The notes under the pieces are model-generated. The model ran no database searches. It was not told the origin of the DNA and saw only the letters and a program-made list of their open reading frames with translations. From contig NZ_BBUZ01000023.1 of NCBI RefSeq assembly GCF_001417735.1, positions 347,570-411,569 of the forward strand: a stretch of DNA of 64,000 nt. The letters run 5' to 3'. Shown piece by piece: positions 1 through 64,000 of this stretch (position 1 is the stretch's first letter; each line of letters begins with the position of its first letter). This stretch comes from Streptomyces sp. NBRC 110028 (GTDB taxonomy: Bacteria; Actinomycetota; Actinomycetes; Streptomycetales; Streptomycetaceae). Both the position numbers and the translations under genes were made by a program.

Positions 1-797
1 GTCCGGGCGAACGCCCGGTGCAGCGTCCGTACGGAGACGTTCAGTTCGCGGGCCAGGGCCGCGGGGGAGAGATCAGGATCGGTGAGGCGGCTGTCCGCGA
101 TGTCCATGGCCGCTTGGGCCAGCGCGGGGGCCAGCAGGGGCTCACGGTCGTCGAACGCTTGCATGAGCACCCCCTTGACCAGTTCGATCAGAGAGTTGCG
201 AGCGGCTCGGACACCGGCAGCGGAGAGGTCGTTCAGCGTCGCGTCGACGATTTTGGTGTACGCCATGAGCAGACGCAGTTCGGGCGAGTCGGCCGAACCG
301 ACGATCGCCCGGTCACGGATCAGCGGCCTGAGCTGCGACGCCGGCAGGATCAGCACTTTCGCCGTCGTGCGCGGTTGCATCTCGAACCGCACCGGAGGGC
401 CGTTGTGCCGCACGATGAACTGCCCGCCCGGTACGGAGGCGTCGCCCTGGCCGCGCGGACCGATGAAGCGCCACTCGCCACGCCCCATCACATGCACCAG
501 GACCCGGTCGTCGAGGCGGTGGGAGGCACCCCGGGTGCCGCCCGCCATCGACTCGCCGTAGAGTCCCGCGACCACCGTGTCGTGCACCTTGGACGCGCGG
601 ACCCTGACCCGGAAATCACCCGAGCCGAGCGGCTCCATGGGCGGCAGCGGCAGCGTCTCCCCGATCTGCGCCTCCCATCCGCGCCGGAAGACCTCGAAAC
701 CGTCCCGCGCGGTGCGCGGAGCCGTGACGTCCACGAAGAAGTTCCTCGCCGGCCCGCCGAGCCGCGGTGCGGTGTCTCCCGTGTCGCTCATGGTCAT
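1..797 (-). CDS. AraC-family transcriptional regulator (3' end cut by the window)
   Basis: The minus frame reads an N-terminal AraC-type sensing domain (the AraC_binding_2 kind, about residues 20-180) and the beginning of a C-terminal helix-turn-helix block. The last visible residues, including ALARELNVSVRTLHRAFART, are a typical first HTH of AraC/XylS proteins. The second HTH lies beyond the window edge. I chose the start MTMSDTGD because an AGGAAG Shine-Dalgarno lies about 10 bases upstream; a second ATG six bases further in is possible. The gene is divergent from the O-methyltransferase at 1086, with 288 bp between, so it may regulate it, but that is inference. The plus-strand open frames here are shadows. 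Confidence 0.85.
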   Translation of the reverse strand, partial: MTMSDTGDTAPRLGGPARNFFVDVTAPRTARDGFEVFRRGWEAQIGETLPLPPMEPLGSGDFRVRVRASKVHDTVVAGLYGESMAGGTRGASHRLDDRVLVHVMGRGEWRFIGPRGQGDASVPGGQFIVRHNGPPVRFEMQPRTTAKVLILPASQLRPLIRDRAIVGSADSPELRLLMAYTKIVDATLNDLSAAGVRAARNSLIELVKGVLMQAFDDREPLLAPALAQAAMDIADSRLTDPDLSPAALARELNVSVRTLHRAFAR

Positions 798-888
798 ACG
801 GCACGCATCTTCCTGGCACGGATATGCCATCAGAGTAGCGCGATGGTACAAGCGCGCACCGTGATGATCTGCCTAGGCTGAGGGGCGC

Positions 889-930
889 GGACGATACCGA
901 AAGCGCGGAGGACGATGCCGAAAGCGCGGA
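889..930. repeat. 21-bp tandem direct repeat in a divergent promoter region
   Basis: Two adjacent 21-base copies (889-909 and 910-930) differ at one position; each contains GGACGATACCGAAAGCGCG or the same with ATGCC. They sit between the divergent AraC-type gene and the O-methyltransferase gene, where AraC proteins commonly bind direct repeats. A regulator-binding role is inference; a chance duplication in high-GC DNA is the alternative. Confidence 0.5.
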
Positions 931-1085
931 AGCCGGGGCGCGCCTCTCCCGAAACGGACAGACGGCGTCCCGGGTCCAACGCCGTGCCGCTCATGGAGCC
1001 GTCACGTCGCCGGGCGTGTGAAATTCCACGGGCTCGCTTTCATGCTTTCCGCTCCCCTGGTGAATCCTGAAAGGTTTTTACTGCC

Positions 1086-2135
1086 ATGTCTGACACGAAT
1101 GGTGGCACCGACGTCGCGTCGAGTGACCCCGCAGCCGATGCCGCGGCCGTCTTCGACCTGCTGATCGGCTTGGTTCGCGCCCAGGTCCTGAGGGGTGTGG
1201 CGGCGCTGCACATCGCCGATCACCTCTCCGACGGAGCCTTGACGGCCGGGGAAGTGGCCGAGCGTGAGGGAAGTCATCCGCAGGCCACGTACCGACTGAT
1301 GCGCGCCGCCTCGTCGTTGGGCCTGCTCAGCCACGAGGGGGAGCAGCGTTTCGCTCTCACCGGCCGGGGCCGGCTGCTGCGTTCGGATGTGCCCGGCTCC
1401 CTGCGCTCCTTGGTACTGGCCCAGACCGGCTCGGCGCACTGGCGGTCCTGGGGCCACTTCCCCGAGGCCGTGCGGCAAGGGGAGAGCCAGACCAAGCAGG
1501 CGCTGGGGATGGACGTCTTCGAGTATTTCGGGCAGCCGGAGAACGCCGAGGAGGCGGCTCTCTTCGCTCAGGCGATGGGCGACATGTCCAGCCTGGTGAC
1601 GCAGGGCGCCGTGGCCGCGGTCTCCACCGCCGGTGTGTCCACCGTTGTCGACGTCGGCGGTTCGAACGGTGATTTCGTCCTGGCGCTGATGGAGGCGAAC
1701 CCCCAGCTCAACGGGCAGGTCCTCGATCTGGCTCACGTCGTCGACGGCGCACGCGCCGAGGCCGAGAAGCGTGGTCTGTCCGACCGGTTCTCCACGGTGG
1801 CGGGCGACTTCTTCGTGGAGGTTCCCCCGGCGGACCTCCACCTGCTGAAGACGATCCTGCACGACTGGGACGACGCCCAGTGCACGACCATCCTGCGGCA
1901 TTGCAGGGACGCCGTGAACGAGGGGGGACGCGCGCTGGTCGTCGAGATGGTCATCGGCGAGATCGGTCAGCCCGACGCGGCCGCCCTGTCCGACATGGCC
2001 ATGCTGACCATGACGAACGGCATGGAACGCGACCTGGACGCGTTCGACGCCCTCTTCTCGGCCTCGGGGTGGCGCCGGTCGAAGACGTACCCCGTGGGCG
2101 GCGGGTACTTCGGCATGGAGCTCGTCGCCATCTGA
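1086..2135 (+). CDS. SAM-dependent O-methyltransferase (class II, dimerisation-domain type)
   Basis: The 349-aa protein has the layout of actinobacterial small-molecule O-methyltransferases. An N-terminal helical dimerisation/winged-helix domain (about residues 20-100) is followed by a Rossmann SAM-binding domain. Motif I is VVDVGGSNGDF (about 185-195) and the acidic motif is near VAGDFF. The segment LLKTILHDWDD (about 257-267) carries the His-Asp region that supplies the catalytic base in plant and polyketide O-methyltransferases. The substrate is probably a phenol or hydroxyl of a secondary metabolite, but it cannot be read from sequence. The gene stands alone, divergent from the AraC-type regulator and closed by a strong hairpin. 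It starts at ATG within a less GC-rich leader. Confidence 0.9.
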   Translation: MSDTNGGTDVASSDPAADAAAVFDLLIGLVRAQVLRGVAALHIADHLSDGALTAGEVAEREGSHPQATYRLMRAASSLGLLSHEGEQRFALTGRGRLLRSDVPGSLRSLVLAQTGSAHWRSWGHFPEAVRQGESQTKQALGMDVFEYFGQPENAEEAALFAQAMGDMSSLVTQGAVAAVSTAGVSTVVDVGGSNGDFVLALMEANPQLNGQVLDLAHVVDGARAEAEKRGLSDRFSTVAGDFFVEVPPADLHLLKTILHDWDDAQCTTILRHCRDAVNEGGRALVVEMVIGEIGQPDAAALSDMAMLTMTNGMERDLDAFDALFSASGWRRSKTYPVGGGYFGMELVAI

Positions 2136-2155
2136 CGCCCCCACGCGCGGATACT

Positions 2156-2188
2156 CTCGCCGGTGGCCCGTGACGGGCCACCGGCGAG
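2156..2188. terminator. Strong hairpin terminator after the methyltransferase gene
   Basis: A perfect 15-bp stem (CTCGCCGGTGGCCCG pairing with its complement at 2174-2188) closes a 3-base loop. It lies 20 bp past the methyltransferase stop, between two convergent genes, and so could stop transcription from both sides. There is no clear T tract, as is usual in Streptomyces. Confidence 0.8.
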
Positions 2189-2230
2189 CCGCGTGTCGCG
2201 CCCCCGTACGTCGCGGGGTCTTCGCGCGGG

Positions 2231-2521
2231 TCAATGACTCCAGGAGACCATTCCGTCCGCGGCGACCAAGGCGGCCAGGACGGCGAGATCGGTGACGCCG
2301 AGTGCCATGCCGAACCAGGCTCGTCCTCGCCGTGACGTGCCGCGGCACAGGGCCAAGGTGGCCAGCACCATGGCGATGGGGCCGAGGAAGATGTTCGCCA
2401 CCAGGAGACCCGGGAGGCCGAGCATGAAGGACGCGACAGCCATGTCGTCGGCGTCCCGGACACCGGTTTTCTTCGTGGTCGTACCTGTCGGGCCGGGCTT
2501 TACCGGGACGGTCGACCGCAT
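2231..2521 (-). CDS. Small DUF4190-like membrane protein
   Basis: This is a 96-aa protein with a short polar N-terminus (about 30 residues) and two hydrophobic segments. The first, FMLGLPGLLVANIFLGPIAM, and the second, LAVLAALVAADG, flank a glycine/arginine-rich loop. That arrangement matches the DUF4190 small membrane family, whose function is unknown. I chose the ATG of MRSTVPVK because AAGGAG lies 9 bases upstream; an upstream in-frame ATG at 2542 is less likely. It is the third gene of a likely operon with the MMPL exporter and another small membrane protein, and starts just after the latter's stop codon. Confidence 0.7.
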   Translation of the reverse strand: MRSTVPVKPGPTGTTTKKTGVRDADDMAVASFMLGLPGLLVANIFLGPIAMVLATLALCRGTSRRGRAWFGMALGVTDLAVLAALVAADGMVSWSH

Positions 2522-2522
2522 G

Positions 2523-2687
2523 TCAGGAATCTCCTTCGCCACGTCCGGAGAGGCGTTCTCGCACCGTGAAGACGACCAGCCAGGCGATGATCAGTGAGCC
2601 GGCGACCAGGCTGACGGTGACCGGGATATGGGCGACGGCGCCCACGAAGACCCCGAAGAAGAGCAGCGCGAAGACAATCGGCACCAT
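2523..2687 (-). CDS. 54-aa membrane protein in the MMPL exporter operon
   Basis: The short ORF starts MVPIVFALLFFGVFVGA and encodes two predicted membrane helices (about residues 3-20 and 24-43) with a charged tail rich in Arg and Glu. It lies 20 bp downstream of the MMPL stop and ends one base before the next gene's start codon, so translational coupling is likely. I recognise no named family. A role as an accessory subunit of the exporter is inference from position only. A longer upstream in-frame reading (to 2801) would overlap the MMPL gene and is not favoured. Confidence 0.6.
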   Translation of the reverse strand: MVPIVFALLFFGVFVGAVAHIPVTVSLVAGSLIIAWLVVFTVRERLSGRGEGDS

Positions 2688-2707
2688 GGTCTGCCTCGTT
2701 CCACTTC

Positions 2708-5086
2708 TCACCGCATGGCGGTTTCTCGTTCGGGCTGCGGGTCGGCGCTCGGGGCCGCCGGTTCCTGGGGCCGGGGGGCCGGGCGGCGTCCGGGGAGCCA
2801 CCAGTTCCAGCGGCCCATGAGACGCATGGACGCCGGCACGAGCAGGAGTCGCACGAGGGTGGCGTCGAGGATGATGGCGACGGCCATGCCGAACCCGAGT
2901 TGCTGGATGGGGACGATGCCGGCGAATCCGAAGGCCCCGAAGACGGCGACCATCAGCAGTGCGGCGCCTGAGATCAGGGGGGCGGTGCGGGTGAGACCGC
3001 GGGCCACGGACTCCGTGTTGTCCCCGGTCGCCAGGTATTCTTCGCGGACCCGGTCGAGGAGGAAGACCTCGTAGTCGGTACTGAGGCTGAACAGCAGCGC
3101 CAGCAACAGCACGGGGACGAAGTTCTGCAGGTAGTTGGTCTGCTCGAAGTTCAGCAGGTCGGTACCCATGCCGCGCTGGAAGACGAGTACGAGGACACCG
3201 TAGGTCGCGGCGATCGACAGCAGGTTCATGGCGATGGCCTTCAGCGGCAGCAGGAGCGACCGGAAGGTCAGCAGGAGTACGACGTACACCGCGGCCAGCA
3301 TCACCATGATGACGATGGGCAGGCCATCCTGGATGACGTCGTTGGCGTCGAGGCCTTCGGCCGTTTCGCCGCCGATCACGGCGTCCAGTGAAGCGGGGAG
3401 CTTGTCCGCCTCGTCCTGGACGCGGTGCAGCAGACTCCGCGCGGCATCACTGGATGCCTTGGTGTCCGGGACGACCTCGAAGACGACGGTCCGGTTGTCG
3501 CCGGCGACGTAGTGGCGGATCGTGTCGTGGGCGTCGTCGGGCAGCCGGTTCATGACGGGGTCGGCGAGGGCCGTGAAGGGGGCCTTGGGGCTGACCGCCT
3601 TCAGCGCGGGCAGGGCCGAGTCGACGCGGTCGACATGCGGCAGCTCCTCCAGGCGGTTGCTGAACCCGGTCAGCTCCTGGGCCTGCGCCGATGTCTCCAG
3701 GGGGCTCTTGGAGGTGATGACCACCTGGAGGGGCGAGGTGGTGCCCACCCCGAACGCGTCCTGTACGTGGTCGTAGCCGACCCGGACCTGTGAGGTGCCC
3801 GGGAGGATACGGGCGTCGGGGGAGAACGTGCGCAGCTGCGCGGCCGGCGCGGCCAGTGCGAGCAGCGCGATGCTCGTCGCACCGAGGAAGAGCACCGGGC
3901 GTGCCATGACCTTCAGGGCGATGCGGTACCAGCGGCTGGACTCCTCGCCTGCCACCGCGCTCGCCGCGCCCGCGTCCGCGTCCGGCCGGCGGCGGGGAAG
4001 GCGTATGCGGCCGGCGTTGATCCGGTTTCCCAGGATGTGCAGCAGGACCGGGAGGAAGACGACCGCCGTCAGCACGGAGAAGGCGACGACCACGGTGGCG
4101 CCGAGGGCGAGGGAGAAGATGACGTTGAGATCGATGAGGAACAGCGTGCACATCGCGAGGACGATGGTCACGCCGGAGGCGATGACGGTGTGCCCGGAGG
4201 TGCGCAGGGTGGCGGCGACGGCGGTTTCGACGCTCTGCCCCTTGGCGAGTTGCTCCTTGAACCGGGTGATCATGAAGAGGGAGTAGTCCACTCCGACGCC
4301 CAGCCCCAGCATGGTGGCCGCGTTCTCCACGAACACCGACAGTTCGTAGTGCTGGGAGATCGGTGCCAGCAGGCCGAGCGTGAAGACGATGGCGGAAACG
4401 CCCACCGCGAGCGAGACCAGGGCCGCGGCGACGCTGCGGAAGAGGAGCAGCAGGATCACGATGATCAGGGGCATCGTGATCAGCTCTGCCTTGGTCAGGC
4501 CCTCCTGGCTGAGGGTGTTGACCTCGCCCCAGAAGGAGGAGGGGCTCACCAGGGAGACCTCAAGTCCCTTGGCCTCGAAGCGGTCCGTCAGGTCCTCCTG
4601 GACCTTGGGGAGTTCGCGGCGGGCGGCGCCGTCGTCGAGGTCGAGGGCCAGCGAGTCGGTGACGGTCCGGTGGTCGTCGCCGGCGTACGGGGACCTGTTC
4701 TCGGCATCGAGCGTGGTCCATCCGCTGACGTCCGTGACCTTCAGCGTCTTGTCCCCCTGGACGTAGCGGGTGACGTCCAGGGCCCGTTCCTCGAATCGGG
4801 GGCTGTCGGTCTTGTGTGCCTTGTCGTGAATGACAAGGGTGACCGTGGTCTTGCCCCGCCCCTTGAATCCGTGTTCGAGCTGGCGGGCGGCCTTGTCCGA
4901 GTCGGACCCGGACACGTACCAGCCTCCCCCGCTCAGCGAGTCGGCGATCGACGAGGCGCCGAGTCCGCTGACGGCCAGGGCCACCAGCCACAGCGCCAGC
5001 AGCGGCCAGCGCGCCTTGCCGATCGCCCGGGAGATTCGGGCCGCGAACCCGCCGGTGAGCGGCGGAGGTGAGGTGTGCGGAGTCAT
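2708..5086 (-). CDS. MMPL/RND-family exporter
   Basis: The 792-aa integral membrane protein has the duplicated RND/MMPL layout: a membrane segment near residues 27-48, a large extracytoplasmic loop, and five to six helices (about 200-370). A second loop and a second helix group (about 590-760) follow. Characteristic pieces include GVGVDYSLFMITRF in the first half and LSTDYEVFLLDRVREE in the second; their Asp residues are typical proton-relay positions. Actinobacterial MMPL proteins export lipids or hydrophobic antibiotics using the proton gradient. The gene heads an operon with two small membrane proteins and is divergent from a TetR gene, a usual arrangement for substrate-induced efflux. Confidence 0.92.
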   Translation of the reverse strand: MTPHTSPPPLTGGFAARISRAIGKARWPLLALWLVALAVSGLGASSIADSLSGGGWYVSGSDSDKAARQLEHGFKGRGKTTVTLVIHDKAHKTDSPRFEERALDVTRYVQGDKTLKVTDVSGWTTLDAENRSPYAGDDHRTVTDSLALDLDDGAARRELPKVQEDLTDRFEAKGLEVSLVSPSSFWGEVNTLSQEGLTKAELITMPLIIVILLLLFRSVAAALVSLAVGVSAIVFTLGLLAPISQHYELSVFVENAATMLGLGVGVDYSLFMITRFKEQLAKGQSVETAVAATLRTSGHTVIASGVTIVLAMCTLFLIDLNVIFSLALGATVVVAFSVLTAVVFLPVLLHILGNRINAGRIRLPRRRPDADAGAASAVAGEESSRWYRIALKVMARPVLFLGATSIALLALAAPAAQLRTFSPDARILPGTSQVRVGYDHVQDAFGVGTTSPLQVVITSKSPLETSAQAQELTGFSNRLEELPHVDRVDSALPALKAVSPKAPFTALADPVMNRLPDDAHDTIRHYVAGDNRTVVFEVVPDTKASSDAARSLLHRVQDEADKLPASLDAVIGGETAEGLDANDVIQDGLPIVIMVMLAAVYVVLLLTFRSLLLPLKAIAMNLLSIAATYGVLVLVFQRGMGTDLLNFEQTNYLQNFVPVLLLALLFSLSTDYEVFLLDRVREEYLATGDNTESVARGLTRTAPLISGAALLMVAVFGAFGFAGIVPIQQLGFGMAVAIILDATLVRLLLVPASMRLMGRWNWWLPGRRPAPRPQEPAAPSADPQPERETAMR

Positions 5087-5131
5087 ATGAGGCCTTACGG
5101 TGGAGGATCTGAGGAGAACGCTGGATAATGA

Positions 5132-5180
5132 CTGACCCCGAGTCTTTGACCGACCCCGAGTCGGCGACTCTCGGTCGGTT
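5132..5180. promoter_or_regulatory. TetR operator between the MMPL operon and its regulator
   Basis: An imperfect palindrome at 5148-5180 has arms GACCGACCCCGAGTC and GACTCTCGGTCGGTT around a 3-base spacer, with 13 of 15 positions complementary. A third half-site, ACTGACCCCGAGTC, precedes it at 5131-5144. The sites lie immediately upstream of the TetR start at 5199 and cover the divergent promoter region, so repression of both genes is the natural reading. Confidence 0.75.
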
Positions 5181-5198
5181 AGTATTCTTGGAGGTCAT

Positions 5199-5819
5199 AT
5201 GGGAGTCAAGTCTCGGCGCGCCGAGTACGCAGCACTGACACGTGCCGCCTTGCTCGACGCGGCCGCGGAGTTCTTCGCCGAGAAGGGTTTCGACGTCACG
5301 TCCATCGACGAGATCGCCACCGAGGCGCGTGTGAGCAAGGGGGCCGTCTACCACCACTTCGCCGACAAACGGGCCATTTTCGACGAGGTCTTCCAAGTGA
5401 GCCAGGCGGAGGTTCTGGCGCACGTCAGAAAGGCGATCACCACGGCGAGCGGCGACGAGGACGACCGGCAGCCGTGGCTGGTCGCCGTGACCGCCGTACA
5501 GGACTTCCTGGACAGCTACGTCACCGACGCGCGCAAGCGGTCGCTGCTGCGGCAGTCCGCCAGCGTGCTCGGCGTGCGCCGTTGCCGGGAGATCGACGAC
5601 GAACTGGCGCTTCCCCTGGTGCTGGGGCTCCTGGAGGAGCTGCGGGCCCGTGGAGAACTCAAGGATGTGTCGATCAAGATGGCGGGCACAGTGATCTTCG
5701 GGACGCTGTGCGAGGCGGCGACCACGCTGGCCCTTGCCGACGACCACGAAAAGGCCGGCCGTGAGGCATCCCAGGTCGTCAGCCACATGCTGTCCGGCCT
5801 GCTCAAGAATGCCTCTTGA
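5199..5819 (+). CDS. TetR-family repressor of the divergent MMPL operon
   Basis: The 206-aa protein has a canonical TetR HTH in residues 12-58 (TRAALLDAAAEFFAEKGF, then EARVSKGAVYHHFADK) and a helical ligand-binding C-terminal domain of about 145 residues. The ATG is preceded by TTGGAGGTCAT, a good ribosome site. It is divergent from the MMPL exporter with 112 bp between, and that gap holds the palindromic operator. Its likely role is ligand-relieved repression of the exporter and of itself; the ligand is unknown. A 15-bp hairpin follows the stop. Confidence 0.9.
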   Translation: MGVKSRRAEYAALTRAALLDAAAEFFAEKGFDVTSIDEIATEARVSKGAVYHHFADKRAIFDEVFQVSQAEVLAHVRKAITTASGDEDDRQPWLVAVTAVQDFLDSYVTDARKRSLLRQSASVLGVRRCREIDDELALPLVLGLLEELRARGELKDVSIKMAGTVIFGTLCEAATTLALADDHEKAGREASQVVSHMLSGLLKNAS

Positions 5820-5860
5820 CGGCACGAAGGGATGCCGGCGGGAAAGCGGCGCGCACAACG

Positions 5861-5900
5861 GCGGGCCCGTAACCCCAGCGACTCAGGGTTACGGGCCCGC
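5861..5900. terminator. Hairpin terminator after the tetR gene
   Basis: A perfect 15-bp stem, GCGGGCCCGTAACCC with its complement at 5886-5900, encloses a 10-base loop. It is 42 bp after the TetR stop and between convergent transcription units, so it can act in both directions. Confidence 0.8.
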
Positions 5901-6038
5901 GATGACGGGAATCGGCCGACGTTCCCGGCCGTGCTGATCACACGGAACGGGAGTTGCCCTGCTCCGGCGACGCGGCGGCGGGTCCGCGGATCGGGTCCAC
6001 CGGGTCCATCGGGTCCATCGGGTCCGGAGACCGGACGG

Positions 6039-6932
6039 TCAGCCGCGCGCCGCCCTGGCGAGCGAGACGAGTTCGCGCAGACCGCCGAGCAGGGTGAAGG
6101 GCCACCGCGCCGCCGCGCTCCACCGCCCCGCGGCGCGGCGCGTGGCCCGGTGCACATCCACCACGACGTGGCGGCGCACGGGTTCCCCGGCGAGGATCTC
6201 GGCTGACATCCGGGCGCTGAGCGCGCCGAACTGCAGCGAGGCGTAGACGAGTTGCGGAACGCTGTAGTCCGTCTCGCCCAGGTGTGCGCGGGCGTTGTCC
6301 AGCATTTCCACCGGGATGAAGCGCACCGGGATCGCCTTGAACAGCAAGGACCACACCATGGCCTGGTCGACCATGGCCGAGGTGATCTTCCCGTCGAACG
6401 GGCGTGCGTGGGGCTTTCGGTAGTCGTAGAACCGGATGTACTGGGTGCCGGCCATGTCGTATCCGGTCAGCACCGGCCGCCCCGCGCGCGCCGCGGCCTC
6501 GTGGAGGCGGTACTTCGCCTGCCACCCTGACCGTTCGGTGACATCGACGCCATCGATGACCACGGCGCACCGGCCGACCAGATCCTGGGCGTTGTCCTCG
6601 GTGACACCGTCCGTCACCACCTCCACGCGGGCGTGCGGGTTGATCTCCGTCACCCGCCTGGCCGCGACCTCGGCCTTGTGCCGGCCGATGTCGGTGTACG
6701 CCGCGTGCTGACGGTTGAGGTTGTTCAGCTCGAACTCGCCGACATCGACCAGGATGAAGTCCTGGACACCGAGGCGGGTGAGGGGTTCCACCGCCGCGCC
6801 CCCGGTGGAACCGCAGCCGGCGATCAGAATCCGCGCCCGGGACAGTTCGTCCTGCGCCCGGTCGGATATGAAACCGCGGTTGCGTTCCGTGAACTCCTGG
6901 TAGAACTCCCGCAGCATGATGTCTTCCGCCAT
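6039..6932 (-). CDS. ThiF/MoeB/E1-like adenylyltransferase
   Basis: The 297-aa protein carries the E1-like nucleotide fold. It has a glycine loop AGCGSTGG (about residues 35-42), the acidic segment LVDVGEFELNNLNRQ (about 56-70) with the Asn/Arg/Gln set that binds ATP-Mg, and IDGVDV further on. ThiF, MoeB and MccB proteins adenylate a C-terminal carboxylate of a protein or peptide. I see no CxxC zinc pairs. The C-terminal half (TGYDMAGTQYIRFYDYRKP onward) is not typical of ThiF, so the substrate is open. The ATG overlaps the upstream stop as TGATG, so it is translationally coupled to the acyltransferase-like gene. It is the last gene of a four-gene operon. Sulfur transfer or peptide modification are both possible. 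Confidence 0.85.
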   Translation of the reverse strand: MAEDIMLREFYQEFTERNRGFISDRAQDELSRARILIAGCGSTGGAAVEPLTRLGVQDFILVDVGEFELNNLNRQHAAYTDIGRHKAEVAARRVTEINPHARVEVVTDGVTEDNAQDLVGRCAVVIDGVDVTERSGWQAKYRLHEAAARAGRPVLTGYDMAGTQYIRFYDYRKPHARPFDGKITSAMVDQAMVWSLLFKAIPVRFIPVEMLDNARAHLGETDYSVPQLVYASLQFGALSARMSAEILAGEPVRRHVVVDVHRATRRAAGRWSAAARWPFTLLGGLRELVSLARAARG

Positions 6933-7945
6933 CAGGCAGCCACCTCTACAGGGATCTCCACGTGTTTGACCGTCCCGGACAGCTCCGCCATGAGCCCCCG
7001 CAGAGCGCGGATCGGCGAGGCATCGGCGACGGCCTGTTCCAGGAGCTTGCCGCGCTTCGCGATTTCGTCGAGCTCCGGGGTCCACGCGCAGAAGGGGAGG
7101 ACCTTCTCGCGCGCGATGTACATGGGGTGCATGAGGTCCCGCCGGCTCAGTGCCGGCGTGGTGCCTGTCAGCAGATGCACATCGAGTCCGAGGAGCACGA
7201 GGTGGCGCAGGGCCACATGCTCTTCCACATCGCCGACCAGCAGCTTGATCGAGCCGCCTGACGCGTGGACGGCCATGGTGATCCCGGCCAGCAGTTCCAG
7301 GGTGATCCGCAGACGCTGCGCCCGATCGGTGACGTCGTGCGCCTGTACGAAACGCTTCACCTCCCTGATCTCGTGCGTGTTCAGCGCCGCCGCGTCGGGC
7401 AGCACGGTCTGCAGGCGCATCGCGTGCGCCTCCTCGCAGGGGAACAGACGGCGGTCCGGGGCGAGCAGTGGGCGCGGCTCGGGGTCCTTGCCGTGGGCGA
7501 GCGCCACATATCCGAGGATCCGGCCGCTGTCCGCGTCCGTGGTGATGACGTGGGTGTCGGCGTCGTGGAACTCCCGGATCGGCTCACAGAACAGTGACTG
7601 CTCGAAGACCACGTCCTCGCTCGCGTACCCCGCCCGCAGGTATCCCGACAGGCGGAACCCGGCCAGCCCCAGAAGGTACCGTTCGGGAATCGACGCGGTG
7701 TGCGCCGCGATGGTGACAAGCCCCCGCCCATGAGCGGACCGGTGTAAGAGCGCGTCGTTCTTCTCCAGCTCCGCGGCCATGCGGTGGTAGCTGAGCCGAC
7801 TGTGCATGCGGAGGATGTCCTGGATGTAGCGGCGCCTCACCTCGTCGGTCAGAAGAGCCGACGCGTGTCCCTCGGGGAGTTCGAGCGGGACACTCCGCGG
7901 GCCGGGCACGGAGGCGGATCCAGCCGTGACCCGATGCTCGTTCAT
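6932..7945 (-). CDS. N-acyltransferase / autoinducer-synthase-like protein (GNAT-like fold, tentative)
   Basis: This is a 337-aa protein of uncertain family. Its central region has the pattern of FeeM-type N-acyl amino acid synthases and acyl-homoserine-lactone synthases. That pattern is an FCEPIREF-type segment, a strand plus acidic turn (THVITTDADSGRILGYVAL), and then HEIREVKRFVQ, resembling their E-(I/V)-(S/R)-R strand. A second half (LRITLELLAGITMAVHASGG and HLVLLGLDVHLLTG) fits the remaining GNAT-like helices. The assignment rests on pattern only. The gene starts one base after the acyl-CoA dehydrogenase stop and overlaps the ThiF start by one base. That linkage suggests it uses or makes an acyl group. 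It could instead be an orphan conserved protein. Confidence 0.6.
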   Translation of the reverse strand: MNEHRVTAGSASVPGPRSVPLELPEGHASALLTDEVRRRYIQDILRMHSRLSYHRMAAELEKNDALLHRSAHGRGLVTIAAHTASIPERYLLGLAGFRLSGYLRAGYASEDVVFEQSLFCEPIREFHDADTHVITTDADSGRILGYVALAHGKDPEPRPLLAPDRRLFPCEEAHAMRLQTVLPDAAALNTHEIREVKRFVQAHDVTDRAQRLRITLELLAGITMAVHASGGSIKLLVGDVEEHVALRHLVLLGLDVHLLTGTTPALSRRDLMHPMYIAREKVLPFCAWTPELDEIAKRGKLLEQAVADASPIRALRGLMAELSGTVKHVEIPVEVAA

Positions 7946-7946
7946 A

Positions 7947-9161
7947 TCAGAAGTCTTCTTCCTCATACAGGGCCTCGGTGATAGCCAGCGCGAGGACCTC
8001 TGGGGTGCCCTCGTAGATACGGGCGCCGAAGGACTCACGCACGAGCTTCTCCATCCCGTACTCGCGCAGGTAACCACGGGCGCCCATCAGCGACATGGCC
8101 TCCTGGGTCACCTCGATGGCGGTGCGGTCGGCGAAGAGCTTCGCCGTGGCCGGCGCGAACACCGGCGCCGGAATCTCGGTGTCGGCGGCCTGAGCCGCCT
8201 GGAGGTACATCAGCCGGGACGCCTCGATCTTGGAGGCCATCTCGGCGAGCTTGCGGGCAGAGAACTGATGCTTGTACAGGGGGATGCCGCCCTGGACGCG
8301 GTCGGCGCACCACTGCTTGGCGATGTCGAAGGCGCCACGGGCGATGCCGGTGGAGAGGGCGGCAACGGTGGCGCGGGCCATGTTCATCTGCTGGATGTTG
8401 ATGAGCATGCCGTTGCCCTCGCCCCCGACGACATTCTCCGCGGGCACGCGGACATTGTCGAAGATCAGCTCGCTTCCGAGGCAGGCGCGGTAGCCCATCT
8501 TGTCGGCGACCGGACCGCGGGTGACGCCGGGAGAGTCGAGCGGGACGATGAACGCGGTGAGTCCGGTGGCGCCGGGGTGTCCTTCGATGTTGGCGTAGAT
8601 GGAGCCGAACTCCGCCACCTTGGCATTGGTGATGAACCGCTTGCGGCCGCTGAGGAGGTAGCTGTCACCGTCCTTCCGGGCCCGCATGACGTCCCGGGCG
8701 TGCTCGGCGTTCTCCGGTATGAGCAGATCGCACCCCGCCTCGTCCTCGGTGATGCCGTTGCAGGCCAGGACCGGCTCGTCGCCGGAGAACAGCGGCAGGA
8801 AGCGGGACTGGAGATTGGTGTCCGCGGACAGCAGGACGGGCGCCTGCCCCAGGAGCGTGGCGCCGAAGATCAGTGCGGTGCCGGCGCAGGCCGCGGCGAT
8901 CTCCTCGAGCGCCACGGCAACGCCGAGGACACCGAGGCCAAGGCCCCCGTACTCCTTGGGGACCACGAGACGCAGCAAACCGGCCTCGTGCCCCTTGCGG
9001 ACCAGCTCCCAGTCGAAGTCCTCCGCCGCGGCGCGGTCGTTGTCCGCGACGCGGGGACGGACCTCCTTCTCGACGAAATCCCGTACGTGCTGACGGAGTT
9101 CCTGGATCTGGAGCGGTTCGGTGAGGAAGTCGACAGGCTCAAGGCCGGCGGTGTTGTTCAT
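7947..9161 (-). CDS. Acyl-CoA dehydrogenase (FAD-dependent)
   Basis: The 404-aa length is typical of the family. The N-terminal helical domain (about residues 15-130), the middle beta domain with ACNGITEDEAGCD and SGRKRFITNA (about 140-180), and the C-terminal helical domain are all present. The catalytic base is the Glu of IYEGTPEV, near residue 385, as in short/medium-chain enzymes. The reaction would be alpha,beta-desaturation of an acyl-CoA or acyl-carrier thioester with FAD. I chose the ATG of MNNTAGLEP; frames reaching further upstream would run into the SCP2 gene. It lies 71 bp after the SCP2-like gene and one base before the acyltransferase-like gene. In this setting it more likely tailors a specialised acyl substrate than serves bulk beta-oxidation. 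Confidence 0.92.
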   Translation of the reverse strand: MNNTAGLEPVDFLTEPLQIQELRQHVRDFVEKEVRPRVADNDRAAAEDFDWELVRKGHEAGLLRLVVPKEYGGLGLGVLGVAVALEEIAAACAGTALIFGATLLGQAPVLLSADTNLQSRFLPLFSGDEPVLACNGITEDEAGCDLLIPENAEHARDVMRARKDGDSYLLSGRKRFITNAKVAEFGSIYANIEGHPGATGLTAFIVPLDSPGVTRGPVADKMGYRACLGSELIFDNVRVPAENVVGGEGNGMLINIQQMNMARATVAALSTGIARGAFDIAKQWCADRVQGGIPLYKHQFSARKLAEMASKIEASRLMYLQAAQAADTEIPAPVFAPATAKLFADRTAIEVTQEAMSLMGARGYLREYGMEKLVRESFGARIYEGTPEVLALAITEALYEEEDF

Positions 9162-9232
9162 GACTCTACGGTGCTCTTTCGTGTTGCCTGGCAGGGGGTT
9201 TTCAAGATCACGTACGGGGCTCCCCGCACGGG

Positions 9233-9622
9233 TCAGACGGGCAGACCTTCCGATGCGGCGATGTCGGGATACTGGTCGAACGCGGGCTGCAGCAGCGGGA
9301 CGAACTCGAGCACCTTGGACACGCTGCCCTTGATACGGACCTTTCCGGTGGCGAGGGCCACAGGCATCAGCAGCTTCCCCAGCCACAGGCTGTGTGCCGT
9401 GTCGCAGCTCATCTTGATGCGGATATTGGCGGGCTGCGAGGGAGCGCCGTCCTGCACCGCGTCCGGCGTGACGGAGAGTTCGATATCCGGTTTCGTCTGG
9501 ATGAGGTGCAGCGTGATACCGGCGTCACGCATCCGCTGGGTGAATGTTTCGTCCTTCAGCAGAAGGCCGAAGAGGTCCGTGAAAATGCGGCGTGCTTGAT
9601 CACTGGATTCAAACACAGGCAT
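9233..9622 (-). CDS. SCP2 sterol/lipid-binding domain protein
   Basis: The 129-aa single-domain protein resembles the SCP2 sterol-transfer fold: an N-terminal helix pair (QARRIFTDLFGLLLKDETF), alternating beta strands (ITLHLIQTKPDIELSV, NIRIKMSCDTAHSLWLG) and the closing segment ATGKVRIKGSVSKVLEFVPL. That last segment matches the G-K-(V/I)-x-(V/I)-x-G end of SCP2 domains. Such domains hold acyl-CoA or sterol-like ligands. The ATG follows GAGGAGACTGTC, a good ribosome site. It is the first gene of the acyl-CoA dehydrogenase/acyltransferase/ThiF operon, and could present a lipid substrate to those enzymes (inference). Confidence 0.82.
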   Translation of the reverse strand: MPVFESSDQARRIFTDLFGLLLKDETFTQRMRDAGITLHLIQTKPDIELSVTPDAVQDGAPSQPANIRIKMSCDTAHSLWLGKLLMPVALATGKVRIKGSVSKVLEFVPLLQPAFDQYPDIAASEGLPV

Positions 9623-10436
9623 GACAGTCTCCTCGTATCGAGATGATGGAATGACGCCCGTGACCGGGCACGCGCGGGAGTGGGCAGGAAGGTGAAAGGG
9701 CGGCGCAGGCCCCTCTTGCTCTGGAACCCGCGGGCAGAACGCGCACAGCGGCCGCCGCGTACAACATTTTTCCGTTTCCCCGATTCCCACTTTCTCCGCA
9801 CCGAGCCCTCCGACTCCCGCGAGGGAGGGGGAGGTCCCCGGGCGGCGACCACCGGTATACCGCATCCGGTCACATACTCATATTCGGTCGCCGACGCTCG
9901 GTCAGTGCGATTGGACCATGGCACCAAGGCCCCGCCGCGTCAAGTTACTTGCTGGTCACACGCCTGAAGCTCAACAGTCGCTCAGATACCGGGCGCAGGA
10001 GCGAAGACGTCGACCCGCCCCCGTCGTCACTCCTGGCACGCAAGACGTACCGGAAGGCCATCAGGTTTCAATTGGGCGCGCACTGAACGCATTTGACGGC
10101 AACGGCAGGCGTGCCGACCCCCTCGCACCGGGACCGGGAGCGGAAACCGGAAAGCGCTTTCCCCCTTGATACCGACCGAGATGGCCGGCTCCAAGCCGGT
10201 CGGATACCACACCGCCGAAAGGCGTTCCCGCGCGCCCGTGAGCCGCGACATGTAGTGAAACCTCTAGTTCGCGGCTGTAGTAAGATCCCTAATCCAAGCC
10301 CCGGTCCCGGCGAGGGCATCCGGGTCGGCGACCGCCGCACCGCACGCGTTTTGAGATGCGCTTCGGCGAGATATGCGCGGCCGGACGCCTCCGAAGGCCA
10401 CGGGGTCATCAAGACCGGACGCCTGAATCCGTGAGT
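9623..10436. other. 814-bp stretch without a supported gene; upstream region of the SCP2 operon
   Basis: No frame on either strand has convincing composition, start or ribosome site. It is less GC-rich in places (around 9760-9790, 9860-9890 and 10240-10310). It holds an inverted repeat, GCCGCGA at 10252-10258 with its complement at 10269-10275, and a small hairpin CCGGCT/AGCCGG near 10183-10200. The promoter of the minus-strand operon must lie here, but no strong -35/-10 pair stands out. I looked for a tRNA or small RNA gene and found none I can support. Confidence 0.5.
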
Positions 10437-11330
10437 TCACCCCGGCCCCTTACGGGCACCGAGCAGATGGCGCGTCGACTCCGCGGCGCGGACCGCCGCG
10501 TCCCCACAACAGTTGTTGAACAGGACGTGAACTTCGTCGGCATGGCCGGCCATGCCGCGCAGGCGCGGAGCCCATTCCTCCAGTTCCCCGGGCGCGTAGG
10601 TGTGACGGAAGCGCTCCTCCTTGGTGCCGGTGCCCCAGGCATTGTTGCGGCCGTGGAAGCGGACTACCGCCAGGTGGGGTGAGGTGACGGGGGTGACCGG
10701 GGGGATCGAGGTGGGGAGGGTCTGGACCACGTCCACGGCTACGGCGGACATGCCCCAGCCCCTGAGCATCGCCTCGGTCTCGGCTCGCTCGCCGTCCTGC
10801 CACCAGCCGGGGTGGCGGAACTCCACGGCGACCGGCCACCCGGCCGTACGGCGTGCGCATTGGGCCAGGAACGCCTTCGACCGTGCGTCGCCGGGGGCGA
10901 ACCAGGGCGGGAACTGGAAGAGGAGGGTGCCGAGGCGCCCAGCCTTCTTCAGCGGTTCGAGCGCTCCGGTGAAGCGTTGCCACACCTCGTCCAGCAGCGC
11001 CGGGTCGATGGCCCGGTGCCCTGCCCGGCAGCCACCGGACAGGGCGGGACGCAGGTCGGCGGGCAGGGCGTTCGGGGTCGTCGGGTGGCCGGTGAGCAGG
11101 GAGAACGCCTTGACGTCGAAGCGGAAACCGTCCGGGGTGCGCTCGGCCCACAGGGCGCTGTTGCGGGTGCTGGGCAGCGCGTAGTACGTGGCGTCGACCT
11201 CGACCACGGGGAACTGGGCGGCGTAATACCGCAGTCTGCCCTCGGCATCGCGCTGCCCCGGCGGGTACCAGCCGCTGGACAGCAGCGCGCGATCCGTCCA
11301 TGAACAGGTGCCGACCAGAATCTCACCCAT
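10437..11330 (-). CDS. DUF72 (YecE-like) family protein
   Basis: The 297-aa protein begins MGEILVGTCSWTD and continues with YYAAQFPVVEVDATYYALPS, GFRFDVKAFSLLTGHP and VAVEFRHPGWW. These are the conserved blocks of the DUF72/YecE TIM-barrel family. The acidic and aromatic residues around the barrel opening are kept, but no enzymatic activity has been established for the family. I chose the ATG at the conserved MGE; the longer frame adds 12 non-conserved residues. It is divergent from the GTG-started hypothetical gene at 11535 and appears monocistronic. Confidence 0.88.
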   Translation of the reverse strand: MGEILVGTCSWTDRALLSSGWYPPGQRDAEGRLRYYAAQFPVVEVDATYYALPSTRNSALWAERTPDGFRFDVKAFSLLTGHPTTPNALPADLRPALSGGCRAGHRAIDPALLDEVWQRFTGALEPLKKAGRLGTLLFQFPPWFAPGDARSKAFLAQCARRTAGWPVAVEFRHPGWWQDGERAETEAMLRGWGMSAVAVDVVQTLPTSIPPVTPVTSPHLAVVRFHGRNNAWGTGTKEERFRHTYAPGELEEWAPRLRGMAGHADEVHVLFNNCCGDAAVRAAESTRHLLGARKGPG

Positions 11331-11534
11331 GCCCTGCCGACTACCCCAGGTCGGGGTCGACGGCACCGCCGGGTCCGAACCTCACGCGTCGCGTACGTTT
11401 CGACCGCGACCACGAAGTCCCGCTGGGCTTCCCACCGACCGGGAACGCTGGCGCCGTACCGTGACACATGGTCAAGGGCTGACAGTGGCGTTGAAGGACA
11501 CACGTGCGGCGCCGCACACCTTCCGGGAGGACCT

Positions 11535-12356
11535 GTGTTTCCGCCTACCGTCATTGTGGGTCTGCACGGAACCCTCAAGCGCGATGCGTGGTTCGACCAG
11601 GTCGTGGAGCAGGACGACGAACGTTCCGTTGAGGAGGATCTTCTCGGGCTCGCGATTGATCGGGCTGGTTCCTACGGCTGGCAGTCCCTGACGAGCCGGC
11701 TTCACGAGGGTGGAAAGGTCATCGCCCGCCATGAGCCCACTTCCTGGGCCCAGGAGGAGGTCGGCGGCGACTGGACGCAGGATGGCAGGGTCCATCAGCT
11801 GGCCTGGCTGCGGGCTGGAGTCCTTACCGATCCTCCGCGCCTCGGCCTGCCCGTCCGGCCGATCGCTTTGGTGTTGGCCGAGACGCTGGCTCGCGTGGGC
11901 ACGGTGACGTTCACCGGCCTGCACGCCCTGCTGCCGCTGCGGGCGGCCGAACGCAACACGGCTTTCCACCAGACCGAGTTGGCACCGTGGTTCGGCCTGG
12001 CCGATCCGGATGCCCGGTACGAGGTGGTGGTCACCGTCTCCTGCCACCCCCAGGAGGGCGGGGCGGGCGAGCGGGATGTGATGGCCATCTGTGAAGCGGT
12101 GCGGGAGATGGCGCAGGGGGCGGTGGATGTCTCCGTCTCCGTGGCGGGAGGCGATCTGCCGGGGTTGGATCTCGATCTCGACCGTGTGCCGCACACCGAG
12201 GGGATGCGTGAGGTGATGCGGTTGAGCTGCCGTACGCGGGAGTGGTCACCGGACATCGCGGTGTGGCTGGTGGAGATGGTCGCTGACGGTTCGCGTGGGG
12301 CGGGGCGGTCCGTGCCGGCCGTGGTGACGGTCTCGTTGGCATCTGCCCCGACCTAG
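11535..12356 (+). CDS. Conserved hypothetical protein (273 aa)
   Basis: I do not recognise a family. The GTG start has GGGAGG four bases upstream, and the plus-frame composition is consistently protein-like while the opposite frames are Arg/Ser-rich shadows. The protein has no signal peptide or membrane segment. It contains acidic and aliphatic blocks (LGLPVRPIALVLAETLARVG, DARYEVVVTVSCHPQEGG, EAVREMAQGAVDVSVSVAGG) suggesting a soluble alpha/beta fold. It is divergent from the DUF72 gene and followed, after 150 bp, by a strong hairpin. No function is proposed. Confidence 0.65.
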   Translation: MFPPTVIVGLHGTLKRDAWFDQVVEQDDERSVEEDLLGLAIDRAGSYGWQSLTSRLHEGGKVIARHEPTSWAQEEVGGDWTQDGRVHQLAWLRAGVLTDPPRLGLPVRPIALVLAETLARVGTVTFTGLHALLPLRAAERNTAFHQTELAPWFGLADPDARYEVVVTVSCHPQEGGAGERDVMAICEAVREMAQGAVDVSVSVAGGDLPGLDLDLDRVPHTEGMREVMRLSCRTREWSPDIAVWLVEMVADGSRGAGRSVPAVVTVSLASAPT

Positions 12357-12506
12357 GGGCAAGGGCGCGTTTCGCACTGGCTCCGTCGGGCCGGCTGCGG
12401 CATTGGGAGCGCGCCCATATCCCCTTCACTCCCTCACGAACGACGGAGGAAGATCACGCATTCCTGTGCAGCGACGTCAACTTCTCCTGAGCCGCCGCCC
12501 GTCGCG

Positions 12507-12535
12507 CCCCGCCGGAGCCATCGCCTCCGGCGGGG
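12507..12535. terminator. Hairpin between the 11535 gene and the lipoprotein gene
   Basis: A perfect 11-bp stem (CCCCGCCGGAG with CTCCGGCGGGG) encloses a 7-base loop and is followed by TTCG. It lies 75 bp before the lipoprotein start, so it can terminate the upstream unit or act in the lipoprotein leader. Confidence 0.65.
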
Positions 12536-12609
12536 TTCGACGATTCGGCGGTCTCGTCCGGCGTATCCGGGGAACTAGGTATCCCCAGTCGTTGAGAGGA
12601 GTTGGAGAC

Positions 12610-13464
12610 ATGACTCACTTGGCCGGCGGGATACGGGCGGGCGCGATCGGTGCCGTGGGGCTCCTCGCGTGCGGCGTGCTGACCGCGTGTGGGAGCGACG
12701 GCGACTCCGGGGGCAAGGACCGGAAGACCTCGTCGGCGGCGGCGAGCGGCGGTGGAAGCGGCAACGGCGGCACGACCGCCGTCCGCACCGCGTACCGCAA
12801 GACCGCCGAGGAGGAAACGGCGCGGATGACCCTCCGGACGGAGACGTCGGCCGCCGGGAAGTCGGCGGTCGCGCGGGGTGAGGGGGCCATCGACCTCGAG
12901 GACGGCGACAGCACCATGACCATCAGCGCCGGTGGTCAGAAGGTCGAGCAGCGCGTCGTCGACAAGGTGGTCTACCAGAAGCTTCCCCCCAAGCAGCGCG
13001 CGCAGGTGCCCGGTGACAAGCCGTGGATCAAGATCGATCTGAAGAAGGCGGCCGCCGAGCAGAACAGCGGCAGCAGCAACCAGATCAACGACCCCGCGCA
13101 GTCCGCGTCGTACGCCAAGGGCATCACCGACCGGAACACCGAGAAGGTCGGCACGGGCACGGTCGACGGTGTGAAGACCACCCGCTACCGGGTCACCGTC
13201 GACATCGACAAGCTCTCCGGCGCCGCCGCGTTGAAGCGCCAGGTCGGCCCCACCGTCCCGATGGACGTCTGGCTGGACGACCAGGGCCGCATCCGCCGCC
13301 AGCAGATCACCATGAACATCAAGCCCACCGATCAGCCGAAGGGGACGGCCGCCCCGAAGAAGCTGACGGTGCGCACGCTGATCGAGTTCTCCGACTTCGG
13401 CACCGAGGTCGACCCCAAGGCCCCGCCGGCGGGGCGGACCACCGACATGACGGGCAAACGGTGA
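12610..13464 (+). CDS. Secreted lipoprotein, LppX/LprAFG-like
   Basis: The 284-aa precursor has a lipobox, GVLTAC (Cys about residue 24), after a short basic N-terminus and hydrophobic core, then a Ser/Gly-rich spacer. The mature part reads as a beta-rich domain with ARMTLRTETS, DGDSTMTISAGG, RVVDKVVYQKLP, and TVDGVKTTRYRVTVD followed by MDVWLDDQGRIRRQQITM. These are features of the LppX/LprAFG lipoprotein superfamily, which binds lipids at the outer face of the membrane. The ATG follows AGAGGAGTTGGAGAC. The ligand is unknown. Confidence 0.85.
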   Translation: MTHLAGGIRAGAIGAVGLLACGVLTACGSDGDSGGKDRKTSSAAASGGGSGNGGTTAVRTAYRKTAEEETARMTLRTETSAAGKSAVARGEGAIDLEDGDSTMTISAGGQKVEQRVVDKVVYQKLPPKQRAQVPGDKPWIKIDLKKAAAEQNSGSSNQINDPAQSASYAKGITDRNTEKVGTGTVDGVKTTRYRVTVDIDKLSGAAALKRQVGPTVPMDVWLDDQGRIRRQQITMNIKPTDQPKGTAAPKKLTVRTLIEFSDFGTEVDPKAPPAGRTTDMTGKR

Positions 13465-13571
13465 GCGAGCATCCTCCTTGAAAATGGCCTTTTCCGCCGC
13501 ACAGGGCGGCGGGCGCGTCACCTCATCGAGATCTCAACCGGGGTGCTCCTCGAAAACGCAGGCCGAGCAGA

Positions 13572-15245
13572 TCACAGTCCCCGGTGGTCCAGGATGCGCA
13601 TCAGGTTGCGCTTACGCTTCTGCTCCGTGCGGAGCCGGGCGACGTACGCGGTGAAGTCGTGCGGCGTGCCGAGTTCTTCGTGGCAGGCACGGGCCTTGGT
13701 CAGCAAGTCGGCGATCCGGGCGTAGGTGCCGTTGCCGGTGTGCCGGCAGCACGATTCGATCTGCCGCGTGTAGACCGCGAGCGCCTCGGCGGGCCGTGTG
13801 GTCGCCGAGGCGTCCGCGAGCCGCAGCAACTGGTCAGCGGTGGCCAGACCGGGTGCGGCCGCCCACGCGGCGTCGAAGTCGGCGTCATCGGTCAGCGCGT
13901 CGATGAGGACCGCGCCGCCCCACTGGCGTTTCCGGTTCCCCTCGGCGTCCACGCGGAGCTGCTCGAGTGCGGGCGGCCGCTCGGTGTCCCAGAGTCCGAC
14001 CGCTCGGGCGGCGGTGCGCAGCGCACGGTAGGTGTGCAGGGACCGGTCCGACTGGAAGTGGTCGCGGCGGACGGTGAGGGCGTCGGCGGGGCGGCCATCG
14101 CGCGCGTAATGTGCTGCGAGGTGGTCGACGAGGCCGCGATGGGGACGTTCGTCCTCGGCCGCGGCATGGCGCAACCCGCGTTCGGCCCACTCCAGGGCCT
14201 CGTCAGGACGCCCTGCCGCGTCGAGTTCCTCGGCGATCGTCAGGTGGGTGTATCCGTTGGCCTCGAGCGAGGCAGCACGGACAGCGATCAGCTCGTCCAG
14301 GTTGCCCACGGCCCGCGCCAGGGACTCCAGGAGGGACCGTTCCGCCGAGCCGGACGGATTGCGGCGGTGGGCCTCCGCTGCCAGGGCGCGCAGCGCGGCC
14401 AGACCTTGGACGCCCAGGACCTCACGGTAGTCGGCCGGTTCGACCTCGAGGTATTCTCCGCCGTCGCCGAGGCAGTGGTCGATCAGCCACTGGGCGGTCT
14501 CGTCCGGGTCGGGCGGTGCGGCGAAGCAGGCGGCCAGGTGTGCCCGCTCCAGGTCCTCGGCGGCTTCGGCGATGCTTCCGTCGGAGTCGTCCGCCGTCTC
14601 GTACACACCCACCACCCGGCGGATGCCCTCCCGGGCCACGGCCACCGCGACGGCGCCGTGCCCGTCCGCCGCGAGGTCGCGGATCGCCTGTGCCGCGCGG
14701 GTGACCTGGGCGGCGTAGCCAGGGGCGTCCTCGTAGGCGATGTATCCGTACTGGGTGAAATCGGCCGGGTCGAGCAGGGCGGTGATGTCGGCGCGGACCG
14801 CGCTGGTGTCACCGCCCGCCGCCGCCACCCGCAGCGCCAGCTTGTTCTTGAAGTCCGCGTCCTCGGCGAGCCGTTCCCTCACCAGCCTCAGCAACTCGTC
14901 CCGGCCGAGTCCGTCGAGCCAGGTGTCCAGCGCGGCATCGCGCATGACCGCTTCCTCGCGCAGTGCGGGCAATCGGTCGGCTTCGCGCAGCGCGGTGAGG
15001 GCGACGGCGACGCAGTGCTTGCAGAAGTGGCCGTCCTCGCCGTACGGGCAGGTGCAAGCGGCTCGCAGGCCGTCTTCGTCTTCCAAGGCGACGCTGTAGC
15101 GCTCCGTGCCCTGCACGCGCGCGCTGATGCGCCGCGAGTCGACGTGCAACGGGCCTACCGCGTCCACATAACCGAGGCCGCGCTCGTAGGACCGGGGGCC
15201 GGCGAGCCGGCGCACGTCCGACTCCGTGTAACGGGCAGCGCTCAT
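13572..15245 (-). CDS. SWIM zinc-finger protein
   Basis: This is a 557-aa cytoplasmic protein. Residues about 55-85 form the SWIM motif CxCx(n)CxH: ACTCPYGEDGHFCKHCVAVAL. The rest is helical, with repeat-like pieces that resemble TPR units (EELDAAGRPDEALEWAERGL, HYARDGRPADALTVRRDHF). SWIM domains bind DNA or proteins. Streptomyces has several such long SWIM proteins, usually of unknown role. The ATG of MSAARYTESDV was preferred to one six codons upstream because the family normally starts there. It is convergent with the lipoprotein gene and divergent from the secreted EEP hydrolase. Confidence 0.85.
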   Translation of the reverse strand: MSAARYTESDVRRLAGPRSYERGLGYVDAVGPLHVDSRRISARVQGTERYSVALEDEDGLRAACTCPYGEDGHFCKHCVAVALTALREADRLPALREEAVMRDAALDTWLDGLGRDELLRLVRERLAEDADFKNKLALRVAAAGGDTSAVRADITALLDPADFTQYGYIAYEDAPGYAAQVTRAAQAIRDLAADGHGAVAVAVAREGIRRVVGVYETADDSDGSIAEAAEDLERAHLAACFAAPPDPDETAQWLIDHCLGDGGEYLEVEPADYREVLGVQGLAALRALAAEAHRRNPSGSAERSLLESLARAVGNLDELIAVRAASLEANGYTHLTIAEELDAAGRPDEALEWAERGLRHAAAEDERPHRGLVDHLAAHYARDGRPADALTVRRDHFQSDRSLHTYRALRTAARAVGLWDTERPPALEQLRVDAEGNRKRQWGGAVLIDALTDDADFDAAWAAAPGLATADQLLRLADASATTRPAEALAVYTRQIESCCRHTGNGTYARIADLLTKARACHEELGTPHDFTAYVARLRTEQKRKRNLMRILDHRGL

Positions 15246-15579
15246 AGGCCAATCCAATCGCACACAGCCGACTCCGGTCCGCCTTCTACCTCCGTACGCC
15301 CCTGGGCGATAGGCTGCCAGTCCGCTCCATGCTCTGGCGAATGCCGGTCAGGCTTTGCCCAACGCCTCGCGCACGTCATGTGTGAACGACTGCCATGACG
15401 CGAGCTGCTTGACAGGCCCTTCGCGAGTTGAACTCCCCAAGCTCAACGTCGCTTGAGCCGCCTCAACCGACCCACAAGATGCGACAATGGCTCGGCGCCT
15501 GATACCCGCGAGCCAAATCAAGTTGAGGGTACCCTCTGCATCTCCTGCAAGAGAATTATTTCAGCCAAGGAGCGTTTGC
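15246..15579. other. 334-bp divergent intergenic region
   Basis: No gene is supported here. The region has lower GC near 15430-15560 and a 12-base palindrome GAGGGTACCCTC at 15525-15536, close to the start of the plus-strand hydrolase gene and a possible regulator site. Nothing else stands out. Confidence 0.45.
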
Positions 15580-16497
15580 ATGGAATATTCACATCCTTCC
15601 CCCCGCCGTATCAGCCGGAGAGCTTTATTAGCAGCGGCTATCGTCGCACCCCTCGTCAGCACAGCCCTGATCACCCCGACCGCATCGGGCGCCGAAGCGG
15701 ACTCGCCGGTGTTGCAGATCATGACGTACAACCTCGAGGGTCGGGGCACCGCCGGACCAAGCTGGAAGCACCGCAGGCCGGTCGAGCGTGCGATGTTGCG
15801 GCAGGCGCAGCCACACATCATCGACACGCAAGAAGGCGACCACAGGCAGGTGAAGCAGGTCGCTGTTGACCTCGGCGAGAACTACGGATGGATCGGCAAG
15901 GGACAAAACGGCGGCCACAAGGGGATTATCAACGCGATCTTCTTCGACAAGCGCCGCCTGAAGGTCCTCGGGCACAACACGTTCTGGCTCTCAGCCACAC
16001 CCACCAAGGTCGGCTCGAACACGTGGGGCGCCAAGCACATCCGCACCGCCACCTGGATCCACTTCCAGGACAAACAAGACAGCGGCCGCGACTTCTACGT
16101 CCTCAACACCCACTTCGACAACGGAAAGGGACAGCACTCCGACGACGTACGTCTCAAGAGTGCCAACCTCGTAGGAAAGTGGATTTCCCGCCTCCCCGCC
16201 TCCAAACCAGTTTTGGTGTCCGGCGACTTCAACTCCGCCGCGGAGAAGACTCAGGTCTACACCCGGCTGCTCAACCGCAGCGGACTCGTCGACACCTGGA
16301 AAACCGCCACTACACGCGCCAATGAGTACGGCACGCACACGGGACACAAGGCACCCAAACCGAACGGCGGCCGTATCGACTGGATCCTCTCCGATCCAAA
16401 GGTCACGACCGATCACACGGAGACCAACATCTTCTCCAAGGACGGCCTGACCCCCAGCGATCACCTACCCGTGCAGGCATGGGTCCGCCTGCGATAA
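15580..16497 (+). CDS. Tat-exported endonuclease/exonuclease/phosphatase-family hydrolase
   Basis: The 305-aa precursor has a twin-arginine signal, SRRALLAAA, in the first 35 residues and an apparent cleavage after TASGA. The mature protein has the EEP fold motifs in order: IMTYNLEG, DTQEGD, NTHFDNG, VSGDFNSA and PSDHLPVQ. They supply the Asn, Glu, His, Asp/Asn and Asp-His of the metal-dependent active site. Family members cleave DNA, phosphodiesters or sphingomyelin; the substrate is not decided here. The ATG follows AAGGAG by 7 bases. Its codon use is less GC-extreme than neighbours, with several A/T-ending codons. Confidence 0.87.
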   Translation: MEYSHPSPRRISRRALLAAAIVAPLVSTALITPTASGAEADSPVLQIMTYNLEGRGTAGPSWKHRRPVERAMLRQAQPHIIDTQEGDHRQVKQVAVDLGENYGWIGKGQNGGHKGIINAIFFDKRRLKVLGHNTFWLSATPTKVGSNTWGAKHIRTATWIHFQDKQDSGRDFYVLNTHFDNGKGQHSDDVRLKSANLVGKWISRLPASKPVLVSGDFNSAAEKTQVYTRLLNRSGLVDTWKTATTRANEYGTHTGHKAPKPNGGRIDWILSDPKVTTDHTETNIFSKDGLTPSDHLPVQAWVRLR

Positions 16498-16510
16498 GCG
16501 GGGCCGGCCG

Positions 16511-16700
16511 TTACGGGAGGAGGACCCGCCGGGCGGGGATCCCGGCAGTGCTCGCCTGCGGCTCCAGCGGCACTACCTCGCCGGTGGGGGTGACGTAGGA
16601 CAGGCACAGCTCGGGGCGGCGGTTTTTCGCAGGTTCACGACGTGGAATGCATGCCGGGATCCCCGAGCGGGGATCGGCGCTGAAGTGGCGACGACCGCGC
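16511..16700 (-). pseudogene. Possible gene remnant (C-terminal coding-like frame without start)
   Basis: A minus frame ending at TAA (16511-16513) reads RRPELCLSYVTPTGEVVPLE and on to RRVLLP. It has protein-like composition but no usable start; an in-frame stop lies near 16722, and the next gene ends at 16701. Inverted copies of a CCGGGATCCCCG-like sequence occur within it. It may be a decayed gene end; no family was recognised. A chance open frame is a real alternative. Confidence 0.2.
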
Positions 16701-17177
16701 TCACCCGCGGGAGGGAGTGGTCAGAGGGCACGGCAGGTCCGGGGCCCAGGCGTTGGGGTCGCACGTCACCACGGCCAGGGAGAGGAAGGACGTGCGGCCT
16801 ACGTAGAAGCCCAGGGAGACGTCGCCGCCTTGGGTCAGACGGTCCGCGGCGGTGGCTACCAGGTGGGACAGGCGGGCGGTGTCGGCTTCCTGGCGGGAGA
16901 GGAAGCCCGGCGCGTGTTCGGTGAGCTGTTGGCCCAGCCAGGTGGCGGCGTCCTTGGGTTCGTGGAAGGTGGCGCGGATGAGGGCGGGGGTTTTGAGGAG
17001 CCAGTACGCCGTCTCCATGGGGGGCAGCTCCGAGCGGCGGAAGGTGTCGAGGAGGGCGCGGTAGTGCTCCTCGTCCTCCGGGGTGGCCGGGGGCAGGGGG
17101 CGGTCGGGGAGGCGGCGCCGGATCTCGTGGTCGAACAGCTCCTTCTCGCCCAGCCAGGAGTACGCGTGGAGGTGCAC
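16701..17177 (-). CDS. Conserved hypothetical protein (158 aa)
   Basis: I do not recognise a named family. The GTG-started frame MHLHAYSWLGEKELFDHE is preceded by AGGGGGAA. The protein is soluble, mostly helical and has no signal peptide. A central block (AYWLLKTPALIRATFHEPKD) and a hydrophobic end (LGFYVGRTSFLSLAVVTCDP) are well formed. It follows the DUF427 gene on the same strand after 58 bp and could be co-transcribed with it. Function unknown. Confidence 0.65.
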   Translation of the reverse strand: MHLHAYSWLGEKELFDHEIRRRLPDRPLPPATPEDEEHYRALLDTFRRSELPPMETAYWLLKTPALIRATFHEPKDAATWLGQQLTEHAPGFLSRQEADTARLSHLVATAADRLTQGGDVSLGFYVGRTSFLSLAVVTCDPNAWAPDLPCPLTTPSRG

Positions 17178-17235
17178 GCGTCAGCCGTTCCCCCTGGGGG
17201 TGAGGGGGAAGGCCACTGATGGGGTGATGACCTGC

Positions 17236-17616
17236 CTAGGAGACCTCGACCTTGGCGGTCGTGTCGTAGAAGCAGAGGTGGTTCTTGATCTCGGCCACGG
17301 CGTCGAGCGGCTGCGGGTACGCCCAGACCACGTCCGGGCGCGGTTCGGCGCCGCTGTCCGGGCCGATGTACGTCCAGTACGCCGCCTCGCCCTTGAACGG
17401 GCAGGTGGTGCGGGTGTCGGTGGGCTCGAACAGGGTCAGGTCCACGTCCTCCGGCGGGAGGTAGTAGCGCACCGGCAGGCCGGTCTCGTGGAGCAGCAGC
17501 GGGCGGTCCGTCTCGGCGACGACCTGGCCGTCGATGGTGACCTTGACGTGCTGCGCGCCACGCGTCACGTCCACGCGGTGGCCGGTGCCGGAGCCGGTGT
17601 GGGGGTGAGTGGGCAT
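17236..17616 (-). CDS. DUF427 domain protein
   Basis: The 126-aa protein spans one DUF427 domain: HVKVTIDGQVVAETDR, LPVRYYLPPEDVDLTLFEPT, TTCPFKGEAAYWTY, VVWAYPQPLDAVAEIKNHLC and FYDTTAKVEV. The CPFKG and CFYD blocks are family hallmarks. DUF427 proteins are small beta-rich cytoplasmic proteins without an established biochemical role. The ATG has GAGGAGG about 9 bases upstream. It lies 35 bp downstream of the MarR gene on the same strand. Confidence 0.88.
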   Translation of the reverse strand: MPTHPHTGSGTGHRVDVTRGAQHVKVTIDGQVVAETDRPLLLHETGLPVRYYLPPEDVDLTLFEPTDTRTTCPFKGEAAYWTYIGPDSGAEPRPDVVWAYPQPLDAVAEIKNHLCFYDTTAKVEVS

Positions 17617-17651
17617 GATGGGGGTCCTCCTCGGGTGGGTCCGTGTTCAGT

Positions 17652-18143
17652 TCAACGCTCACCCTCGGCCGGGGATTCCGTCTCCTCGCGGGGCCAGGGG
17701 CGGCCGTCCTGGGCTTCGACCTCACGGTTGAAGCGGGTCAGGGCCTCGCCGAAGCGGGACAGGTCCTCCGGAGTCCAGTCCTCGAGCAGCCGGGCCAGGC
17801 TGGTGCGGCGGCGGTCGCGTTCGGCGGTGAGGCATGCGGTGCCCAGGGCGGTGACGCGGAGCTTGCGGGCGAGGCCGCCGTCGGGGTCCGGGATGCGCTC
17901 GACCAGGCCGCCGCGGAGCAGGGCGCCGGTCTGGCGGTTGACGGTCGAGACGTCGAGCTGGAACGCGTCGGCGAGCTGGCCGATCGACATCGCGCCCTCC
18001 GTGTCCAGGCGGGTGAGGAGGAGGTAGGCCGAGCGGTCCAGGCGGTCGGCGCACGACTCGCCACCGGACGCCTTGCGGTCCCGGGGTGTCAGGACGTGAC
18101 ACCTGGCGACCAGCATCAGCTCGCGTTCCAGCCGCTCCAGCAC
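17652..18143 (-). CDS. MarR-family regulator, divergent from an MFS exporter
   Basis: The 163-aa protein has a winged-helix MarR core: LDRSAYLLLTRLDTEGAMSIGQLADAF, then the recognition helix VSTVNRQTGALLRGGLVERI and the wing PDPDGGLARKLRVTALG. I chose the GTG start (VLERLERELML) because GAGGAGG lies four to seven bases upstream. An ATG nine codons earlier has no ribosome site, and would start inside the probable promoter. The intergenic region to the MFS gene contains a clear palindrome. Control of the exporter and autoregulation are inferred. Confidence 0.85.
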   Translation of the reverse strand: MLERLERELMLVARCHVLTPRDRKASGGESCADRLDRSAYLLLTRLDTEGAMSIGQLADAFQLDVSTVNRQTGALLRGGLVERIPDPDGGLARKLRVTALGTACLTAERDRRRTSLARLLEDWTPEDLSRFGEALTRFNREVEAQDGRPWPREETESPAEGER

Positions 18144-18181
18144 GCTTCCTCCTCGTCGCCCCTGCTCCATGCAACTGAAGT

Positions 18182-18212
18182 GTGCACGATACACATCATG
18201 TGTAGGATGCAC
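18182..18212. promoter_or_regulatory. Palindromic operator between marR and the MFS exporter gene
   Basis: A two-layer inverted repeat: inner ACACAT-C-ATGTGT (18191-18203) and outer GTGCA (18182-18186) with TGCAC (18208-18212). The symmetry is perfect in both layers and the site sits between divergent MarR and MFS starts, as expected for a MarR dimer. Confidence 0.75.
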
Positions 18213-18256
18213 ATCTCCTGCTCATCCCCGTTGTACCGCTTGGAGGCCGCATCCGC

Positions 18257-20584
18257 ATGGCCCAGTCAGCCCCAGCCCGCGTCGAGGAGCCCTTGAGCGC
18301 CGCGCCGCCCGGCAACTCGCTCCCGCAGCGCGAGGTCGGTGGCGGTTTCGTGGCGGTGCTCGCGTTCTGCGGCATCGCCGTTTCGGTGATGCAGACGCTG
18401 GTCGTCCCGCTCGTGAGCGAGCTGCCGCAGCTGCTGCACACCACCAGCTCGAACGCGTCCTGGGTGGTCACCGCGACCCTGCTCGCGGGGGCCGTCTCGA
18501 CTCCCGTCATGGGGCGGCTCGGGGACATGTTCGGCAAGCGCCGGATGCTGATGATCGCGCTGACGCTGCTCGTCGTCGGCTCGCTGACCTGCGCCGTCAC
18601 CTCCGACCTGGTGGTGATGGTGGTCGGCCGGGCCATCCAGGGCGGGGCGATGGGCGCCATTCCGCTGGGCATCAGCATCATGCGGGACGAGCTGCCGCCG
18701 CAGAAGCTGGGCTCGGCGATGGCCCTGATGAGCTCCTCGCTCGGCATCGGCGGTGCGCTGGGGCTGCCGGCCGCCGCGTTCGTCGCGCAGCACACCAGCT
18801 GGCACGTGCTGTTCTACGGGGCCGCCGGGCTGGGCGCGATATCGATCGCGCTGGTGCTCGCCGTCGTCCCGGAGTCCGCCGTACGCACCCCCAGCCGCTT
18901 CGACCTGGCCGGCGCGGTCGGGCTGACGGCCGGACTGGTGTGTCTGCTGCTGCCCATCACCAAGGGCGGCGACTGGGGCTGGGCGAGCGGTACGACGCTC
19001 GGGCTGTTCGGCGCGGCCGCGGTGATCCTGCTGCTGTGGGGGCTGTTCGAGCTGCGGACCGCCGAACCGCTGGTCGACCTGCGGACCACCGCGCGTCGTC
19101 AGGTGCTGCTGACCAACCTCGCCTCGATCATGGTCGGCTTCTCGTTCTACGCGATGTCGCTGATCCTGCCGCAGCTGCTGCAGCTGCCAAAGGCCACCGG
19201 CTACGGGCTGGGGCAGTCGATGGTCATGGCGGGGCTGTACTTCGCCCCGATGGGCGTGGCGATGATGCTGGTATCGCCGCTGTCCGCACGCATCAATGCC
19301 TCCCGCGGTCCCAAGGTGTCGCTGGTCAGCGGCATCATCGTGATCGGCGCGACGTACGGCGCGGGCCTGGTGATGATCGACCACATCTGGCAGATCGTGG
19401 TGCTCTCCACCGCGCTCGGCATCGGCATCGGCATCGCGTACTCGGCCATGCCGACCCTGATCGTCAGCGCCGTCCCCGCCCGTGAGACGGGCGCGGCGAA
19501 CGGTCTGAACACCCTGATGCGGTCCATCGGCATGTCCACCTCCAGCGCGGTGGTGGGGGTGATCCTGGCCCACCAGACGACGGACTTCGGCGGGGTCCCG
19601 CTGCCGAGCAAGGACGGCTTCCAGACGTCGTTCATGGTGGCGTGCGCCGCCTCGGTCGTGGGTCTGCTGATCGCCTTCTGCCTGCCCGCGCGGCGCCGGG
19701 TCTCCTCGGGGAGTGTGTCGTCCGCGCCGGCCGCGGGCGTTTCCGTGCCGGAGGAGCGTGTCCCTGAACAACACGTCGCGGAGCACGTCTCGAAGCACGT
19801 CGAGGAGGACGTTCCCGCCCTCACCGGCAGCGTCATCCACGGCCGGGTCCTCGGCGCCGACGGCGCCCCGCTGGCCGACGCCGCCGTCACCCTGATCGAC
19901 ACCGGCGGCCGCCAGCTCGGCCGTACCGTCAGCGGGGGCGACGGCGGCTACACCGTGACCGTGCCCGGCAGCGCGAGCGTCGTCCTCATCGGCTCGGCCC
20001 CCGGCCACCGGCCACAGGCCGCCACGCTGCTGGTGTCGGACGTCCCCGTCCTGTGCGACCTGCGGCTCGCCGGAGGCGGCGGGCTGACCGGGTCCGTCCG
20101 GGCCGAGGGCGGTGGGCCGCTGGCCGGGGCCACCGCCACCGCGACCGGCGCGGACGGCGAGGTGGCGGGTTCGGCGAGGACGGACGAGAAGGGTGAGTTC
20201 GCGCTTCCGGAGCTGGCCTCCGGCACGTACGCGCTGACGCTCAGCGCCGAGGGGCACCGGCCGCACGCCACCCAGGTCGAGCTGACCGCCGGTGAGCCGG
20301 TGCGGGTCGAGGTGTCGCTGCGGCCCGCGGCCCGGGTCCGGGGCACCGTACGTGACCAGGGCGGAAAGCCGCTGGAGGACGCCCGTGTGGCGCTGCTGGA
20401 CGCCTCCGGCGATGTCGTCGGGCAGTCCATCACGGGCGCGGACGGGGCCTTCGGCTTCGAGGGGCTGACCGGTGAGCACTACACGGTCGTCGCCAGCGGT
20501 TACGCCCCGGCCACCCGGCCGGTCACGGTCGGCGGCGATACCCCGGAGGCCCGGGACGTGGACCTGTTGCTGAGCCACGGCTGA
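18257..20584 (+). CDS. MFS exporter (DHA2-like) fused to C-terminal carboxypeptidase-regulatory-like domains
   Basis: The 775-aa protein has two parts. Residues about 30-480 form a 14-helix-type MFS drug exporter, with the loop GRLGDMFGKRRMLM between helices 2 and 3 and GRAIQGGAMGAIPLGIS. After a charged linker (about 490-520) come three repeats of a beta-sandwich of the carboxypeptidase-regulatory/CNA-B-like kind, about 80 residues each. They begin at IHGRVLGADGAPLADAAVTL, LTGSVRAEGGGPLAGATA and VRGTVRDQGGKPLEDARVAL. The tail would lie on one side of the membrane and might bind substrate or wall material. The gene is divergent from MarR and followed by a hairpin. Confidence 0.9.
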   Translation: MAQSAPARVEEPLSAAPPGNSLPQREVGGGFVAVLAFCGIAVSVMQTLVVPLVSELPQLLHTTSSNASWVVTATLLAGAVSTPVMGRLGDMFGKRRMLMIALTLLVVGSLTCAVTSDLVVMVVGRAIQGGAMGAIPLGISIMRDELPPQKLGSAMALMSSSLGIGGALGLPAAAFVAQHTSWHVLFYGAAGLGAISIALVLAVVPESAVRTPSRFDLAGAVGLTAGLVCLLLPITKGGDWGWASGTTLGLFGAAAVILLLWGLFELRTAEPLVDLRTTARRQVLLTNLASIMVGFSFYAMSLILPQLLQLPKATGYGLGQSMVMAGLYFAPMGVAMMLVSPLSARINASRGPKVSLVSGIIVIGATYGAGLVMIDHIWQIVVLSTALGIGIGIAYSAMPTLIVSAVPARETGAANGLNTLMRSIGMSTSSAVVGVILAHQTTDFGGVPLPSKDGFQTSFMVACAASVVGLLIAFCLPARRRVSSGSVSSAPAAGVSVPEERVPEQHVAEHVSKHVEEDVPALTGSVIHGRVLGADGAPLADAAVTLIDTGGRQLGRTVSGGDGGYTVTVPGSASVVLIGSAPGHRPQAATLLVSDVPVLCDLRLAGGGGLTGSVRAEGGGPLAGATATATGADGEVAGSARTDEKGEFALPELASGTYALTLSAEGHRPHATQVELTAGEPVRVEVSLRPAARVRGTVRDQGGKPLEDARVALLDASGDVVGQSITGADGAFGFEGLTGEHYTVVASGYAPATRPVTVGGDTPEARDVDLLLSHG

Positions 20585-20601
20585 GGAGCGAGCCGACAGG
20601 T

Positions 20602-20633
20602 CCGGCCGGGTCCGGGAACACGGGCCCGGCCGG
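20602..20633. terminator. Hairpin terminator after the MFS fusion gene
   Basis: Arms CCGGCCGGG (20602-20610) and CCCGGCCGG (20625-20633) form a 9-bp GC stem, 18 bp after the stop and between convergent genes. Confidence 0.65.
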
Positions 20634-20692
20634 CCGGGTACAGCGGGCATCGGCACAACGGTCATGGACCCCCGGCGGCGCTGCTCCCGCTC

Positions 20693-20923
20693 TCATTCCT
20701 CGGGCAGGCTCTCCCACGCCTCGCCCTTGCGGAACAGCTCGTATCCCTCCGCGTCCGCGATCGACTCCGCCTCCGCGCGGCTGCGGACGGAGATCTCGTA
20801 GGTGTGGCTGTCGACCGTCGCGTGGACACCCTTGCCGTCGGTGATCGTTTCGATCGAGTGCGTCTCGTAGATGACGCGCCCCGGCTCGGCCTTGCTCCAG
20901 ACCACGTGCATGCTCACTGCCAT
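20693..20923 (-). CDS. Small conserved hypothetical protein (76 aa)
   Basis: The frame MAVSMHVVWSKAEPGRVIYE encodes a small acidic soluble protein with alternating strands and one helix (RSRAEAESIADAEGYELFRK). There is no signal or membrane segment and I recognise no family. It lies 52 bp downstream of the second MFS gene on the same strand, so co-transcription is possible. Confidence 0.65.
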   Translation of the reverse strand: MAVSMHVVWSKAEPGRVIYETHSIETITDGKGVHATVDSHTYEISVRSRAEAESIADAEGYELFRKGEAWESLPEE

Positions 20924-20975
20924 CGGATCACTCCCGAAGACGAGCCCCCTGGTTTCAGGGTCTCACGGCGCGCGG

Positions 20976-22193
20976 CTACCGCCTTCCGAAGATCGCCACA
21001 TGCGCCAGGGCCAGTACCGCGAGCGCTCCGCCGAACCACATCACGCCGACGAGCGCGATCCCGTCCGCCGCCCGGCCGCCGAGGAGCGCGCCGAGCGATA
21101 TCGCGATGTTGAAGACGCCGACGAACAGCGCCGAGGCGGCCTCCCGCGCGTCCGGCGCCGCGTGCAGCACCCAGGTCTGCGAGGTCACCGACACCCCGCC
21201 GTACGCCAGCCCCCACAGCACCAGCAGCGTGACCGCCCCGCCGAGGGTGCCACCCGCTACGGGGACGAGCAGGACCGCGGTGGCCAGCACGGCGAAGATG
21301 ACCATGAGGGTGCCGCGCGGGGCGCGGTGGGCGGTGGCGCCCGCCAGGAAGTTCCCGGCGATGCCCGCCACGCCGTAGGCCAGCAGCAGGGTGCTGATCA
21401 GCCCCGCCCGTACGCCCGAGACGTCCTCCAGCACCGGGCGGACGTAGGTGTACGCGCCGAAGTGGCCGGTGACCAGCAGCAGCATGGTGATCAGCACGAC
21501 CCGCAGCCGGGGGTTGCGCAACAGCCCCGGCACCTCGCGCAGCCGGATGGTCTCGGTGGCGGGCAGCGGCGGCAGGGTGACGGCGAGGGCCGCGGCGATC
21601 GCCAGCGCGAGCGCGCCCATCCCGGCGAACGCGGCGCGCCAGTGGACCAGGTCGCCGATGAACGTCCCGACCGGTACGCCGAGGACGGAGGCGACGGCGA
21701 TCCCGCTGAAGACCAGCGAGGTGGCGGGGCCCGCGGACTTTTCCGGTACGAGCCGTACGGCGAGCCCCGCGGCCAGGGACCACACCCCGCCGATGCACAC
21801 CCCGACCAGCACCCGGGCCAGCAGCAGCACGGCGAAGCCGGGCGCGAGGGCGGAGGCCAGGTTGGCCGCCGCGAGGAGCACCATCAGGCCACACAGCACC
21901 AGCCGCCGGTCGAGGCGGCCGACGGTGACGGTCAGCAGGGGCGCCGCCACGGCGGCGACCAGGCCGGGCACGGTCATGGCCAGGCCCGCCGTGCCGGGCG
22001 AGACGCCCAGCGCGGAGCCGACGGAGGTGAGCAGACCGACGGGGAGCATTTCCGTGGTGACGACGGAGAAGGTGCCGAACGCCACGGCGACGACGGCGAG
22101 CCAGGCTCTGAGCGGCGAGTGCGCGGGGGTGGCTGACCCGGATGCGCCTGCCGGAGCGGTGAGTTCCGTGGTAGTGGGCGTGGTATCCGACAT
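20976..22193 (-). CDS. MFS transporter, Cmx/YdhP-like drug-resistance type
   Basis: The 405-aa protein has 12 predicted membrane helices. Its first pair carries the family marker TTEMLPVGLLTSVGSALGVS, and the 2-3 loop is GRLDRRLVLCGLM. The pattern matches 12-helix exporters related to chloramphenicol/arabinose efflux proteins (Cmx, CmlR, YdhP). The substrate cannot be told. The ATG has no strong Shine-Dalgarno. A perfect 12-bp hairpin lies just upstream and separates it from the ChbG-like operon, so it has its own promoter, probably within 22194-22207 or read through the hairpin. Confidence 0.9.
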   Translation of the reverse strand: MSDTTPTTTELTAPAGASGSATPAHSPLRAWLAVVAVAFGTFSVVTTEMLPVGLLTSVGSALGVSPGTAGLAMTVPGLVAAVAAPLLTVTVGRLDRRLVLCGLMVLLAAANLASALAPGFAVLLLARVLVGVCIGGVWSLAAGLAVRLVPEKSAGPATSLVFSGIAVASVLGVPVGTFIGDLVHWRAAFAGMGALALAIAAALAVTLPPLPATETIRLREVPGLLRNPRLRVVLITMLLLVTGHFGAYTYVRPVLEDVSGVRAGLISTLLLAYGVAGIAGNFLAGATAHRAPRGTLMVIFAVLATAVLLVPVAGGTLGGAVTLLVLWGLAYGGVSVTSQTWVLHAAPDAREAASALFVGVFNIAISLGALLGGRAADGIALVGVMWFGGALAVLALAHVAIFGRR

Positions 22194-22207
22194 GACTCAA
22201 TTGACTT

Positions 22208-22236
22208 GCTTCCCCTTCCTGAAGGGAAGGGGAAGC
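22208..22236. terminator. Hairpin downstream of the ChbG-like operon
   Basis: A perfect 12-bp stem, GCTTCCCCTTCC with GGAAGGGGAAGC, closes a 5-base loop. It lies 44 bp after the minus-strand ChbG-like stop and 15 bp before the MFS start. It is A/G-T/C rich rather than GC rich, unlike its surroundings. It may be a terminator or an attenuator of the MFS gene. Confidence 0.65.
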
Positions 22237-22280
22237 CCTACGGCTTGCGCTGTAGAGATCCCGGAGCCGCGTCAGCCGCG

Positions 22281-23156
22281 TCAGATGACCCAGAGCCGCT
22301 GAAGTGTTCGGTAGTCGACCACGGCGATGCCCTCCTCTCGGAGGATGTCGCGCGCCCTCGATGAGGTCAGGAAGGCGTGGTCGGTGCTGCGCACCTGCCA
22401 GCCGCCGGGGTCGGCCGCCCGGGCGCCCGCGTCGTCCAGTCCCGGGTGTACGGCCCATTCGCTGAGCCCGGGCGGCAGGTCGCGCAACAGCCGGGCGTAG
22501 TGGTCGGCCTTGCCGTCGAGGCCGAGCGCGAAGCTGTCCAGGAACGGATGGTCGAGGGCGGGCAGTCCGCGCCGCCGCAGCGCGCGCCGCGCCGGGTCGA
22601 GCCAGATCCGTACCGCCAGGCCGTATTCGGCGGCCAGGGCGAGCGTCAGGTCGCGGATGTCCTCGCGGCCGCCGTCGGCCAGACAGTGCCAGTCCAGATG
22701 GGCGGGGGCGAGCCCGGCGTCCCGTACGGTCTCGATCTGGGCGCGGAACTCGCGCTCGACCTCCGCCGGGCGGGCCCGGGCCAGCAGTTCCGGTATCCCG
22801 GCGTGGTCGTACAGCTCCCCCGCCGCGTTCAGCAGCGACGGCACTCGCTCCGTCGGCGACAGCGGACCCCAGGGGATGCGGGGCAGGTCGCGGACGAGCG
22901 TGAGATGGACCCCGAACGGGATGTGCGGCCGCTCGCGCAGCAGTTGCATCGCGTGCGGCGCCGCCGGGCACGGCACCATCAGGCTGCACGACGCCGCGAT
23001 GCCATGCTCGATGGCCTCGATGACCGCGGTGTTCACGGCCGGGTACATCCCGAAGTCGTCGGCGTTGACCAGGAGCGCGCGGGCGCCGGCGGCCAGGCCC
23101 AGCAGTTGGGTGGACGCGGCCCGGGGCGCGGGGTCCGCCGGCTCGGCGAGGTCCAT
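22281..23156 (-). CDS. ChbG/HpnK (YdjC) family carbohydrate deacetylase-like protein
   Basis: The 291-aa protein has the family signature LLVNADDFGM (about residues 28-37), with the Asp-Asp metal ligands. Further blocks are GVHLTLVRDLPRI and LDWHCLADG (His ligands) and EWAVHPGLDD near the C-terminus. Members remove N-acetyl groups from sugars such as chito-oligosaccharides or hopanoid head groups, using a divalent metal. The ATG overlaps the stop of the GNAT gene as TGATG, so the two are translationally coupled. The sugar substrate is not decided. Confidence 0.87.
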   Translation of the reverse strand: MDLAEPADPAPRAASTQLLGLAAGARALLVNADDFGMYPAVNTAVIEAIEHGIAASCSLMVPCPAAPHAMQLLRERPHIPFGVHLTLVRDLPRIPWGPLSPTERVPSLLNAAGELYDHAGIPELLARARPAEVEREFRAQIETVRDAGLAPAHLDWHCLADGGREDIRDLTLALAAEYGLAVRIWLDPARRALRRRGLPALDHPFLDSFALGLDGKADHYARLLRDLPPGLSEWAVHPGLDDAGARAADPGGWQVRSTDHAFLTSSRARDILREEGIAVVDYRTLQRLWVI

Positions 23157-23668
23157 CAGCGGGTCTCCCTGCGCATGCACACCCGTGGCCACCGGTCCAG
23201 CCCGTGCCCGGCCTCGCTGCGGCGGATCTCCCACAGCCCGGGGGTCAGTTCGTCCTCCGCCAGGGCCCGGAAGCCGCAGCGGGCCGCGTAGTAGGGGGCG
23301 TTCCACGCCACGTCCACGAAGGTGGTCAGGGTCAGCGCGGGTACGCCGTCGGCGGCGGCCCGCGCCGCGACGTGCTCGATCAGCGCCCGGCCCACCCCGC
23401 GGCGGGCGCTGTCCGGGTGCACCGAGATCTGCTCGATGTGCGTGTTCCCGTCGACGGGGTCGGTGATCACGTAGGCCACGGCCCGGTCCGTGCCGTCCAC
23501 CGCCACCCAGGCGCGCCCGGCGCGCTGATAGCGCCCCAGTTCGGCCAGGGTCAGGGGCTCGTCATCGGCGATTTCGTCCATCCCGATGTCCCGGAAGCAC
23601 CGTCCGGCGGCGCGCTCTATGTCCTGGAGTCGGGGAAGTTCCTCAAGGGTGCTCGTTCGAATCCGCAC
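23156..23668 (-). CDS. GNAT-family N-acetyltransferase
   Basis: The 170-aa protein has the standard GNAT order: an N-terminal strand and helix (VRIRTSTLEELPRLQDIERA), motif D/A with HIEQISVHPDSARRGVGRALIEHV (acetyl-CoA loop RRGVGRA), and the closing PYYAARCGFRAL. I chose the GTG of VRIRTST, with GGAGG about 11 bases upstream, because the longer frame is not conserved-looking. It is coupled by a one-base overlap to the ChbG-like deacetylase. The pairing of an acetyltransferase and a deacetylase suggests related amino-sugar substrates (inference). Confidence 0.87.
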   Translation of the reverse strand: MRIRTSTLEELPRLQDIERAAGRCFRDIGMDEIADDEPLTLAELGRYQRAGRAWVAVDGTDRAVAYVITDPVDGNTHIEQISVHPDSARRGVGRALIEHVAARAAADGVPALTLTTFVDVAWNAPYYAARCGFRALAEDELTPGLWEIRRSEAGHGLDRWPRVCMRRETR

Positions 23669-23842
23669 CCCACCATCATCCTCCGGTGCCGAGCGGTGTC
23701 CGAGCGCCGTCCGGGGCCCGACCGGAGACCGGTCGGGTGGTGCGTCAACTGCGCTGGTCAGCATGGGGCGTCGGGGCTCGGTGGCGGGGCCGGGGCGGTA
23801 CTGGCCCGGCCGGTAGGGGCGTGGAGCGGCAGCGGTGGCGAG

Positions 23843-24682
23843 TCAGCCGAGGCGGTCGCGGGCGAACAGCTCGTTCAGCTCGCCCTGCGGGATCTGGGCC
23901 TCCGCGAACGTCAGCGTCCCGCGCTCCAGCAGCTCCCGGGCGCTGTCCCGTACGAAGCCCAGCGCGGCGCGCGCGATGCTGCCGCCGAGGCTGAGGCGGG
24001 CGACGCCGGCGGAGCGCAGGGCGTCGGCGGTGAGGCTGGTGGCGCCCAGGCCCATGACCACGTTGAGCGGGCCGTCGACCTCGGCGACCAGGGTGGTGAT
24101 GCTCGCGAGGTCGTTGACGCCCGGTACGTAGAGGCAGTCCGCGCCCGCCTCCCGGTACCGGTTGGCGCGCCGGATCGCGTCGGCGAGGGGGGCCGGGGAG
24201 CCCAGCAGCAGGCCGTCGGTGCGGGCGGTGAGCACGAAGCCGCCGCCCGCGTCCGCGGCCTCGCGGGCGGCGGCGATCCGGGCGACGGCCAGCTCCTCGT
24301 CGTACAGCCGCCCGTCCGCGAAGTCCTCGATGTTGCCGCCCGCGAGGCCCGCGCCGACGGCCAGCCGGACGGTCTCGGCGACCACCTCGGGCTCCGCCCC
24401 GTACCCGTCCTCCAAGTCACCGTTGACGGGCAGGTCCACCGCCGCGGTGATCTGGTGGACGCGGTCGAACATCTCGGCCCGGGAGACCGCCTTGCCGCCC
24501 TCCGGGATGGTGTGGTCGGGCCTGCCCAGGGAGAACGCGATCCCGGCGCTGGTCGTCGCCAGCGCCTGGAACCCCGCCTCGGCCAGCACGATCGCGCTCC
24601 CGGCGTCCCAGGCGTTCGGCATCAGGAAGCCGGTGCGGTCGTCGTGGAGACGGCGGAAGGCGGCGGCGTGGCGGGTGACCAT
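23843..24682 (-). CDS. Isocitrate lyase/PEP-mutase family protein
   Basis: The 279-aa TIM-barrel protein carries FLMPNAWDAGSAIVLAEAGF, ATTSAGIAFSLG, LPVNGDLEDGYG (the Mg-binding Asp/Glu strand), GGNIEDFADG, FVLTARTDG and YREAGADCLYVPG. These are blocks of the PEP mutase/oxaloacetate-hydrolase-like subfamily, which makes or breaks C-C or C-P bonds on small 2-oxo acids. The catalytic Cys loop of true isocitrate lyase (KKCGH) is not present, so it is not that enzyme. The ATG follows AGAGGAACCGTCC. It is divergent from the hypothetical gene at 24794 and monocistronic. Confidence 0.87.
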   Translation of the reverse strand: MVTRHAAAFRRLHDDRTGFLMPNAWDAGSAIVLAEAGFQALATTSAGIAFSLGRPDHTIPEGGKAVSRAEMFDRVHQITAAVDLPVNGDLEDGYGAEPEVVAETVRLAVGAGLAGGNIEDFADGRLYDEELAVARIAAAREAADAGGGFVLTARTDGLLLGSPAPLADAIRRANRYREAGADCLYVPGVNDLASITTLVAEVDGPLNVVMGLGATSLTADALRSAGVARLSLGGSIARAALGFVRDSARELLERGTLTFAEAQIPQGELNELFARDRLG

Positions 24683-24793
24683 GGGACGGTTCCTCTCCGG
24701 CGGGACGGCTCGCGCTCGTGCTCGGCGTGCGCGTGCTCGGCGTGCTCGTGCACTGAGGGAACCACACCGCACCGACAACGCGTCGCAGCGATC

Positions 24794-25330
24794 ATGAATG
24801 AGGATGTGCGGGATCTGATCGACGACTGGGATTCCATCCACCAGGGCTACTACCTGGGCGATGAGGAAGAGATCGACGCGGTGGTGACGCGGTGCGTGGA
24901 CCGGCTCGAAGAGGCCCGCGCCACGCACGGCGCCGGCTCTCCCGAAGTGGCGTTTCCGGCCCTCGGCCTGGTGCTCATGCACGGCCATGTGATGTGGCAT
25001 TCGGCCCCCGGCGTCGCGGACCGGGCCGCCGCCGCGCTGCGCGCCGTCGCGGCGGACGGGGCCGGAGCCCCCTGCGACCATGCGGGCCACCCGAGCGACC
25101 AGGGGCTGGGCATCGGGCCGTTGGAGGCCTTTCCCACGGCTCTTGAGCTGTTCGCAGACCCCGGCAGCGAGGACGTGTCCTGGGATGAACTCCACCAGTG
25201 GGCCGGCCCGGACGGGGACGAACTGCCGCTGTCCGAGCTGGAGCCCCACTGGCGCTGTCCCCGCACCGTCGCCGGATTCGCCTCGGCGGCCGCCGAAGCC
25301 ATCCGTCCGGCCGCGTCGGCCGGCGCCTGA
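24794..25330 (+). CDS. Conserved hypothetical acidic protein (178 aa)
   Basis: The ATG-started frame MNEDVRDLIDDWDSIHQGYY encodes an acidic, soluble, helical protein without signal or membrane segments; I recognise no family. Composition supports this plus frame over the opposite ones, which are Ser/Pro-rich. No clear Shine-Dalgarno precedes the ATG, so it may be leaderless. It sits between the divergent PEP-mutase-like gene and the convergent diiron gene. Confidence 0.6.
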   Translation: MNEDVRDLIDDWDSIHQGYYLGDEEEIDAVVTRCVDRLEEARATHGAGSPEVAFPALGLVLMHGHVMWHSAPGVADRAAAALRAVAADGAGAPCDHAGHPSDQGLGIGPLEAFPTALELFADPGSEDVSWDELHQWAGPDGDELPLSELEPHWRCPRTVAGFASAAAEAIRPAASAGA

Positions 25331-25351
25331 TCCGGACGCGCCCCGGCCGCC

Positions 25352-26461
25352 TCAGTCGCCGGCCGCGCCCTGCGCGATGGCCGCCTCGACCTCCCCGGTC
25401 CGGGCGGCCTCCTCGGCGGCGAAGCGCTCGGCGTCCAGGCGCTGCGCCACCTCCTCGTCCTCGGTCATCAGCAGGTCCAGGTTGCTGTCGCCGAGCTCCA
25501 GGACGCCCATGTCGACGTAGGCGCGCTGCAGGCGTTCGCCCCACAGGCCGATGTCCTTCACGCACGGCACGATGCGGCTGAAGAGCAGCTTGCGGAACAT
25601 GTGGAGGTACGGGGAGCGCTCGGCGTACTCCTCGGCCTCGGCCTTCGGGATGCCCAGGTTCTCCAGGACCTCGACGCCGCGCAGCCGGTCGCGCATGAGG
25701 TAGCAGCCCTCGATGACGAACTCCTCGCGCTCGCGCAGCTCCCCGTCGGTCAGGTCGCGGTAGTAGTCGCGCAGCGCCATCCGGCCGAACGCGACGTGGC
25801 GGGCCTCGTCCTGCATGACGTACGCGAGGAGCTGCTTCGGCAGCGGCTTGTCGGTGGTGTCGCGGATGAGGCCGAACGCGGCGAGGGCCAGGCCCTCGAT
25901 GAGGACCTGCATGCCCAGGTAGGCCATGTCCCAGCGGGAGTCGCGGAGGGTGTCGCCGAGCAGCGCCTGGAGATGGTCGTTGATCGGGTAGACCATGCCG
26001 ATCTTCTCGTGCAGGAAGCGGCCGTACAGCTCGGCGTGGCGGGCCTCGTCCATGGTCTGGGTGGCGGAGTAGAACTTGGCGTCGAGGTCGGGCGCCGATT
26101 CGACGATGCGGGCGGCACACACCATCGCGCCCTGTTCGCCGTGCAGGAACTGGCTGAACTGCCAGGAGGCGGCGTGGCGGCGCACCTCGGCCCGCTCCCG
26201 CCCGGACATCCGGTCCCAGTGGGGTGTGCCGTAGAGGGCCAGGGCCTCGTCGGGGGTGCCGAGCGGGTCGTACGGGTCGACTTCCAGGTCCCAGTCGATC
26301 CGCTTGGCCGCGTCCCACTGCTTGTCCTTGCCCTTCTGGTACAGGGCGAGCAGCCGGGCCCGGTGGTCGTCGTACTCCCAGGCGAACCGGGCGGCGCCGG
26401 CGGCGGGCACCTGCCACATCGGGTCGCCGGGATCCATGGCGTAGAGCTCCTGCGTCGACAC
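25352..26461 (-). CDS. Ferritin-like diiron protein (R2/oxygenase-like)
   Basis: The 369-aa protein has the four-helix carboxylate set of class-I diiron proteins: a Glu in FLHGEQGAM, TMDEARHAELYG (ExxH), a Glu in VLIEGLALAAFG, and MQDEARHVAFG (second ExxH). The length and spacing resemble R2-type ferritin-like oxidases rather than bacterioferritin. The reaction would be O2-dependent oxidation, substrate unknown. I chose the GTG start (VSTQELYAMD) because AAGGAG lies 5-6 bases upstream. It is divergent, with 161 bp between, from a second diiron gene of the AurF kind. Confidence 0.85.
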   Translation of the reverse strand: MSTQELYAMDPGDPMWQVPAAGAARFAWEYDDHRARLLALYQKGKDKQWDAAKRIDWDLEVDPYDPLGTPDEALALYGTPHWDRMSGRERAEVRRHAASWQFSQFLHGEQGAMVCAARIVESAPDLDAKFYSATQTMDEARHAELYGRFLHEKIGMVYPINDHLQALLGDTLRDSRWDMAYLGMQVLIEGLALAAFGLIRDTTDKPLPKQLLAYVMQDEARHVAFGRMALRDYYRDLTDGELREREEFVIEGCYLMRDRLRGVEVLENLGIPKAEAEEYAERSPYLHMFRKLLFSRIVPCVKDIGLWGERLQRAYVDMGVLELGDSNLDLLMTEDEEVAQRLDAERFAAEEAARTGEVEAAIAQGAAGD

Positions 26462-26622
26462 GGCGTCTCCTTCGCCTCGCTGCGCTCCCCCGCTCGCGGC
26501 AGGCTCACACGGCCGTCGCACGAGGGTCAACAACCGGGCCCCAGGGGATTGACGGGCTTGCTGACACAGAGTCTCATAAGGGATGTCCAGCCGCGACCAC
26601 TTCGACGAGGTGCCTTACAACC

Positions 26623-27549
26623 ATGACGACCGCGACCGCATCAGGCGCGCCCCGGGACGCACTCGGGCTCCTCAAGGACCGGGAACGGGTGGCGGAGCGG
26701 CTGCTGCGGGCCTCCGCCCGGCACTCGTTCGACCCCGACACCGAACTGGACTGGGACGCGCCGTTCGAACCGGACAAGTGGTTCTGGCCGCCGGAGCTGG
26801 TCTCCCTCTACGACACCCCGATGTGGCGGCGGATGTCCGAGGAGCAGCGGATGCTGCTGGCGCGGCACGAGGCGGCGGCGCTGGCCTCGCTCGGCATCTG
26901 GTTCGAGATCATCCTGATCCAGCTGCTCACCCGGCACATCTACGACAAGCCCCCGACCAGCGCCCACGTCCGCTACGCGCTCACCGAAATCGCCGACGAG
27001 TGCCGCCACTCCAAGATGTTCGCGCGGCTGATCACCAAGGGCGGCACCCCCGCGTATCCGGTCACCCGGCTCCACCAGAACCTGGGCCGGTTCTTCAAGA
27101 CGTTCTCCACCACGCCCGGTTCGTTCACCGCCACCCTGCTCGGCGAGGAGGTCCTGGACTGGATGCAGCGGCTGACGTTCCCCGATGAGCGCGTCCAGCC
27201 GCTGGTGCGCGGCGTGACCCGGATCCACGTGGTGGAGGAGGCGCGCCACGTGCGGTACGCCCGGGAGGAGCTGCGCCGCCAGATGGCGCGGGCGCCGCGC
27301 TGGGAGAAGGAGGTGACCCGCGTCGGCTCGGGCGAGTTCGCCCGGGTGTTCTCGCTCGCCTTCGTCAACCCCCAGGTGTACACGGACGTCGGCCTCGACC
27401 GGCGGGCGGCCGTGGCCCAGGTGCGGGCGAGCGGGCACCGCCGCGAGGTGATGCGCGGCGGCGCCCGGCGGCTGACCGAATTCCTCGACGACGTCGGGGT
27501 GCTGCGCGGTGTGGGCCGCAAACTGTGGCAGAGCAGCGGCCTGCTGTAG
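26623..27549 (+). CDS. AurF-like diiron N-oxygenase family protein
   Basis: The 308-aa protein has the AurF/p-aminobenzoate N-oxygenase layout. Metal-binding residues are visible in RHEAAALASLGIWFE, EIADECRHSKMF (ExxRH), LLGEEVLDWMQR and HVVEEARHVRYAREEL. These proteins use a mu-oxo diiron centre to oxidise amines to nitro groups or to hydroxylate other substrates. The actual substrate here is not known; Streptomyces has many AurF-like proteins outside antibiotic clusters. A TetR gene follows 70 bp downstream on the same strand and may regulate it. The ATG has only a weak GAGG upstream. Confidence 0.85.
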   Translation: MTTATASGAPRDALGLLKDRERVAERLLRASARHSFDPDTELDWDAPFEPDKWFWPPELVSLYDTPMWRRMSEEQRMLLARHEAAALASLGIWFEIILIQLLTRHIYDKPPTSAHVRYALTEIADECRHSKMFARLITKGGTPAYPVTRLHQNLGRFFKTFSTTPGSFTATLLGEEVLDWMQRLTFPDERVQPLVRGVTRIHVVEEARHVRYAREELRRQMARAPRWEKEVTRVGSGEFARVFSLAFVNPQVYTDVGLDRRAAVAQVRASGHRREVMRGGARRLTEFLDDVGVLRGVGRKLWQSSGLL

Positions 27550-27619
27550 GGGGTGCCTTGCCCCCTCCGGCACCGGCCCGCCCCTCGCCACCTGCCCGGG
27601 TGCGGTTACGCTGCCAGGC

Positions 27620-28411
27620 ATGACGACGACCAGTGGCACCGCCCCGGCGGACGCGGACCGGGCGGCCGCGGCGCCCCCGGCCACCGCGCGCCGCGGGGCG
27701 TACCGCAGGCTCAGCGTCGAGGCGCGGCGCGCCGAACTGATCACCGCCGCGCTCGGCCTGTTCGCCCACCGCGCGCCGGAGGACGTGTCGCTGGACGATG
27801 TCGCCTCGGCCGCCGGGGCCTCCCGCCCGCTCGTCTACCGCTACTTCCCCGGTGGCAAGCAGCAGTTGTACGAGGCGGCGCTGCGCAGCGCCGCCGACGA
27901 GCTGGAGGGGTGCTTCGAGGAGCCGCGGACCGGCCCGCTCAGTGCCCGGCTGGGCAACGTGCTGGACCGCTATCTCACCTTCGTGGACGAGCACGACGCG
28001 GGGTTCAGCGCGCTGCTGCACGGTGGCAGCGTGGTCGAGACCTCGCGGACGAGCGCCATCGTGGACGAGGTGCGGCGGGCCGCGGCCGAGGAGATCCTGC
28101 TGCACCTGACGGCGGAGGAGCCCGCCGAGAAGCCCGGCGCCCGGCTGCGGATGATGGTGCGCACCTGGATCACGGCGGTCGAGGCGGCCTCGCTGATCTG
28201 GCTGGACGAGAACAAGCAGCCGCCGGCCCGGGAGCTGCGGGACTGGCTGGTGGACCACTTCGTGGCGCTGCTGACCGCCACCGCGGCGACCGATCCGCAG
28301 GCGGCCCGGGCGATACGGGCGGCGCTCGCCGCGGAGCCCGCGCACGGCCCGGTGGGCGCGCTGGTGCGGCGCGTGGCGCCGGTGTTCGACGAGGCGCGGC
28401 ACCTGCTGTGA
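27620..28411 (+). CDS. TetR-family regulator
   Basis: The 263-aa protein has a low-complexity Ala/Thr-rich leader of about 25 residues. The TetR HTH follows (AELITAALGLFAHRAPEDVS, SAAGASRPLVYRYFPG, about residues 38-85), then a C-terminal helical domain. It lies 70 bp downstream of the AurF-like gene on the same strand and 30 bp upstream of a small hypothetical gene. A role in control of the diiron genes is inferred from position only; I found no convincing palindrome in the short gap. Confidence 0.87.
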   Translation: MTTTSGTAPADADRAAAAPPATARRGAYRRLSVEARRAELITAALGLFAHRAPEDVSLDDVASAAGASRPLVYRYFPGGKQQLYEAALRSAADELEGCFEEPRTGPLSARLGNVLDRYLTFVDEHDAGFSALLHGGSVVETSRTSAIVDEVRRAAAEEILLHLTAEEPAEKPGARLRMMVRTWITAVEAASLIWLDENKQPPARELRDWLVDHFVALLTATAATDPQAARAIRAALAAEPAHGPVGALVRRVAPVFDEARHLL

Positions 28412-28441
28412 AGCCCCGGACGCGGTGAGGGTGGTGGCGCG

Positions 28442-28708
28442 GTGAGGAGCGAGGAGACGCCGTTCGTCGGCGGGCCGCTGGACGGCCGGGTGCTGCCGGT
28501 GCTGGTCGGCGCCACGGGGCAGCCGCCGAAGACGTACGAGGTGCCGGTCCCGGACGAGGACGGCGGGCCGCCGGCCGTGTACGTCTACCGCCGCGTCCCG
28601 GCGGGCACCTCCCGGCGGCTGGGGCTGATCCGGGGGTGGGCTTACGCATACGACCCGGAGGGCAGGCCGGGCGGCGGGCCGAAGTGGCCGTGGTCCAAGC
28701 GGGGCTGA
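28442..28708 (+). CDS. Small conserved hypothetical protein (88 aa)
   Basis: The GTG-started frame reads [20 protein letters not shown] and contains AVYVYRR and [11 protein letters not shown]. The GGPLDG opening and the aromatic strands suggest a small beta-rich protein. No function known. It begins 30 bp after the TetR stop, so probably shares its transcript. Confidence 0.6.
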
Positions 28709-28869
28709 GCGGCGTGGCCGAAGGGCGTTCCATCGCCCGCGATCGCCCTCCGCACGGGTGACCGTATTGGGCCGACTTGCCCATCATTCCCCAGAAGATA
28801 CGACTGTCACGCCGCGTTCCTGCTGAGGTGGTCGTCGGACCCCGTTTCCGCAGCCGGAGGTGTGAGCCC

Positions 28870-30180
28870 GTGTCAGGACGGATCGTAGGCTCGGTCTGCG
28901 CGGCAGCGATCACCGCCGCCGCCGCGCTCGTCCCGCCCGTCCCGGCGGCCACGGCCGCCCCCGCCCTCCCTTCCTCCCGGCCTGCCGACCGGTCAGTCGC
29001 CGGGCTGCTCACGCAGCTCAAGACGCTGTACCGGAAGGCGGAGGAGGCGACCGAGGCGTACAACGCGACCGAGGAGAAGCTGCGCAGACAGCGGACGAAG
29101 ACCCGGGAGCTGACCGACGACCTCGCCCGCAGCCGCACCCACCTGGCCGCCAGCCGGGAGGACGCGGGGCGGCTGGCCCGCCAGCAGTACCAGGGCCACA
29201 CCCAGCTCTCCGCGTACACCTTCCTGCTGACGCTGCTCACCCCGCATCCGGAGGACGCCGTCGACCAGGCGCGCGAGCTGGACCGGGCGGCGGGCCGGGA
29301 GGCCGCCGTGGTGGAGCGGCTGACCAAGGGCGAGCGGCACGCCGACGCCCTCGCCACCCGGGCCCGGGCCGCCCTGGACAAGCAGCTCTCGCTGAGCGCG
29401 AAGAAGAAGAAACAGCGCGACAAGGTCAAGAAGCGGCTCACGAAGATCGAGAAGATGCTCGCCTCACTGACCGCCCGCCAGATCACCCAGGTGGCGGAGA
29501 AGGAGCGCGAGGAGACCGAGAAGCGGCAGCGCAAGCTGCTCGCCTCCGGGGCGCTGGGCGGGGCCACCCGCCGGTCCCAGGGCGCCGCGGGCCCGCCGCC
29601 CCTCCCGGACCCCGGCCAGGACCAGAGCCAGAGCCAGAGCCAGGACCAGGGCACGCGCACGGGCACGGGCACCGGCACGGGCGGCGGTCAGGACACCGGC
29701 GGCGGTCAGGGCGCGGGCGCCGCTCAGCCCCCGGGCGGCCCGGACGGGGGCACGGGAGGCGGCACGGCCACCACCCCCGTGGCGCCGAAGACCCCCGGGC
29801 GGCTCCCGATGGCCTCGGCGTCGGCCGGGCAGCGGGCGCTGCGGTGGGCGCTCAACCAGATCGGCAAGCCGTATGTGTGGGGCGCCGAGGGGCCGAACGC
29901 CTTCGACTGCTCGGGGCTGACCTCCCAGGCGTGGGCGCACGCGGGCCGCACCATTCCGCGCACCAGCCAGGAGCAGTGGCGACGGCTGCCGAGGATCTCG
30001 CTCAGCCAGATCCGCCCCGGCGACCTGGTGATCTACAACAAGGGCGCGAGCCATGTGGCGATCTACGCGGGAGGCGGCCAGGTGGTGCAGGCGCCCCGGC
30101 CCGGCACCACGGTGCGGCTCTCCCCGCTGGCGTCCAATCCGGTGCAGGGCGTGGTCCGTCCGGGCCCGGCCCGGGGCTAG
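28870..30180 (+). CDS. Secreted NlpC/P60 cell-wall endopeptidase with coiled-coil domain
   Basis: The 436-aa precursor has a signal peptide in about the first 35 residues, ending AATAAPA, and a long coiled coil (about 45-230, with KKKKQRDKVKKRLTKIEKML). A Gln/Thr/Gly-rich linker (about 240-310, including QSQSQSQ and GTGTGTG repeats) leads to the C-terminal NlpC/P60 domain. Catalytic Cys is in NAFDCSGL (about 345) and His in SHVAIYAGG (about 394). It should cut peptide stems of peptidoglycan, with the coiled coil acting as a regulatory shield as in RipA-type proteins. I chose GTG (VSGRIVGS) with GGAGG nine bases upstream. The TAG stop lies at the edge of the MITE-like insertion. Confidence 0.88.
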   Translation: MSGRIVGSVCAAAITAAAALVPPVPAATAAPALPSSRPADRSVAGLLTQLKTLYRKAEEATEAYNATEEKLRRQRTKTRELTDDLARSRTHLAASREDAGRLARQQYQGHTQLSAYTFLLTLLTPHPEDAVDQARELDRAAGREAAVVERLTKGERHADALATRARAALDKQLSLSAKKKKQRDKVKKRLTKIEKMLASLTARQITQVAEKEREETEKRQRKLLASGALGGATRRSQGAAGPPPLPDPGQDQSQSQSQDQGTRTGTGTGTGGGQDTGGGQGAGAAQPPGGPDGGTGGGTATTPVAPKTPGRLPMASASAGQRALRWALNQIGKPYVWGAEGPNAFDCSGLTSQAWAHAGRTIPRTSQEQWRRLPRISLSQIRPGDLVIYNKGASHVAIYAGGGQVVQAPRPGTTVRLSPLASNPVQGVVRPGPARG

Positions 30181-30342
30181 TGCCGCGTCAGTCAAGGTTT
30201 GCCCGGTAGCGAGGCGTCCTGGTGCGGTCAGATGCAAGGCGCCGGATCGGCCTCGTAGTGGGCCTACTCGGTCGATTCGGCAACGCCGCAGATGGCCGTG
30301 CCAGGGCGGCGAGCGGGGTGAACCTTGGCTGACGCGGCACTA
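30178..30342. mobile_element. MITE-like element (about 165 bp) with 27-bp terminal inverted repeats
   Basis: The left end reads TAGTGCCGCGTCAGTCAAGG and continues to 30204; the right end (30316-30342), read in reverse, matches it at about 24 of 27 positions. Both ends sit in CTAG, so a TA (or CTAG) target duplication is likely, as for IS630/Tc1-type elements. No ORF is present, so it is non-autonomous. It fills the whole space between two convergent genes, abutting the NlpC/P60 stop codon, and its fold may serve as a terminator for both. The IS family is inferred from the target site only. Confidence 0.75.
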
Positions 30343-30346
30343 GAGG

Positions 30347-31648
30347 TCAGGAGGCTTCGGCGTCCGCCTCGTCCGCCTCGTCCACCTCGTCCGGGGAGGT
30401 CAGGGAGGTCAGGGAGGCGAGATAGGCCGCCGCCTTCTGTGGTTCGTAGAAGAAGTCTTCGAAGTCGGCCGGGTCGTCGAAGCCGTTGGCGATCCGGTCG
30501 GCCACCGGTGGCAGGTCGCCGCCCGCGCCGAGCAGTTCCATGATGTGCCCGGGCGGCGGGGCCAGCATCGTGTTGGACCACTTGGTCACATGCCGGGCGG
30601 TCGCCCAGTAGCGGTCGAAGGTCTTCCGCATCCATGCCGCGTCGAACGGCCGGTCGCCGTGGGCGACGATGCTGTCCAGGTAGGAGGCGGCGCACTTGGC
30701 GGCCGAGTTGGAGCCCTGGCCGGTGATCGGGTCGTTGGCGACCACCACATCGCCGACGCCGAGCACCAGGCCGCCGCCGGGCAGCTCGCCGATCGGGTCG
30801 CGTACGGTCGGGGCGTACCGCCCGGCGAGCGTGCCGCCCGCGTCGGTCAGCTCGACCTTGGTGGCCCGCGCGTACTCCCAGGGAGTGAACCGCTCCATCA
30901 GCTCCAGCGTGGTGGCCAGGTGGTCGGACGGGTCGGTGATGCCGTGGAAGGCGTCGGCCGGGCCGCCCGGGACGGCTTCCCAGAAGAGGATGTCGGCGCG
31001 CCCGCTGATGGTGAGGGCCGGCATGACGAACAGCTCGCCGACGCCGGGGACCAGATTGCAGCGCACCGCCACGACGTCCGGGTGCTCGGGGCGCGGGCCG
31101 AGACCGTGCACATAGCTGACGGCCAGCGCACGCTGCGGGGTGTCGTACGGGGAGCGGGCGGCGTCGCGGCCGAAGAGCGCGACCAGTTCGCCCTTGCCTG
31201 CGGCCACCAGCACCAGATCGTGGCTCTGGGTGAAGAAGTCCAGGTCGGAGACGGCCACACCGTGGATGACCAGTCGGCCGCCGCGCTGTTCGAACAGCTC
31301 CATCCAGCCCGCCATCTTGATCCGCTGGTCGACGGACTGCGCGTACCCGCCGAGCCGGCCGACCCAGTTGATGGCGCGGGAATGGGGCCCCCGGGGCGTC
31401 GGCGGCCCGGCGACGGACATGCCGAGGCCCTCGATGCGCGGCGCCTGCTCGTCCCAGAAGTTGAGCTTCAGGTCGCGCTCGTGCTGGAGCGCGGTGTGGA
31501 ACATGCATTGCGTGGACATGACGCGTCCGGAGCGGATCTCATCGGCGGTGCGGTTCGCCAGCAGGGTGACCTCGTAGCCCTCGGCCTGGAGGCCGAGGGC
31601 GAGCTGGAGGCCGGACTGACCGGCTCCGACGATGAGTATCTTCCGCAT
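30347..31648 (-). CDS. Styrene/indole monooxygenase-like flavoprotein (StyA family)
   Basis: The 433-aa protein starts with an FAD-binding Rossmann loop, ILIVGAGQSGLQLALGLQ (residues 4-21). It continues with TQCMFHTALQHERDL, RAINWVGRLGGYAQSVDQRI, and a second nucleotide region ending LGVGDVVVANDPITGQGSNS. This layout is that of the StyA group of two-component flavin monooxygenases, which take reduced FAD from a separate reductase and epoxidise or hydroxylate aromatic substrates. No reductase (StyB) gene is next to it. The acidic C-terminal tail is repetitive (DEVDEADEADAEA). It lies 75 bp after the conservon GTPase gene on the same strand and may be a conservon effector gene. Confidence 0.85.
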   Translation of the reverse strand: MRKILIVGAGQSGLQLALGLQAEGYEVTLLANRTADEIRSGRVMSTQCMFHTALQHERDLKLNFWDEQAPRIEGLGMSVAGPPTPRGPHSRAINWVGRLGGYAQSVDQRIKMAGWMELFEQRGGRLVIHGVAVSDLDFFTQSHDLVLVAAGKGELVALFGRDAARSPYDTPQRALAVSYVHGLGPRPEHPDVVAVRCNLVPGVGELFVMPALTISGRADILFWEAVPGGPADAFHGITDPSDHLATTLELMERFTPWEYARATKVELTDAGGTLAGRYAPTVRDPIGELPGGGLVLGVGDVVVANDPITGQGSNSAAKCAASYLDSIVAHGDRPFDAAWMRKTFDRYWATARHVTKWSNTMLAPPPGHIMELLGAGGDLPPVADRIANGFDDPADFEDFFYEPQKAAAYLASLTSLTSPDEVDEADEADAEAS

Positions 31649-31723
31649 GAAGTGACTCTCTCTCAGGCTCAGGACAGGAAAAGGAACAGGGCATTCCATT
31701 CCGCGAGCGGAGCCGAGATTAGT

Positions 31724-32389
31724 TCACTCGGGCGAAACGTCAACGGCGTGACGTACCAGCGCCAGCAGCGCGTCCACCACCGTGACCCGCTGCCGGGCGT
31801 CCATCGTCACCACCGGCACCTTCGGCGATACCGAGAGCGCGTCCCGGACGTCCTCCGGGCCGTAGAGCGGGGTCCCCTCGAAATGGTTGACCGCCACCAC
31901 ATACGGCAGGCCGAGGCTTTCGAAGTAGTCCAGCGCCGGGAAGCTGTCCTCAAGGCGCCGGGTGTCGGCCATCACGACCGCCCCGATCGCCCCGCGCATC
32001 AGGTCGTCCCACATGAACCAGAACCGCTGCTGGCCCGGGGTGCCGAAGAGATAGAGCACCAGATCGGATTCGAGCGTGATCCGCCCGAAGTCCATCGCGA
32101 CGGTCGTGGTCAGCTTCTCGGGCGTCGCGCCGAGGTCGTCCACGTCCTCGCTGGCCTGCGTCATCAGGGCCTCGGTCTGCAGCGGAGTGATCTCCGAGAC
32201 CGAGCCCACGAACGTCGTCTTCCCGACGCCGAAACCCCCCGCTATCACTACCTTGGTGGCGATCGGCGCCCGTGAGCGGTCCGTCTGCCAGCTTTGGAGC
32301 CGTTCTTCGGCGCCGGGTATACCGGCGCCGGGTATCTCCGACACATGCGGCGGCGTCACCGTCATCGTCTCAGAGTCTGCGAAGTCCAA
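31724..32389 (-). CDS. Conservon GTP/ATP-binding protein (CvnD type)
   Basis: The 221-aa small GTPase-like protein has a P-loop GGFGVGKTTFVGS, the switch region TTTVAMDFGRITL, and LYLFGTPGQQRFWFMWDDLM, the DxxG/T-P-G-Q block typical of conservon GTPases. The start is taken as TTG (MDFADSE), with AAGGG upstream and a 20-bp overlap with the DUF742 gene, as is usual; an ATG eight codons later is possible. It is the last gene of the conservon. CvnA-D proteins act together at the membrane as a G-protein-like relay affecting development and metabolism. Confidence 0.88.
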   Translation of the reverse strand: MDFADSETMTVTPPHVSEIPGAGIPGAEERLQSWQTDRSRAPIATKVVIAGGFGVGKTTFVGSVSEITPLQTEALMTQASEDVDDLGATPEKLTTTVAMDFGRITLESDLVLYLFGTPGQQRFWFMWDDLMRGAIGAVVMADTRRLEDSFPALDYFESLGLPYVVAVNHFEGTPLYGPEDVRDALSVSPKVPVVTMDARQRVTVVDALLALVRHAVDVSPE

Positions 32390-32771
32390 CGAGCACCCTT
32401 TCGAGCAACGCGCGATCCGGCTGTCCGGGGCCCCGCCCGGTGCCGTACACACGGATCTTTCCCTGGTCGGCGAGGTCGCTGAGCAGGACGCGCACCACGC
32501 CCAGCGGAATCTTGAGCATCGCGGAGACCTCCGCGACCGAACGCATTCTGCGGCACAGCTCGATGATGGCCCGTATCTCCGGCGGCATCCGCGCGCCAGG
32601 CGTGTCCGGTGCCGGGTCCAGTGGCCCGTCCACCGGCCCGTCCGCGGGCTCCAGCGACGCCACGAACGTCTCCACGAGCAGCACGTGCCCCGAGCGGGTG
32701 CGGCCGCCGGTGAGCGAGTACGGACGCACCCGGGCCGGTCTGCGAGCGGCCCGGCCGGACCCTGCCGTCAC
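32370..32771 (-). CDS. DUF742 family protein (CvnC type)
   Basis: The 133-aa protein has the DUF742 pattern: an N-terminal VRPYSLTGGRT block, then the winged-helix-like MPPEIRAIIELCRRMRSVAE and LPLGVVRVLL-type region (here IPLGVVRVLLSDLADQGKI). It starts with GTG overlapping the roadblock gene's stop by four bases (GTGA), so the two are translationally coupled, and itself overlaps the GTPase gene. Within conservons it is thought to bind the other members. Confidence 0.88.
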   Translation of the reverse strand: MTAGSGRAARRPARVRPYSLTGGRTRSGHVLLVETFVASLEPADGPVDGPLDPAPDTPGARMPPEIRAIIELCRRMRSVAEVSAMLKIPLGVVRVLLSDLADQGKIRVYGTGRGPGQPDRALLERVLVGLRRL

Positions 32772-33253
32772 TGCGCCGACTCCAGCGACCTCCGTAGTTC
32801 CGAACGCAGTTCGGGGGTGAGCACATGCCCGGCCCGGCCCACGAACAGCGCCATGTGGTACGCGATGACGGACATGTCGCAGTCCGGCGTGGCGTGCACC
32901 CCCAGCAGCGAACCGTCGCTGATCGACATGACGAAGAGGCTGCCCTCGTCCATCGCCACCACCGTCTGCTTGACGCCGCCGCCGTCCATCAGCTTCGCCG
33001 CGCCGAGCGTCAGGCTGCCCAGCCCCGACACGATCGTCGCGAGGTCCGCGGTGGAGCCCTTCGGGCCGTCCTGGGTCGCCGGGCCCGCGGGGGCGGCGGT
33101 GTGCCGCGCGTCGGAGGACAGCAGCAGCAGCCCATCGGACGAGACGACCGCCACCGAGCGGACGCCGGGCACCTCCTCGACCAGGCTCGACAGCAGCCAG
33201 TGCAGATTACGGGCCTGGGAACTCAACCCGTAGGTACTACTGGGCGCATTCAC
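32768..33253 (-). CDS. Roadblock/LC7 domain protein (CvnB type)
   Basis: The 161-aa protein has the roadblock fold: LHWLLSSLVEEVPGVRSVAV, VSSDGLLLLSS, LGAAKLMDGGGVKQTVVAMDEG and DCDMSVIAYHMALFV. In conservons this protein partners with the GTPase as a possible regulator of nucleotide state. It has a GTG start that overlaps the sensor kinase stop by four bases, and its own stop overlaps the DUF742 start, so the set is translationally coupled. Confidence 0.9.
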   Translation of the reverse strand: MNAPSSTYGLSSQARNLHWLLSSLVEEVPGVRSVAVVSSDGLLLLSSDARHTAAPAGPATQDGPKGSTADLATIVSGLGSLTLGAAKLMDGGGVKQTVVAMDEGSLFVMSISDGSLLGVHATPDCDMSVIAYHMALFVGRAGHVLTPELRSELRRSLESAQ

Positions 33254-36200
33254 CCGCGTGCCTCCTCAACCGTGCCGCCCCCGTCCTGCGCCCCCGTTTG
33301 CGCCGTGCCACGCTGCCCGTCCGTTCCCCTCTGCCCGTCCGTGCCGCGCCGTCCGGCCGCGCCCCGTGCGGCGATCTCGGCCTCCACGTCCCGGCGGCCG
33401 TCCCGCGCACCGCGCTGAAACCCGCCCAGCCTACGCCGCAATTCCTCCGCGTTCACCGACCCGGTGCGCTCCTGCGGGTCGGGGTCGCGACGGGCCACGT
33501 TCCGCGGTGTCCGCTTGGGAAGTCCCTTGCCCGTGCGCGGCAGTTGGCCGGTCGCCTCCGGGGCGTGGGAGTGCTGGTCGGGGCCGATGGCGTACGGGTC
33601 GCGGGGCTGATGCCGCGGCTCCGTCGGCTCCGGCTCCTCCCACCGCTCCGGCCGCGGCCCGCCGGGACCGGCCGGGCCCCAGGCGTCCGCGCCCGCGGGC
33701 CGTACGGCGCGGCTGTCGAACGGCTGCTCGCCGCCCGGCACGGTCAGCTCCATCGTGCGCTCGACGACGGACCCGGCGGGGTCGGCGGGGCCGGCCGGCT
33801 CGTCGGCCATGAACGCCTTCGGGGTGCGCTTCGGCAGGACCGGCAGCTCCTCCCCCGCGCCGGGGATCCCCGCGCCGGGGGCCGGGTGTCCGCGCGGCGG
33901 CGTGGGCTCCATGAGGTACGGGTCCTCGTCCTCGGCGGCGCCCGCCCAGGCCTCGCCGGGGGCCGCCCACGACACCGCCTCGGGGCCCGCGTCCACGCCC
34001 GCGGCGGACGGCTCGCCGGGGGCCGGCTCCGGCTCGGGCTCTCGCTCCGTACGGTCCGCGTCGCCGGCGGCCGCCGCACGGCGCTGGCCCGGTACGGCCG
34101 GTGCGGGCGCGCCCTCCGCCTCGGCGGCCGGGGCGGGGGCGGACGGACGGCCGTGGGACGGGAGGGTGTTGCCGTTGGCCTCGGCCGCGGCGCCCGGGAA
34201 GCTCGGAAAGGCAGCCAGGCCGGTGCCGCCGAGCGCGCCGCCCGCGGCGGCCGGCGGGGCGGGCGGGAGTCCGGCGCCGGGCGGACCCGACGGGAGGATC
34301 TTGGTGGGCAGGACGACGATGGCGGCCACCCCGCCCGGCTGCTGCTCGCGCAGCGACACCCGTACGCCGTGCCGTGCGGCGAGCCGGGTCACCACGTACA
34401 GGCCGAGCCCCAGCGGATCGTCCGGCTGCGGGCCCTGGCAGTACTCGGGGACCGGGTCGGCGAGCCGCTCGTTCAGCTCCGTGAGCCGCTCGGGCGTCAT
34501 GCCGATGCCCTCGTCCTGGACGGAGAGCATGACCTCGCCGCTTTCCAGCAGCCAGCCGGACACCTGCACCGCCGCGTCCGGCGGCGAGAACGTCGTGGCG
34601 TTCTCCAGCAGTTCGGCGATCAGATGGCTGACGCTGTCCGCGGCGAACCCGGCGACCTGGGCGTGCGGCGGCAGCGACTGGATGTGCACCCGGTCGTACC
34701 GCTCGACCTCGCTGATCGAGGCGCGCAGCACGTCCAGCAGCGGCACCGGGCCCGGGTGGTTCGCCTGGTGCTCGGAACCCGCGACGATCAGCAGGTTCTC
34801 ACCGTAGCGGCGCATGCCGGTGGCGAGGTGGTCGAGCTGGAAGAGCGTTTCGAGGCGGTCGGGGTCCTGCTCCCGCTCCTCCATGGACTCGATGATCGCC
34901 AGTTGGCGTTCGATCAGCCCGAGGCTGCGCAGCGCCAGGTTGACGAAGCTGCTGTGGACCCGGGCGCGCAGCCCCTCCAGCCGGGTGGCGACCGCGTCCC
35001 GTTCGGCGCGCAGCTCGGCCGCCTCGTCCACGAGCCGCTGCCGCTCGCCGACCAGCCGGGCGCGGTCGCCGTCGAGCCGGGTCAGCCGCTCGTGGTGGCG
35101 CAGCGCGGCCTGGTGGAGTTCGTTGACCGCCCGTACGGCGTCGGCGAACTCGTCGTTGCGGCCCTTGTAGGCGATCGGCTCCTGGGCGGCCGGGTCGGCG
35201 GCGACCCGGCGGGCGCCGAGCCGCAGCGCGGCCAGCGGGCGGGTCATCGAGCGGGCGCTGTGGATGCTGGTGCCGAGGGCGAGCAGCAGACAGGCACCGG
35301 CCAGGGCGACGCTCACCTCAAGGGCGGTGACCTCGTCGTCGCGCAACTGCCCGAGCCGGGTGATCTCGGTGGAGGCGAGCGCGGACTCGGCCCCGCGCAT
35401 CCGGTCGATGCGGGCGGTCAGCGCCGCTTCGAGGCGGCTCTTGTCGATGAACAGCTCCTGGCCGGAGAGCTGGGGCTGATCGGTGAGCCGGTCGAGGTAG
35501 CGCTCGGCGGCGGTGACCTCGGTGCCGTTGACGGTGCGGTCGTAGGCGTCGCGGGCGGAGGCCGGGGCGAGCTGGTGGAAGTCGGCGAGCGCGGACTGCT
35601 CGCGCACCCGGGTGCGCTGGGCGGCCGCGGTCAGCGGGGCCCGGCCGTCGCGGTCGGCGAGCGCGGCGAGCAGCAGCCCGCGGGTGGCGGACGCCTCCTC
35701 CACGGCGCGGCCGAGCGGTGCCAGCGCGGGGGCGGGGCCCGTGTCGGCGCCGGCCGGGAGCTTGCGGGCGAGGGTGTCGGCGACCCGGTTCAGCGCCTGG
35801 ACGGCCTCGGTGTACGCGTCGAAGACGTCGAGGGACGAGCCCTTGCCGGTCAGGGCCTGCTGACGGATCTCGGGAAGGGTGCCCAAGCGCGCGGCGAGGG
35901 CGGCCGGGACCTCTCCGCGCACCTCGGCGACCTGCCGGTCGACGCGGGCGCGCTGGTCCTCGGAGACGCCACCGCCGTCGGTGGTGGTGCGGCCCGCGGC
36001 GACGAAGGCGATCATGGCGTCGCGTTCGTCGGCGAGGGAGTGCGCGAGGGCCACCGTGCCCCGGTTGGCCTCGGCGAGGTCGACCAGCTTCTGTGCCTCG
36101 GTGGCGTCGTCGAGGGCGCTGAGGACGGCGGGGGCACCGGCGGCGAGGACGGCGATGGAGACGAGGGCGACGGACGCGGTCAGCCGGTTCCGGACGCGCG

Positions 36201-36462
36201 CGGGGCGCCCCCGGGGCGGCTGCGGGGCCGGGGCTCCGGGCGGGGAGTCCGCGGCTAAGGAGACCCCGGCTGCCGACGAGGGTCCGGCTACCGGGGACCC
36301 GTCCGCCGGAGGGAGTCCGTCCGCCGACGAGGGCTCCGCCGGGGGAGGGGGCTCCGCCGCCGGGGGGAGCCCGCCGGTCAGCTGCTCATGCCCCTGCTCA
36401 CGCTGATCGCGAGGCTCACTGATGTGCTCGCGCTTGGTGCCCCGAAGCCGCTTCTTCCGCAC
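33250..36462 (-). CDS. Conservon sensor kinase-like protein (CvnA type, nitrate-sensing/HAMP/ATPase)
   Basis: The 1070-aa membrane protein has several parts in order. A Pro/Ser/Ala-rich cytoplasmic leader (about 1-88) precedes a membrane helix (about 92-115) and a large extracellular nitrate/nitrite-sensing-like helical region. A second membrane helix follows (VSVALAGACLLLALG, about 378-395), then HAMP. After a coiled linker (HERLTRLDGDRARLVGERQR) comes a GHKL ATPase domain with AELLENATTFSPP (N box) and DEGIGMTPERL (G1). The last about 330 residues are low-complexity Pro/Ala/Glu-rich. No standard H-box phospho-acceptor was noticed, as is typical for CvnA. The stop overlaps the roadblock start by four bases. 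Confidence 0.9.
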   Translation of the reverse strand: MRKKRLRGTKREHISEPRDQREQGHEQLTGGLPPAAEPPPPAEPSSADGLPPADGSPVAGPSSAAGVSLAADSPPGAPAPQPPRGRPARVRNRLTASVALVSIAVLAAGAPAVLSALDDATEAQKLVDLAEANRGTVALAHSLADERDAMIAFVAAGRTTTDGGGVSEDQRARVDRQVAEVRGEVPAALAARLGTLPEIRQQALTGKGSSLDVFDAYTEAVQALNRVADTLARKLPAGADTGPAPALAPLGRAVEEASATRGLLLAALADRDGRAPLTAAAQRTRVREQSALADFHQLAPASARDAYDRTVNGTEVTAAERYLDRLTDQPQLSGQELFIDKSRLEAALTARIDRMRGAESALASTEITRLGQLRDDEVTALEVSVALAGACLLLALGTSIHSARSMTRPLAALRLGARRVAADPAAQEPIAYKGRNDEFADAVRAVNELHQAALRHHERLTRLDGDRARLVGERQRLVDEAAELRAERDAVATRLEGLRARVHSSFVNLALRSLGLIERQLAIIESMEEREQDPDRLETLFQLDHLATGMRRYGENLLIVAGSEHQANHPGPVPLLDVLRASISEVERYDRVHIQSLPPHAQVAGFAADSVSHLIAELLENATTFSPPDAAVQVSGWLLESGEVMLSVQDEGIGMTPERLTELNERLADPVPEYCQGPQPDDPLGLGLYVVTRLAARHGVRVSLREQQPGGVAAIVVLPTKILPSGPPGAGLPPAPPAAAGGALGGTGLAAFPSFPGAAAEANGNTLPSHGRPSAPAPAAEAEGAPAPAVPGQRRAAAAGDADRTEREPEPEPAPGEPSAAGVDAGPEAVSWAAPGEAWAGAAEDEDPYLMEPTPPRGHPAPGAGIPGAGEELPVLPKRTPKAFMADEPAGPADPAGSVVERTMELTVPGGEQPFDSRAVRPAGADAWGPAGPGGPRPERWEEPEPTEPRHQPRDPYAIGPDQHSHAPEATGQLPRTGKGLPKRTPRNVARRDPDPQERTGSVNAEELRRRLGGFQRGARDGRRDVEAEIAARGAAGRRGTDGQRGTDGQRGTAQTGAQDGGGTVEEARG

Positions 36463-36850
36463 CGGTGCTCACCATCTTTTCTCGCCCGACCGCTGTGGTT
36501 CCAGACCGCTGTGGTGCCAGAGGTGACGACACATCAACTCCTGCGCTTCCCCACCTCCGGCGGGGATTCCGACCCTTCCAGGGACGACTCCGGGGCGGGT
36601 GCGCATCACCCACCCGGCCCACCCGAACGAGTGAACCGCATTGCGTAGTTGAGCACCAACTTTCGTCACGGACCATACCCGGCGGCCGAATTTCCCGGGC
36701 TGGAAAACGCTTGCCCGTCCTGGCAGGATGCGCATCCCCCTGCCCACCTTCCAGCGGACCTGTCCGCCCGCCTTCCGCGCACCTTCCGCGCACCTTATCC
36801 GGCCGCACCCGGAGCGGGAGCGGCCGGCGGCCGTCCGGCAGACTGACCGC
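36463..36850. other. 388-bp divergent region between the conservon and the PP2C-like gene
   Basis: No gene is supported. It holds the promoters of the conservon (minus) and the PP2C-like gene (plus). Two direct copies of GACCGCTGTGGTNCCA lie at 36488-36518, shortly upstream of the kinase start, and may be regulator sites. Lower GC around 36640-36700 fits a promoter zone. Confidence 0.45.
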
Positions 36851-37621
36851 ATGCGCATCGAACTCGCGACCGCCCCCGGCGATCCGCGGCGCCCCAACGA
36901 GGACTACGCGTCCGTGGCCCTGCCCGCCTCCGGGCACGGCGGCGCCCTCGTGGTGCTGGATGGGGTGACCCCGCCCGAGGGCGACGCCGGATGCGCCCAC
37001 GGCGTGCCCTGGTACACCGCCCGGCTCGGTGGCGCGCTGCTCGAACTGGCCGGTTCGCGGTGGGACACGGCCCTGGCCGACTGCCTCGCGTACGCGATCG
37101 CGCGTACCGCCGAGGCACATCGTTCAACTTGTGACCTTTCTCACCCCCTCACCCCGCAGGCGACCGTGGTCGCGGCGCGCTGGGACGCGGACCGGATCGA
37201 GTACCTGGTGCTCTCCGACTCCGTCCTGCTCATCGAGCGGACCGGGGGCGGGGTGACGGCCGTGCTCGACGACCGCATCGACCGGCTGCGCGCCGAGGGG
37301 CGGCGGGTCGCCCCGCTGCGCAACCTCGAAGGCGGCTTCTTCACCGCCGCGGCCGATCCGGCCGTCGCCGCCAAGGCGGTCACCGGCAGCCTGCCGCGTA
37401 CGGAGGTACGGGCGCTGGCGGCCCTCACCGACGGGGCGTCGCGCTGGGTCGAGGTGTTCCGCGAGGGCAACTGGGACGCCTGCCTCGGGCTGCTGCGCAA
37501 GGAGGGGCCGCAGGCGCTGATCGACCGGGTGCGGGCGGCGGAGCACGCCGACCCGGACCAGGCGGCCTTCCCGCGGGGCAAGGCCCACGACGACGCGGCG
37601 GCCGTCCTCGTCGAGCCGTAG
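36851..37621 (+). CDS. PP2C-like Ser/Thr phosphatase domain protein
   Basis: The 256-aa soluble protein has a PP2C-like layout: GDPRRPNEDYASV near the N-terminus, VVLDGVTPPEG (first metal Asp), TVVAARWDADRIEYLVLSDS, ALTDGASRWVEVF (second Asp) and KAHDDAAAVLV near the end (Asp-Asp in place of the usual Asp-Asn). It lacks the GMGGH sequence of classical PP2C, so it belongs to a divergent branch, and activity is not certain. It stands alone, divergent from the conservon. Whether it dephosphorylates any conservon member is speculation. Confidence 0.75.
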   Translation: MRIELATAPGDPRRPNEDYASVALPASGHGGALVVLDGVTPPEGDAGCAHGVPWYTARLGGALLELAGSRWDTALADCLAYAIARTAEAHRSTCDLSHPLTPQATVVAARWDADRIEYLVLSDSVLLIERTGGGVTAVLDDRIDRLRAEGRRVAPLRNLEGGFFTAAADPAVAAKAVTGSLPRTEVRALAALTDGASRWVEVFREGNWDACLGLLRKEGPQALIDRVRAAEHADPDQAAFPRGKAHDDAAAVLVEP

Positions 37622-37758
37622 CCGGAGCCATAGCCGGAGCCGCCGAACTTCCGAACCGCGCGGGCCGGCACCGGCTCATCCGGGAGCCGGGTACCGCAGT
37701 CGCCACGTCCACGTCGCCGGATCGGCGCGGCTCGCCGATCCTGACGTACATGAGCGCC

Positions 37759-38292
37759 CTACTGGTCCCGCTCCGCGCGGGTCGTCTGCCCGGGTTCGTC
37801 GGCTTCCTGCGTGCTGTTCAGCCGGTGCAGCAGCCGCGCGAGTTCGGCGACTTCGCTGCGCTCCCAGGCGGCGAGCCGACGGGCGTACCGCGCGCGCCGC
37901 GCGATCCGGACCCGCCGGAAACGGGCCCGGCCCTCGTCCGTCAGCTGCACCAGGAAGGCCCGGCCGTCCGCCGGGTCGGGCGCCCGGGTCACCAGCCCGA
38001 GCCCTTCCAGGGCGCGCAGCTGACGGCTCATCGTCGCCTTGCCCACACCGATGTAGGCCGCGAGGTCCGTCGCACGCTGCTCCCCCGCGTCCTCCAGGCG
38101 CATCAGCAGCCCGTACGCGGCGGATTCCAGGTCGGGGTGGACCTCGCGGGCCAATTCGCCCGAGGAGGCGCGGGCGCGGCGGAGGAAGACCGCCAATTCC
38201 CGCTCCAGCGCCAGGAACGCATGGTCCACACCAATTCCGCCCACGGCGCCGCCCTCACCCTCCTCGGGGGGCGTTGCCCCGTTGTTGTGCAC
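37759..38292 (-). CDS. MarR-family regulator
   Basis: The 177-aa winged-helix protein carries LERELAVFLRRARASSGELA, HPDLESAAYGLLMRLEDAGE, the recognition helix VGKATMSRQLRALEGLGLV and the wing PDPADGRAFLVQLTDEG. It is divergent from the GH25 muramidase gene, with a short palindrome (TTTCAC-ATC-GTGAAA) 20 bp upstream of its start. It probably represses itself; control of the muramidase is possible. Confidence 0.87.
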   Translation of the reverse strand: MHNNGATPPEEGEGGAVGGIGVDHAFLALERELAVFLRRARASSGELAREVHPDLESAAYGLLMRLEDAGEQRATDLAAYIGVGKATMSRQLRALEGLGLVTRAPDPADGRAFLVQLTDEGRARFRRVRIARRARYARRLAAWERSEVAELARLLHRLNSTQEADEPGQTTRAERDQ

Positions 38293-38311
38293 GTCAGAGC
38301 CCTCTCCGGGT

Positions 38312-38326
38312 TTTCACATCGTGAAA
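38312..38326. promoter_or_regulatory. Candidate MarR operator
   Basis: A perfect 15-base inverted repeat, TTTCAC-ATC-GTGAAA, lies 20 bp upstream of the minus-strand MarR start, in a locally AT-rich stretch. Position and symmetry fit autoregulation. Confidence 0.6.
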
Positions 38327-38514
38327 GTTTCTTGCACGCACGGCTGTTACCGCAGCTCCATCAGTATTTCGCAGGATTAGACCAACGGCAGCCCGCCCCA
38401 GCCCTTCCCCGTCGCTATCTACGCCCGTAGCGTCATTCGTGACATGGCCATTCCAATATCACCCCCGACCGCATGTCTTCCCCGCTCCCCCCACCGAGGC
38501 TTCGGAGGCACGCC

Positions 38515-39387
38515 ATGCCTGTGCACAGACCCGGCCCCACCCGGCGCACCCCCAGCGCGCTGATCGGCCTGCTCGCCGCCCTCCTCACCACTCTCCTCAC
38601 CGCGGCCTTCGCCCTGTCCGGCCCCGCGTCCGCCGACGACGACCCGGCCGTGGACGGCGGTACGAAGGCCATCCCCCACCCCGAGGACGACTGGGCGGGC
38701 TCACAGATCCTCAAGCACGAGGGCGGCTCCACGACCGGCGAACCGCCGTCCGATCTGCTCGCCACCGTAGAAGGCGTGGACGTCAGCAGCCACCAGGGCA
38801 ACGTCGCCTGGTCGACCCTCTGGAGCAGCGGGGTCAAGTTCGCCTACGTCAAGGCGACCGAGGGCACCAGCTACACCAACCCGTACTTCGCCCAGCAGTA
38901 CAACGGCTCGTACGACGTCGGCATGATCCGTGGCGCGTACCACTTCGCCCTGCCGGACAACTCCTCGGGCGCCGCCCAGGCCAACTACTTCGTCGACCAC
39001 GGCGGCGGCTGGTCCAAGGACGGCAAGACACTGCCGGGCGCGCTGGACATGGAGTACAACCCCTACGGCGCCACCTGCTACGGCAAGAGCGCCGCCGCGA
39101 TGGTCAGCTGGATCAAGGACTTCACCAGCACCTACAAGGAGCGCACCGGCCGCGACCCGGTCATCTACACCTCCACCAGCTGGTGGAAGAGCTGCACCGG
39201 CAACTCCAGCGCCTTCGGCGCCGTCAACCCGCTGTGGATCCCGCGCTACGGCTCCTCCGTCGGTGAGCTGCCGGCGGGCTGGGGCTTCCACACCATCTGG
39301 CAGTACACCTCCTCCGGCCCGACGGTCGGCGACCACAACCTGTTCAACGGCGCGCAGGACCGGCTGAAGGCGCTCGCCAACGGCTGA
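38515..39387 (+). CDS. Secreted GH25 muramidase (lysozyme)
   Basis: The 290-aa precursor has a signal peptide of about 40 residues ending PASADD. The GH25 barrel starts VEGVDVSSHQGNV (catalytic Asp about 88), continues FAYVKATEGTSYTNPYF, GMIRGAYHFALP and the catalytic pair in GALDMEYNP (about 175-181), and ends FHTIWQYTSSG. It should cleave the beta-1,4 bond between MurNAc and GlcNAc like Streptomyces lysozyme M1/cellosyl. ATG has GGAGGCACGCC upstream. Only the catalytic domain is present after a spacer of about 45 residues; no wall-binding repeats. Confidence 0.92.
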   Translation: MPVHRPGPTRRTPSALIGLLAALLTTLLTAAFALSGPASADDDPAVDGGTKAIPHPEDDWAGSQILKHEGGSTTGEPPSDLLATVEGVDVSSHQGNVAWSTLWSSGVKFAYVKATEGTSYTNPYFAQQYNGSYDVGMIRGAYHFALPDNSSGAAQANYFVDHGGGWSKDGKTLPGALDMEYNPYGATCYGKSAAAMVSWIKDFTSTYKERTGRDPVIYTSTSWWKSCTGNSSAFGAVNPLWIPRYGSSVGELPAGWGFHTIWQYTSSGPTVGDHNLFNGAQDRLKALANG

Positions 39388-39429
39388 GCCGCCACTTGCC
39401 CCGCGGTGCCCCTTCGCCCTCCAGTGCAC

Positions 39430-39445
39430 GGACCGGTCTGTCTGT
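39430..39445. promoter_or_regulatory. TetR operator copy in the tetR promoter
   Basis: GGACCGGTCTGTCTGT matches the two strong sites at 40741-40792 at 13 of 16 positions and sits about 40 bp before the TetR start. It supports autoregulation by the same protein. Confidence 0.6.
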
Positions 39446-39483
39446 ACGCTGGAGGGCACCGGCACCACCCGAGGAGCATGACC

Positions 39484-40062
39484 ATGAGCGGCACCCGGCC
39501 CTCCGCCCGCGACCGGATCCTGTCCACCGCGACCGAGCTGTTCGACGCCCATGGCGTACGGGGTGTCGGGGTGGACCGGATCATCGCCGAGTCGGGCGTG
39601 GCCAAGGCGACGCTGTACTCCCACTTCCGCTGCAAGGACGAACTCGTCCAGGCCTATCTGCGCTCGACGGACACCCACTGGCGCGGGGCGCTGACCGCGG
39701 CCGCCGAGGCGGCCGGGCCCGATCCGCGCGACCAGCTCACCGGGCTCTTCGACGCGCTGGTCGCGGCGACCGTACGGGACGGCTTCCGTGGCTGCGCGTT
39801 CGTCAGGACCGGGAGCGAGTCGAAGCCGGGAACGGACACGCACGCCGCGACGGCCGAGCACAAGCGGGCCGTACGTGACTGGCTGACCGGGCTCGCCCGG
39901 GCGGCCGGGGCCGCCGACCCCGCGCGGCTCGCCCTCCAGATCTCGCTCCTCATCGACGGCGCGATGGCCTCGGCGGCGCTGGACCCCCGGCCGGAGTTCG
40001 CGAAGGCGGCCCGGGAGGCGGCGCGGACGCTGGTCGCACAGGCGTGCCCGGCGCGGGTGTAG
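39484..40062 (+). CDS. TetR-family repressor paired with an NAD(P)H oxidoreductase
   Basis: The 192-aa protein has a TetR HTH (RDRILSTATELFDAHGVRGV, ESGVAKATLYSHFRCKDEL) in residues 8-55 and a C-terminal domain with GFRGCAFVRTG, seen in the YezE/AcrR-like group. The start is taken at the second ATG, seven bases after GAGGAG; the first ATG two codons earlier is too close. It is convergent with the oxidoreductase at 40141, with a hairpin between, and shares its operator motif. Confidence 0.87.
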   Translation: MSGTRPSARDRILSTATELFDAHGVRGVGVDRIIAESGVAKATLYSHFRCKDELVQAYLRSTDTHWRGALTAAAEAAGPDPRDQLTGLFDALVAATVRDGFRGCAFVRTGSESKPGTDTHAATAEHKRAVRDWLTGLARAAGAADPARLALQISLLIDGAMASAALDPRPEFAKAAREAARTLVAQACPARV

Positions 40063-40098
40063 CGCCCCGGACACGGGAGAAGGGCCCGGACACGGGAG

Positions 40099-40128
40099 AA
40101 GGGCCCGGCCGCGAGCGGCCGGGCCCTT
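40099..40128. terminator. Bidirectional hairpin between tetR and the oxidoreductase
   Basis: A 13-bp stem, AAGGGCCCGGCCG with CGGCCGGGCCCTT, closes a 4-base loop between convergent genes; its A/T-rich outer pairs suit termination in both directions. A 20-bp direct repeat (CGGACACGGGAGAAGGGCC) precedes it. Confidence 0.75.
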
Positions 40129-40140
40129 GCCGTGGGTCTG

Positions 40141-40692
40141 TTACGCGAGGGCGAGGTCACGCTCCCGCGGCATCCCGGCCGCGAGAGCCGCGCGGTAACG
40201 CTCCTGGTGCGCGGCGAGCGCCGCGTCGTCCAGCCCGTGCGTGCCGTGGACGACGAACGGCTCCTCGTAGGCCATGCCCGTGATGTTCGCGGTCGCGTCG
40301 AAGGGCCTGAGCAGCTCGGTGACCGTGAAGCGGTTGAACCCGTCGGGCCGGTACACCTCCTCCGACGCACCCGCCGTGGTGGCGACCCGCAGCGCCTTGC
40401 CCCGCAGCGAGGTGCCGTTCGAGCCGTACGCGAAGCCGCGCAGGAACACCTCGTCCAGCCACTTCTTCAGCAGCGGCGGCGCCGAGTACCAGTAGAAGGG
40501 GAACTGGAGCACGATCCGGTCGTGCTCCAGGAGGAGCCGCTGCTCCCGCTCGACATCGACGAGCAGATCCGGGTAGGCGGCGTACAGGTCGTGGAGCGTC
40601 ACGCCGTCCACCGGCCGGGCGGCCTCGGCGAGGGCGGCGTTGACGCGGGAGGCGGCGAGGTCGGGGTGGGCGAGGACGACGAGGGTGCGCAC
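40141..40692 (-). CDS. NAD(P)H-dependent oxidoreductase, flavodoxin_2 (NQO/KefF/MdaB-like)
   Basis: The 183-aa flavoprotein has VLAHPDLAASRVNAALAEA at the N-terminus and VLQFPFYWYSAPPLLKKWLDEVFLRGFAYG in the middle. These blocks carry FMN/FAD and quinone binding in this family. It would reduce quinones or similar electrophiles by two electrons. The GTG start follows GGAGGAAAGCC. Two near-identical palindromic operators lie about 50-100 bp upstream, matching one in front of the convergent tetR gene. A quinone- or electrophile-induced detoxification circuit is the likely reading. Confidence 0.88.
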   Translation of the reverse strand: MRTLVVLAHPDLAASRVNAALAEAARPVDGVTLHDLYAAYPDLLVDVEREQRLLLEHDRIVLQFPFYWYSAPPLLKKWLDEVFLRGFAYGSNGTSLRGKALRVATTAGASEEVYRPDGFNRFTVTELLRPFDATANITGMAYEEPFVVHGTHGLDDAALAAHQERYRAALAAGMPRERDLALA

Positions 40693-40740
40693 GGCTTTCC
40701 TCCGCGAGGCGACACAGGGGGCGGCATGCGAGGCATGCGA

Positions 40741-40792
40741 ACAGACAGGTCTGTCTGGTTCAGCGCCCACGCTACCAGACAGACCTGTCTGG
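40741..40792. promoter_or_regulatory. Two TetR operators in front of the oxidoreductase gene
   Basis: Site 1 (40741-40758) is ACAGACAGGTCTGTCTGG and site 2 (40775-40792) is CCAGACAGACCTGTCTGG. Each is a near-perfect 18-base palindrome; the two are in opposite orientation with centres 34 bp apart. They lie upstream of the minus-strand oxidoreductase start at 40692. Confidence 0.8.
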
Positions 40793-40805
40793 AAGCCAAG
40801 GGCGT

Positions 40806-41411
40806 TCAGTCGCGGGGGAACTCGTCGGTCTTGAGCGTCAGCCCCACGACGGTGTCGGTCAGATCGAGTTCCCTGCCGAAGGACGCGGACAACTCGGTGA
40901 GGTAGTCGCCGTCCTTGGGCTCGGTGAAGACGTGACACCGGCCGGCGTACGCGTCGACGATCAGGTAGACGGGCACCTCGGCCGCCGCGTAGGCCAGCTT
41001 CTTCGGTCCGTAGTCGTTCGCGGCCGTGCCCTTCGAGATCACCTCGGCGACGAACTCGACGTCCTGGCAGCGCCACAGACCCTTGGAGTCCATGGCCGCG
41101 CCCTTCGCGATCAGGGTCACGTCGGTCGCGAAGCCGTTCAGGTGGCCGGGGTAATCGATACGGACATCCGACTTGATCCGCCTGCGCGGGTATTCCGTCC
41201 GCAGCTGCTCGATGATGTCCAGGATGATGTCCCAGTGGGTGTCCCGCTGCGGCGACATGAAGATGTGTCCCTCGACGATCTCGACCTTGATTCCCTCGGG
41301 GACGGGCATCTGCTCGAGCCACTCGAACATCATGTCCAAGGTCCGCTCGTCGCCGCTGTCGGCCATCTCGATCCTGTCAGTGTCGATCTGGTCAATCTCC
41401 ATGACGGTCAC
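40806..41411 (-). CDS. Uma2-family (DUF820) putative nuclease
   Basis: The 201-aa protein has the Uma2/PD-(D/E)XK-like core: IKVEIVEGHIFMSP, HWDIILDIIEQLRTEYP, FATDVTLIAKG, VEFVAEVISKGTAANDYGPKKLAYA and VPVYLIVDAYAGRC. The Glu, Asp and Glu-x-x-S/Lys residues of the active site are present. Members are abundant in Streptomyces and their role is unclear. The GTG start (VTVMEID) follows GAGGAG by about 7 bases; the inner ATG at 41402 is possible. It lies downstream of the lon terminator on the same strand. Confidence 0.85.
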   Translation of the reverse strand: MTVMEIDQIDTDRIEMADSGDERTLDMMFEWLEQMPVPEGIKVEIVEGHIFMSPQRDTHWDIILDIIEQLRTEYPRRRIKSDVRIDYPGHLNGFATDVTLIAKGAAMDSKGLWRCQDVEFVAEVISKGTAANDYGPKKLAYAAAEVPVYLIVDAYAGRCHVFTEPKDGDYLTELSASFGRELDLTDTVVGLTLKTDEFPRD

Positions 41412-41487
41412 CGTGCCGCTCCTCCCCGCCGCACACCGAACGTATGCAGCCGGTTCGTCCAACGATACGCACGGCCGACAGGTCACG

Positions 41488-41528
41488 CGTGGCCCGGAAC
41501 CCCGTTCGACACGGGGTTCCGGGCCACG
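41488..41528 (-). terminator. Strong terminator after lon
   Basis: A perfect 18-bp stem (arms 41488-41505 and 41511-41528, containing GGCCCGGAACCCC) closes a 5-base loop. It begins 18 bp past the lon stop and precedes the Uma2 gene, so it isolates the two. Confidence 0.82.
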
Positions 41529-41545
41529 GTCACCGGCGGCGTCCG

Positions 41546-43954
41546 TCACGCCGCCACCGGGACCTCCGGGGCGCTCGCCGAGGCGGGCTGGAGGGCCAGT
41601 TCCAGGACCTGGCGGACGTCCGAGACGGGGTGGACGTCGAGCTTCTCCAGGACCTCGGCCGGCACGTCGTCCAGATCCGGCTCGTTCCGCTTGGGGATGA
41701 TCACGGTGGTCACCCCGGCCCGGTGCGCCGCCAGCAGCTTCTGCTTGACGCCGCCGATCGGCAGCACCCGCCCGGTCAGCGAGACCTCGCCCGTCATCGC
41801 CACGTCCGGCCGCACCTGGCGGCCCGACAGCAGCGAGGCCAGGGCGGTGGTCATGGTGATGCCCGCGCTCGGTCCGTCCTTGGGCACCGCACCGGCCGGT
41901 ACGTGGAGGTGGATGCCGCGTTCCTTGAGGTCGCCGACCGGCAGCTCCAGCTCCGCGCCGTGGGAGCGCAGGAACGACAGGGCGATCTGGGCGGACTCCT
42001 TCATGACGTCGCCCAGCTGACCGGTGAGGGTCAGCCCCGCGCCGCCCGTCTCGGCGTCCGCGAGCGACGCCTCCACGTACAGCACGTCGCCGCCCGCGCC
42101 CGTCACCGCCAGCCCGGTCGCCACGCCCGGTACGGCGGTGCGGCGCTCGGCCGGGTCCTGCGCGGACTCCGGGGTGTGGTGGGGCCGCCCGATCAGCGGA
42201 CGCAACTCCTCCACACCGACCTCGAACGGCAGCTCGCGCGTCCCCAGCTCGTGCTGGGCCGCGACCTTGCGCAGCAGCCGCGCGATGGAGCGCTCCAGGG
42301 TCCGTACGCCCGCCTCCCGGGTGTACTCCCCGGCGAGCTTGCGCAGCGCCTCGTCCGTCACCGCGACCTCGCCCGGCTCCAGACCGGAGCGCTCCAGCTG
42401 CCGGGGCAGCAGGTGGTCGCGGGCGATGGTGACCTTCTCGTCCTCGGTGTACCCGTCCAGCCGCACCAGCTCCATGCGGTCCAGCAGCGCCTCCGGGATG
42501 GCCTCCAGGACGTTGGCCGTGGCCAGGAAGACCACGTCGGACAGGTCGAGTTCGACCTCCAGGTAGTGGTCCCGGAAGGTGTGGTTCTGCGCCGGGTCCA
42601 GGACCTCCAGCAGGGCGGCCGCCGGGTCGCCGCGGTAGTCGGAGCCGACCTTGTCGACCTCGTCCAGGAGGACCACCGGGTTCATCGAGCCCGCCTCCTT
42701 GATGGCCCGTACGACCCGGCCGGGCAGCGCGCCCACGTACGTACGCCGGTGGCCGCGGATCTCCGCCTCGTCACGGACGCCGCCCAGCGCGACCCGGACG
42801 AACTTCCGCCCCATCGCGCGGGCCACGCTCTCACCCAGGCTGGTCTTCCCGACGCCGGGCGGGCCGACGAGCGCCAGCACGGCCCCGCCGCGCCGGCCGC
42901 CCACGATCCCGAGGCCGCGGTCGGTGCGGCGCTTGCGCACCGCCAGGTACTCGGTGATCCGCTCCTTCACGTCCTCCAGGCCCGCGTGGTCGGCGTCCAG
43001 CACCGCCTTGGCGCCCTGGATGTCGTACGCGTCCTCGGTGCGCTCGTTCCACGGCAGCTCCAGGACGGTGTCCAGCCAGGTGCGGATCCAGCTGCCCTCG
43101 GGGCTCTGGTCGCTGGCCCGCTCCAGCTTGTCGACCTCCTTCAGCGCCGCCTCGCGCACCTTCTCGGGCAGCTCGGCGGCCTCGACCCGGGCCCGGTAGT
43201 CGTCGGACTCGTCCTCGGGATCGCCGTTCAGCCCGGCCAGCTCCTTGCGCACGGCCTCCAGCTGCCGCCGCAGCAGGAACTCCCGCTGCTGCTTGTCCAC
43301 ACCCTCCTGGACGTCCTTGGCGATCGACTCCGCCACGTCCTGCTCGGCGAGGTGCTCGCTCAGCCAGGTGACGGCCAGCTTGAGCCGGGCCACCGGGTCG
43401 GTGGTCTCCAGCAGCTCCACCCGCTGGGCGACGCTGAGGAAGGGCGAGTAACCGGAGTTGTCGGCCAGCTGCGAGACATCGTCGATCTGCTGCACCCGGT
43501 CCACGACCTGCCAGGCACCGCGCTTGCGCAGCCAGCTGGTGGCCAGCGCCTTGTACTCCTTCATCAGCTCGGTGACGGCACCGGGCAGCGGATCGGGCAC
43601 GATCTCCTCGACCGTGGTGCCCTCGATCCACAGCGCGGCCCCGGGCCCGGTCGTCCCGGCCCCGACCCGCACGCGCCGCACCCCACGGATGAGCGCCCCG
43701 GGATCACCGTCGGACAGCCGGCCCACCTGCTCGACGGTGCCGAGCGTGCCGATGCCCGCGTACGTCCCGTCGACACGCGGCACCAGCAGCACCCGTGGTT
43801 TCCCGCCATCGGACCGAGCGGCGGCCTGCGCGGCCTCCACCGCGGCCCGTACGTCGGTATCGGAAAGGTCCAGCGGCACCACCATGCCGGGCAGCACTAC
43901 CTCGTCATCGAGAGGCAACACGGGCAGGGTGAGCGGTGTGGACAGCGAAGCCAT
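41546..43954 (-). CDS. lon: ATP-dependent Lon protease
   Basis: The 802-aa protein has all Lon domains: an N-terminal substrate domain (LTLPVLPLDDEVVLPGMVVP), a coiled linker, an AAA+ module with Walker A GPPGVGKTSLGES (about 363) and Walker B NPVVLLDEVDKV, and a C-terminal serine protease domain. The catalytic Ser is in KDGPSAGITM (about 695) and Lys in PIGGVKQKLLAAHRAG (about 736). It degrades damaged and regulatory proteins. The ATG of MASLSTP has AGGGGAGATC upstream. A HAIR-like inverted repeat just upstream indicates HspR control, as known for Streptomyces lon. Confidence 0.96.
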   Translation of the reverse strand: MASLSTPLTLPVLPLDDEVVLPGMVVPLDLSDTDVRAAVEAAQAAARSDGGKPRVLLVPRVDGTYAGIGTLGTVEQVGRLSDGDPGALIRGVRRVRVGAGTTGPGAALWIEGTTVEEIVPDPLPGAVTELMKEYKALATSWLRKRGAWQVVDRVQQIDDVSQLADNSGYSPFLSVAQRVELLETTDPVARLKLAVTWLSEHLAEQDVAESIAKDVQEGVDKQQREFLLRRQLEAVRKELAGLNGDPEDESDDYRARVEAAELPEKVREAALKEVDKLERASDQSPEGSWIRTWLDTVLELPWNERTEDAYDIQGAKAVLDADHAGLEDVKERITEYLAVRKRRTDRGLGIVGGRRGGAVLALVGPPGVGKTSLGESVARAMGRKFVRVALGGVRDEAEIRGHRRTYVGALPGRVVRAIKEAGSMNPVVLLDEVDKVGSDYRGDPAAALLEVLDPAQNHTFRDHYLEVELDLSDVVFLATANVLEAIPEALLDRMELVRLDGYTEDEKVTIARDHLLPRQLERSGLEPGEVAVTDEALRKLAGEYTREAGVRTLERSIARLLRKVAAQHELGTRELPFEVGVEELRPLIGRPHHTPESAQDPAERRTAVPGVATGLAVTGAGGDVLYVEASLADAETGGAGLTLTGQLGDVMKESAQIALSFLRSHGAELELPVGDLKERGIHLHVPAGAVPKDGPSAGITMTTALASLLSGRQVRPDVAMTGEVSLTGRVLPIGGVKQKLLAAHRAGVTTVIIPKRNEPDLDDVPAEVLEKLDVHPVSDVRQVLELALQPASASAPEVPVAA

Positions 43955-43975
43955 GATCTCCCCTTCGGCAGGCAA

Positions 43976-43996
43976 GTTGAGCTATGCAGACTCAAT
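43976..43996. promoter_or_regulatory. HAIR-type HspR operator upstream of lon
   Basis: The sequence GTTGAGC-N7-ACTCAAT matches the HspR-associated inverted repeat CTTGAGT-N7-ACTCAAG at the core TTGAG and CTCAA positions. It is centred about 32 bp before the lon ATG. HspR repression of lon is established in Streptomyces, which supports the assignment. Confidence 0.8.
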
Positions 43997-44192
43997 GCCC
44001 GTGAGCCCCCAGGTGTTCCCGACCCGGTGTTCGCTGTGAGCGATCAGGTGCCGGCGCACACCAGCGCGTCTGTCTGACGGCGGGACGCGCGCCGGGCGGC
44101 TGGCGGGCGGTCTGGGCCTGGTCGGTGCAGCCGGGTCCGGAGCGGGCGGCATGGTGGACGGCGGGCGTGTTGTTCGCCATGGGCACGGTCGC

Positions 44193-45077
44193 CTACGCGG
44201 TGCGGGGCGCCCGCCCGGAGGGTCCGGCTCCGCGCCGCTGAGCCACGCGGCGGACGTACGGCCCGCAGGCGGTGCCGGTCAGCAGGGCCAGGGCGTGGCC
44301 CCAGTCGCTGAGGGGGTCGAAGTGCAGCAGGCTTCCGGCGATCAGGGCCGCGCCGATGCCGCCGATCAGGGCCCAGCGCGGCCGGGGCGGGAGCAGGCCG
44401 GCGAGGGCGCCTGCGCAGGCGATCAGGCCGTAGCTGACGCCGTAGTCGAGGCGGCGCAGCGAGCTGTCGGGGAGGTGGCCGATGGCGACGGACGCGGCGA
44501 CCGGGATCTCGGTGAGCAGCGTCGCGAGGACGTGGCCGAGCACGAAGACGCCGGCGGTGCGCAGTCCGCCGACGCGGTGTTCGAGCGCGGAGAGCACGAG
44601 GAGGAAGGCGACGAGATACGGCGAGGTGATGCCGCCCACCACCCACAGCGCGCTGGCCAGCAGGGTGAGCAGAGGCCGCTGGGAGAGGTTGGAGACGTCG
44701 GTGCTGGAGCCGGTGAGCAGGTCGTGGACGGTGCGGGGGTCGCCGAGGTGGGCGTAGAGGCCGGTGCCGAGGAGGATCAGGGAGTAGCAGAGGGTGAACG
44801 GGGTCCCGGTGGGGGCGGGCAGGAGGTCCCGGAGCCGGGGCCGCCACCAGGGGGCGCGGCGGGGCCCGCGGTCCGGTATCCGGGGGGTGGCGGCGTCGGG
44901 GGCGACCGGGCCCGGCCCGGCTGGGCGGGGTGCCTCCGCGACCGGGCCCGGCCGGGTTGGGCGGGGCGCACCCGCGACCGGTCCCGCCCCGGCCGGCCGG
45001 GGCGCCGGGCGGCCCGGGCCGTGGAGGGGGGACGTCACGTCTGCGGGCGCCACGGTCCGTTCCACCGATGTCGTCAC
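44193..45077 (-). CDS. Rhomboid-like membrane protein
   Basis: The 294-aa protein has a Pro/Ala/Gly-rich cytoplasmic leader (about 1-80) with GPGPVA-type repeats and then about six membrane helices. A GVSYGLIACAG segment (about 210-220) resembles the GxSG active-site helix of rhomboid proteases, and DWGHALALLTG near the end keeps the His. The usual Gly after Ser is Tyr here, so protease activity is uncertain. The GTG start (VTTSVERTV) is chosen because AAGGAG lies six bases upstream; longer frames to 45227 lack a ribosome site. Confidence 0.75.
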   Translation of the reverse strand: MTTSVERTVAPADVTSPLHGPGRPAPRPAGAGPVAGAPRPTRPGPVAEAPRPAGPGPVAPDAATPRIPDRGPRRAPWWRPRLRDLLPAPTGTPFTLCYSLILLGTGLYAHLGDPRTVHDLLTGSSTDVSNLSQRPLLTLLASALWVVGGITSPYLVAFLLVLSALEHRVGGLRTAGVFVLGHVLATLLTEIPVAASVAIGHLPDSSLRRLDYGVSYGLIACAGALAGLLPPRPRWALIGGIGAALIAGSLLHFDPLSDWGHALALLTGTACGPYVRRVAQRRGAGPSGRAPRTA

Positions 45078-45281
45078 CACGGGCTCCTTCCTCGCCACCG
45101 GCCGCTCCCGGCCGTATGCCGCGTATGTCCGCGCAGACGTCCCAACAATCATCGGTCCGTGAGTCATCTCGCCGGTCCCGCGATGTGAAGGCCGCCACAT
45201 CCATCCGTTGGACCGGCGGCCCGCCACGGCGCGAGGATGGGCCGGTCAGCTCACGCGAGGAAGCCCGGGAGGACCCACCTC

Positions 45282-46037
45282 ATGCAGTCGCCCCACGACA
45301 TCGCCGACGCCCGGCCGGTCATCGTCGACCGCCGCGAGGGCCCCCATGGCGAGGTCGTGTTGCGGCGGCGGGGAGGGGACGACGCGGCCGGCGGCGGCGC
45401 GGCCGGTGAGGGCGGCCGAGGGGGCGGGGCCGTCTTCGAGATCATCGCCAATGGGTGCTTCCTCATGGACACCTCCGACGGCCGCTCCGAGCGCCTGCTG
45501 ATCCGCGCCGCGCTCGGCGCGCTGCCGCCCGGCCGCCGCTCCCCCGCGCTGCTCATCGGCGGGCTCGGCGTCGGGTTTTCGCTGGTCGAGGCGGTGTCGG
45601 AGCCCCGGTGGGGGCGGATAGCGGTGGTGGAGCGGGAGGCCGCGGTGATCGACTGGCATCGGGACGGGCCGCTGGCGGCGGTGTCCGGGGAGGCGCTGGC
45701 CGATCCGCGGGCGGAGATCGTGCACGCCGATCTGGTGGCGCATCTGCGGGCCGGCACGGACGGCGCGGAGCCTTACGACGCGCTGTGTCTGGACATCGAC
45801 AACGGCCCCGACTGGACCGTCACCGAGGACAACGACGGGCTGTACTCCCCCGCCGGGCTCGCCGCCTGCGCGGCCCGCCTCACCCCCGGCGGAGTACTGG
45901 CCGTGTGGTCGGCCCAGCCGTCGCCCGCATTCGAGCAAGCTCTCCGGAATGCCGGGTTCACAGGGGTGCGTACGGAAGAGATCGCCGTTGCCCGGGGTGT
46001 TCCCGACGTGGTCCATCTCGGGATTCGAGGCGCGTAG
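45282..46037 (+). CDS. Spermidine synthase-like methyltransferase-fold protein
   Basis: The 251-aa protein has a Rossmann core of the spermine/spermidine synthase type: PALLIGGLGVGFSLVEAVSE (nucleotide loop), RIAVVEREAAVIDWHRDG, and YDALCLDIDNGPDWTVTEDN, the catalytic/aminopropyl region. The length is short (no N-terminal beta-barrel of full spermidine synthase), as in many actinobacterial SpeE-like proteins whose role is not polyamine synthesis. The ATG follows GGGAGG. It stands between the rhomboid-like gene (divergent) and the two-component system. Confidence 0.8.
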   Translation: MQSPHDIADARPVIVDRREGPHGEVVLRRRGGDDAAGGGAAGEGGRGGGAVFEIIANGCFLMDTSDGRSERLLIRAALGALPPGRRSPALLIGGLGVGFSLVEAVSEPRWGRIAVVEREAAVIDWHRDGPLAAVSGEALADPRAEIVHADLVAHLRAGTDGAEPYDALCLDIDNGPDWTVTEDNDGLYSPAGLAACAARLTPGGVLAVWSAQPSPAFEQALRNAGFTGVRTEEIAVARGVPDVVHLGIRGA

Positions 46038-46176
46038 CCGAGCCGCGTAGGCTGCCCTTACGCTTGCTTGCCTACGAACAGTGGCCGGGCTTTGACCAGG
46101 CGCGGAGCGTTAAGTTGCGACACACGTGTGACGGTAGGCGGCCGCGGATTCATGGGAACGACGCAGGGGCGGGCGT

Positions 46177-46917
46177 ATGGAGCAGATGCACAACGGCCAC
46201 AACGGGGGCGCCACGACCACCCCGGGCGCACAACGCCGGATCCTCGTCGTCGAGGACGACCCGACCATAGTGGACGCCATCGCGGCCCGGCTGCGCGCCG
46301 AGGGATTCCAGGTGCAGACGGCCTCGGACGGCCCGGCGGCCGTGGACACGGCCGAGGCGTGGCAGCCCGATCTGCTGGTCCTCGACGTGATGCTGCCGGG
46401 CTTCGACGGCCTGGAGGTCTGCCGCCGGGTGCAGGCGCGGCGGCCGGTGCCGGTCCTGATGCTGACCGCGCGGGACGACGAGACCGACATGCTGGTCGGG
46501 CTCGGGGTCGGCGCCGACGACTACATGACCAAGCCGTTCTCGATGCGCGAGGTGGCGGCCCGGGTGCACGTGCTGCTGCGCCGGGTCGAGCGGGCGGCGC
46601 TGGCCGCGAACACCCCGCGCAGCGGGATCCTGCGGCTGGGTGAGCTGGAGATCGACCACGCCCAGCGGCGGGTGCGGGTGCGCGGCTCGGACGTGCATCT
46701 GACGCCGACCGAGTTCGACCTGCTGGTCTGCCTGGCGAACACTCCGCGCGCGGTGCTCTCGCGGGAACAGCTGCTGGCCGAGGTGTGGGACTGGGCGGAC
46801 GCCTCCGGCACCCGGACCGTGGACAGCCACATCAAGGCGCTGCGCCGGAAGATCGGCGCGGAGCGGATCCGTACGGTGCACGGTGTGGGCTACGCCCTGG
46901 AGACGCCCGCGGCATGA
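46177..46917 (+). CDS. OmpR-family response regulator
   Basis: The 246-aa protein has a receiver domain (ILVVEDD, the phospho-acceptor Asp in LVLDVMLPG at about 69, LTARDDE, YMTKPFS) and a winged-helix DNA-binding domain (LTPTEFDLLVCLANTPRAVL, RTVDSHIKALRRKIG). Its stop overlaps the kinase start as ATGA, so both proteins are made in a coupled way. The target genes are not known; the following kgd gene is separately promoted. Confidence 0.93.
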   Translation: MEQMHNGHNGGATTTPGAQRRILVVEDDPTIVDAIAARLRAEGFQVQTASDGPAAVDTAEAWQPDLLVLDVMLPGFDGLEVCRRVQARRPVPVLMLTARDDETDMLVGLGVGADDYMTKPFSMREVAARVHVLLRRVERAALAANTPRSGILRLGELEIDHAQRRVRVRGSDVHLTPTEFDLLVCLANTPRAVLSREQLLAEVWDWADASGTRTVDSHIKALRRKIGAERIRTVHGVGYALETPAA

Positions 46918-48149
46918 GGAAGCCTCCCGGGACCCCGTGGGCTCTGGACCGGCACCTCCGGCGGGTCCGGAGCCTCCCCCGGAGCGAGCGGATCCGCGCC
47001 ACCTGGGCCCAGGTGTGGGAGGCGCTGCGGCCGTTCGACCCGTACCGCTCGGTCAAGGCGGCACTGGGCGCGCTGGTCATCGGGTCGGTCATCATCACGA
47101 CCCTGCTGGTGTTCGCGGCGATGCACTCGGACACCGAGCTGCGCGTGATCACCGTCTTCTCGATCATCGCCTCGCTGCTGATCACCCAGTTCGTGGCGCA
47201 CGGGCTGACCGCCCCGCTGGACGAGATGACCCTGGTCACCAAGGCGATGGCGCACGGCGACTACACCCAGCGGGTGCGGGCGGCCCAGCGCCGGGACGAG
47301 TTCGGCGACCTGGCCAGTTCGTTCAACCGGATGGCGGCCGACCTGGAGGCGGTGGACACCCACCGCAAGGAGCTGGTCGCCAACGTCTCCCACGAGCTGC
47401 GCACGCCGATCGCGGCGCTGCGGGCGGTGCTGGAGAACGTCGTGGACGGCGTCTCGGAGGCGGACCCGGAGACGATGCGGGTCGCGCTGCGCCAGACCGA
47501 GCGTCTCGGCCGGCTGGTCGAGCAGCTGCTGGACCTGTCGCGGCTGGACAACGGGGTGGTGCCGCTGCACGCTCGCACCTTCGAGGTCTGGCCGTATCTG
47601 GCCGGGATCCTCAAGGAGGCCAGCATGGCCAAGGGGGCGGACGCGGGCTCGGGCAAGCACACCCGTAAGGACGTCCATCTCGACCTCGACGTCTCGCCGC
47701 CGGAGCTGTCCGCGTACGCGGACGCCGAGCGGCTGCACCAGGTCATGGCCAACCTGATCGACAACGCGATGAAGCACAGCCCGGCGCACGGCCGGGTGAG
47801 CGTGCGGGCGCGGCGCGGTGAGGGGCCCGGAAGCCTGGTGCTGGAGGTGCAGGACGAGGGCCCGGGCATCCCGGAGGCGGAGCGGCACCGGGTGTTCGAA
47901 CGGTTCAACCGGGGCAGCCTCTCGCCGAACCCGGCGGGTCCGGCGGGTCCGGCAGGTACGGCGGGTCCGGCGCCCGGCACCCGTCCGCGGCCCGGCCAGG
48001 GCAGCGACGGGGGGACCGGTCTGGGTCTGGCCATCGCGCGCTGGGCGGTCGATCTGCACGGCGGCCGGATCGGGGTGGCCGAATCCTCCCGGGGCTGCCG
48101 GATCAAAGTCACCCTTCCGGGGGACGTCCAGAGATCAAAATTGACGTAA
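46914..48149 (+). CDS. HAMP-containing sensor histidine kinase
   Basis: The 411-aa protein has a short cytoplasmic leader, two close membrane helices (about 50-70 and 78-100, with almost no extracellular loop) and HAMP. The H box is VANVSHELRTPIAAL (His about 160), the N box NLIDNAMKHSP, G1 DEGPGIPEAE and G2 GGTGLGLAIAR. A glycine/proline repeat (PAGPAGPAGTAGPAP) interrupts the ATPase lid. The tiny sensor loop suggests detection within the membrane, as in intramembrane-sensing kinases for envelope stress. It overlaps the regulator gene by four bases. Confidence 0.92.
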   Translation: MRKPPGTPWALDRHLRRVRSLPRSERIRATWAQVWEALRPFDPYRSVKAALGALVIGSVIITTLLVFAAMHSDTELRVITVFSIIASLLITQFVAHGLTAPLDEMTLVTKAMAHGDYTQRVRAAQRRDEFGDLASSFNRMAADLEAVDTHRKELVANVSHELRTPIAALRAVLENVVDGVSEADPETMRVALRQTERLGRLVEQLLDLSRLDNGVVPLHARTFEVWPYLAGILKEASMAKGADAGSGKHTRKDVHLDLDVSPPELSAYADAERLHQVMANLIDNAMKHSPAHGRVSVRARRGEGPGSLVLEVQDEGPGIPEAERHRVFERFNRGSLSPNPAGPAGPAGTAGPAPGTRPRPGQGSDGGTGLGLAIARWAVDLHGGRIGVAESSRGCRIKVTLPGDVQRSKLT

Positions 48150-48382
48150 AGTCGAAGTCGGAAGCGCACATCTGAGCGGTGTGGGTGCACTTTTGCGTTC
48201 CCACATCCCGGACGGTTACAGCGGAACCACGTGTGTTTCCCGCCACGCCATGCGCTGAAACCCGCCGCTGAGTGTGACTTAGACGACTATGACCAGTGCG
48301 GCCTGCACGTAAGGGGCCAAGAGGCGTAGCCTTTATTCCCGCTGTCCACCACCTTGTGAAGCGGAAGAGGGCGGTTACCGCC

Positions 48383-51300
48383 GTGTCGCCACAGTCCCCC
48401 AACACCTCGAGCGTCTCGACCGACGAGCAGGACGGGCAGGGCACCAGCCCTGCCGCTGCCTTCGGCCCCAATGAGTGGCTCGTCGACGAGATCTACCAGC
48501 AGTACCTCCAGGACCCGAACTCGGTCGACCGAGCCTGGTGGGACTTCTTCGCCGACTACAAGCCGGGCCAGGACACCGGTTCCTCGGTGGCCACGCCACC
48601 ACAGGGAGTGACCGGAGGCGCTGCCCCGGCTCCCTCCGCTGCCCCGGCGCCCGCGAAGGCCCCGGCCGCGCCCGCGAAGCCCGCCGAGGCCAAGCCCGCG
48701 GACGCCAAGCCGGCCGCCGCCGCTCCGGCCCCCGCGAAGCCCGCCGCGGCCCCCGCGGCGAAGGCTCCGGCCCCGGCCAAGCCCGCGCCGGCCAAGCCGA
48801 CCCCCGCCGAGCCCACGGTCTCCGCGAAGCCCGCGAAGGCCGAGCCGGCCGTTGGTCCCGAGCTGGTCACGCTGCGCGGCCCGTCCGCCGCCGTCGCGAA
48901 GAACATGAACGCGTCGCTGGAGCTGCCGACGGCCACCTCGGTCCGCGCGGTCCCGGTGAAGCTGCTGTTCGACCAGCGCATCGTGATCAACAACCACCTC
49001 AAGCGCGCCCGCGGCGGCAAGGTGTCCTTCACGCACCTCATCGGCTACGCCATGGTGCAGGCGCTGAAGGCGATGCCCTCGATGAACTACTCGTTCACCG
49101 AGAAGGACGGCAAGCCGACCCTGGTCAAGCCGGAGCACATCAACCTCGGCCTCGCCATCGACCTGGTCAAGCCCAACGGCGACCGCCAGCTCGTCGTCGC
49201 GGCGATCAAGAAGGCCGAGACGCTGAACTTCTTCGAGTTCTGGCAGGCCTACGAGGACATCGTCCGCCGCGCCCGCGCGAACAAGCTGACGATGGAGGAC
49301 TTCACCGGCGTCACCGCCTCCCTCACCAACCCGGGCGGCATCGGCACCGTGCACTCGGTGCCGCGGCTGATGCCCGGCCAGGGCCTGATCGTGGGCGTTG
49401 GCGCGATGGAGTACCCGGCCGAGTTCCAGGGCACCTCCCAGGACACCCTGAACAAGCTGGGCGTCTCCAAGGTCATGACGCTGACCAGCACCTATGACCA
49501 CCGGGTGATCCAGGGCGCCGCCTCCGGCGAGTTCCTGCGGGTCATGAACCAGCTGCTGCTCGGCGAGAACGACTTCTACGACGAGATCTTCAAGGCGCTG
49601 CGCATTCCGTACGAGCCGGTCCGCTGGCTCAAGGACATCGACGTCAGCCACGACGACGACGTCACCAAGGCGGCCCGGGTCTTCGACCTGATCCACGCCT
49701 ACCGGGTCCGCGGCCACGTCATGGCCGACACCGACCCGCTGGAGTACCGCCAGCGCAAGCACCCCGACCTCGACATCATCGAGCACGGGCTCACCCTGTG
49801 GGACCTGGAGCGCGAGTTCGCGGTCGGCGGCTTCGCCGGCAAGTCCATGATGAAGCTGCGCGACATCCTGGGCGTGCTGCGCGACTCGTACTGCCGCACC
49901 ACCGGCATCGAGTTCATGCACATCCAGGACCCGAAGCAGCGCAAGTGGATCCAGGACCGCGTCGAGCGCAGCCACGACAAGCCGGAGCGCGAGGAGCAGC
50001 TGCGCATCCTGCGCCGGCTCAACGCGGCCGAGGCGTTCGAGACCTTCCTGCAGACGAAGTACGTCGGCCAGAAGCGGTTCTCCCTGGAGGGCGGCGAGTC
50101 CGTCATCCCGCTGCTGGACGCGGTGCTGGACGCGGCCGCCGAGTCGCGCCTGGACGAGGTCGTCATCGGCATGGCCCACCGCGGCCGGCTCAACGTCCTG
50201 GCCAACATCGTCGGCAAGTCGTACGCGCAGATCTTCCGCGAGTTCGAGGGCAACCTCGACCCGAAGTCGATGCACGGCTCCGGCGACGTCAAGTACCACC
50301 TGGGCGCCGAGGGCACCTTCACCGGCCTCGACGGTGAGCAGATCCAGGTCTCGCTGACCGCCAACCCCTCCCACCTGGAGGCGGTGGACCCGGTCCTGGA
50401 GGGCGTCGCCCGCGCCAAGCAGGACATCATCGGCAAGGCCGGCACGGACTTCACCGTCCTGCCCGTCGCCCTCCACGGCGACGCCGCCTTCGCCGGCCAG
50501 GGCGTGGTCGCCGAGACGCTGAACATGTCGCAGCTGCGCGGTTACCGCACCGGCGGCACCGTGCACATCGTCATCAACAACCAGGTCGGCTTCACCGCCG
50601 CCCCGGCCGCGTCCCGCTCCTCGATGTACGCCACCGACGTGGCGCGCATGATCGAGGCGCCGATCTTCCACGTCAACGGCGACGACCCCGAGGCCGTCGT
50701 CCGCGTCGCCCGGCTGGCCTTCGAGTTCCGCCAGGCGTTCAACAAGGATGTGGTCATCGACCTCATCTGCTACCGCCGCCGCGGCCACAACGAGACCGAC
50801 AACCCCGGTTTCACCCAGCCGCTGATGTACGACCTGATCGACAAGAAGCGCTCGGTGCGCAAGCTCTACACCGAGTCGCTGATCGGGCGCGGCGACATCA
50901 CCCTGGAAGAGGCCGAGCAGGCGCTGCAGGACTTCCAGGGCCAGCTGGAGAAGGTCTTCACCGAGGTCCGCGACGCCGTCTCGGCCCCGGCCCAGCCCGA
51001 GGTCCCCGAGCCGCAGCCGGAGTTCCCGGTGGCGGTGAACACGGCGGTCTCCCAGGAGGTCGTCAAGCGGATCGCCGAATCCCAGGTCAACGTCCCCGAC
51101 CGGATCACCGTCCACCCGCGGCTGCTCCCGCAGCTGCAGCGGCGCGCGGCGATGATCGAGGACGACACGATCGACTGGGGCATGGGCGAGACCCTCGCCA
51201 TCGGCTCGCTGCTCATGGAGGGCACCCCGGTCCGGCTCGCCGGACAGGACTCCCGCCGCGGCACCTTCGGCCAGCGCCACGCGGTGCTCGTCGACCGCGA

Positions 51301-52219
51301 GACCGGTGACGACTTCACCCCGCTGCTCTACCTCTCCGACGACCAGGCCCGCTACAACGTCTACGACTCGCTGCTCAGCGAGTACGCGGCGATGGGCTTC
51401 GAGTACGGCTACTCGCTGGCCCGCCCGGAGTCGCTGGTCATGTGGGAGGCGCAGTTCGGCGACTTCGTCAACGGCGCGCAGACCATCGTCGACGAGTTCA
51501 TCTCGTCCGCCGAGCAGAAGTGGAACCAGACCTCCGGCGTCACCCTGCTGCTGCCGCACGGCTACGAGGGCCAGGGGCCGGACCACTCGTCCGCCCGCAT
51601 CGAGCGCTTCCTCCAGCTGTGCGCGCAGAACAACATGACGGTCGCCATGCCGACGCTGCCGTCGAACTACTTCCACCTGCTGCGCTGGCAGGTCCACAAC
51701 CCGCACCACAAGCCGCTGGTCGTCTTCACCCCGAAGTCGATGCTGCGCCTGAAGGCCGCGGCCTCGAAGACCGAGGAGTTCACCACCGGCGCCTTCCGCC
51801 CCGTCATCGGTGACGAGACGGTGGACCCGGCCGCGGTCCGCAAGGTGATCTTCTGCTCCGGCAAGGTCTACTACGACCTGGACGCGGAGCGTCAGAAGCG
51901 CGGTGCGACGGACACGGCCATCATCCGGCTGGAGCGGCTGTACCCGCTGCCGGGCGCCGAGGTCCAGGCCGAGATCGCCAAGTTCTCGGGCGTCGAGAAG
52001 TTCATCTGGGCGCAGGAGGAGCCGGCCAACCAGGGCGGCTGGCCGTTCATGGCCCTCAACCTGATCGACCACCTGGAGCTGGCGGTCGGCGAGGACGTCC
52101 CCGCCGCCGAGCGGCTGGTCCGCGTGTCGCGCCCGCACTCGTCCTCGCCCGCGGTGGGGTCGAACAAGCGGCACCAGACGGAGCAGCAGGCGCTGGTGAG
52201 CGAGGCCTTCGACCTCTGA
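48383..52219 (+). CDS. kgd: Multifunctional 2-oxoglutarate dehydrogenase/decarboxylase (Kgd, E1o with fused E2 domain)
   Basis: The 1278-aa protein has the actinobacterial fused architecture. The N-terminal segment [20 protein letters not shown] is followed by a long Ala/Pro/Lys linker (about 65-160). A succinyltransferase (E2o) domain carries the active motif [13 protein letters not shown] (about 372). The thiamine-diphosphate E1o domain has [32 protein letters not shown] (about 700) and VINNQVGFT. It converts 2-oxoglutarate to succinyl-CoA with lipoyl E3 partners, in the TCA cycle. I chose the GTG of [10 protein letters not shown] by comparison with Streptomyces homologues. A strong hairpin follows. 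Confidence 0.96.
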
Positions 52220-52237
52220 CGGTCCCGTATCGCGTAC

Positions 52238-52277
52238 GGAGGGCCCGGCTCCCGCTTCACGCGGGGCCGGGCCCTCC
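52238..52277. terminator. Strong hairpin terminator after kgd
   Basis: Outer stem GGAGGGCCCGGC (52238-52249) with GCCGGGCCCTCC (52266-52277) and an inner stem CCCGC/GCGGG form a long near-continuous hairpin, 18 bp after the kgd stop and 13 bp before the convergent remnant's end. Confidence 0.8.
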
Positions 52278-52290
52278 GGCGTACGGCTGC

Positions 52291-52776
52291 TCAGATCGGC
52301 AGCGGCTCGAAGTCCCAGAGCGGCCGGATACGCTCACGGGCCGCTACGGTCTCGGGGTGGTGCAGCCCCAGGACGGTGGCCAGCGCCCGCTCAGCGGTCG
52401 CTTCGATCCTCCCCGCCTCGTCCCGTCCGTCGCGGATCGCGAGCAGGTCGGCGGCCAGCGCGACCTGCGCCAGCAAGGTCAGCGGATGCCTCTCCCCGAG
52501 CACCTTGGCAGCTCGCCGCACGGTCTCCCGGTTCATCGCACAAGCGTCCCTGGGCCGCTGGGCCGCCGACGCGTTGAGTGCGATGCCAAGCGTCCAGGGA
52601 TGGCGCGGGCCAAGCGCGGAGGCCATGTCTGTCAGGGCCCCTTCCAGCTCCCGAGCCCTTTCGTCCGCTTCCGTCAGGACGAGCGCGCGATTTGCCTTGG
52701 CACCGATGGTGTACGGGTGCTGGGCCCCCAACCCATGTGTCGTAGTGGACCACCAGTCGCTCGCCGATCTGCGCCG
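52291..52776 (-). pseudogene. C-terminal remnant of an FxsT-like TPR (TIR/NB-ARC/TPR) protein
   Basis: The main frame encodes about four copies of the kinesin-light-chain-like TPR signature: LGAQHPYTIG, LGPRHPWTLG, LGERHPLTLL and LGLHHPETVA, then a C-terminus WDFEPLPI. There is no start codon. Just upstream the homology (IGERLVVHYDT) continues in a different frame, so a small frameshift lies near 52735-52745. That frame then joins the TIR gene without the NB-ARC and most TPR repeats one expects. This is the end of a large protein whose middle was deleted. A similar protein class is the FxsT of the FxSxx-COOH systems. Confidence 0.7.
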
Positions 52777-53930
52777 CCCGGCCCCCCGGCGGGCAGGGGC
52801 ACCACGGCCAGCCAGCGCAGCAGGGCCCGCTCGGCCGCGTCCTCGCCCAGCCGCCGCAGGTCGAGGGTGGCTATCGGGTCCACGCCGGACGACAGCACAC
52901 AGTCCCCCGCGACCACGGCCATGGGGAGGTGGGCGGCGCGGAGCAGGGTGGCGACGGTCTTCTCCCAGTCGATGCCCGAGCGGGCTCCGGCGGCGAAGAA
53001 GTGCTCGCTGAACAGCAGGATGAGGGTGACCTCATCGGCGGAGCGCTGCTCCAGGGCTCCGGGGAACGCGGGGCCCCGGAGCGACGCCGTCACGCGCTGT
53101 CCGTTCGACCGCAGCACGTGGGCGATCCAGTCCGCCCACAGCCGGTCCTCGTCCGCGTGGACGACGGCGAAGGAGCGGGGAGTCGCCGGAGGCGAGTCCC
53201 CCGCCACGTCGGCCGCGGCGCTCTTCTCCCGGGCCCGCAGCCGCGCCAGCTCGCGTTCCAACTGCCGCGCCCAGTCATACGCCAGCCGCAGCTCCGCCGG
53301 CTCCTCCGCCTGCTCGGCGGCCTCCTCCTCCTCGGTCTGCAGCTGGTGCTCCAGCGCCTCGCACCGGCGCTCGGCCGCCAGCGCCTGGCGTCGCGCCTGC
53401 GCCAATTCGGCTTGCAACCGGGCGACTTCCTCACGCAGCCGGTCCCGTTCGGTCCGTAACCCCTCGTGCTCCCCGCGCAGCCGGTCCACCTCCGCCTCCC
53501 GCTCATCGCGCTCCAGCGAGGCCGACAGCGCCGCCTGCCGCTGGTCGACCTCCATCTCGGCGATGCGCTGTTGCCGTACCAGCAACGCCTCCGACAGCGC
53601 CTCCGCCCGCACCTCGGCCTGCTGCCGCTGCCGGTCGGCGTCGGCGAGCTGGTCACGCAGCCGCTGCAGCTCCCAGCCCACCCTGTTGGTGACCTGCAAC
53701 GCCCGCCGTTGCAGGGCGTGCACATGGGCCATCACCTCGACCGAGGAGGCCCGCCCGGTGGCCTTGGCCGCATGGGTGAGCAGCTGATCCACGAACTCGG
53801 CGGGCGGTACGACCGTCCCGTTGAGATAGCGCGAGACGGTCCCCGCGTCGTAGTGCACCCGTACGGCGAAGACCCGCAGCGACACCCCCAGCGCGCCGAA
53901 CAGCTCCCGCAGGCTCCGGGCCACGCACAT
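52674..53930 (-). CDS. HTH / coiled-coil / TIR-like domain protein (probably truncated)
   Basis: The 418-aa product has an XRE-like HTH (FGALGVSLRVFAVRVHYDAG, VSRYLNGTVVPP; about residues 8-50) and a long coiled coil rich in Glu/Arg/Gln (about 85-220). A TIR-like domain follows (SFAVVHADEDRLWADWIAHVL, about 255-395), whose second half includes VTLILLFSEHFFAAG. It then runs out of homology in an Arg/Pro tail (GGPLRHMGWGPSTRTP). That tail is simply the wrong reading of TPR-coding DNA, so the gene is probably a 5' fragment of a longer NLR-like gene. ATG at MCVARSL was taken; ribosome site weak. Confidence 0.75.
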   Translation of the reverse strand: MCVARSLRELFGALGVSLRVFAVRVHYDAGTVSRYLNGTVVPPAEFVDQLLTHAAKATGRASSVEVMAHVHALQRRALQVTNRVGWELQRLRDQLADADRQRQQAEVRAEALSEALLVRQQRIAEMEVDQRQAALSASLERDEREAEVDRLRGEHEGLRTERDRLREEVARLQAELAQARRQALAAERRCEALEHQLQTEEEEAAEQAEEPAELRLAYDWARQLERELARLRAREKSAAADVAGDSPPATPRSFAVVHADEDRLWADWIAHVLRSNGQRVTASLRGPAFPGALEQRSADEVTLILLFSEHFFAAGARSGIDWEKTVATLLRAAHLPMAVVAGDCVLSSGVDPIATLDLRRLGEDAAERALLRWLAVVPLPAGGPGGADRRATGGPLRHMGWGPSTRTPSVPRQIARSS

Positions 53931-53981
53931 CGTGAACGTACCGCCCGGCGCCCTCGCCGGTCTCACGAAAGCAGGTCGAAG

Positions 53982-54086
53982 ATGCCGAACCGCCGCCCCA
54001 CCACCCTCCTCACCCTGACCGCCGCCGCCCTCACCGGCGCCGTACGGGCGGTGGTGTCCTGGCTCCTCGGCCGGGCGGTGGAATGA
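53982..54086 (+). CDS. Possible 34-aa membrane peptide
   Basis: A short ATG frame, MPNRRPTTLLTLTAAALTGA, then VRAVVSWLLGRAVE, has a basic start and one hydrophobic helix. It lies divergent from the TIR gene, 51 bp from its start. The ribosome site is poor (GGTCGAAG), so it may not be real. If real it is a single-span membrane peptide of unknown role. Confidence 0.35.
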   Translation: MPNRRPTTLLTLTAAALTGAVRAVVSWLLGRAVE

Positions 54087-54233
54087 CCGTGCCGGGGTCG
54101 CCCGGCCGGGCGGTCCGGCCGCCGGCGGTGACGGTCAGGCCGAAGTCGTACAGCTCGCCGTCCGCGGCCGGCGGTCGCCGCGGGACGCATATCCTGGGCC
54201 GGTAGATCCGCCACACCCACCCCGGAGCGACCC

Positions 54234-54416
54234 TTGTACTTCACCGACCGCGGCATCGAGGAGCTCGCGCAGCGACGCGGCGAGGAGGAAGTCACCTTCG
54301 AGTGGCTCGCCGAGCAGCTGCGGACGTTCGTCGACCTGAATCCGGACTTCGAGGTGCCGGTGGAGCGGCTGGCGACGTGGCTGGCCCGGCTCGACGACGA
54401 GGACGACGACATCTGA
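54234..54416 (+). CDS. DUF6104 family small protein
   Basis: The 60-aa protein (MYFTDRGIEELAQRRGEEEV, then DLNPDFEVPVERLATWLARL and an acidic end) is a highly conserved actinobacterial family of unknown function. It starts with TTG, consistent with the family alignment beginning at MYFTDRG. Acidic, no membrane segment. It is convergent with the SARP gene. Confidence 0.85.
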   Translation: MYFTDRGIEELAQRRGEEEVTFEWLAEQLRTFVDLNPDFEVPVERLATWLARLDDEDDDI

Positions 54417-54560
54417 CCGGGAGTGACGCGCGGTCTTTGACCGCGCACTCACCGAGGGGATCGCCGCCCAGGCCGTGTACGGCGCCTCCCGCGCCGATCC
54501 GGAACGGCTCGCGGAGCCGGCCCTGACCCGGCTGCCCTGGAACAGGAAACGGCGTAGCCG

Positions 54561-55376
54561 CTACGCCACCACCGGGCCGCGGCCCGGGGTGCCCGCTTCG
54601 TGGTCGAGGCGTGGGTCGGAGACCAGGACGGCCTGCTGGAGGCGCTGGAGCTTGGCGGAGGGCTCCAGACCCAGCTCCTCGGTCATGGTCATGCGCAGCC
54701 GGTGGTAGACGCCGAGGGCGCGGGTGCGCTGGCCGGAGCGGTGAAGGGCCAGCATGTACTGGCTGTGCAGGCCCTCGTGGAAGCGGTGCTCGACGACGAG
54801 CGAGGCGAGGTCGCTCAGCACCTCCAGATGGCCGCCGAGCCGCAGCCGGGTCTCGATGCCGCGCTCGATGACGGTGAGCCGGGACTGCTCCAGCCGGGCG
54901 ACCTCGGCCTGCAGCGGGCGGCCGTGCGGGGAGACGTCGACCAGGGCGGGGCCCTGCCAGAGGGTGAGGGCCCGCCGGAAGGCGGTGTCGGCGGACCGTT
55001 CGTCGCCGACCTCCAGGGCGCATTCGGCCCGGGCGACCAGGGTGCGGTAGTCGTGGACGTCGAGCTGGCCGGGGCGCACCACTAACGCGTAGCCGCCGGG
55101 CCTGGTCTGCAGGACGTCGCGGGTGACCGTGGCGGAGGACGTGCCGAGCACCTGGGCGAGCAGTTTGCGCAGATGCAGGATGTACGTCTGCAGGGTGGTG
55201 ATCCCGGTGCGCGGCGGCTGATCCCCCCACAGCTCGGCCATCAGCGACTGCACCGGCACCATGCGGCCGTCGTTGAGGAGCAGCAGGGACAGGACTTTGC
55301 GCGGCTTCATCGCGCTGGGGACTCCGGACAGAGCGCCGTGGCGCAGGGTCAGCGGTCCGAGAACGTTCGCACGCAT
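54561..55376 (-). CDS. SARP-family transcriptional activator
   Basis: The 271-aa protein has the SARP layout: an OmpR-like winged helix (ANVLGPLTLRHG, MKPRKVLSLLLLNDGRMVPV, LQTYILHLRKLLAQ; about residues 1-95) and a BTAD domain of TPR-like helices (about 100-255). There is no NB-ARC part, so it is the small, cluster-situated type that switches on antibiotic genes. GAGGAGGTGGCACCC precedes the ATG. It lies 20 bp downstream of the TetR gene and next to the A-T-TE cluster, which it likely activates. I found no clear heptamer direct repeat, but did not search systematically. Confidence 0.9.
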   Translation of the reverse strand: MRANVLGPLTLRHGALSGVPSAMKPRKVLSLLLLNDGRMVPVQSLMAELWGDQPPRTGITTLQTYILHLRKLLAQVLGTSSATVTRDVLQTRPGGYALVVRPGQLDVHDYRTLVARAECALEVGDERSADTAFRRALTLWQGPALVDVSPHGRPLQAEVARLEQSRLTVIERGIETRLRLGGHLEVLSDLASLVVEHRFHEGLHSQYMLALHRSGQRTRALGVYHRLRMTMTEELGLEPSAKLQRLQQAVLVSDPRLDHEAGTPGRGPVVA

Positions 55377-55396
55377 GGGTGCCACCTCCTCGCACG

Positions 55397-56059
55397 TCAT
55401 GTGCGGTACGCGCGGACAATCAGGTCGGCGGCCTTCTCGCAGATGGCCGTGGCGTCGACGGCGGCGATGGGGCGGGTGCCGTACATCGACTGGTGCAGGC
55501 CCTGCTGGACGATGAGGGCCACGAACTGCTGGGCGGCGGAGGCGGGGTCGGGGACGTCCAGCTCGCCCCGGTCGGTGCGGCGGCCGAGCATCTCGGCCAG
55601 GTATTTCACCAGTTGCCGAGGCTCGCCCTCGGCGCAGGCGGGGCGCAGCGCGGGGTGGCGGGCGACTTCGGCGATGACCAGGCGGCGCAGCGCGGAGGCG
55701 CGTTCGTCGAGGAGTACGTCGAGGACGCGGTGGCCGAAGGCGGTGAGGGCCGCGCGGACGTCCCTCCCGTCGTCCTCCGCGGAGGGGGTGTGCGGCGATT
55801 CGGGCGCGAAGCCCGCGGCGACCCGCTCCCGTTCACCGTCGACGGCGGCGAGGAACAGCCGTTCCTTGTCGCCGAAGTGGTTGTAGACGGTCTGCTTGGA
55901 GACCCGCGCCCGGTCCGCGATGACGTCGACGCCGGCCCGGGTGTAGCCCTCGCGCAGGAAGACGGCGACGGCCGCCTCCAGTATCGCCTGGCGCTTGGCG
56001 GGCTGCGGCCCCGCCGGCCGTCCCGCGGCGCCGCGCCGCGGACCGTTGTCCGTCCGCAA
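55397..56059 (-). CDS. TetR-family regulator of the A-T-TE cluster region
   Basis: The 220-aa protein has a TetR HTH (KRQAILEAAVAVFLREGYTR, DRARVSKQTVYNHFGDKERL; about residues 22-70) and a long C-terminal domain with DPASAAQQFVALIVQQGLHQ. The start is TTG, supported by GAGGAGG eight bases upstream. It is divergent from the nitroreductase-like gene; a 23-base palindrome lies between. It is followed on the same strand by the SARP gene 20 bp later, so repressor and activator are probably in one operon. Confidence 0.87.
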   Translation of the reverse strand: MRTDNGPRRGAAGRPAGPQPAKRQAILEAAVAVFLREGYTRAGVDVIADRARVSKQTVYNHFGDKERLFLAAVDGERERVAAGFAPESPHTPSAEDDGRDVRAALTAFGHRVLDVLLDERASALRRLVIAEVARHPALRPACAEGEPRQLVKYLAEMLGRRTDRGELDVPDPASAAQQFVALIVQQGLHQSMYGTRPIAAVDATAICEKAADLIVRAYRT

Positions 56060-56129
56060 CGGTCCAACCTCCTCGCTGTGAGCCGGTCTTGCCTTGATGG
56101 ACCTGTGAGTCTAGCCTTCCCTCACTACG

Positions 56130-56152
56130 ATGGACTAGGCCGTCCAGTCCAT
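56130..56152. promoter_or_regulatory. TetR operator upstream of the nitroreductase-like gene
   Basis: Perfect arms ATGGACT (56130-56136) and AGTCCAT (56146-56152) surround a 9-base spacer that contains GGCCGTCC. It is located between the divergent TetR (start 56059) and nitroreductase (start 56212) genes in an AT-rich patch. Binding by the adjacent TetR is inference. Confidence 0.7.
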
Positions 56153-56211
56153 TTAATTCACCATCGCGTACGCGTCCAGGCGCCGTGCACGAGTCATGAG
56201 GAGAGCGCTCG

Positions 56212-56832
56212 ATGAGCACACCGGAGAACAGCGATGCCCTGCGGCACCTCACCCTCGCGCCGGAGGCGCAGAACCAGCTGTTCCTGGAGGCCCGCACGGC
56301 CAACACCTTCACCGACGAGCCGGTGACCGAGGAGCAGGTCCGCGCCATCTACGAGCTGGTGAAGTACGCGCCCACCTCGATGAACCAGCAGCCGCTGCGC
56401 ATCGTCATCGTGCGGTCGGAGGAGGCCCGCGGCCGGCTCGTGCCGCACATGATGGGCATGAACCAGGAGAAGACCGCGAAGGCGCCGCTGGTGGCGATCC
56501 TCGCCGCGGACCTGGACTTCCACGAGGAGCTGCCGAAGCTCGTCCCGTTCATGGAGAACCCGCAGGCCATCTTCGCGGAGCCGGGCTTCCGGGAGGCGTC
56601 GGCGAAGTTCAACGCGGCGCTGCAGGTGGGTTACTTCATCCTGGGTGTGCGCGCCGCCGGGCTCGCGGCCGGGCCCATGACCGGCTTCGATCCCGTCGCC
56701 GTCTCCAAGGAGTTCTTCGGCGACGGCCGCCACCAAGCGGTCTGCGTCGTCAACATCGGCAAGCCGGGGCCGAACTCCTGGATGGGCCGTCTGCCGCGGC
56801 TGGAGTACGACGAGGTCGTCACCACCGTCTGA
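56212..56832 (+). CDS. Nitroreductase-family protein (RutE/malonic semialdehyde reductase-like)
   Basis: The 206-aa FMN-dependent protein reads LFLEARTANTFTDEPVTEEQ, VRAIYELVKYAPTSMNQQPLR (FMN loop APTSMNQQP) and AALQVGYFILGVRAAGLAAG, PMTGFDP, and VVNIGKPG. These are the blocks of the RutE/YdfN-like subgroup, which reduces malonic semialdehyde or related carbonyl/nitro compounds with NAD(P)H. The biological substrate here is uncertain. It is divergent from the TetR regulator and shares its operator region. Confidence 0.85.
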   Translation: MSTPENSDALRHLTLAPEAQNQLFLEARTANTFTDEPVTEEQVRAIYELVKYAPTSMNQQPLRIVIVRSEEARGRLVPHMMGMNQEKTAKAPLVAILAADLDFHEELPKLVPFMENPQAIFAEPGFREASAKFNAALQVGYFILGVRAAGLAAGPMTGFDPVAVSKEFFGDGRHQAVCVVNIGKPGPNSWMGRLPRLEYDEVVTTV

Positions 56833-56941
56833 CCGGTCCCTGACCCCTGTCCCCCACAGGCGGGTCGCCCGCCCTCACGGCAACGGGGGCGGGCGGCCTG
56901 GGGGGGGCCGCGCCGATGGCCGGTGTCAGCTGTCGATCACG

Positions 56942-57043
56942 CCAGCTTCCGCCCCGGTCAGCTTTCGCTCACGTTCCAGCTTCCGCCCCGGTCAGCTTCC
57001 GCTCACGTTCCAGCTTCCGCTCATGTGTCAGCTTTCGCTCCGG
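56942..57043. repeat. 34-bp imperfect tandem repeat at the SnoaL-like gene end
   Basis: Units 56942-56975 and 56976-57009 are identical except for one base, and a degenerate third unit follows at 57010-57043, reaching into the last codons of the SnoaL-like gene. Each unit contains CCAGCTTCCGCCCCGG and CGCTCACGTT. There are no spacers of constant length, so it is not CRISPR. It looks like expansion of the gene's 3' end. Confidence 0.75.
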
Positions 57044-57441
57044 TCAGCTTCGATCAGGTCGTGGAAGGCCACGGTGTCGAAGATGTCCTCCATCCTCGTC
57101 GCCCTGCCGTCCCGCATCGTCCACGAGTGGACGAAGTCCAGGGTGGCGGTTCTGCCGCCGCGCGACGTCACCTCCCGGGTGCCGAACACCACGACCCGGT
57201 CGCCCTGCTCGATGAACTCCTCCGGCGCGAGTCTCATCCCGCCCAGCACGCTCGGGACGTGTGCCAGGAACTCCTTGATCCCCGCGTGGCCCAGCTTGGT
57301 GCCGCCGAGGCCGTACTTCGCCATCCCGGCCGGGTGGACCCACTCGACGTCCGGGTGCATGGCCGACAGGATCCCCTCGACGTCGCGGTCCCGGAACCCC
57401 GCGTAGGCGGCGCGGATGACCTCGATGTTGCGTGATGCCAC
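57028..57441 (-). CDS. SnoaL-like/NTF2-fold protein
   Basis: The 137-aa protein has the SnoaL cone fold: NIEVIRAAYAGFRDRDVEGI, LSAMHPDVEWVHPAG, LGHAGIKEFLAHVPSVLGGM, RVVVFGTREVTSRGG, FVHSWTMRDGRATRMEDIFD. Relatives are polyketide cyclases, hydrolases or delta-isomerases; the fold alone does not decide. It follows the reductase gene on the same strand by 16 bp and is probably the last gene of the A-T-TE operon. Its C-terminus (EADRSES) is made from a repeat unit. Confidence 0.82.
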   Translation of the reverse strand: MASRNIEVIRAAYAGFRDRDVEGILSAMHPDVEWVHPAGMAKYGLGGTKLGHAGIKEFLAHVPSVLGGMRLAPEEFIEQGDRVVVFGTREVTSRGGRTATLDFVHSWTMRDGRATRMEDIFDTVAFHDLIEADRSES

Positions 57442-57456
57442 GGTCTTCGTCTCTCC

Positions 57457-58425
57457 TCAGGCGGCGTAGGCCGGCTTGATGTGCTCGGGATGGAGGGCCT
57501 GGAGCGTGCGGCGTACGCCCTCGCGCCACGGCACCCGGCAGGGGCCGGTGATCTCCCGGCGGCGCGTGGGGGCGAACTGGTACGTCTCCCGCGTCACCTC
57601 ACTCGGTACGAGCCGCGCCTCGATCCCGCTCAGCTCCTCCAGGTACCGCACCAGATCGGTCATCCCGACCGGTTCGTCGCCGCCCCAGTTGACCAGGGTG
57701 GCGGGGGACGCCGCGGCCGCCCACAGTGCGGGCACCTGGGCGACCAGGTCGTCGGTGTGCAGCAGCGAGCACCAGTTCTGGCCCTCGACGGGCACCGGGA
57801 TGGGCTCGCCCGCGAGCATCCGCTTGAAGTACAGCATCGGCACCCCGCCGTAGCCGCCCGGGCCGTACGCGATGTTGAGCCGGGCGATGGTGGTCGGCAG
57901 GTTCAGCACCCCGGCGAACGCCCGCACCGCGCCCTCGGCGGCGATCTTGCCCACGGGGTAGCAGGGCAGCCAGTCGGCCACGCCGTCGACGGGGTCGTTC
58001 TCGGCGTACGGATGGTCGAGGGTCTGCCGCTTGTACAGCGCGCCGGTCGAGACGAACAGGAACGACTCGGCGGTACGGCAGTGGGTCATCAGCCGTCCGC
58101 AGGCGATGGAGTTGACCTCGGCGGCGGCGTTGAAGTCGCCGTCCTCGCCACGCCGCACCGCCGAGTGGAAGACATGGGTGAAGTCGTCCGGCAGCCCCTC
58201 ATAGCCCGACTCCCCCAGGTCGTTCATGTCCCAGTGGAAGGTGGTGATGCCCCGGGCGCGCAGCTCCTCCTCGACGCCGGGAGTGCCGAACCGGCCCAGG
58301 CACCACACCTCGTTGTCCGCCGCCAGGGCCTCCGCCACCGGCCGGGCGACCTGCCCGCTGGCGCCGGTGATCAGGATCTTCTTGCCTTCCACCGTGCTCT
58401 TCTCCTCTTCCGTGGTCCTGCTCAT
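57457..58425 (-). CDS. NAD(P)-dependent epimerase/dehydratase (extended SDR)
   Basis: The 322-aa protein has a nucleotide loop [20 protein letters not shown] (GxxGxxx; residues 15-35), [12 protein letters not shown] (Ser), and the catalytic YPVGK pair (Tyr-x-x-x-Lys; about 180), plus [11 protein letters not shown]. It belongs to the atypical/extended SDRs. A reduction or epimerisation step on the product of the A-T-TE enzyme is likely. The ATG overlaps the synthetase stop by four bases (ATGA), so the two are coupled. Confidence 0.9.
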
Positions 58426-61235
58426 CCGTCGCCCAGCGCGCGGTCCAGCTCCTTGCGGAGGATGGCCTGGAAGGCCGCGACGTGCTGGGGCCCCATGAGG
58501 GTGTAGTGCTCACCGGGGACGTCGACATACCGGTTCGGCTCCGTGGTGTGCTCGTCCCATCTGCGGAGTTCGTTGTTCAGCCAGTCCTCCTTGGTGCCGC
58601 GCAGCGGGATGGCGTAGAAGACGGTCATGGAGCGGGTGGTGCCGCTGGGCCGGTAGGTGCGGCCCAGGCCGGTGAGCCCGTGGGCCAGCTCGGCCCAGGC
58701 GGTGAACTTGTCCAGGTCCAGGTCGAGTTCGGCCAGCCGGCGCTGTGGGGCGAACCGCAGCAGACGCGCGAGCTGTTCCCGCTGGGGCAGGGCGCGCAGC
58801 TCGCCCGGGAGGTCGAGGGACTGTTTCTTGTTGATCAGGTCGAGGAAGAAGGCGAGATTGACGGCGGTCTCGATGAAGTCGAGTTCGTCCATGCGGTACT
58901 TGATGTGCGGCGGCAGGTTGAAGCTGCCGGTGAAGTCGACGCGCTCGCCCTCCGCCTCCAGCGCCTTGGCGATCTCGAAGGCCACGGCGCCGCCGTACGA
59001 ATACCCGGCGACCGCGTACGGGCCGTGCGGCTGCCGGGCGCGGATCGCCCGCACGTAAGCGTCCACCATCTCCTGGAAGCTCTCGAAGGGCTTCTCCCCT
59101 TCGTTGAACCCGCGGGCGCGCAGCGCGTAGAACGGCCGGTCGCCGACGAAGTACTTGGCGAGGTTGACGAAGACCAGCACCTCACCGACGCCCGGGTGCA
59201 CACAGAACAGCGGGGTCTTCGTGCCGCCCGTCTGCAGCGGCACGATCGGGTCGTACTCCTCGGGCGCGGACGGGCCGCCGCCGGTCAGCCGGGCGGCGAG
59301 CTCCCGCACCGAGGGCGAGGTGAGCACGGTGATGACCGGCAGATCCGTCACCCCGAGCCGCCGGATGACCTGGTGCCGCAGCCGCAGGATGTCCAGTGAG
59401 GTGCCGCCGAGGTCGAAGAAGCTCGCCGTCGCGCTGATCCGCTCCGCGGTGGTGTCGAACATCTCGGCGTAGATCCCGGCGAGGACCCGTTCCGTCTCGC
59501 CCTCCGGCGGGGTGTGGCCGCCCAGCCGCCGGGTGGTCAGCTCCGCCACCCGCTCGATGACCTCGTCGAAGCCGCCGGACTCCAGCCGCCTCCGCATCCG
59601 CCGGCGCAGCGTCTTGCCCAGGCTGGTCTTGGGGAACGCGTCCCGGGGCAGCGGCAGGATGAGGGACGGCCGGAAGCCCCAGTGGATCACCACGGTGGAG
59701 CGCACGGCGGTGATCAGACGGTGGAGTCCGGGCTCGTCGTCGTCCGCGAGTTCGGGGTGGAGGGCGATCACCAGCTGCTCGGTGTCGCTGCCCGGGCGGC
59801 GGGTGGGGAACGCCGCGACATAGCCGCCCGCCACCCCGTCGAGCTGCTCCAGCGCGGCCTCCATCTCATGGCTGAAGTAGTTGACGCCGTTGACGATGAT
59901 GCTGTCCTTGCTGCGTCCGACGAGGGTCAGCCGGCCGTCGTCGATGCGGCCGAGGTCGCCGCTGCGGAACCAGCCGTCGGGGGTGAAGGCCTCCTTGGTG
60001 GCGGCCTCGTCGTTGTAGTAGCCACCGGTGATCATCGGCCCGCTGAGCTGGAGTTCCCCGACCTCGCCCGGGGGCAGCGGCCGGTGGTCGTCGTCGGCGA
60101 CCCGGATGCTCAGCCCCTCGACGGGGGTGCCGAGGTTGGCGAACTCCTGGCCCACGTCGGTGACGGGAAAGGCACGGTTGTAGATGGACCCGGCGCAGGT
60201 CTCGGTCATCCCGAAGGCGGGCCAGAGGACGGAGGCCCGCAGTCCGTACGGGGCGTAGTGGGCGAGGAACGCCTCGCCGGTGGCGACGACATTGGCCTCG
60301 CCGCCGCTCACGATATGCCGCAGCGAGCCGAGGTCGAGCCCTTCCCCGCCCGCCGATATCTCCTCGGACAGCTCCCGGGCCGATGCGTTCAGCGGGCCCA
60401 GGAGGAAATTCGGGGTGAAGGTCATCGTGACCTTGTGGCGGGAGATGATGCGGAGAAAGTTCAGCGGTTCCTCAAGGACGACCGACGCCTCCGTATGCAG
60501 TTGTTCGGCGCCGACGTACAGCGGCAGCATATGCGCTTCCAGAAGCGCGGCGACATGGTCGTAGGAAATCCAGTTGAAGGTGGTGTCGGCGTCCGTGAGT
60601 TGCTGCTTTCCGGCCTTTCCGGCCATGGACGCGAGAATGTTTCCATGGGTGAGCATGACCGCTTTGGAATTCCCGGTGGAGCCGGAGGTCAGCACCAGCA
60701 GGGCAAGGTCCTCCGGTGCGGCGATATGCGCCGGCGCCCCGCCGTCCGCGGCGGGCGCGCTGTCCGCGTCCCGCAGGCGCTCCACCGTGGCCACGGCGAG
60801 CCCGGGCACATCGGGCAGCTCGGCGCCCATCGCCTCGGTGGTGACCAACAGCGGACGGTCCAGAAGCCCGTCGACGTGGGAAAGCTGGGCAGCCCAGCGG
60901 GCCGGGTCGCCGGGGATCGGCACCATCGGGCACGGTACGAACCCGCCCAACAGACAGGCCCAGAAGACCGTCAGGAATTCCCGCTGATCCTCCAGCAGCA
61001 GGGCCACCTTGTCGCCCGGCCGCAGCCCGTAATCGCGAAGCGGAGTGAGGAGTTGGCGCGCGGACCGCAGAAGTTCCGGATACGTCTGACGTGTTGTGGC
61101 GCGATCCGCCTCCGCCGTCACGTAACGTACCCCGGAATCGGGGTGGTGGTGGGCCGCCCGCAAGAGTAACTGGGCGACGGAGCGCAGATCCTGAGAATCG
61201 CGCGGCACCGAGTATTTGAAGGGTTGTGACGCCAT
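58422..61235 (-). CDS. A-T-TE tridomain NRPS-like synthetase (arylpyruvate-dimerising type)
   Basis: The 937-aa protein has an adenylation domain, a carrier domain and a thioesterase, with no condensation domain. A3 is [18 protein letters not shown] (about 180). The DHV-type segment [20 protein letters not shown] marks the branch of arylpyruvate and loading-type ligases. A5 is [10 protein letters not shown] (about 340), A7/A8 are [20 protein letters not shown], and the A10 Lys is in PKTSLGK (about 537). The carrier Ser is in [10 protein letters not shown] (about 610). The TE has [10 protein letters not shown] (about 744) and a late GEHYTLMGP with the His. The same order makes atromentin, ralfuranone and echosides. 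A fatty or other aryl substrate remains possible. Confidence 0.9.
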
Positions 61236-61440
61236 TACCTTCACTGCCCTCTTTCTTCCCGATTCTGGGGGCACGAAGGTAACAGTCTCGAACATTCGTA
61301 CTCCATGATGCTCCACCAGTGCTCTAGCGATGCTCTAGCAAAATCCGGATACCTCCGCGCGGATGCCTTTGTCGCGCGGAGGCATCCGGGCCGGGGTGCC
61401 TCGCCCCGGCCCGGGACGGGCTTGACTCCAGCGACCCGCG

Positions 61441-61470
61441 ACATATCGTGTGTGGTAAGACGCGATATGT
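61441..61470. promoter_or_regulatory. Inverted-repeat operator before the DUF4097/PadR pair
   Basis: Arms ACATATCG (61441-61448) and CGATATGT (61463-61470) are perfect inverted repeats around 14 bases, in a sharply AT-rich patch 33 bp upstream of the DUF4097 start. PadR proteins often bind such ATATCG-type palindromes, so autoregulation by the PadR encoded downstream is likely. Confidence 0.7.
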
Positions 61471-61502
61471 TGCGTGACCGCATTCAGCCAGGGAGGCCAG
61501 GG

Positions 61503-62444
61503 ATGTCAGCCCGGTCAGAGTGGTCGTTCGGCGAACCACAGAAGCTCACCTTCGACGAGCCCGTCTCCGCGCTCCACGTACGCATCGTGGACGGCACGGT
61601 CAACGTGGTCGGGACCGACGGCGGCCCCGCCCGGCTGGAGCTCTCCGACATCGAGGGCCCACCGCTGAAGGTGACCCTGCGGGACGGCACCCTGAGCGTC
61701 GCGTACGACGACCTCCCGTGGAAGGGCCTGCTCAAGTGGCTCGACCGCAAGGGCTACCACCGCACCGTCCACGTCACCCTCGCCGTGCCCACCTCCGCCG
61801 CCGCCTCGATCGGGGTCGTCACCGCCTCCGCCGTCGCCTCCGGGCTGGGCGGCCGGACGGAGGTGCGCGGCGTGTCGGGCGACGCCACCCTCGTCGGGCT
61901 GACCGGCCCGGTGCGCGCGGACACCGTCTCCGGCCGGGTCGAGGCCCAGGCCGTCACCGGCGAACTGCGCTTCAACTCCGTCTCCGGCGACCTCACCGTC
62001 ATCGAGGGCTCGGGACCGGTCGTCAAGGCCGACTCCGTCAGCGGCAACATGGTGCTCGACCTCGCCCCGAGCACGGAGCGCGCGGACATCAGCCTCACCA
62101 CCGTCTCCGGTGAGATCGCCATCCGGCTGCCGCACCCCGCCGACGCCAGGATCGAGGCCAACACCGCGAGCGGGCCCGTCTCCAACGCCTTCGAGGATCT
62201 GCGGGTCACCGGCCGGTGGGGCGCCAAGCGGATCACTGGGAACCTGGGCTCGGGCCGGGGCAGCCTCAAGGCCACCACCGTCTCCGGCGCGATAGCGCTG
62301 TTGCGGCGCCCACCCGTCGAGGGGGAAGGGGACGGGGACGGCTTCCGTGACGGGCCGCCCGGCGGCGCCGACAGCACGGCGGGAAGCCCGGCCACCACCG
62401 ACAGCTCCGGCACCACCGGCGGTCCGCAGGGAAAGGTCCTCTGA
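61503..62444 (+). CDS. DUF4097 domain protein (beta-helix/adhesin-like)
   Basis: The 313-aa protein is a repeat of short beta strands of the form V-x-x-V-S-G-x-(V/L): TASAVASGLGG, RGVSGDATLV, DTVSGRVEAQ, NSVSGDLTVI, DSVSGNMVLD, TTVSGEIAIR, NTASGPVSNA, TTVSGAIALL. These give the right-handed beta-helix-like DUF4097 fold. There is no signal peptide, so it is cytoplasmic or membrane-associated. The C-terminal 50 residues are Gly/Asp-rich. The ATG follows GGGAGGCCAGGG. It overlaps the PadR gene as TGATG. Confidence 0.87.
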   Translation: MSARSEWSFGEPQKLTFDEPVSALHVRIVDGTVNVVGTDGGPARLELSDIEGPPLKVTLRDGTLSVAYDDLPWKGLLKWLDRKGYHRTVHVTLAVPTSAAASIGVVTASAVASGLGGRTEVRGVSGDATLVGLTGPVRADTVSGRVEAQAVTGELRFNSVSGDLTVIEGSGPVVKADSVSGNMVLDLAPSTERADISLTTVSGEIAIRLPHPADARIEANTASGPVSNAFEDLRVTGRWGAKRITGNLGSGRGSLKATTVSGAIALLRRPPVEGEGDGDGFRDGPPGGADSTAGSPATTDSSGTTGGPQGKVL

Positions 62445-63547
62445 TGCCCCCCGTATTCGCCCACGGCCGACTCCGCCTGTACCTGCTCAAGCTGCTCGAC
62501 GAGGCCCCGCGCCACGGCTACGAGGTCATCCGGCTGCTGGAGGAGCGCTTCCAGGGGCTGTACGCACCCTCCGCGGGCACCGTCTACCCGCGCCTGGCCA
62601 AGCTGGAGGCCGAAGGCCTGGTCACCCACACCACCGAAGGCGGCCGCAAGGTCTACTCCATCACCGACGCCGGACGCGCCGAACTCGCCGACCGCAGTGG
62701 CGAACTGGCCGACCTGGAGCTGGAGATCCGCGAATCGATGGCCGAACTCGCCGCCGAGATCCGCGAGGACGTCCGCGGCTCCGCCGACGATCTGCGGCGG
62801 GAGATGCGGGAGGCCGCCCGGCAGGCCCGCACCTCCGAAGGCGGCGCGGGCCCACAGGGCCCCTGGGACGGCCCATGGGAGGGCGGCGAGAGCTGGCGGC
62901 AGGCGAAGGAGGAGATGCGGCGCGCCAAGGAGGAGTGGAAGGAACAGGCCCGCCGCGCGAAGGAGGAGAGCCGCCGCGCCCGGCAGGACGCCCAGCGCGC
63001 CCGTAAGCAGGCCAAGGACGCCCAGGAGTTCGCGCTCGAAGAGGTCCAGCGGGTCGCCCGGCGCGTCCAGGAGCAGACGCAGGAGCACATCCGGGCGGGC
63101 GACTGGCAGCGGGCGGTACGGGACGGGCTCGGCGAGGTGTCCCGCAGCATGAGCCGGCTCTCCCGGCAGGGCGTGTTCCCGCCGGGGTGGACGGGCCCGG
63201 ACGAGGGGACGAGGACCACCGGCCCGCACGCGGACGCACCGGAACCGGCGCCCGGCCCCGCCCAGCACGGGGGCGGCGGTGGCGGCGGTAACGGTGACGG
63301 GGGCGGTGGCGGCGGTAACGGTGACGGGGGCGGCGCACCGGCCGAGCCCGCCTGGGCCACGGAGTTCACCCCGTCGGACAACCCCGCCCGCGATCTGGAC
63401 CGGCTGCTCGACCGCTTCCGCGACGACATCCGCGACGCCGCCCGGGACCACGGGGTGACCGATGCCCAACTGGCCGACGCCCGCCGCCGGCTGGCGGAGA
63501 CGGCTGCCCGGATCACCGGTCGGCTGCGCGGCCCCGCCGGGGAGTAG
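62444..63547 (+). CDS. PadR-family regulator with long helical C-terminus
   Basis: The 367-aa protein has a PadR winged helix (LRLYLLKLLDEAPRHGYEVI, YAPSAGTVYPRLAKLEAEGL; about residues 8-75). A very long Lys/Arg/Glu-rich coiled-coil-like segment follows (about 85-220), then a Gly/Asn-rich stretch (about 275-300) and a C-terminal helix (about 315-365). Typical PadR proteins are 110-200 aa, so this is an extended form, as found with DUF4097 in Streptomyces. Two copies of a 27-base GGC/GGT repeat code for the glycine stretch. Coupled to the DUF4097 gene by one base. Confidence 0.87.
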   Translation: MPPVFAHGRLRLYLLKLLDEAPRHGYEVIRLLEERFQGLYAPSAGTVYPRLAKLEAEGLVTHTTEGGRKVYSITDAGRAELADRSGELADLELEIRESMAELAAEIREDVRGSADDLRREMREAARQARTSEGGAGPQGPWDGPWEGGESWRQAKEEMRRAKEEWKEQARRAKEESRRARQDAQRARKQAKDAQEFALEEVQRVARRVQEQTQEHIRAGDWQRAVRDGLGEVSRSMSRLSRQGVFPPGWTGPDEGTRTTGPHADAPEPAPGPAQHGGGGGGGNGDGGGGGGNGDGGGAPAEPAWATEFTPSDNPARDLDRLLDRFRDDIRDAARDHGVTDAQLADARRRLAETAARITGRLRGPAGE

Positions 63548-63599
63548 CCCCGGGCGCGCGTCCGGCCGCGGGACGAGGCGCCGCAGTAGCCTCGCCGGT

Positions 63600-64000
63600 A
63601 TGCGACTGGAGACCTCCGAGGCGCGGCGGCGCTTCGCTCGTGCCCGGGTGCTGCGGCTGGCCACCACCGACGAGAGCGGCCGGCCGCATCTCGTGCCCGC
63701 CACCTTCGCGCTCACCGCCCCGGACGGCGCGGACGCCCCGGACGGCCCGGACGGCCCGGCCACCGTGGTCACCGCCGTGGATCACAAGCCCAAGCGGCAC
63801 CAGGACCTGAAGCGCCTGCGCAACATCCACACCAACCCGGCGGTCTCCCTCCTGGTCGACCACTACGACGAGGACTGGCGGCAGCTGTGGTGGGTGCGGG
63901 CCGACGGCCGGGCGCGGATCGTTCCGGCCGAGGCCGCGGCCGAACGGGCGGACCCGGTGCGACGGCTGGTGGAGAAGTACCCGCAGTACGCCGACCAGCC
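63600..64000 (+). CDS. PPOX-class F420-dependent oxidoreductase-like protein (3' end cut)
   Basis: The visible 133 residues show the split-barrel flavin/F420 fold: VLRLATTDESGRPHLVPATFAL, VVTAVDHKPKRHQDLKRLRN, NPAVSLLVDHYDEDWRQLWWVRADGRARI. This is the pattern of the TIGR03668 subgroup of putative F420-dependent PPOX-family enzymes. The ATG is 53 bp after the PadR stop, on the same strand. A short DGP/DAP repeat (DGADAPDGPDGPA) interrupts an otherwise conserved loop. The C-terminal end lies outside the window. Confidence 0.85.
   Translation, partial: MRLETSEARRRFARARVLRLATTDESGRPHLVPATFALTAPDGADAPDGPDGPATVVTAVDHKPKRHQDLKRLRNIHTNPAVSLLVDHYDEDWRQLWWVRADGRARIVPAEAAAERADPVRRLVEKYPQYADQ

Follow-up and report, generated by a model that had tools for sequence, protein, structure and literature searches.

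The question raised by this locus is what a compact set of four genes, coding for an SCP2-like protein, an acyl-CoA dehydrogenase (ACAD), a 337-aa protein and a ThiF-family enzyme, accomplishes in Streptomyces sp. NBRC 110028. The window, as used here, is the whole stretch of 64,000 nucleotides that was analyzed. According to its ORF list, the four genes are arranged in this order on the minus strand and span 9622-6039 with an intergenic spacing of 71, 1 and -1 bases, which is the packing described in the original prediction, with the last two genes sharing a single base. The operon and its neighbors comprise the following features:

2708..5086, minus strand: MMPL-family transporter, 792 aa (PF03176, 272.5 bits), probable exporter of the product
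5149..5179, unstranded: 31-bp imperfect palindrome between the TetR and MMPL genes (15-nt arms, 87% complementary)
5199..5819, plus strand: TetR regulator (PF00440, 66 bits; PF21351, 53 bits), convergent with the operon and divergent from the MMPL gene
6039..6932, minus strand: ThiF-family adenylating enzyme, LitM-like, 297 aa (PF00899, 112.5 bits), probable N-acyl amino acid cyclase
6932..7945, minus strand: 337-aa protein, LitL-like, probable N-acyl amino acid synthase (conserved family, weak LuxI-profile alignment, litL deletion)
7947..9161, minus strand: ACAD-family flavoprotein, LitJ-like, 404 aa (PF00441/02771/02770)
9233..9622, minus strand: SCP2-like lipid-binding protein, LitI-like, 129 aa (PF02036, 19.0 bits)

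The order SCP2-like, ACAD, 337-aa (LitL-like) and ThiF gene is kept in 20 of 21 loci (20 genomes, the window and two lipothrenin-like loci included), with L113 (G461) counted as the same locus as L002, whose layout it shares. The remaining locus contains all four genes in a rearranged form, and in four of the order-keeping loci the first gene is weakly SCP2-like. Since this recurrence is more than chance, the four genes are a conserved unit, and the concern that they might rarely be adjacent in other genomes was not borne out. About one in 25 Streptomyces species retains the set. The surrounding genes vary among the groups of loci: at a minimum of 80 aa for gene calling at the compared loci, no gene beyond the core is common to all groups, and an MFS-type exporter occurs in most. 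An amidase-type gene follows the ThiF gene in three loci (L027, L028, L032), and a nitroreductase gene (PF00881) stands beside the SCP2 gene in L022, L026 and L112. An analogy of this gene to TyzC was considered and dropped, since the copy in L022 does not resemble TrzS (E 0.28).

The original prediction knew of no described pathway with this set. This is contradicted by published pathways that combine an N-acyltransferase, a ThiF-family enzyme and a flavoprotein to form oxazolones (PMC10404671, PMC12856293) and by the lipothrenin (lit) cluster of Streptomyces aureus LU18118. In that cluster litI, litJ, litL and litM (products of 124, 421, 311 and 297 aa, close in size to those of the window) occur in the same order as in the window, except that litJ and litL are separated by the small litK (PMC10616846); litK has no counterpart in the window. 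Homology of the window to lit was measured via the lit-like locus L019, the lit cluster itself (ON169987) being compared by gene order and size. By these two measures L019 and L020 match the cluster from litC to litQ (litK was not called), and the domains of L019 (AMP-binding, RNR-like, ACP, GDSL, GMC, AurF, DUF4873, DLH) fit as well. The identity between window and L019 amounts to 66% for the ACAD, 51% for the ThiF, 35% for the 337-aa protein and 26% for the SCP2-like protein. In their surroundings L019 and L020 carry the lit-like FAAL, ACP, GDSL, GMC, AurF and DUF4873 gene clusters, whereas the window, L002 and L018 carry TetR and MMPL genes. Furthermore, a scan of ten proteins of the window, from 1086 to 15263, detected no FAAL, ACP or AurF N-oxygenase, and the L019/L020 clusters c18, c20 and c23 are absent from the window's first 20 kb, L002 and L018.

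Genetic data for lit come from the same study (PMC10616846). Deletion of litL abolishes the lipothrenins, deletion of litM leaves the L-Thr form only, and deletion of the ACAD gene litJ has minor effects only, with the acyl chain unchanged. The authors assign dehydration/epimerization to LitM; the products described in the text available carry one amino acid each, some of them with an N-acetylcysteine adduct, and an oxazolone is not named among them. The small fatty-acyl product that had been proposed for the operon is in line with its lit, tyz and trz relatives, for which small fatty-acyl amino acids are published.

The proposed adenylation of a carboxylate by the ThiF protein finds support in its active site: the MoeB-numbered residues R14, N70, R73, K86 and D130 are kept in 21/21 core ThiFs, and position 62 is D in 18 of them, the other three having E. 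In TrzS, cyclization requires Asp217, which belongs to the ATP site of the ThiF part and presumably corresponds to D130. Zinc CxxC pairs, of which E. coli MoeB and ThiF have two each, are found in none of the 21 core ThiFs, and all of them lack a Cys at the MoeB 187 position. Six ThiFs located with an N-acyltransferase or a nitroreductase (Trz-type) scored 83-124 bits with a profile of the core ThiFs, compared with 73.5 for TcdA, 62.4 for E. coli ThiF and 61.0 for E. coli MoeB; the two best scores belong to L063 and L058, both adjoining LuxI-family proteins. By score, the window-type ThiF is nearer to the oxazolone-type ThiFs than to MoeB/ThiF. In the tree, where TcdA and several other rows form long branches, the core ThiFs fall outside the MoeB/ThiF/MoeZ side, whereas the unclassified ThiF of L060 lies on the MoeB side in spite of 85.9 bits with the core profile. 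For this tree L056 and L047 were omitted as duplicates and one match of <160 residues was dropped; the identical L103 and L050 were both kept. A P-loop Ser is present in 21/21 core ThiFs and 22/22 Trz-linked rows (two rows being the same gene); it was dropped as a marker of these ThiFs, as those of L172, L058 and L063 have Gly.

The 337-aa protein has no relative in Pfam, NCBIfam, PDB sequences, plasmids or viral contigs, and its family falls outside every Pfam and NCBIfam model searched. A pattern-based scan of contigs of 84,980 species' genomes, less sensitive than the profile searches for this family, revealed a single close relative, in S. catenulae. In the phylum-wide profile search its own genome was the sole match (1/396), and in genus g11, which its Rv1355c-family matches suggest to be mycobacterial, we regard the short hits in 15 of 118 genomes (E 0.02-0.6) as chance. 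PF00765, PF13444 and PF21926 matched none of the 16 family members at E up to 10, and the FeeM profile check suggested beforehand did not point to this gene: PF21926, searched against the own genome, matched elsewhere and under the cut-off. Comparison with the LuxI profile resulted in a weak colinear alignment over 189 columns (score 27.0 versus 21.4 for the best of 86 nulls, probability 5.8%). With the roles exchanged it was weak again (20.0 versus a best null of 19.6, TrzA set aside, probability 0.8%), and TrzA, itself a null, reached 25.9, above the 337-aa family. In a first null set of 88 profiles LuxI ranked first for the family (22.5 versus 21.4), and a comparison started from the LuxI profile gave 24.9 for TrzA, which is one of the nulls, 21.2 for the family and 19.7 for the next null. 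Against a profile of 27 TrzA homologues, with TrzA standing in for TyzA, the probability was 0.1% (hhalign). AlphaFold models of the full and the trimmed protein, based on two-row alignments (window and L002), had a mean pLDDT of 31.2 and 31.1, too low for a search by fold. With respect to the LuxI alignment and the litL deletion, the protein is probably an N-acyl amino acid synthase.

The ACAD contains all three domains of its family (C-terminal 123, N-terminal 85, middle 64 bits). Glu384 of the IYEGT motif, presumably the catalytic residue, is invariant (15/15), and the enzyme carries an 8-residue insertion after TExxAGxD compared with 7p98 and 5ol2. The SCP2-like protein stays under the Pfam cut-off (19.0 versus 21.3 bits), and PF02036 is recognized at E up to 1 in 15 of the 16 homologues aligned with it, the best at 1.8e-7. 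As for the neighbors, the TetR gene has the same position in L002 and L018, where the MMPL gene likewise adjoins the operon and similar palindromes occur; another MMPL gene lies within the L031 cluster. The 31-bp palindrome is likely a TetR operator; it has no second copy in the window when up to 3 mismatches are allowed, and 100 shuffles yielded a mean of 0.00. The MMPL protein probably exports the pathway product.

On balance we lean, with moderate confidence, toward a lipothrenin-core-type pathway. The data establish the gene set with its conservation, the site residues and relatives of the ThiF, and the correspondence of the core to litI/J/L/M in order and size; for the amino acid, the acyl chain and its transfer, the oxazolone intermediate, the ACAD and SCP2 roles and the export we infer the following steps. 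The 337-aa protein would N-acylate an amino acid, with CoA or ACP as the source of the acyl chain, and the ThiF enzyme would adenylate the free carboxylate of the N-acyl amino acid with ATP. Attack of the amide oxygen on the adenylated carboxylate would then close a 5(4H)-oxazolone (azlactone). Since the ring makes the alpha-hydrogen acidic, such a compound can epimerize, lose a beta-substituent or be oxidized, which would explain the litM-dependent epimerization, the dehydrobutyrine and the alpha-thiol adducts. In analogy to the nitroreductase-type oxidase of oxazolone pathways, the ACAD may desaturate the alpha,beta bond; the greasy intermediate would be carried by the SCP2-like protein, and the neighboring MMPL protein, probably under TetR control, would export the product. 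Several observations count against this reading: no oxazolone among the lit products described, the minor effects of the litJ deletion, the weak LuxI alignment of the 337-aa protein and its lack of TrzA and FeeM matches, the long branches of the ThiF tree, the position of L060 and a flavoprotein of another type than in the oxazolone pathways.

A smaller but real chance has to be given to a lit-type pathway without free oxazolone, in which the ThiF enzyme adenylates for epimerization/dehydration only and the ACAD alters the fatty chain by acyl-CoA alpha,beta-unsaturation. The role proposed for LitM by the lipothrenin authors and the ordinary acyl-CoA-dehydrogenase domains of the ACAD would suit it; the acyl chain, however, is unchanged by the litJ deletion, and epimerization, dehydrobutyrine and alpha-thiol adducts would find their simplest joint explanation in an acidified alpha-carbon. 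That the activated carboxylate instead condenses with a second amine or alcohol, giving an amide, an ester or the lipopeptide of the original prediction, seems unlikely: the PDB matches of the ThiF to MccB (34 bits) and PaaA (27 bits), both ThiF-fold enzymes acting on peptide substrates, speak for it, whereas the lack of an extra gene common to all locus groups, save the MFS-type exporter in most, and the single amino acid of the lit products described speak against it.

We would rate it slightly lower still that the operon degrades an N-acyl amino acid or lipid. ACAD and SCP2 are known from lipid breakdown, and the amidase-type gene in three loci would fit, but the core is accompanied by exporters (MFS or MMPL) and regulators. 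A sulfur-carrier or ubiquitin-like E1 system of the ThiF/MoeB type is highly improbable in view of the missing CxxC pairs and Cys 187, the position in the tree and an operon without room for a carrier gene, even though the enzyme belongs to PF00899 and gene calling with a minimum of 80 aa could have overlooked a carrier gene of ThiS size elsewhere than in the operon. Against degradation, moreover, lit is biosynthetic by deletion (PMC10616846).

Within the oxazolone reading, a more specific proposal is put forward tentatively: the ACAD-fold enzyme would work on the ThiF-made azlactone and not on a CoA or carrier-protein thioester, and LitM would be an oxazolone cyclase rather than a dehydratase or epimerase as such. 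The ring would acidify the alpha-hydrogen as a thioester would, and the ACAD would desaturate it. If this is true, a second oxazolone/dehydroamino-lipid pathway has been assembled separately in Streptomyces. It would use an ACAD in place of the mycobacterial nitroreductase, draw on exchangeable enzymes for tailoring (AurF, TauD, amidase) and export its product through MMPL. How the amide is formed and by what mechanism epimerization proceeds were left open by the lipothrenin study, the only paper on this core that was found (PMC10616846); linking the lit ThiF to oxazolone-type cyclases would provide one mechanism for three odd product features. It also predicts a related Streptomyces lipid family, whose clusters differ mainly in the post-ThiF gene and the exporter.

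Among known systems, the LuxI/FeeM N-acyl synthases resemble the 337-aa protein in a weak alignment that covers the G-x-I-x-G stretch and E-x-x-R-F, whereas the latter is ~100 residues longer than LuxI. TcdA, the tRNA threonylcarbamoyladenosine cyclase, is a ThiF fold acting on the carboxylate of an N-acylated threonine and, like the core ThiFs, lacks CxxC; it reaches 73.5 bits with their profile, below the N-acyltransferase-linked ThiFs, and differs in its tRNA substrate. Paulomycin Pau30/Pau39, a ThiF and an ACAD in one cluster, was rejected as a relative, Pau30 being described as MoeZ-like and beside a cysteine desulfurase (PMC4802897). In tyzABC and trzAS (mycobacteria, Rhodococcus) and oxzAB (Pseudoalteromonas rubra), the neighbors of the N-acyltransferase gene are genes for a ThiF-family enzyme and a flavoprotein. 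In these systems the flavoprotein is a nitroreductase-superfamily oxidase, whereas the window has an ACAD and an additional SCP2-like gene. An MMPL neighbor is common to the window and tyz, which is flanked by mmpL9 in M. tuberculosis, and the four-gene core looks related to the oxazolone lipid pathways of mycobacteria.

ORF analysis reproduced the positions and spacing claimed for the four genes in the original prediction and placed all of them on the minus strand, and Pfam agreed with its identities for ThiF and the acyl-CoA-dehydrogenase family protein (ACAD). The SCP2-like and ACAD genes were separated by 71 bases and the ACAD and 337-aa genes by 1 base, while the 337-aa and ThiF genes overlapped by one base:

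9622-9233, minus strand: SCP2-like ORF, PF02036 just under cut-off
9161-7947, minus strand: ACAD ORF, Pfam match
7945-6932, minus strand: ORF of the 337-aa protein, nothing notable in Pfam, NCBIfam or PDB sequences
6932-6039, minus strand: ThiF ORF, Pfam match

The window copy missed the PF02036 cut-off narrowly, but 15 of 16 homologues matched the model (E up to 1). The genome holding the window comprises 8.9 Mb; Streptomyces catenulae carries a closely related operon.

In profile searches, the 337-aa family occurred in 15 genomes out of 392 at genus level, in 12 out of 293 at order level (all from the same genus, one of nine genera) and in 1 out of 396 at phylum level, the window's own. With S. 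catenulae, which was met twice, counted a single time, the pooled searches yielded 21 distinct loci from 20 genomes; their layouts were derived from tblastn together with genes called along stretches no longer than 20 kb. The synteny comparison suggested in the original prediction revealed the order SCP2-ACAD-337aa-ThiF in 16 loci, plus four (L030, L114, L115 and L116) in which the gene preceding ACAD was a divergent SCP2-like gene with 12.6-23.2 bits against the SCP2 family profile. Locus L031 has all four genes in a rearranged core (L031:74-10337): its very divergent 337-aa homologue (24-27% identity) lies ~6 kb from ThiF, with SnoaL-like, MMPL (1038 aa) and amine oxidase genes between them, and an alpha/beta hydrolase gene also belongs to this stretch.

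Flanking genes were similar inside locus groups and different between groups; therefore, wider shared synteny is not the reason for the conservation of the core. The window, the S. catenulae locus L002 and L018 share a convergent TetR gene and an MMPL transporter, and L019 and L020 have a lipothrenin-like setting. In seven loci (L021-L026 and L112) an MFS exporter directly follows ThiF, followed by a LuxR-type response regulator (L021 domains were scanned, and the MFS domain also in L025). An amidase-type gene follows ThiF in L027, L028 and L032 (PF01425 scanned in L027), and a TauD-type dioxygenase in L029, L030, L114, L115 and L116 (PF02668 scanned in L029). The gene after ThiF would accordingly vary in the manner of a tailoring step. 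Several further neighbours were observed. A PF00881 nitroreductase gene lies divergent from the SCP2 gene at L022:6152-7297 (63.9 bits) and likewise in L026 and L112; the L022 copy had no TrzS likeness, and the gene is possibly an unrelated neighbour. A second MMPL-like gene (L116:1529, 750 aa, cluster c10 of the window MMPL) is found several kb before the TauD-type core. Near the window's MMPL gene an O-methyltransferase gene (PF00891) occupies 1086-2135, and its protein cluster had no member in the other loci whose genes were clustered.

With respect to regulation, one candidate element was detected in the window:

5149-5179: imperfect palindrome of 31 bp in the intergenic space of the divergent TetR/MMPL pair, arms 87% complementary

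It was the sole copy in the window with up to 3 mismatches allowed, and similar palindromes occupy the equivalent place in L002 and L018. Since no copy was found upstream of SCP2 in the window, TetR control of the operon itself is without sequence support.

Among titles, abstracts and passages of the open-licence PMC literature, the paper on the lipothrenin (lit) cluster of Streptomyces aureus LU18118 was the only account of such a core, which does not imply absence in print. The match of L019 to lit (ON169987) is one of gene order, size and domains; the expected domains were present in the scanned L019 genes.

Genes of the lit cluster (passages of PMC10616846) and L019 counterparts by order and size
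litC, MFS: 496 aa; L019 477 aa
litD, FAAL: 573 aa; L019 572 aa
litE: 326 aa; L019 325 aa
litF, ACP: 88 aa; L019 87 aa
litG: 228 aa; L019 227 aa
litH, GMC: 539 aa; L019 528 aa
litI, hypothetical: 124 aa; L019 123 aa
litJ, ACAD: 421 aa; L019 420 aa
litK: 85 aa; L019 gap of ~257 bases, no gene called, litK would fit
litL, hypothetical: 311 aa; L019 315 aa
litM, ThiF: 297 aa; L019 300 aa
litN, N-oxygenase: 311 aa; L019 310 aa
litO: 110 aa; L019 96 aa
litP: 256 aa; L019 206 aa
litQ, TetR: 205 aa; L019 207 aa

According to passages of the same paper, lipothrenins were gone after deletion of litL, the L-Thr form alone remained after deletion of litM, and deletion of litJ had minor effects; amide formation could not be assigned with confidence by its authors, who suggested a dehydration role for LitM (PMC10616846). 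These passages leave litI without annotation (PMC10616846); by homology its product is predicted to be SCP2-like, and the SCP2-like protein of L019 shares 26% identity with the window copy.

In a 60-row tree the 21 core ThiFs formed one side of a branch with support 98/93. A further branch (99/97) put the core together with 22 Trz-linked rows (two of them identical), L058, L063, L051 and TcdA and separated it from L060, the MoeZ-type rows and the E. coli proteins MoeB and ThiF; given the long branches of TcdA and several other rows, this is moderate evidence. Residue counts indicated that the core ThiFs retain the ATP-site residues and miss the zinc and thioester cysteines.

Scores against the core-ThiF profile (bits)
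L063: 123.9
L058: 111.1
L172: 108.9
Trz-type: 83.1-88.9
L060: 85.9
TcdA: 73.5
L051: 67.6
Other MoeZ-type: 48.9-65.2
E. coli ThiF: 62.4
E. coli MoeB: 61.0

The best NCBIfam match of the window ThiF was PRK08223 (99 bits, far under the cut-off of 266). The L172 ThiF belongs to this family (464 bits) and has a P450 on one side, itself preceded by a TrzA-like gene, and an Acg/Rv1355c-like nitroreductase on the other. This row (L172:6642-10806; TrzA-like, cytochrome P450, stand-alone PRK08223-family ThiF, Acg-like nitroreductase; genus g11, taken as mycobacterial) is an oxazolone-type operon with a P450 inserted. The ThiFs nearest by profile, L063 and L058 from two other genomes of the phylum, each adjoin a LuxI-family protein (the direct neighbour on the same strand in L063, in convergent orientation in L058), and this LuxI-family pair matched the LuxI profile with a probability of 98.2%. 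Consequently, ThiFs like the window's occur alongside N-acyl synthases.

All 16 aligned sequences of the 337-aa family share H132, Y146, E195, K197 and R198, and nearly all share G141 and I143. The best alignment to the LuxI profile covered 189 columns and scored 27.0, with none of the 86 unrelated or reversed profiles above 21.4; with the roles exchanged, the score was 20.0 versus a null of 19.6, and the hhalign probabilities were only 5.8% and 0.8%. The same alignment pairs G-x-I-x-G and E-x-K-R-F of the 337-aa protein with the G-x-x-x-G-like and E-x-x-R-F positions of LuxI. AlphaFold gave no usable model of the protein, and a FeeM model did not find its gene. From its context, namely the essential litL and the LuxI neighbours of the sister ThiFs, the 337-aa protein is likely an acyltransferase.

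The window ACAD has ordinary ACAD domains, and the structures nearest by sequence include short-chain ACADs. All 15 aligned copies retain the Glu of IYEGT and carry 8 extra residues after TExxAGxD compared with 7p98 and 5ol2; this stretch comprised 26 residues in 19 of 24 ACAD rows (two of them repeats of one locus), the remaining 5 not being measurable by the pattern. ACAD was the most conserved of the four proteins (48-93% identity to the window copy), which argues for a real function, the weak litJ phenotype notwithstanding.

In terms of azlactone chemistry, a LitM-type ThiF would make an oxazolone, and this one intermediate would account for the altered C-alpha stereochemistry, for dehydrobutyrine as a side product and for the alpha-thiol adducts. 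None of the three was detected without litM, as stated in passages of the lit paper (PMC10616846). For a side chain without leaving group, desaturation by ACAD might yield a dehydro-oxazolone or, after hydrolysis, an N-acyl dehydroamino acid.

Passages on the published acyl-oxazolone pathways describe acylation of an amino acid by TyzA/TrzA/OxzA, ATP-driven cyclisation by the ThiF domains of TyzB/TrzS/OxzB and desaturation by a nitroreductase-type oxidase (PMC10404671, PMC12856293, PMC12479983; the OxzAB facts are second-hand from these papers). Oxazolones are labile compounds, for which a mild extraction with butanol-methanol has been used (PMC12856293). At L049:1471-4302 a TrzA-like acyltransferase, a ThiF and a nitroreductase-like part are fused in one 943-aa protein. 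Furthermore, tyz is flanked by mmpL9 (passages of PMC10404671), which parallels the MMPL gene of the window.
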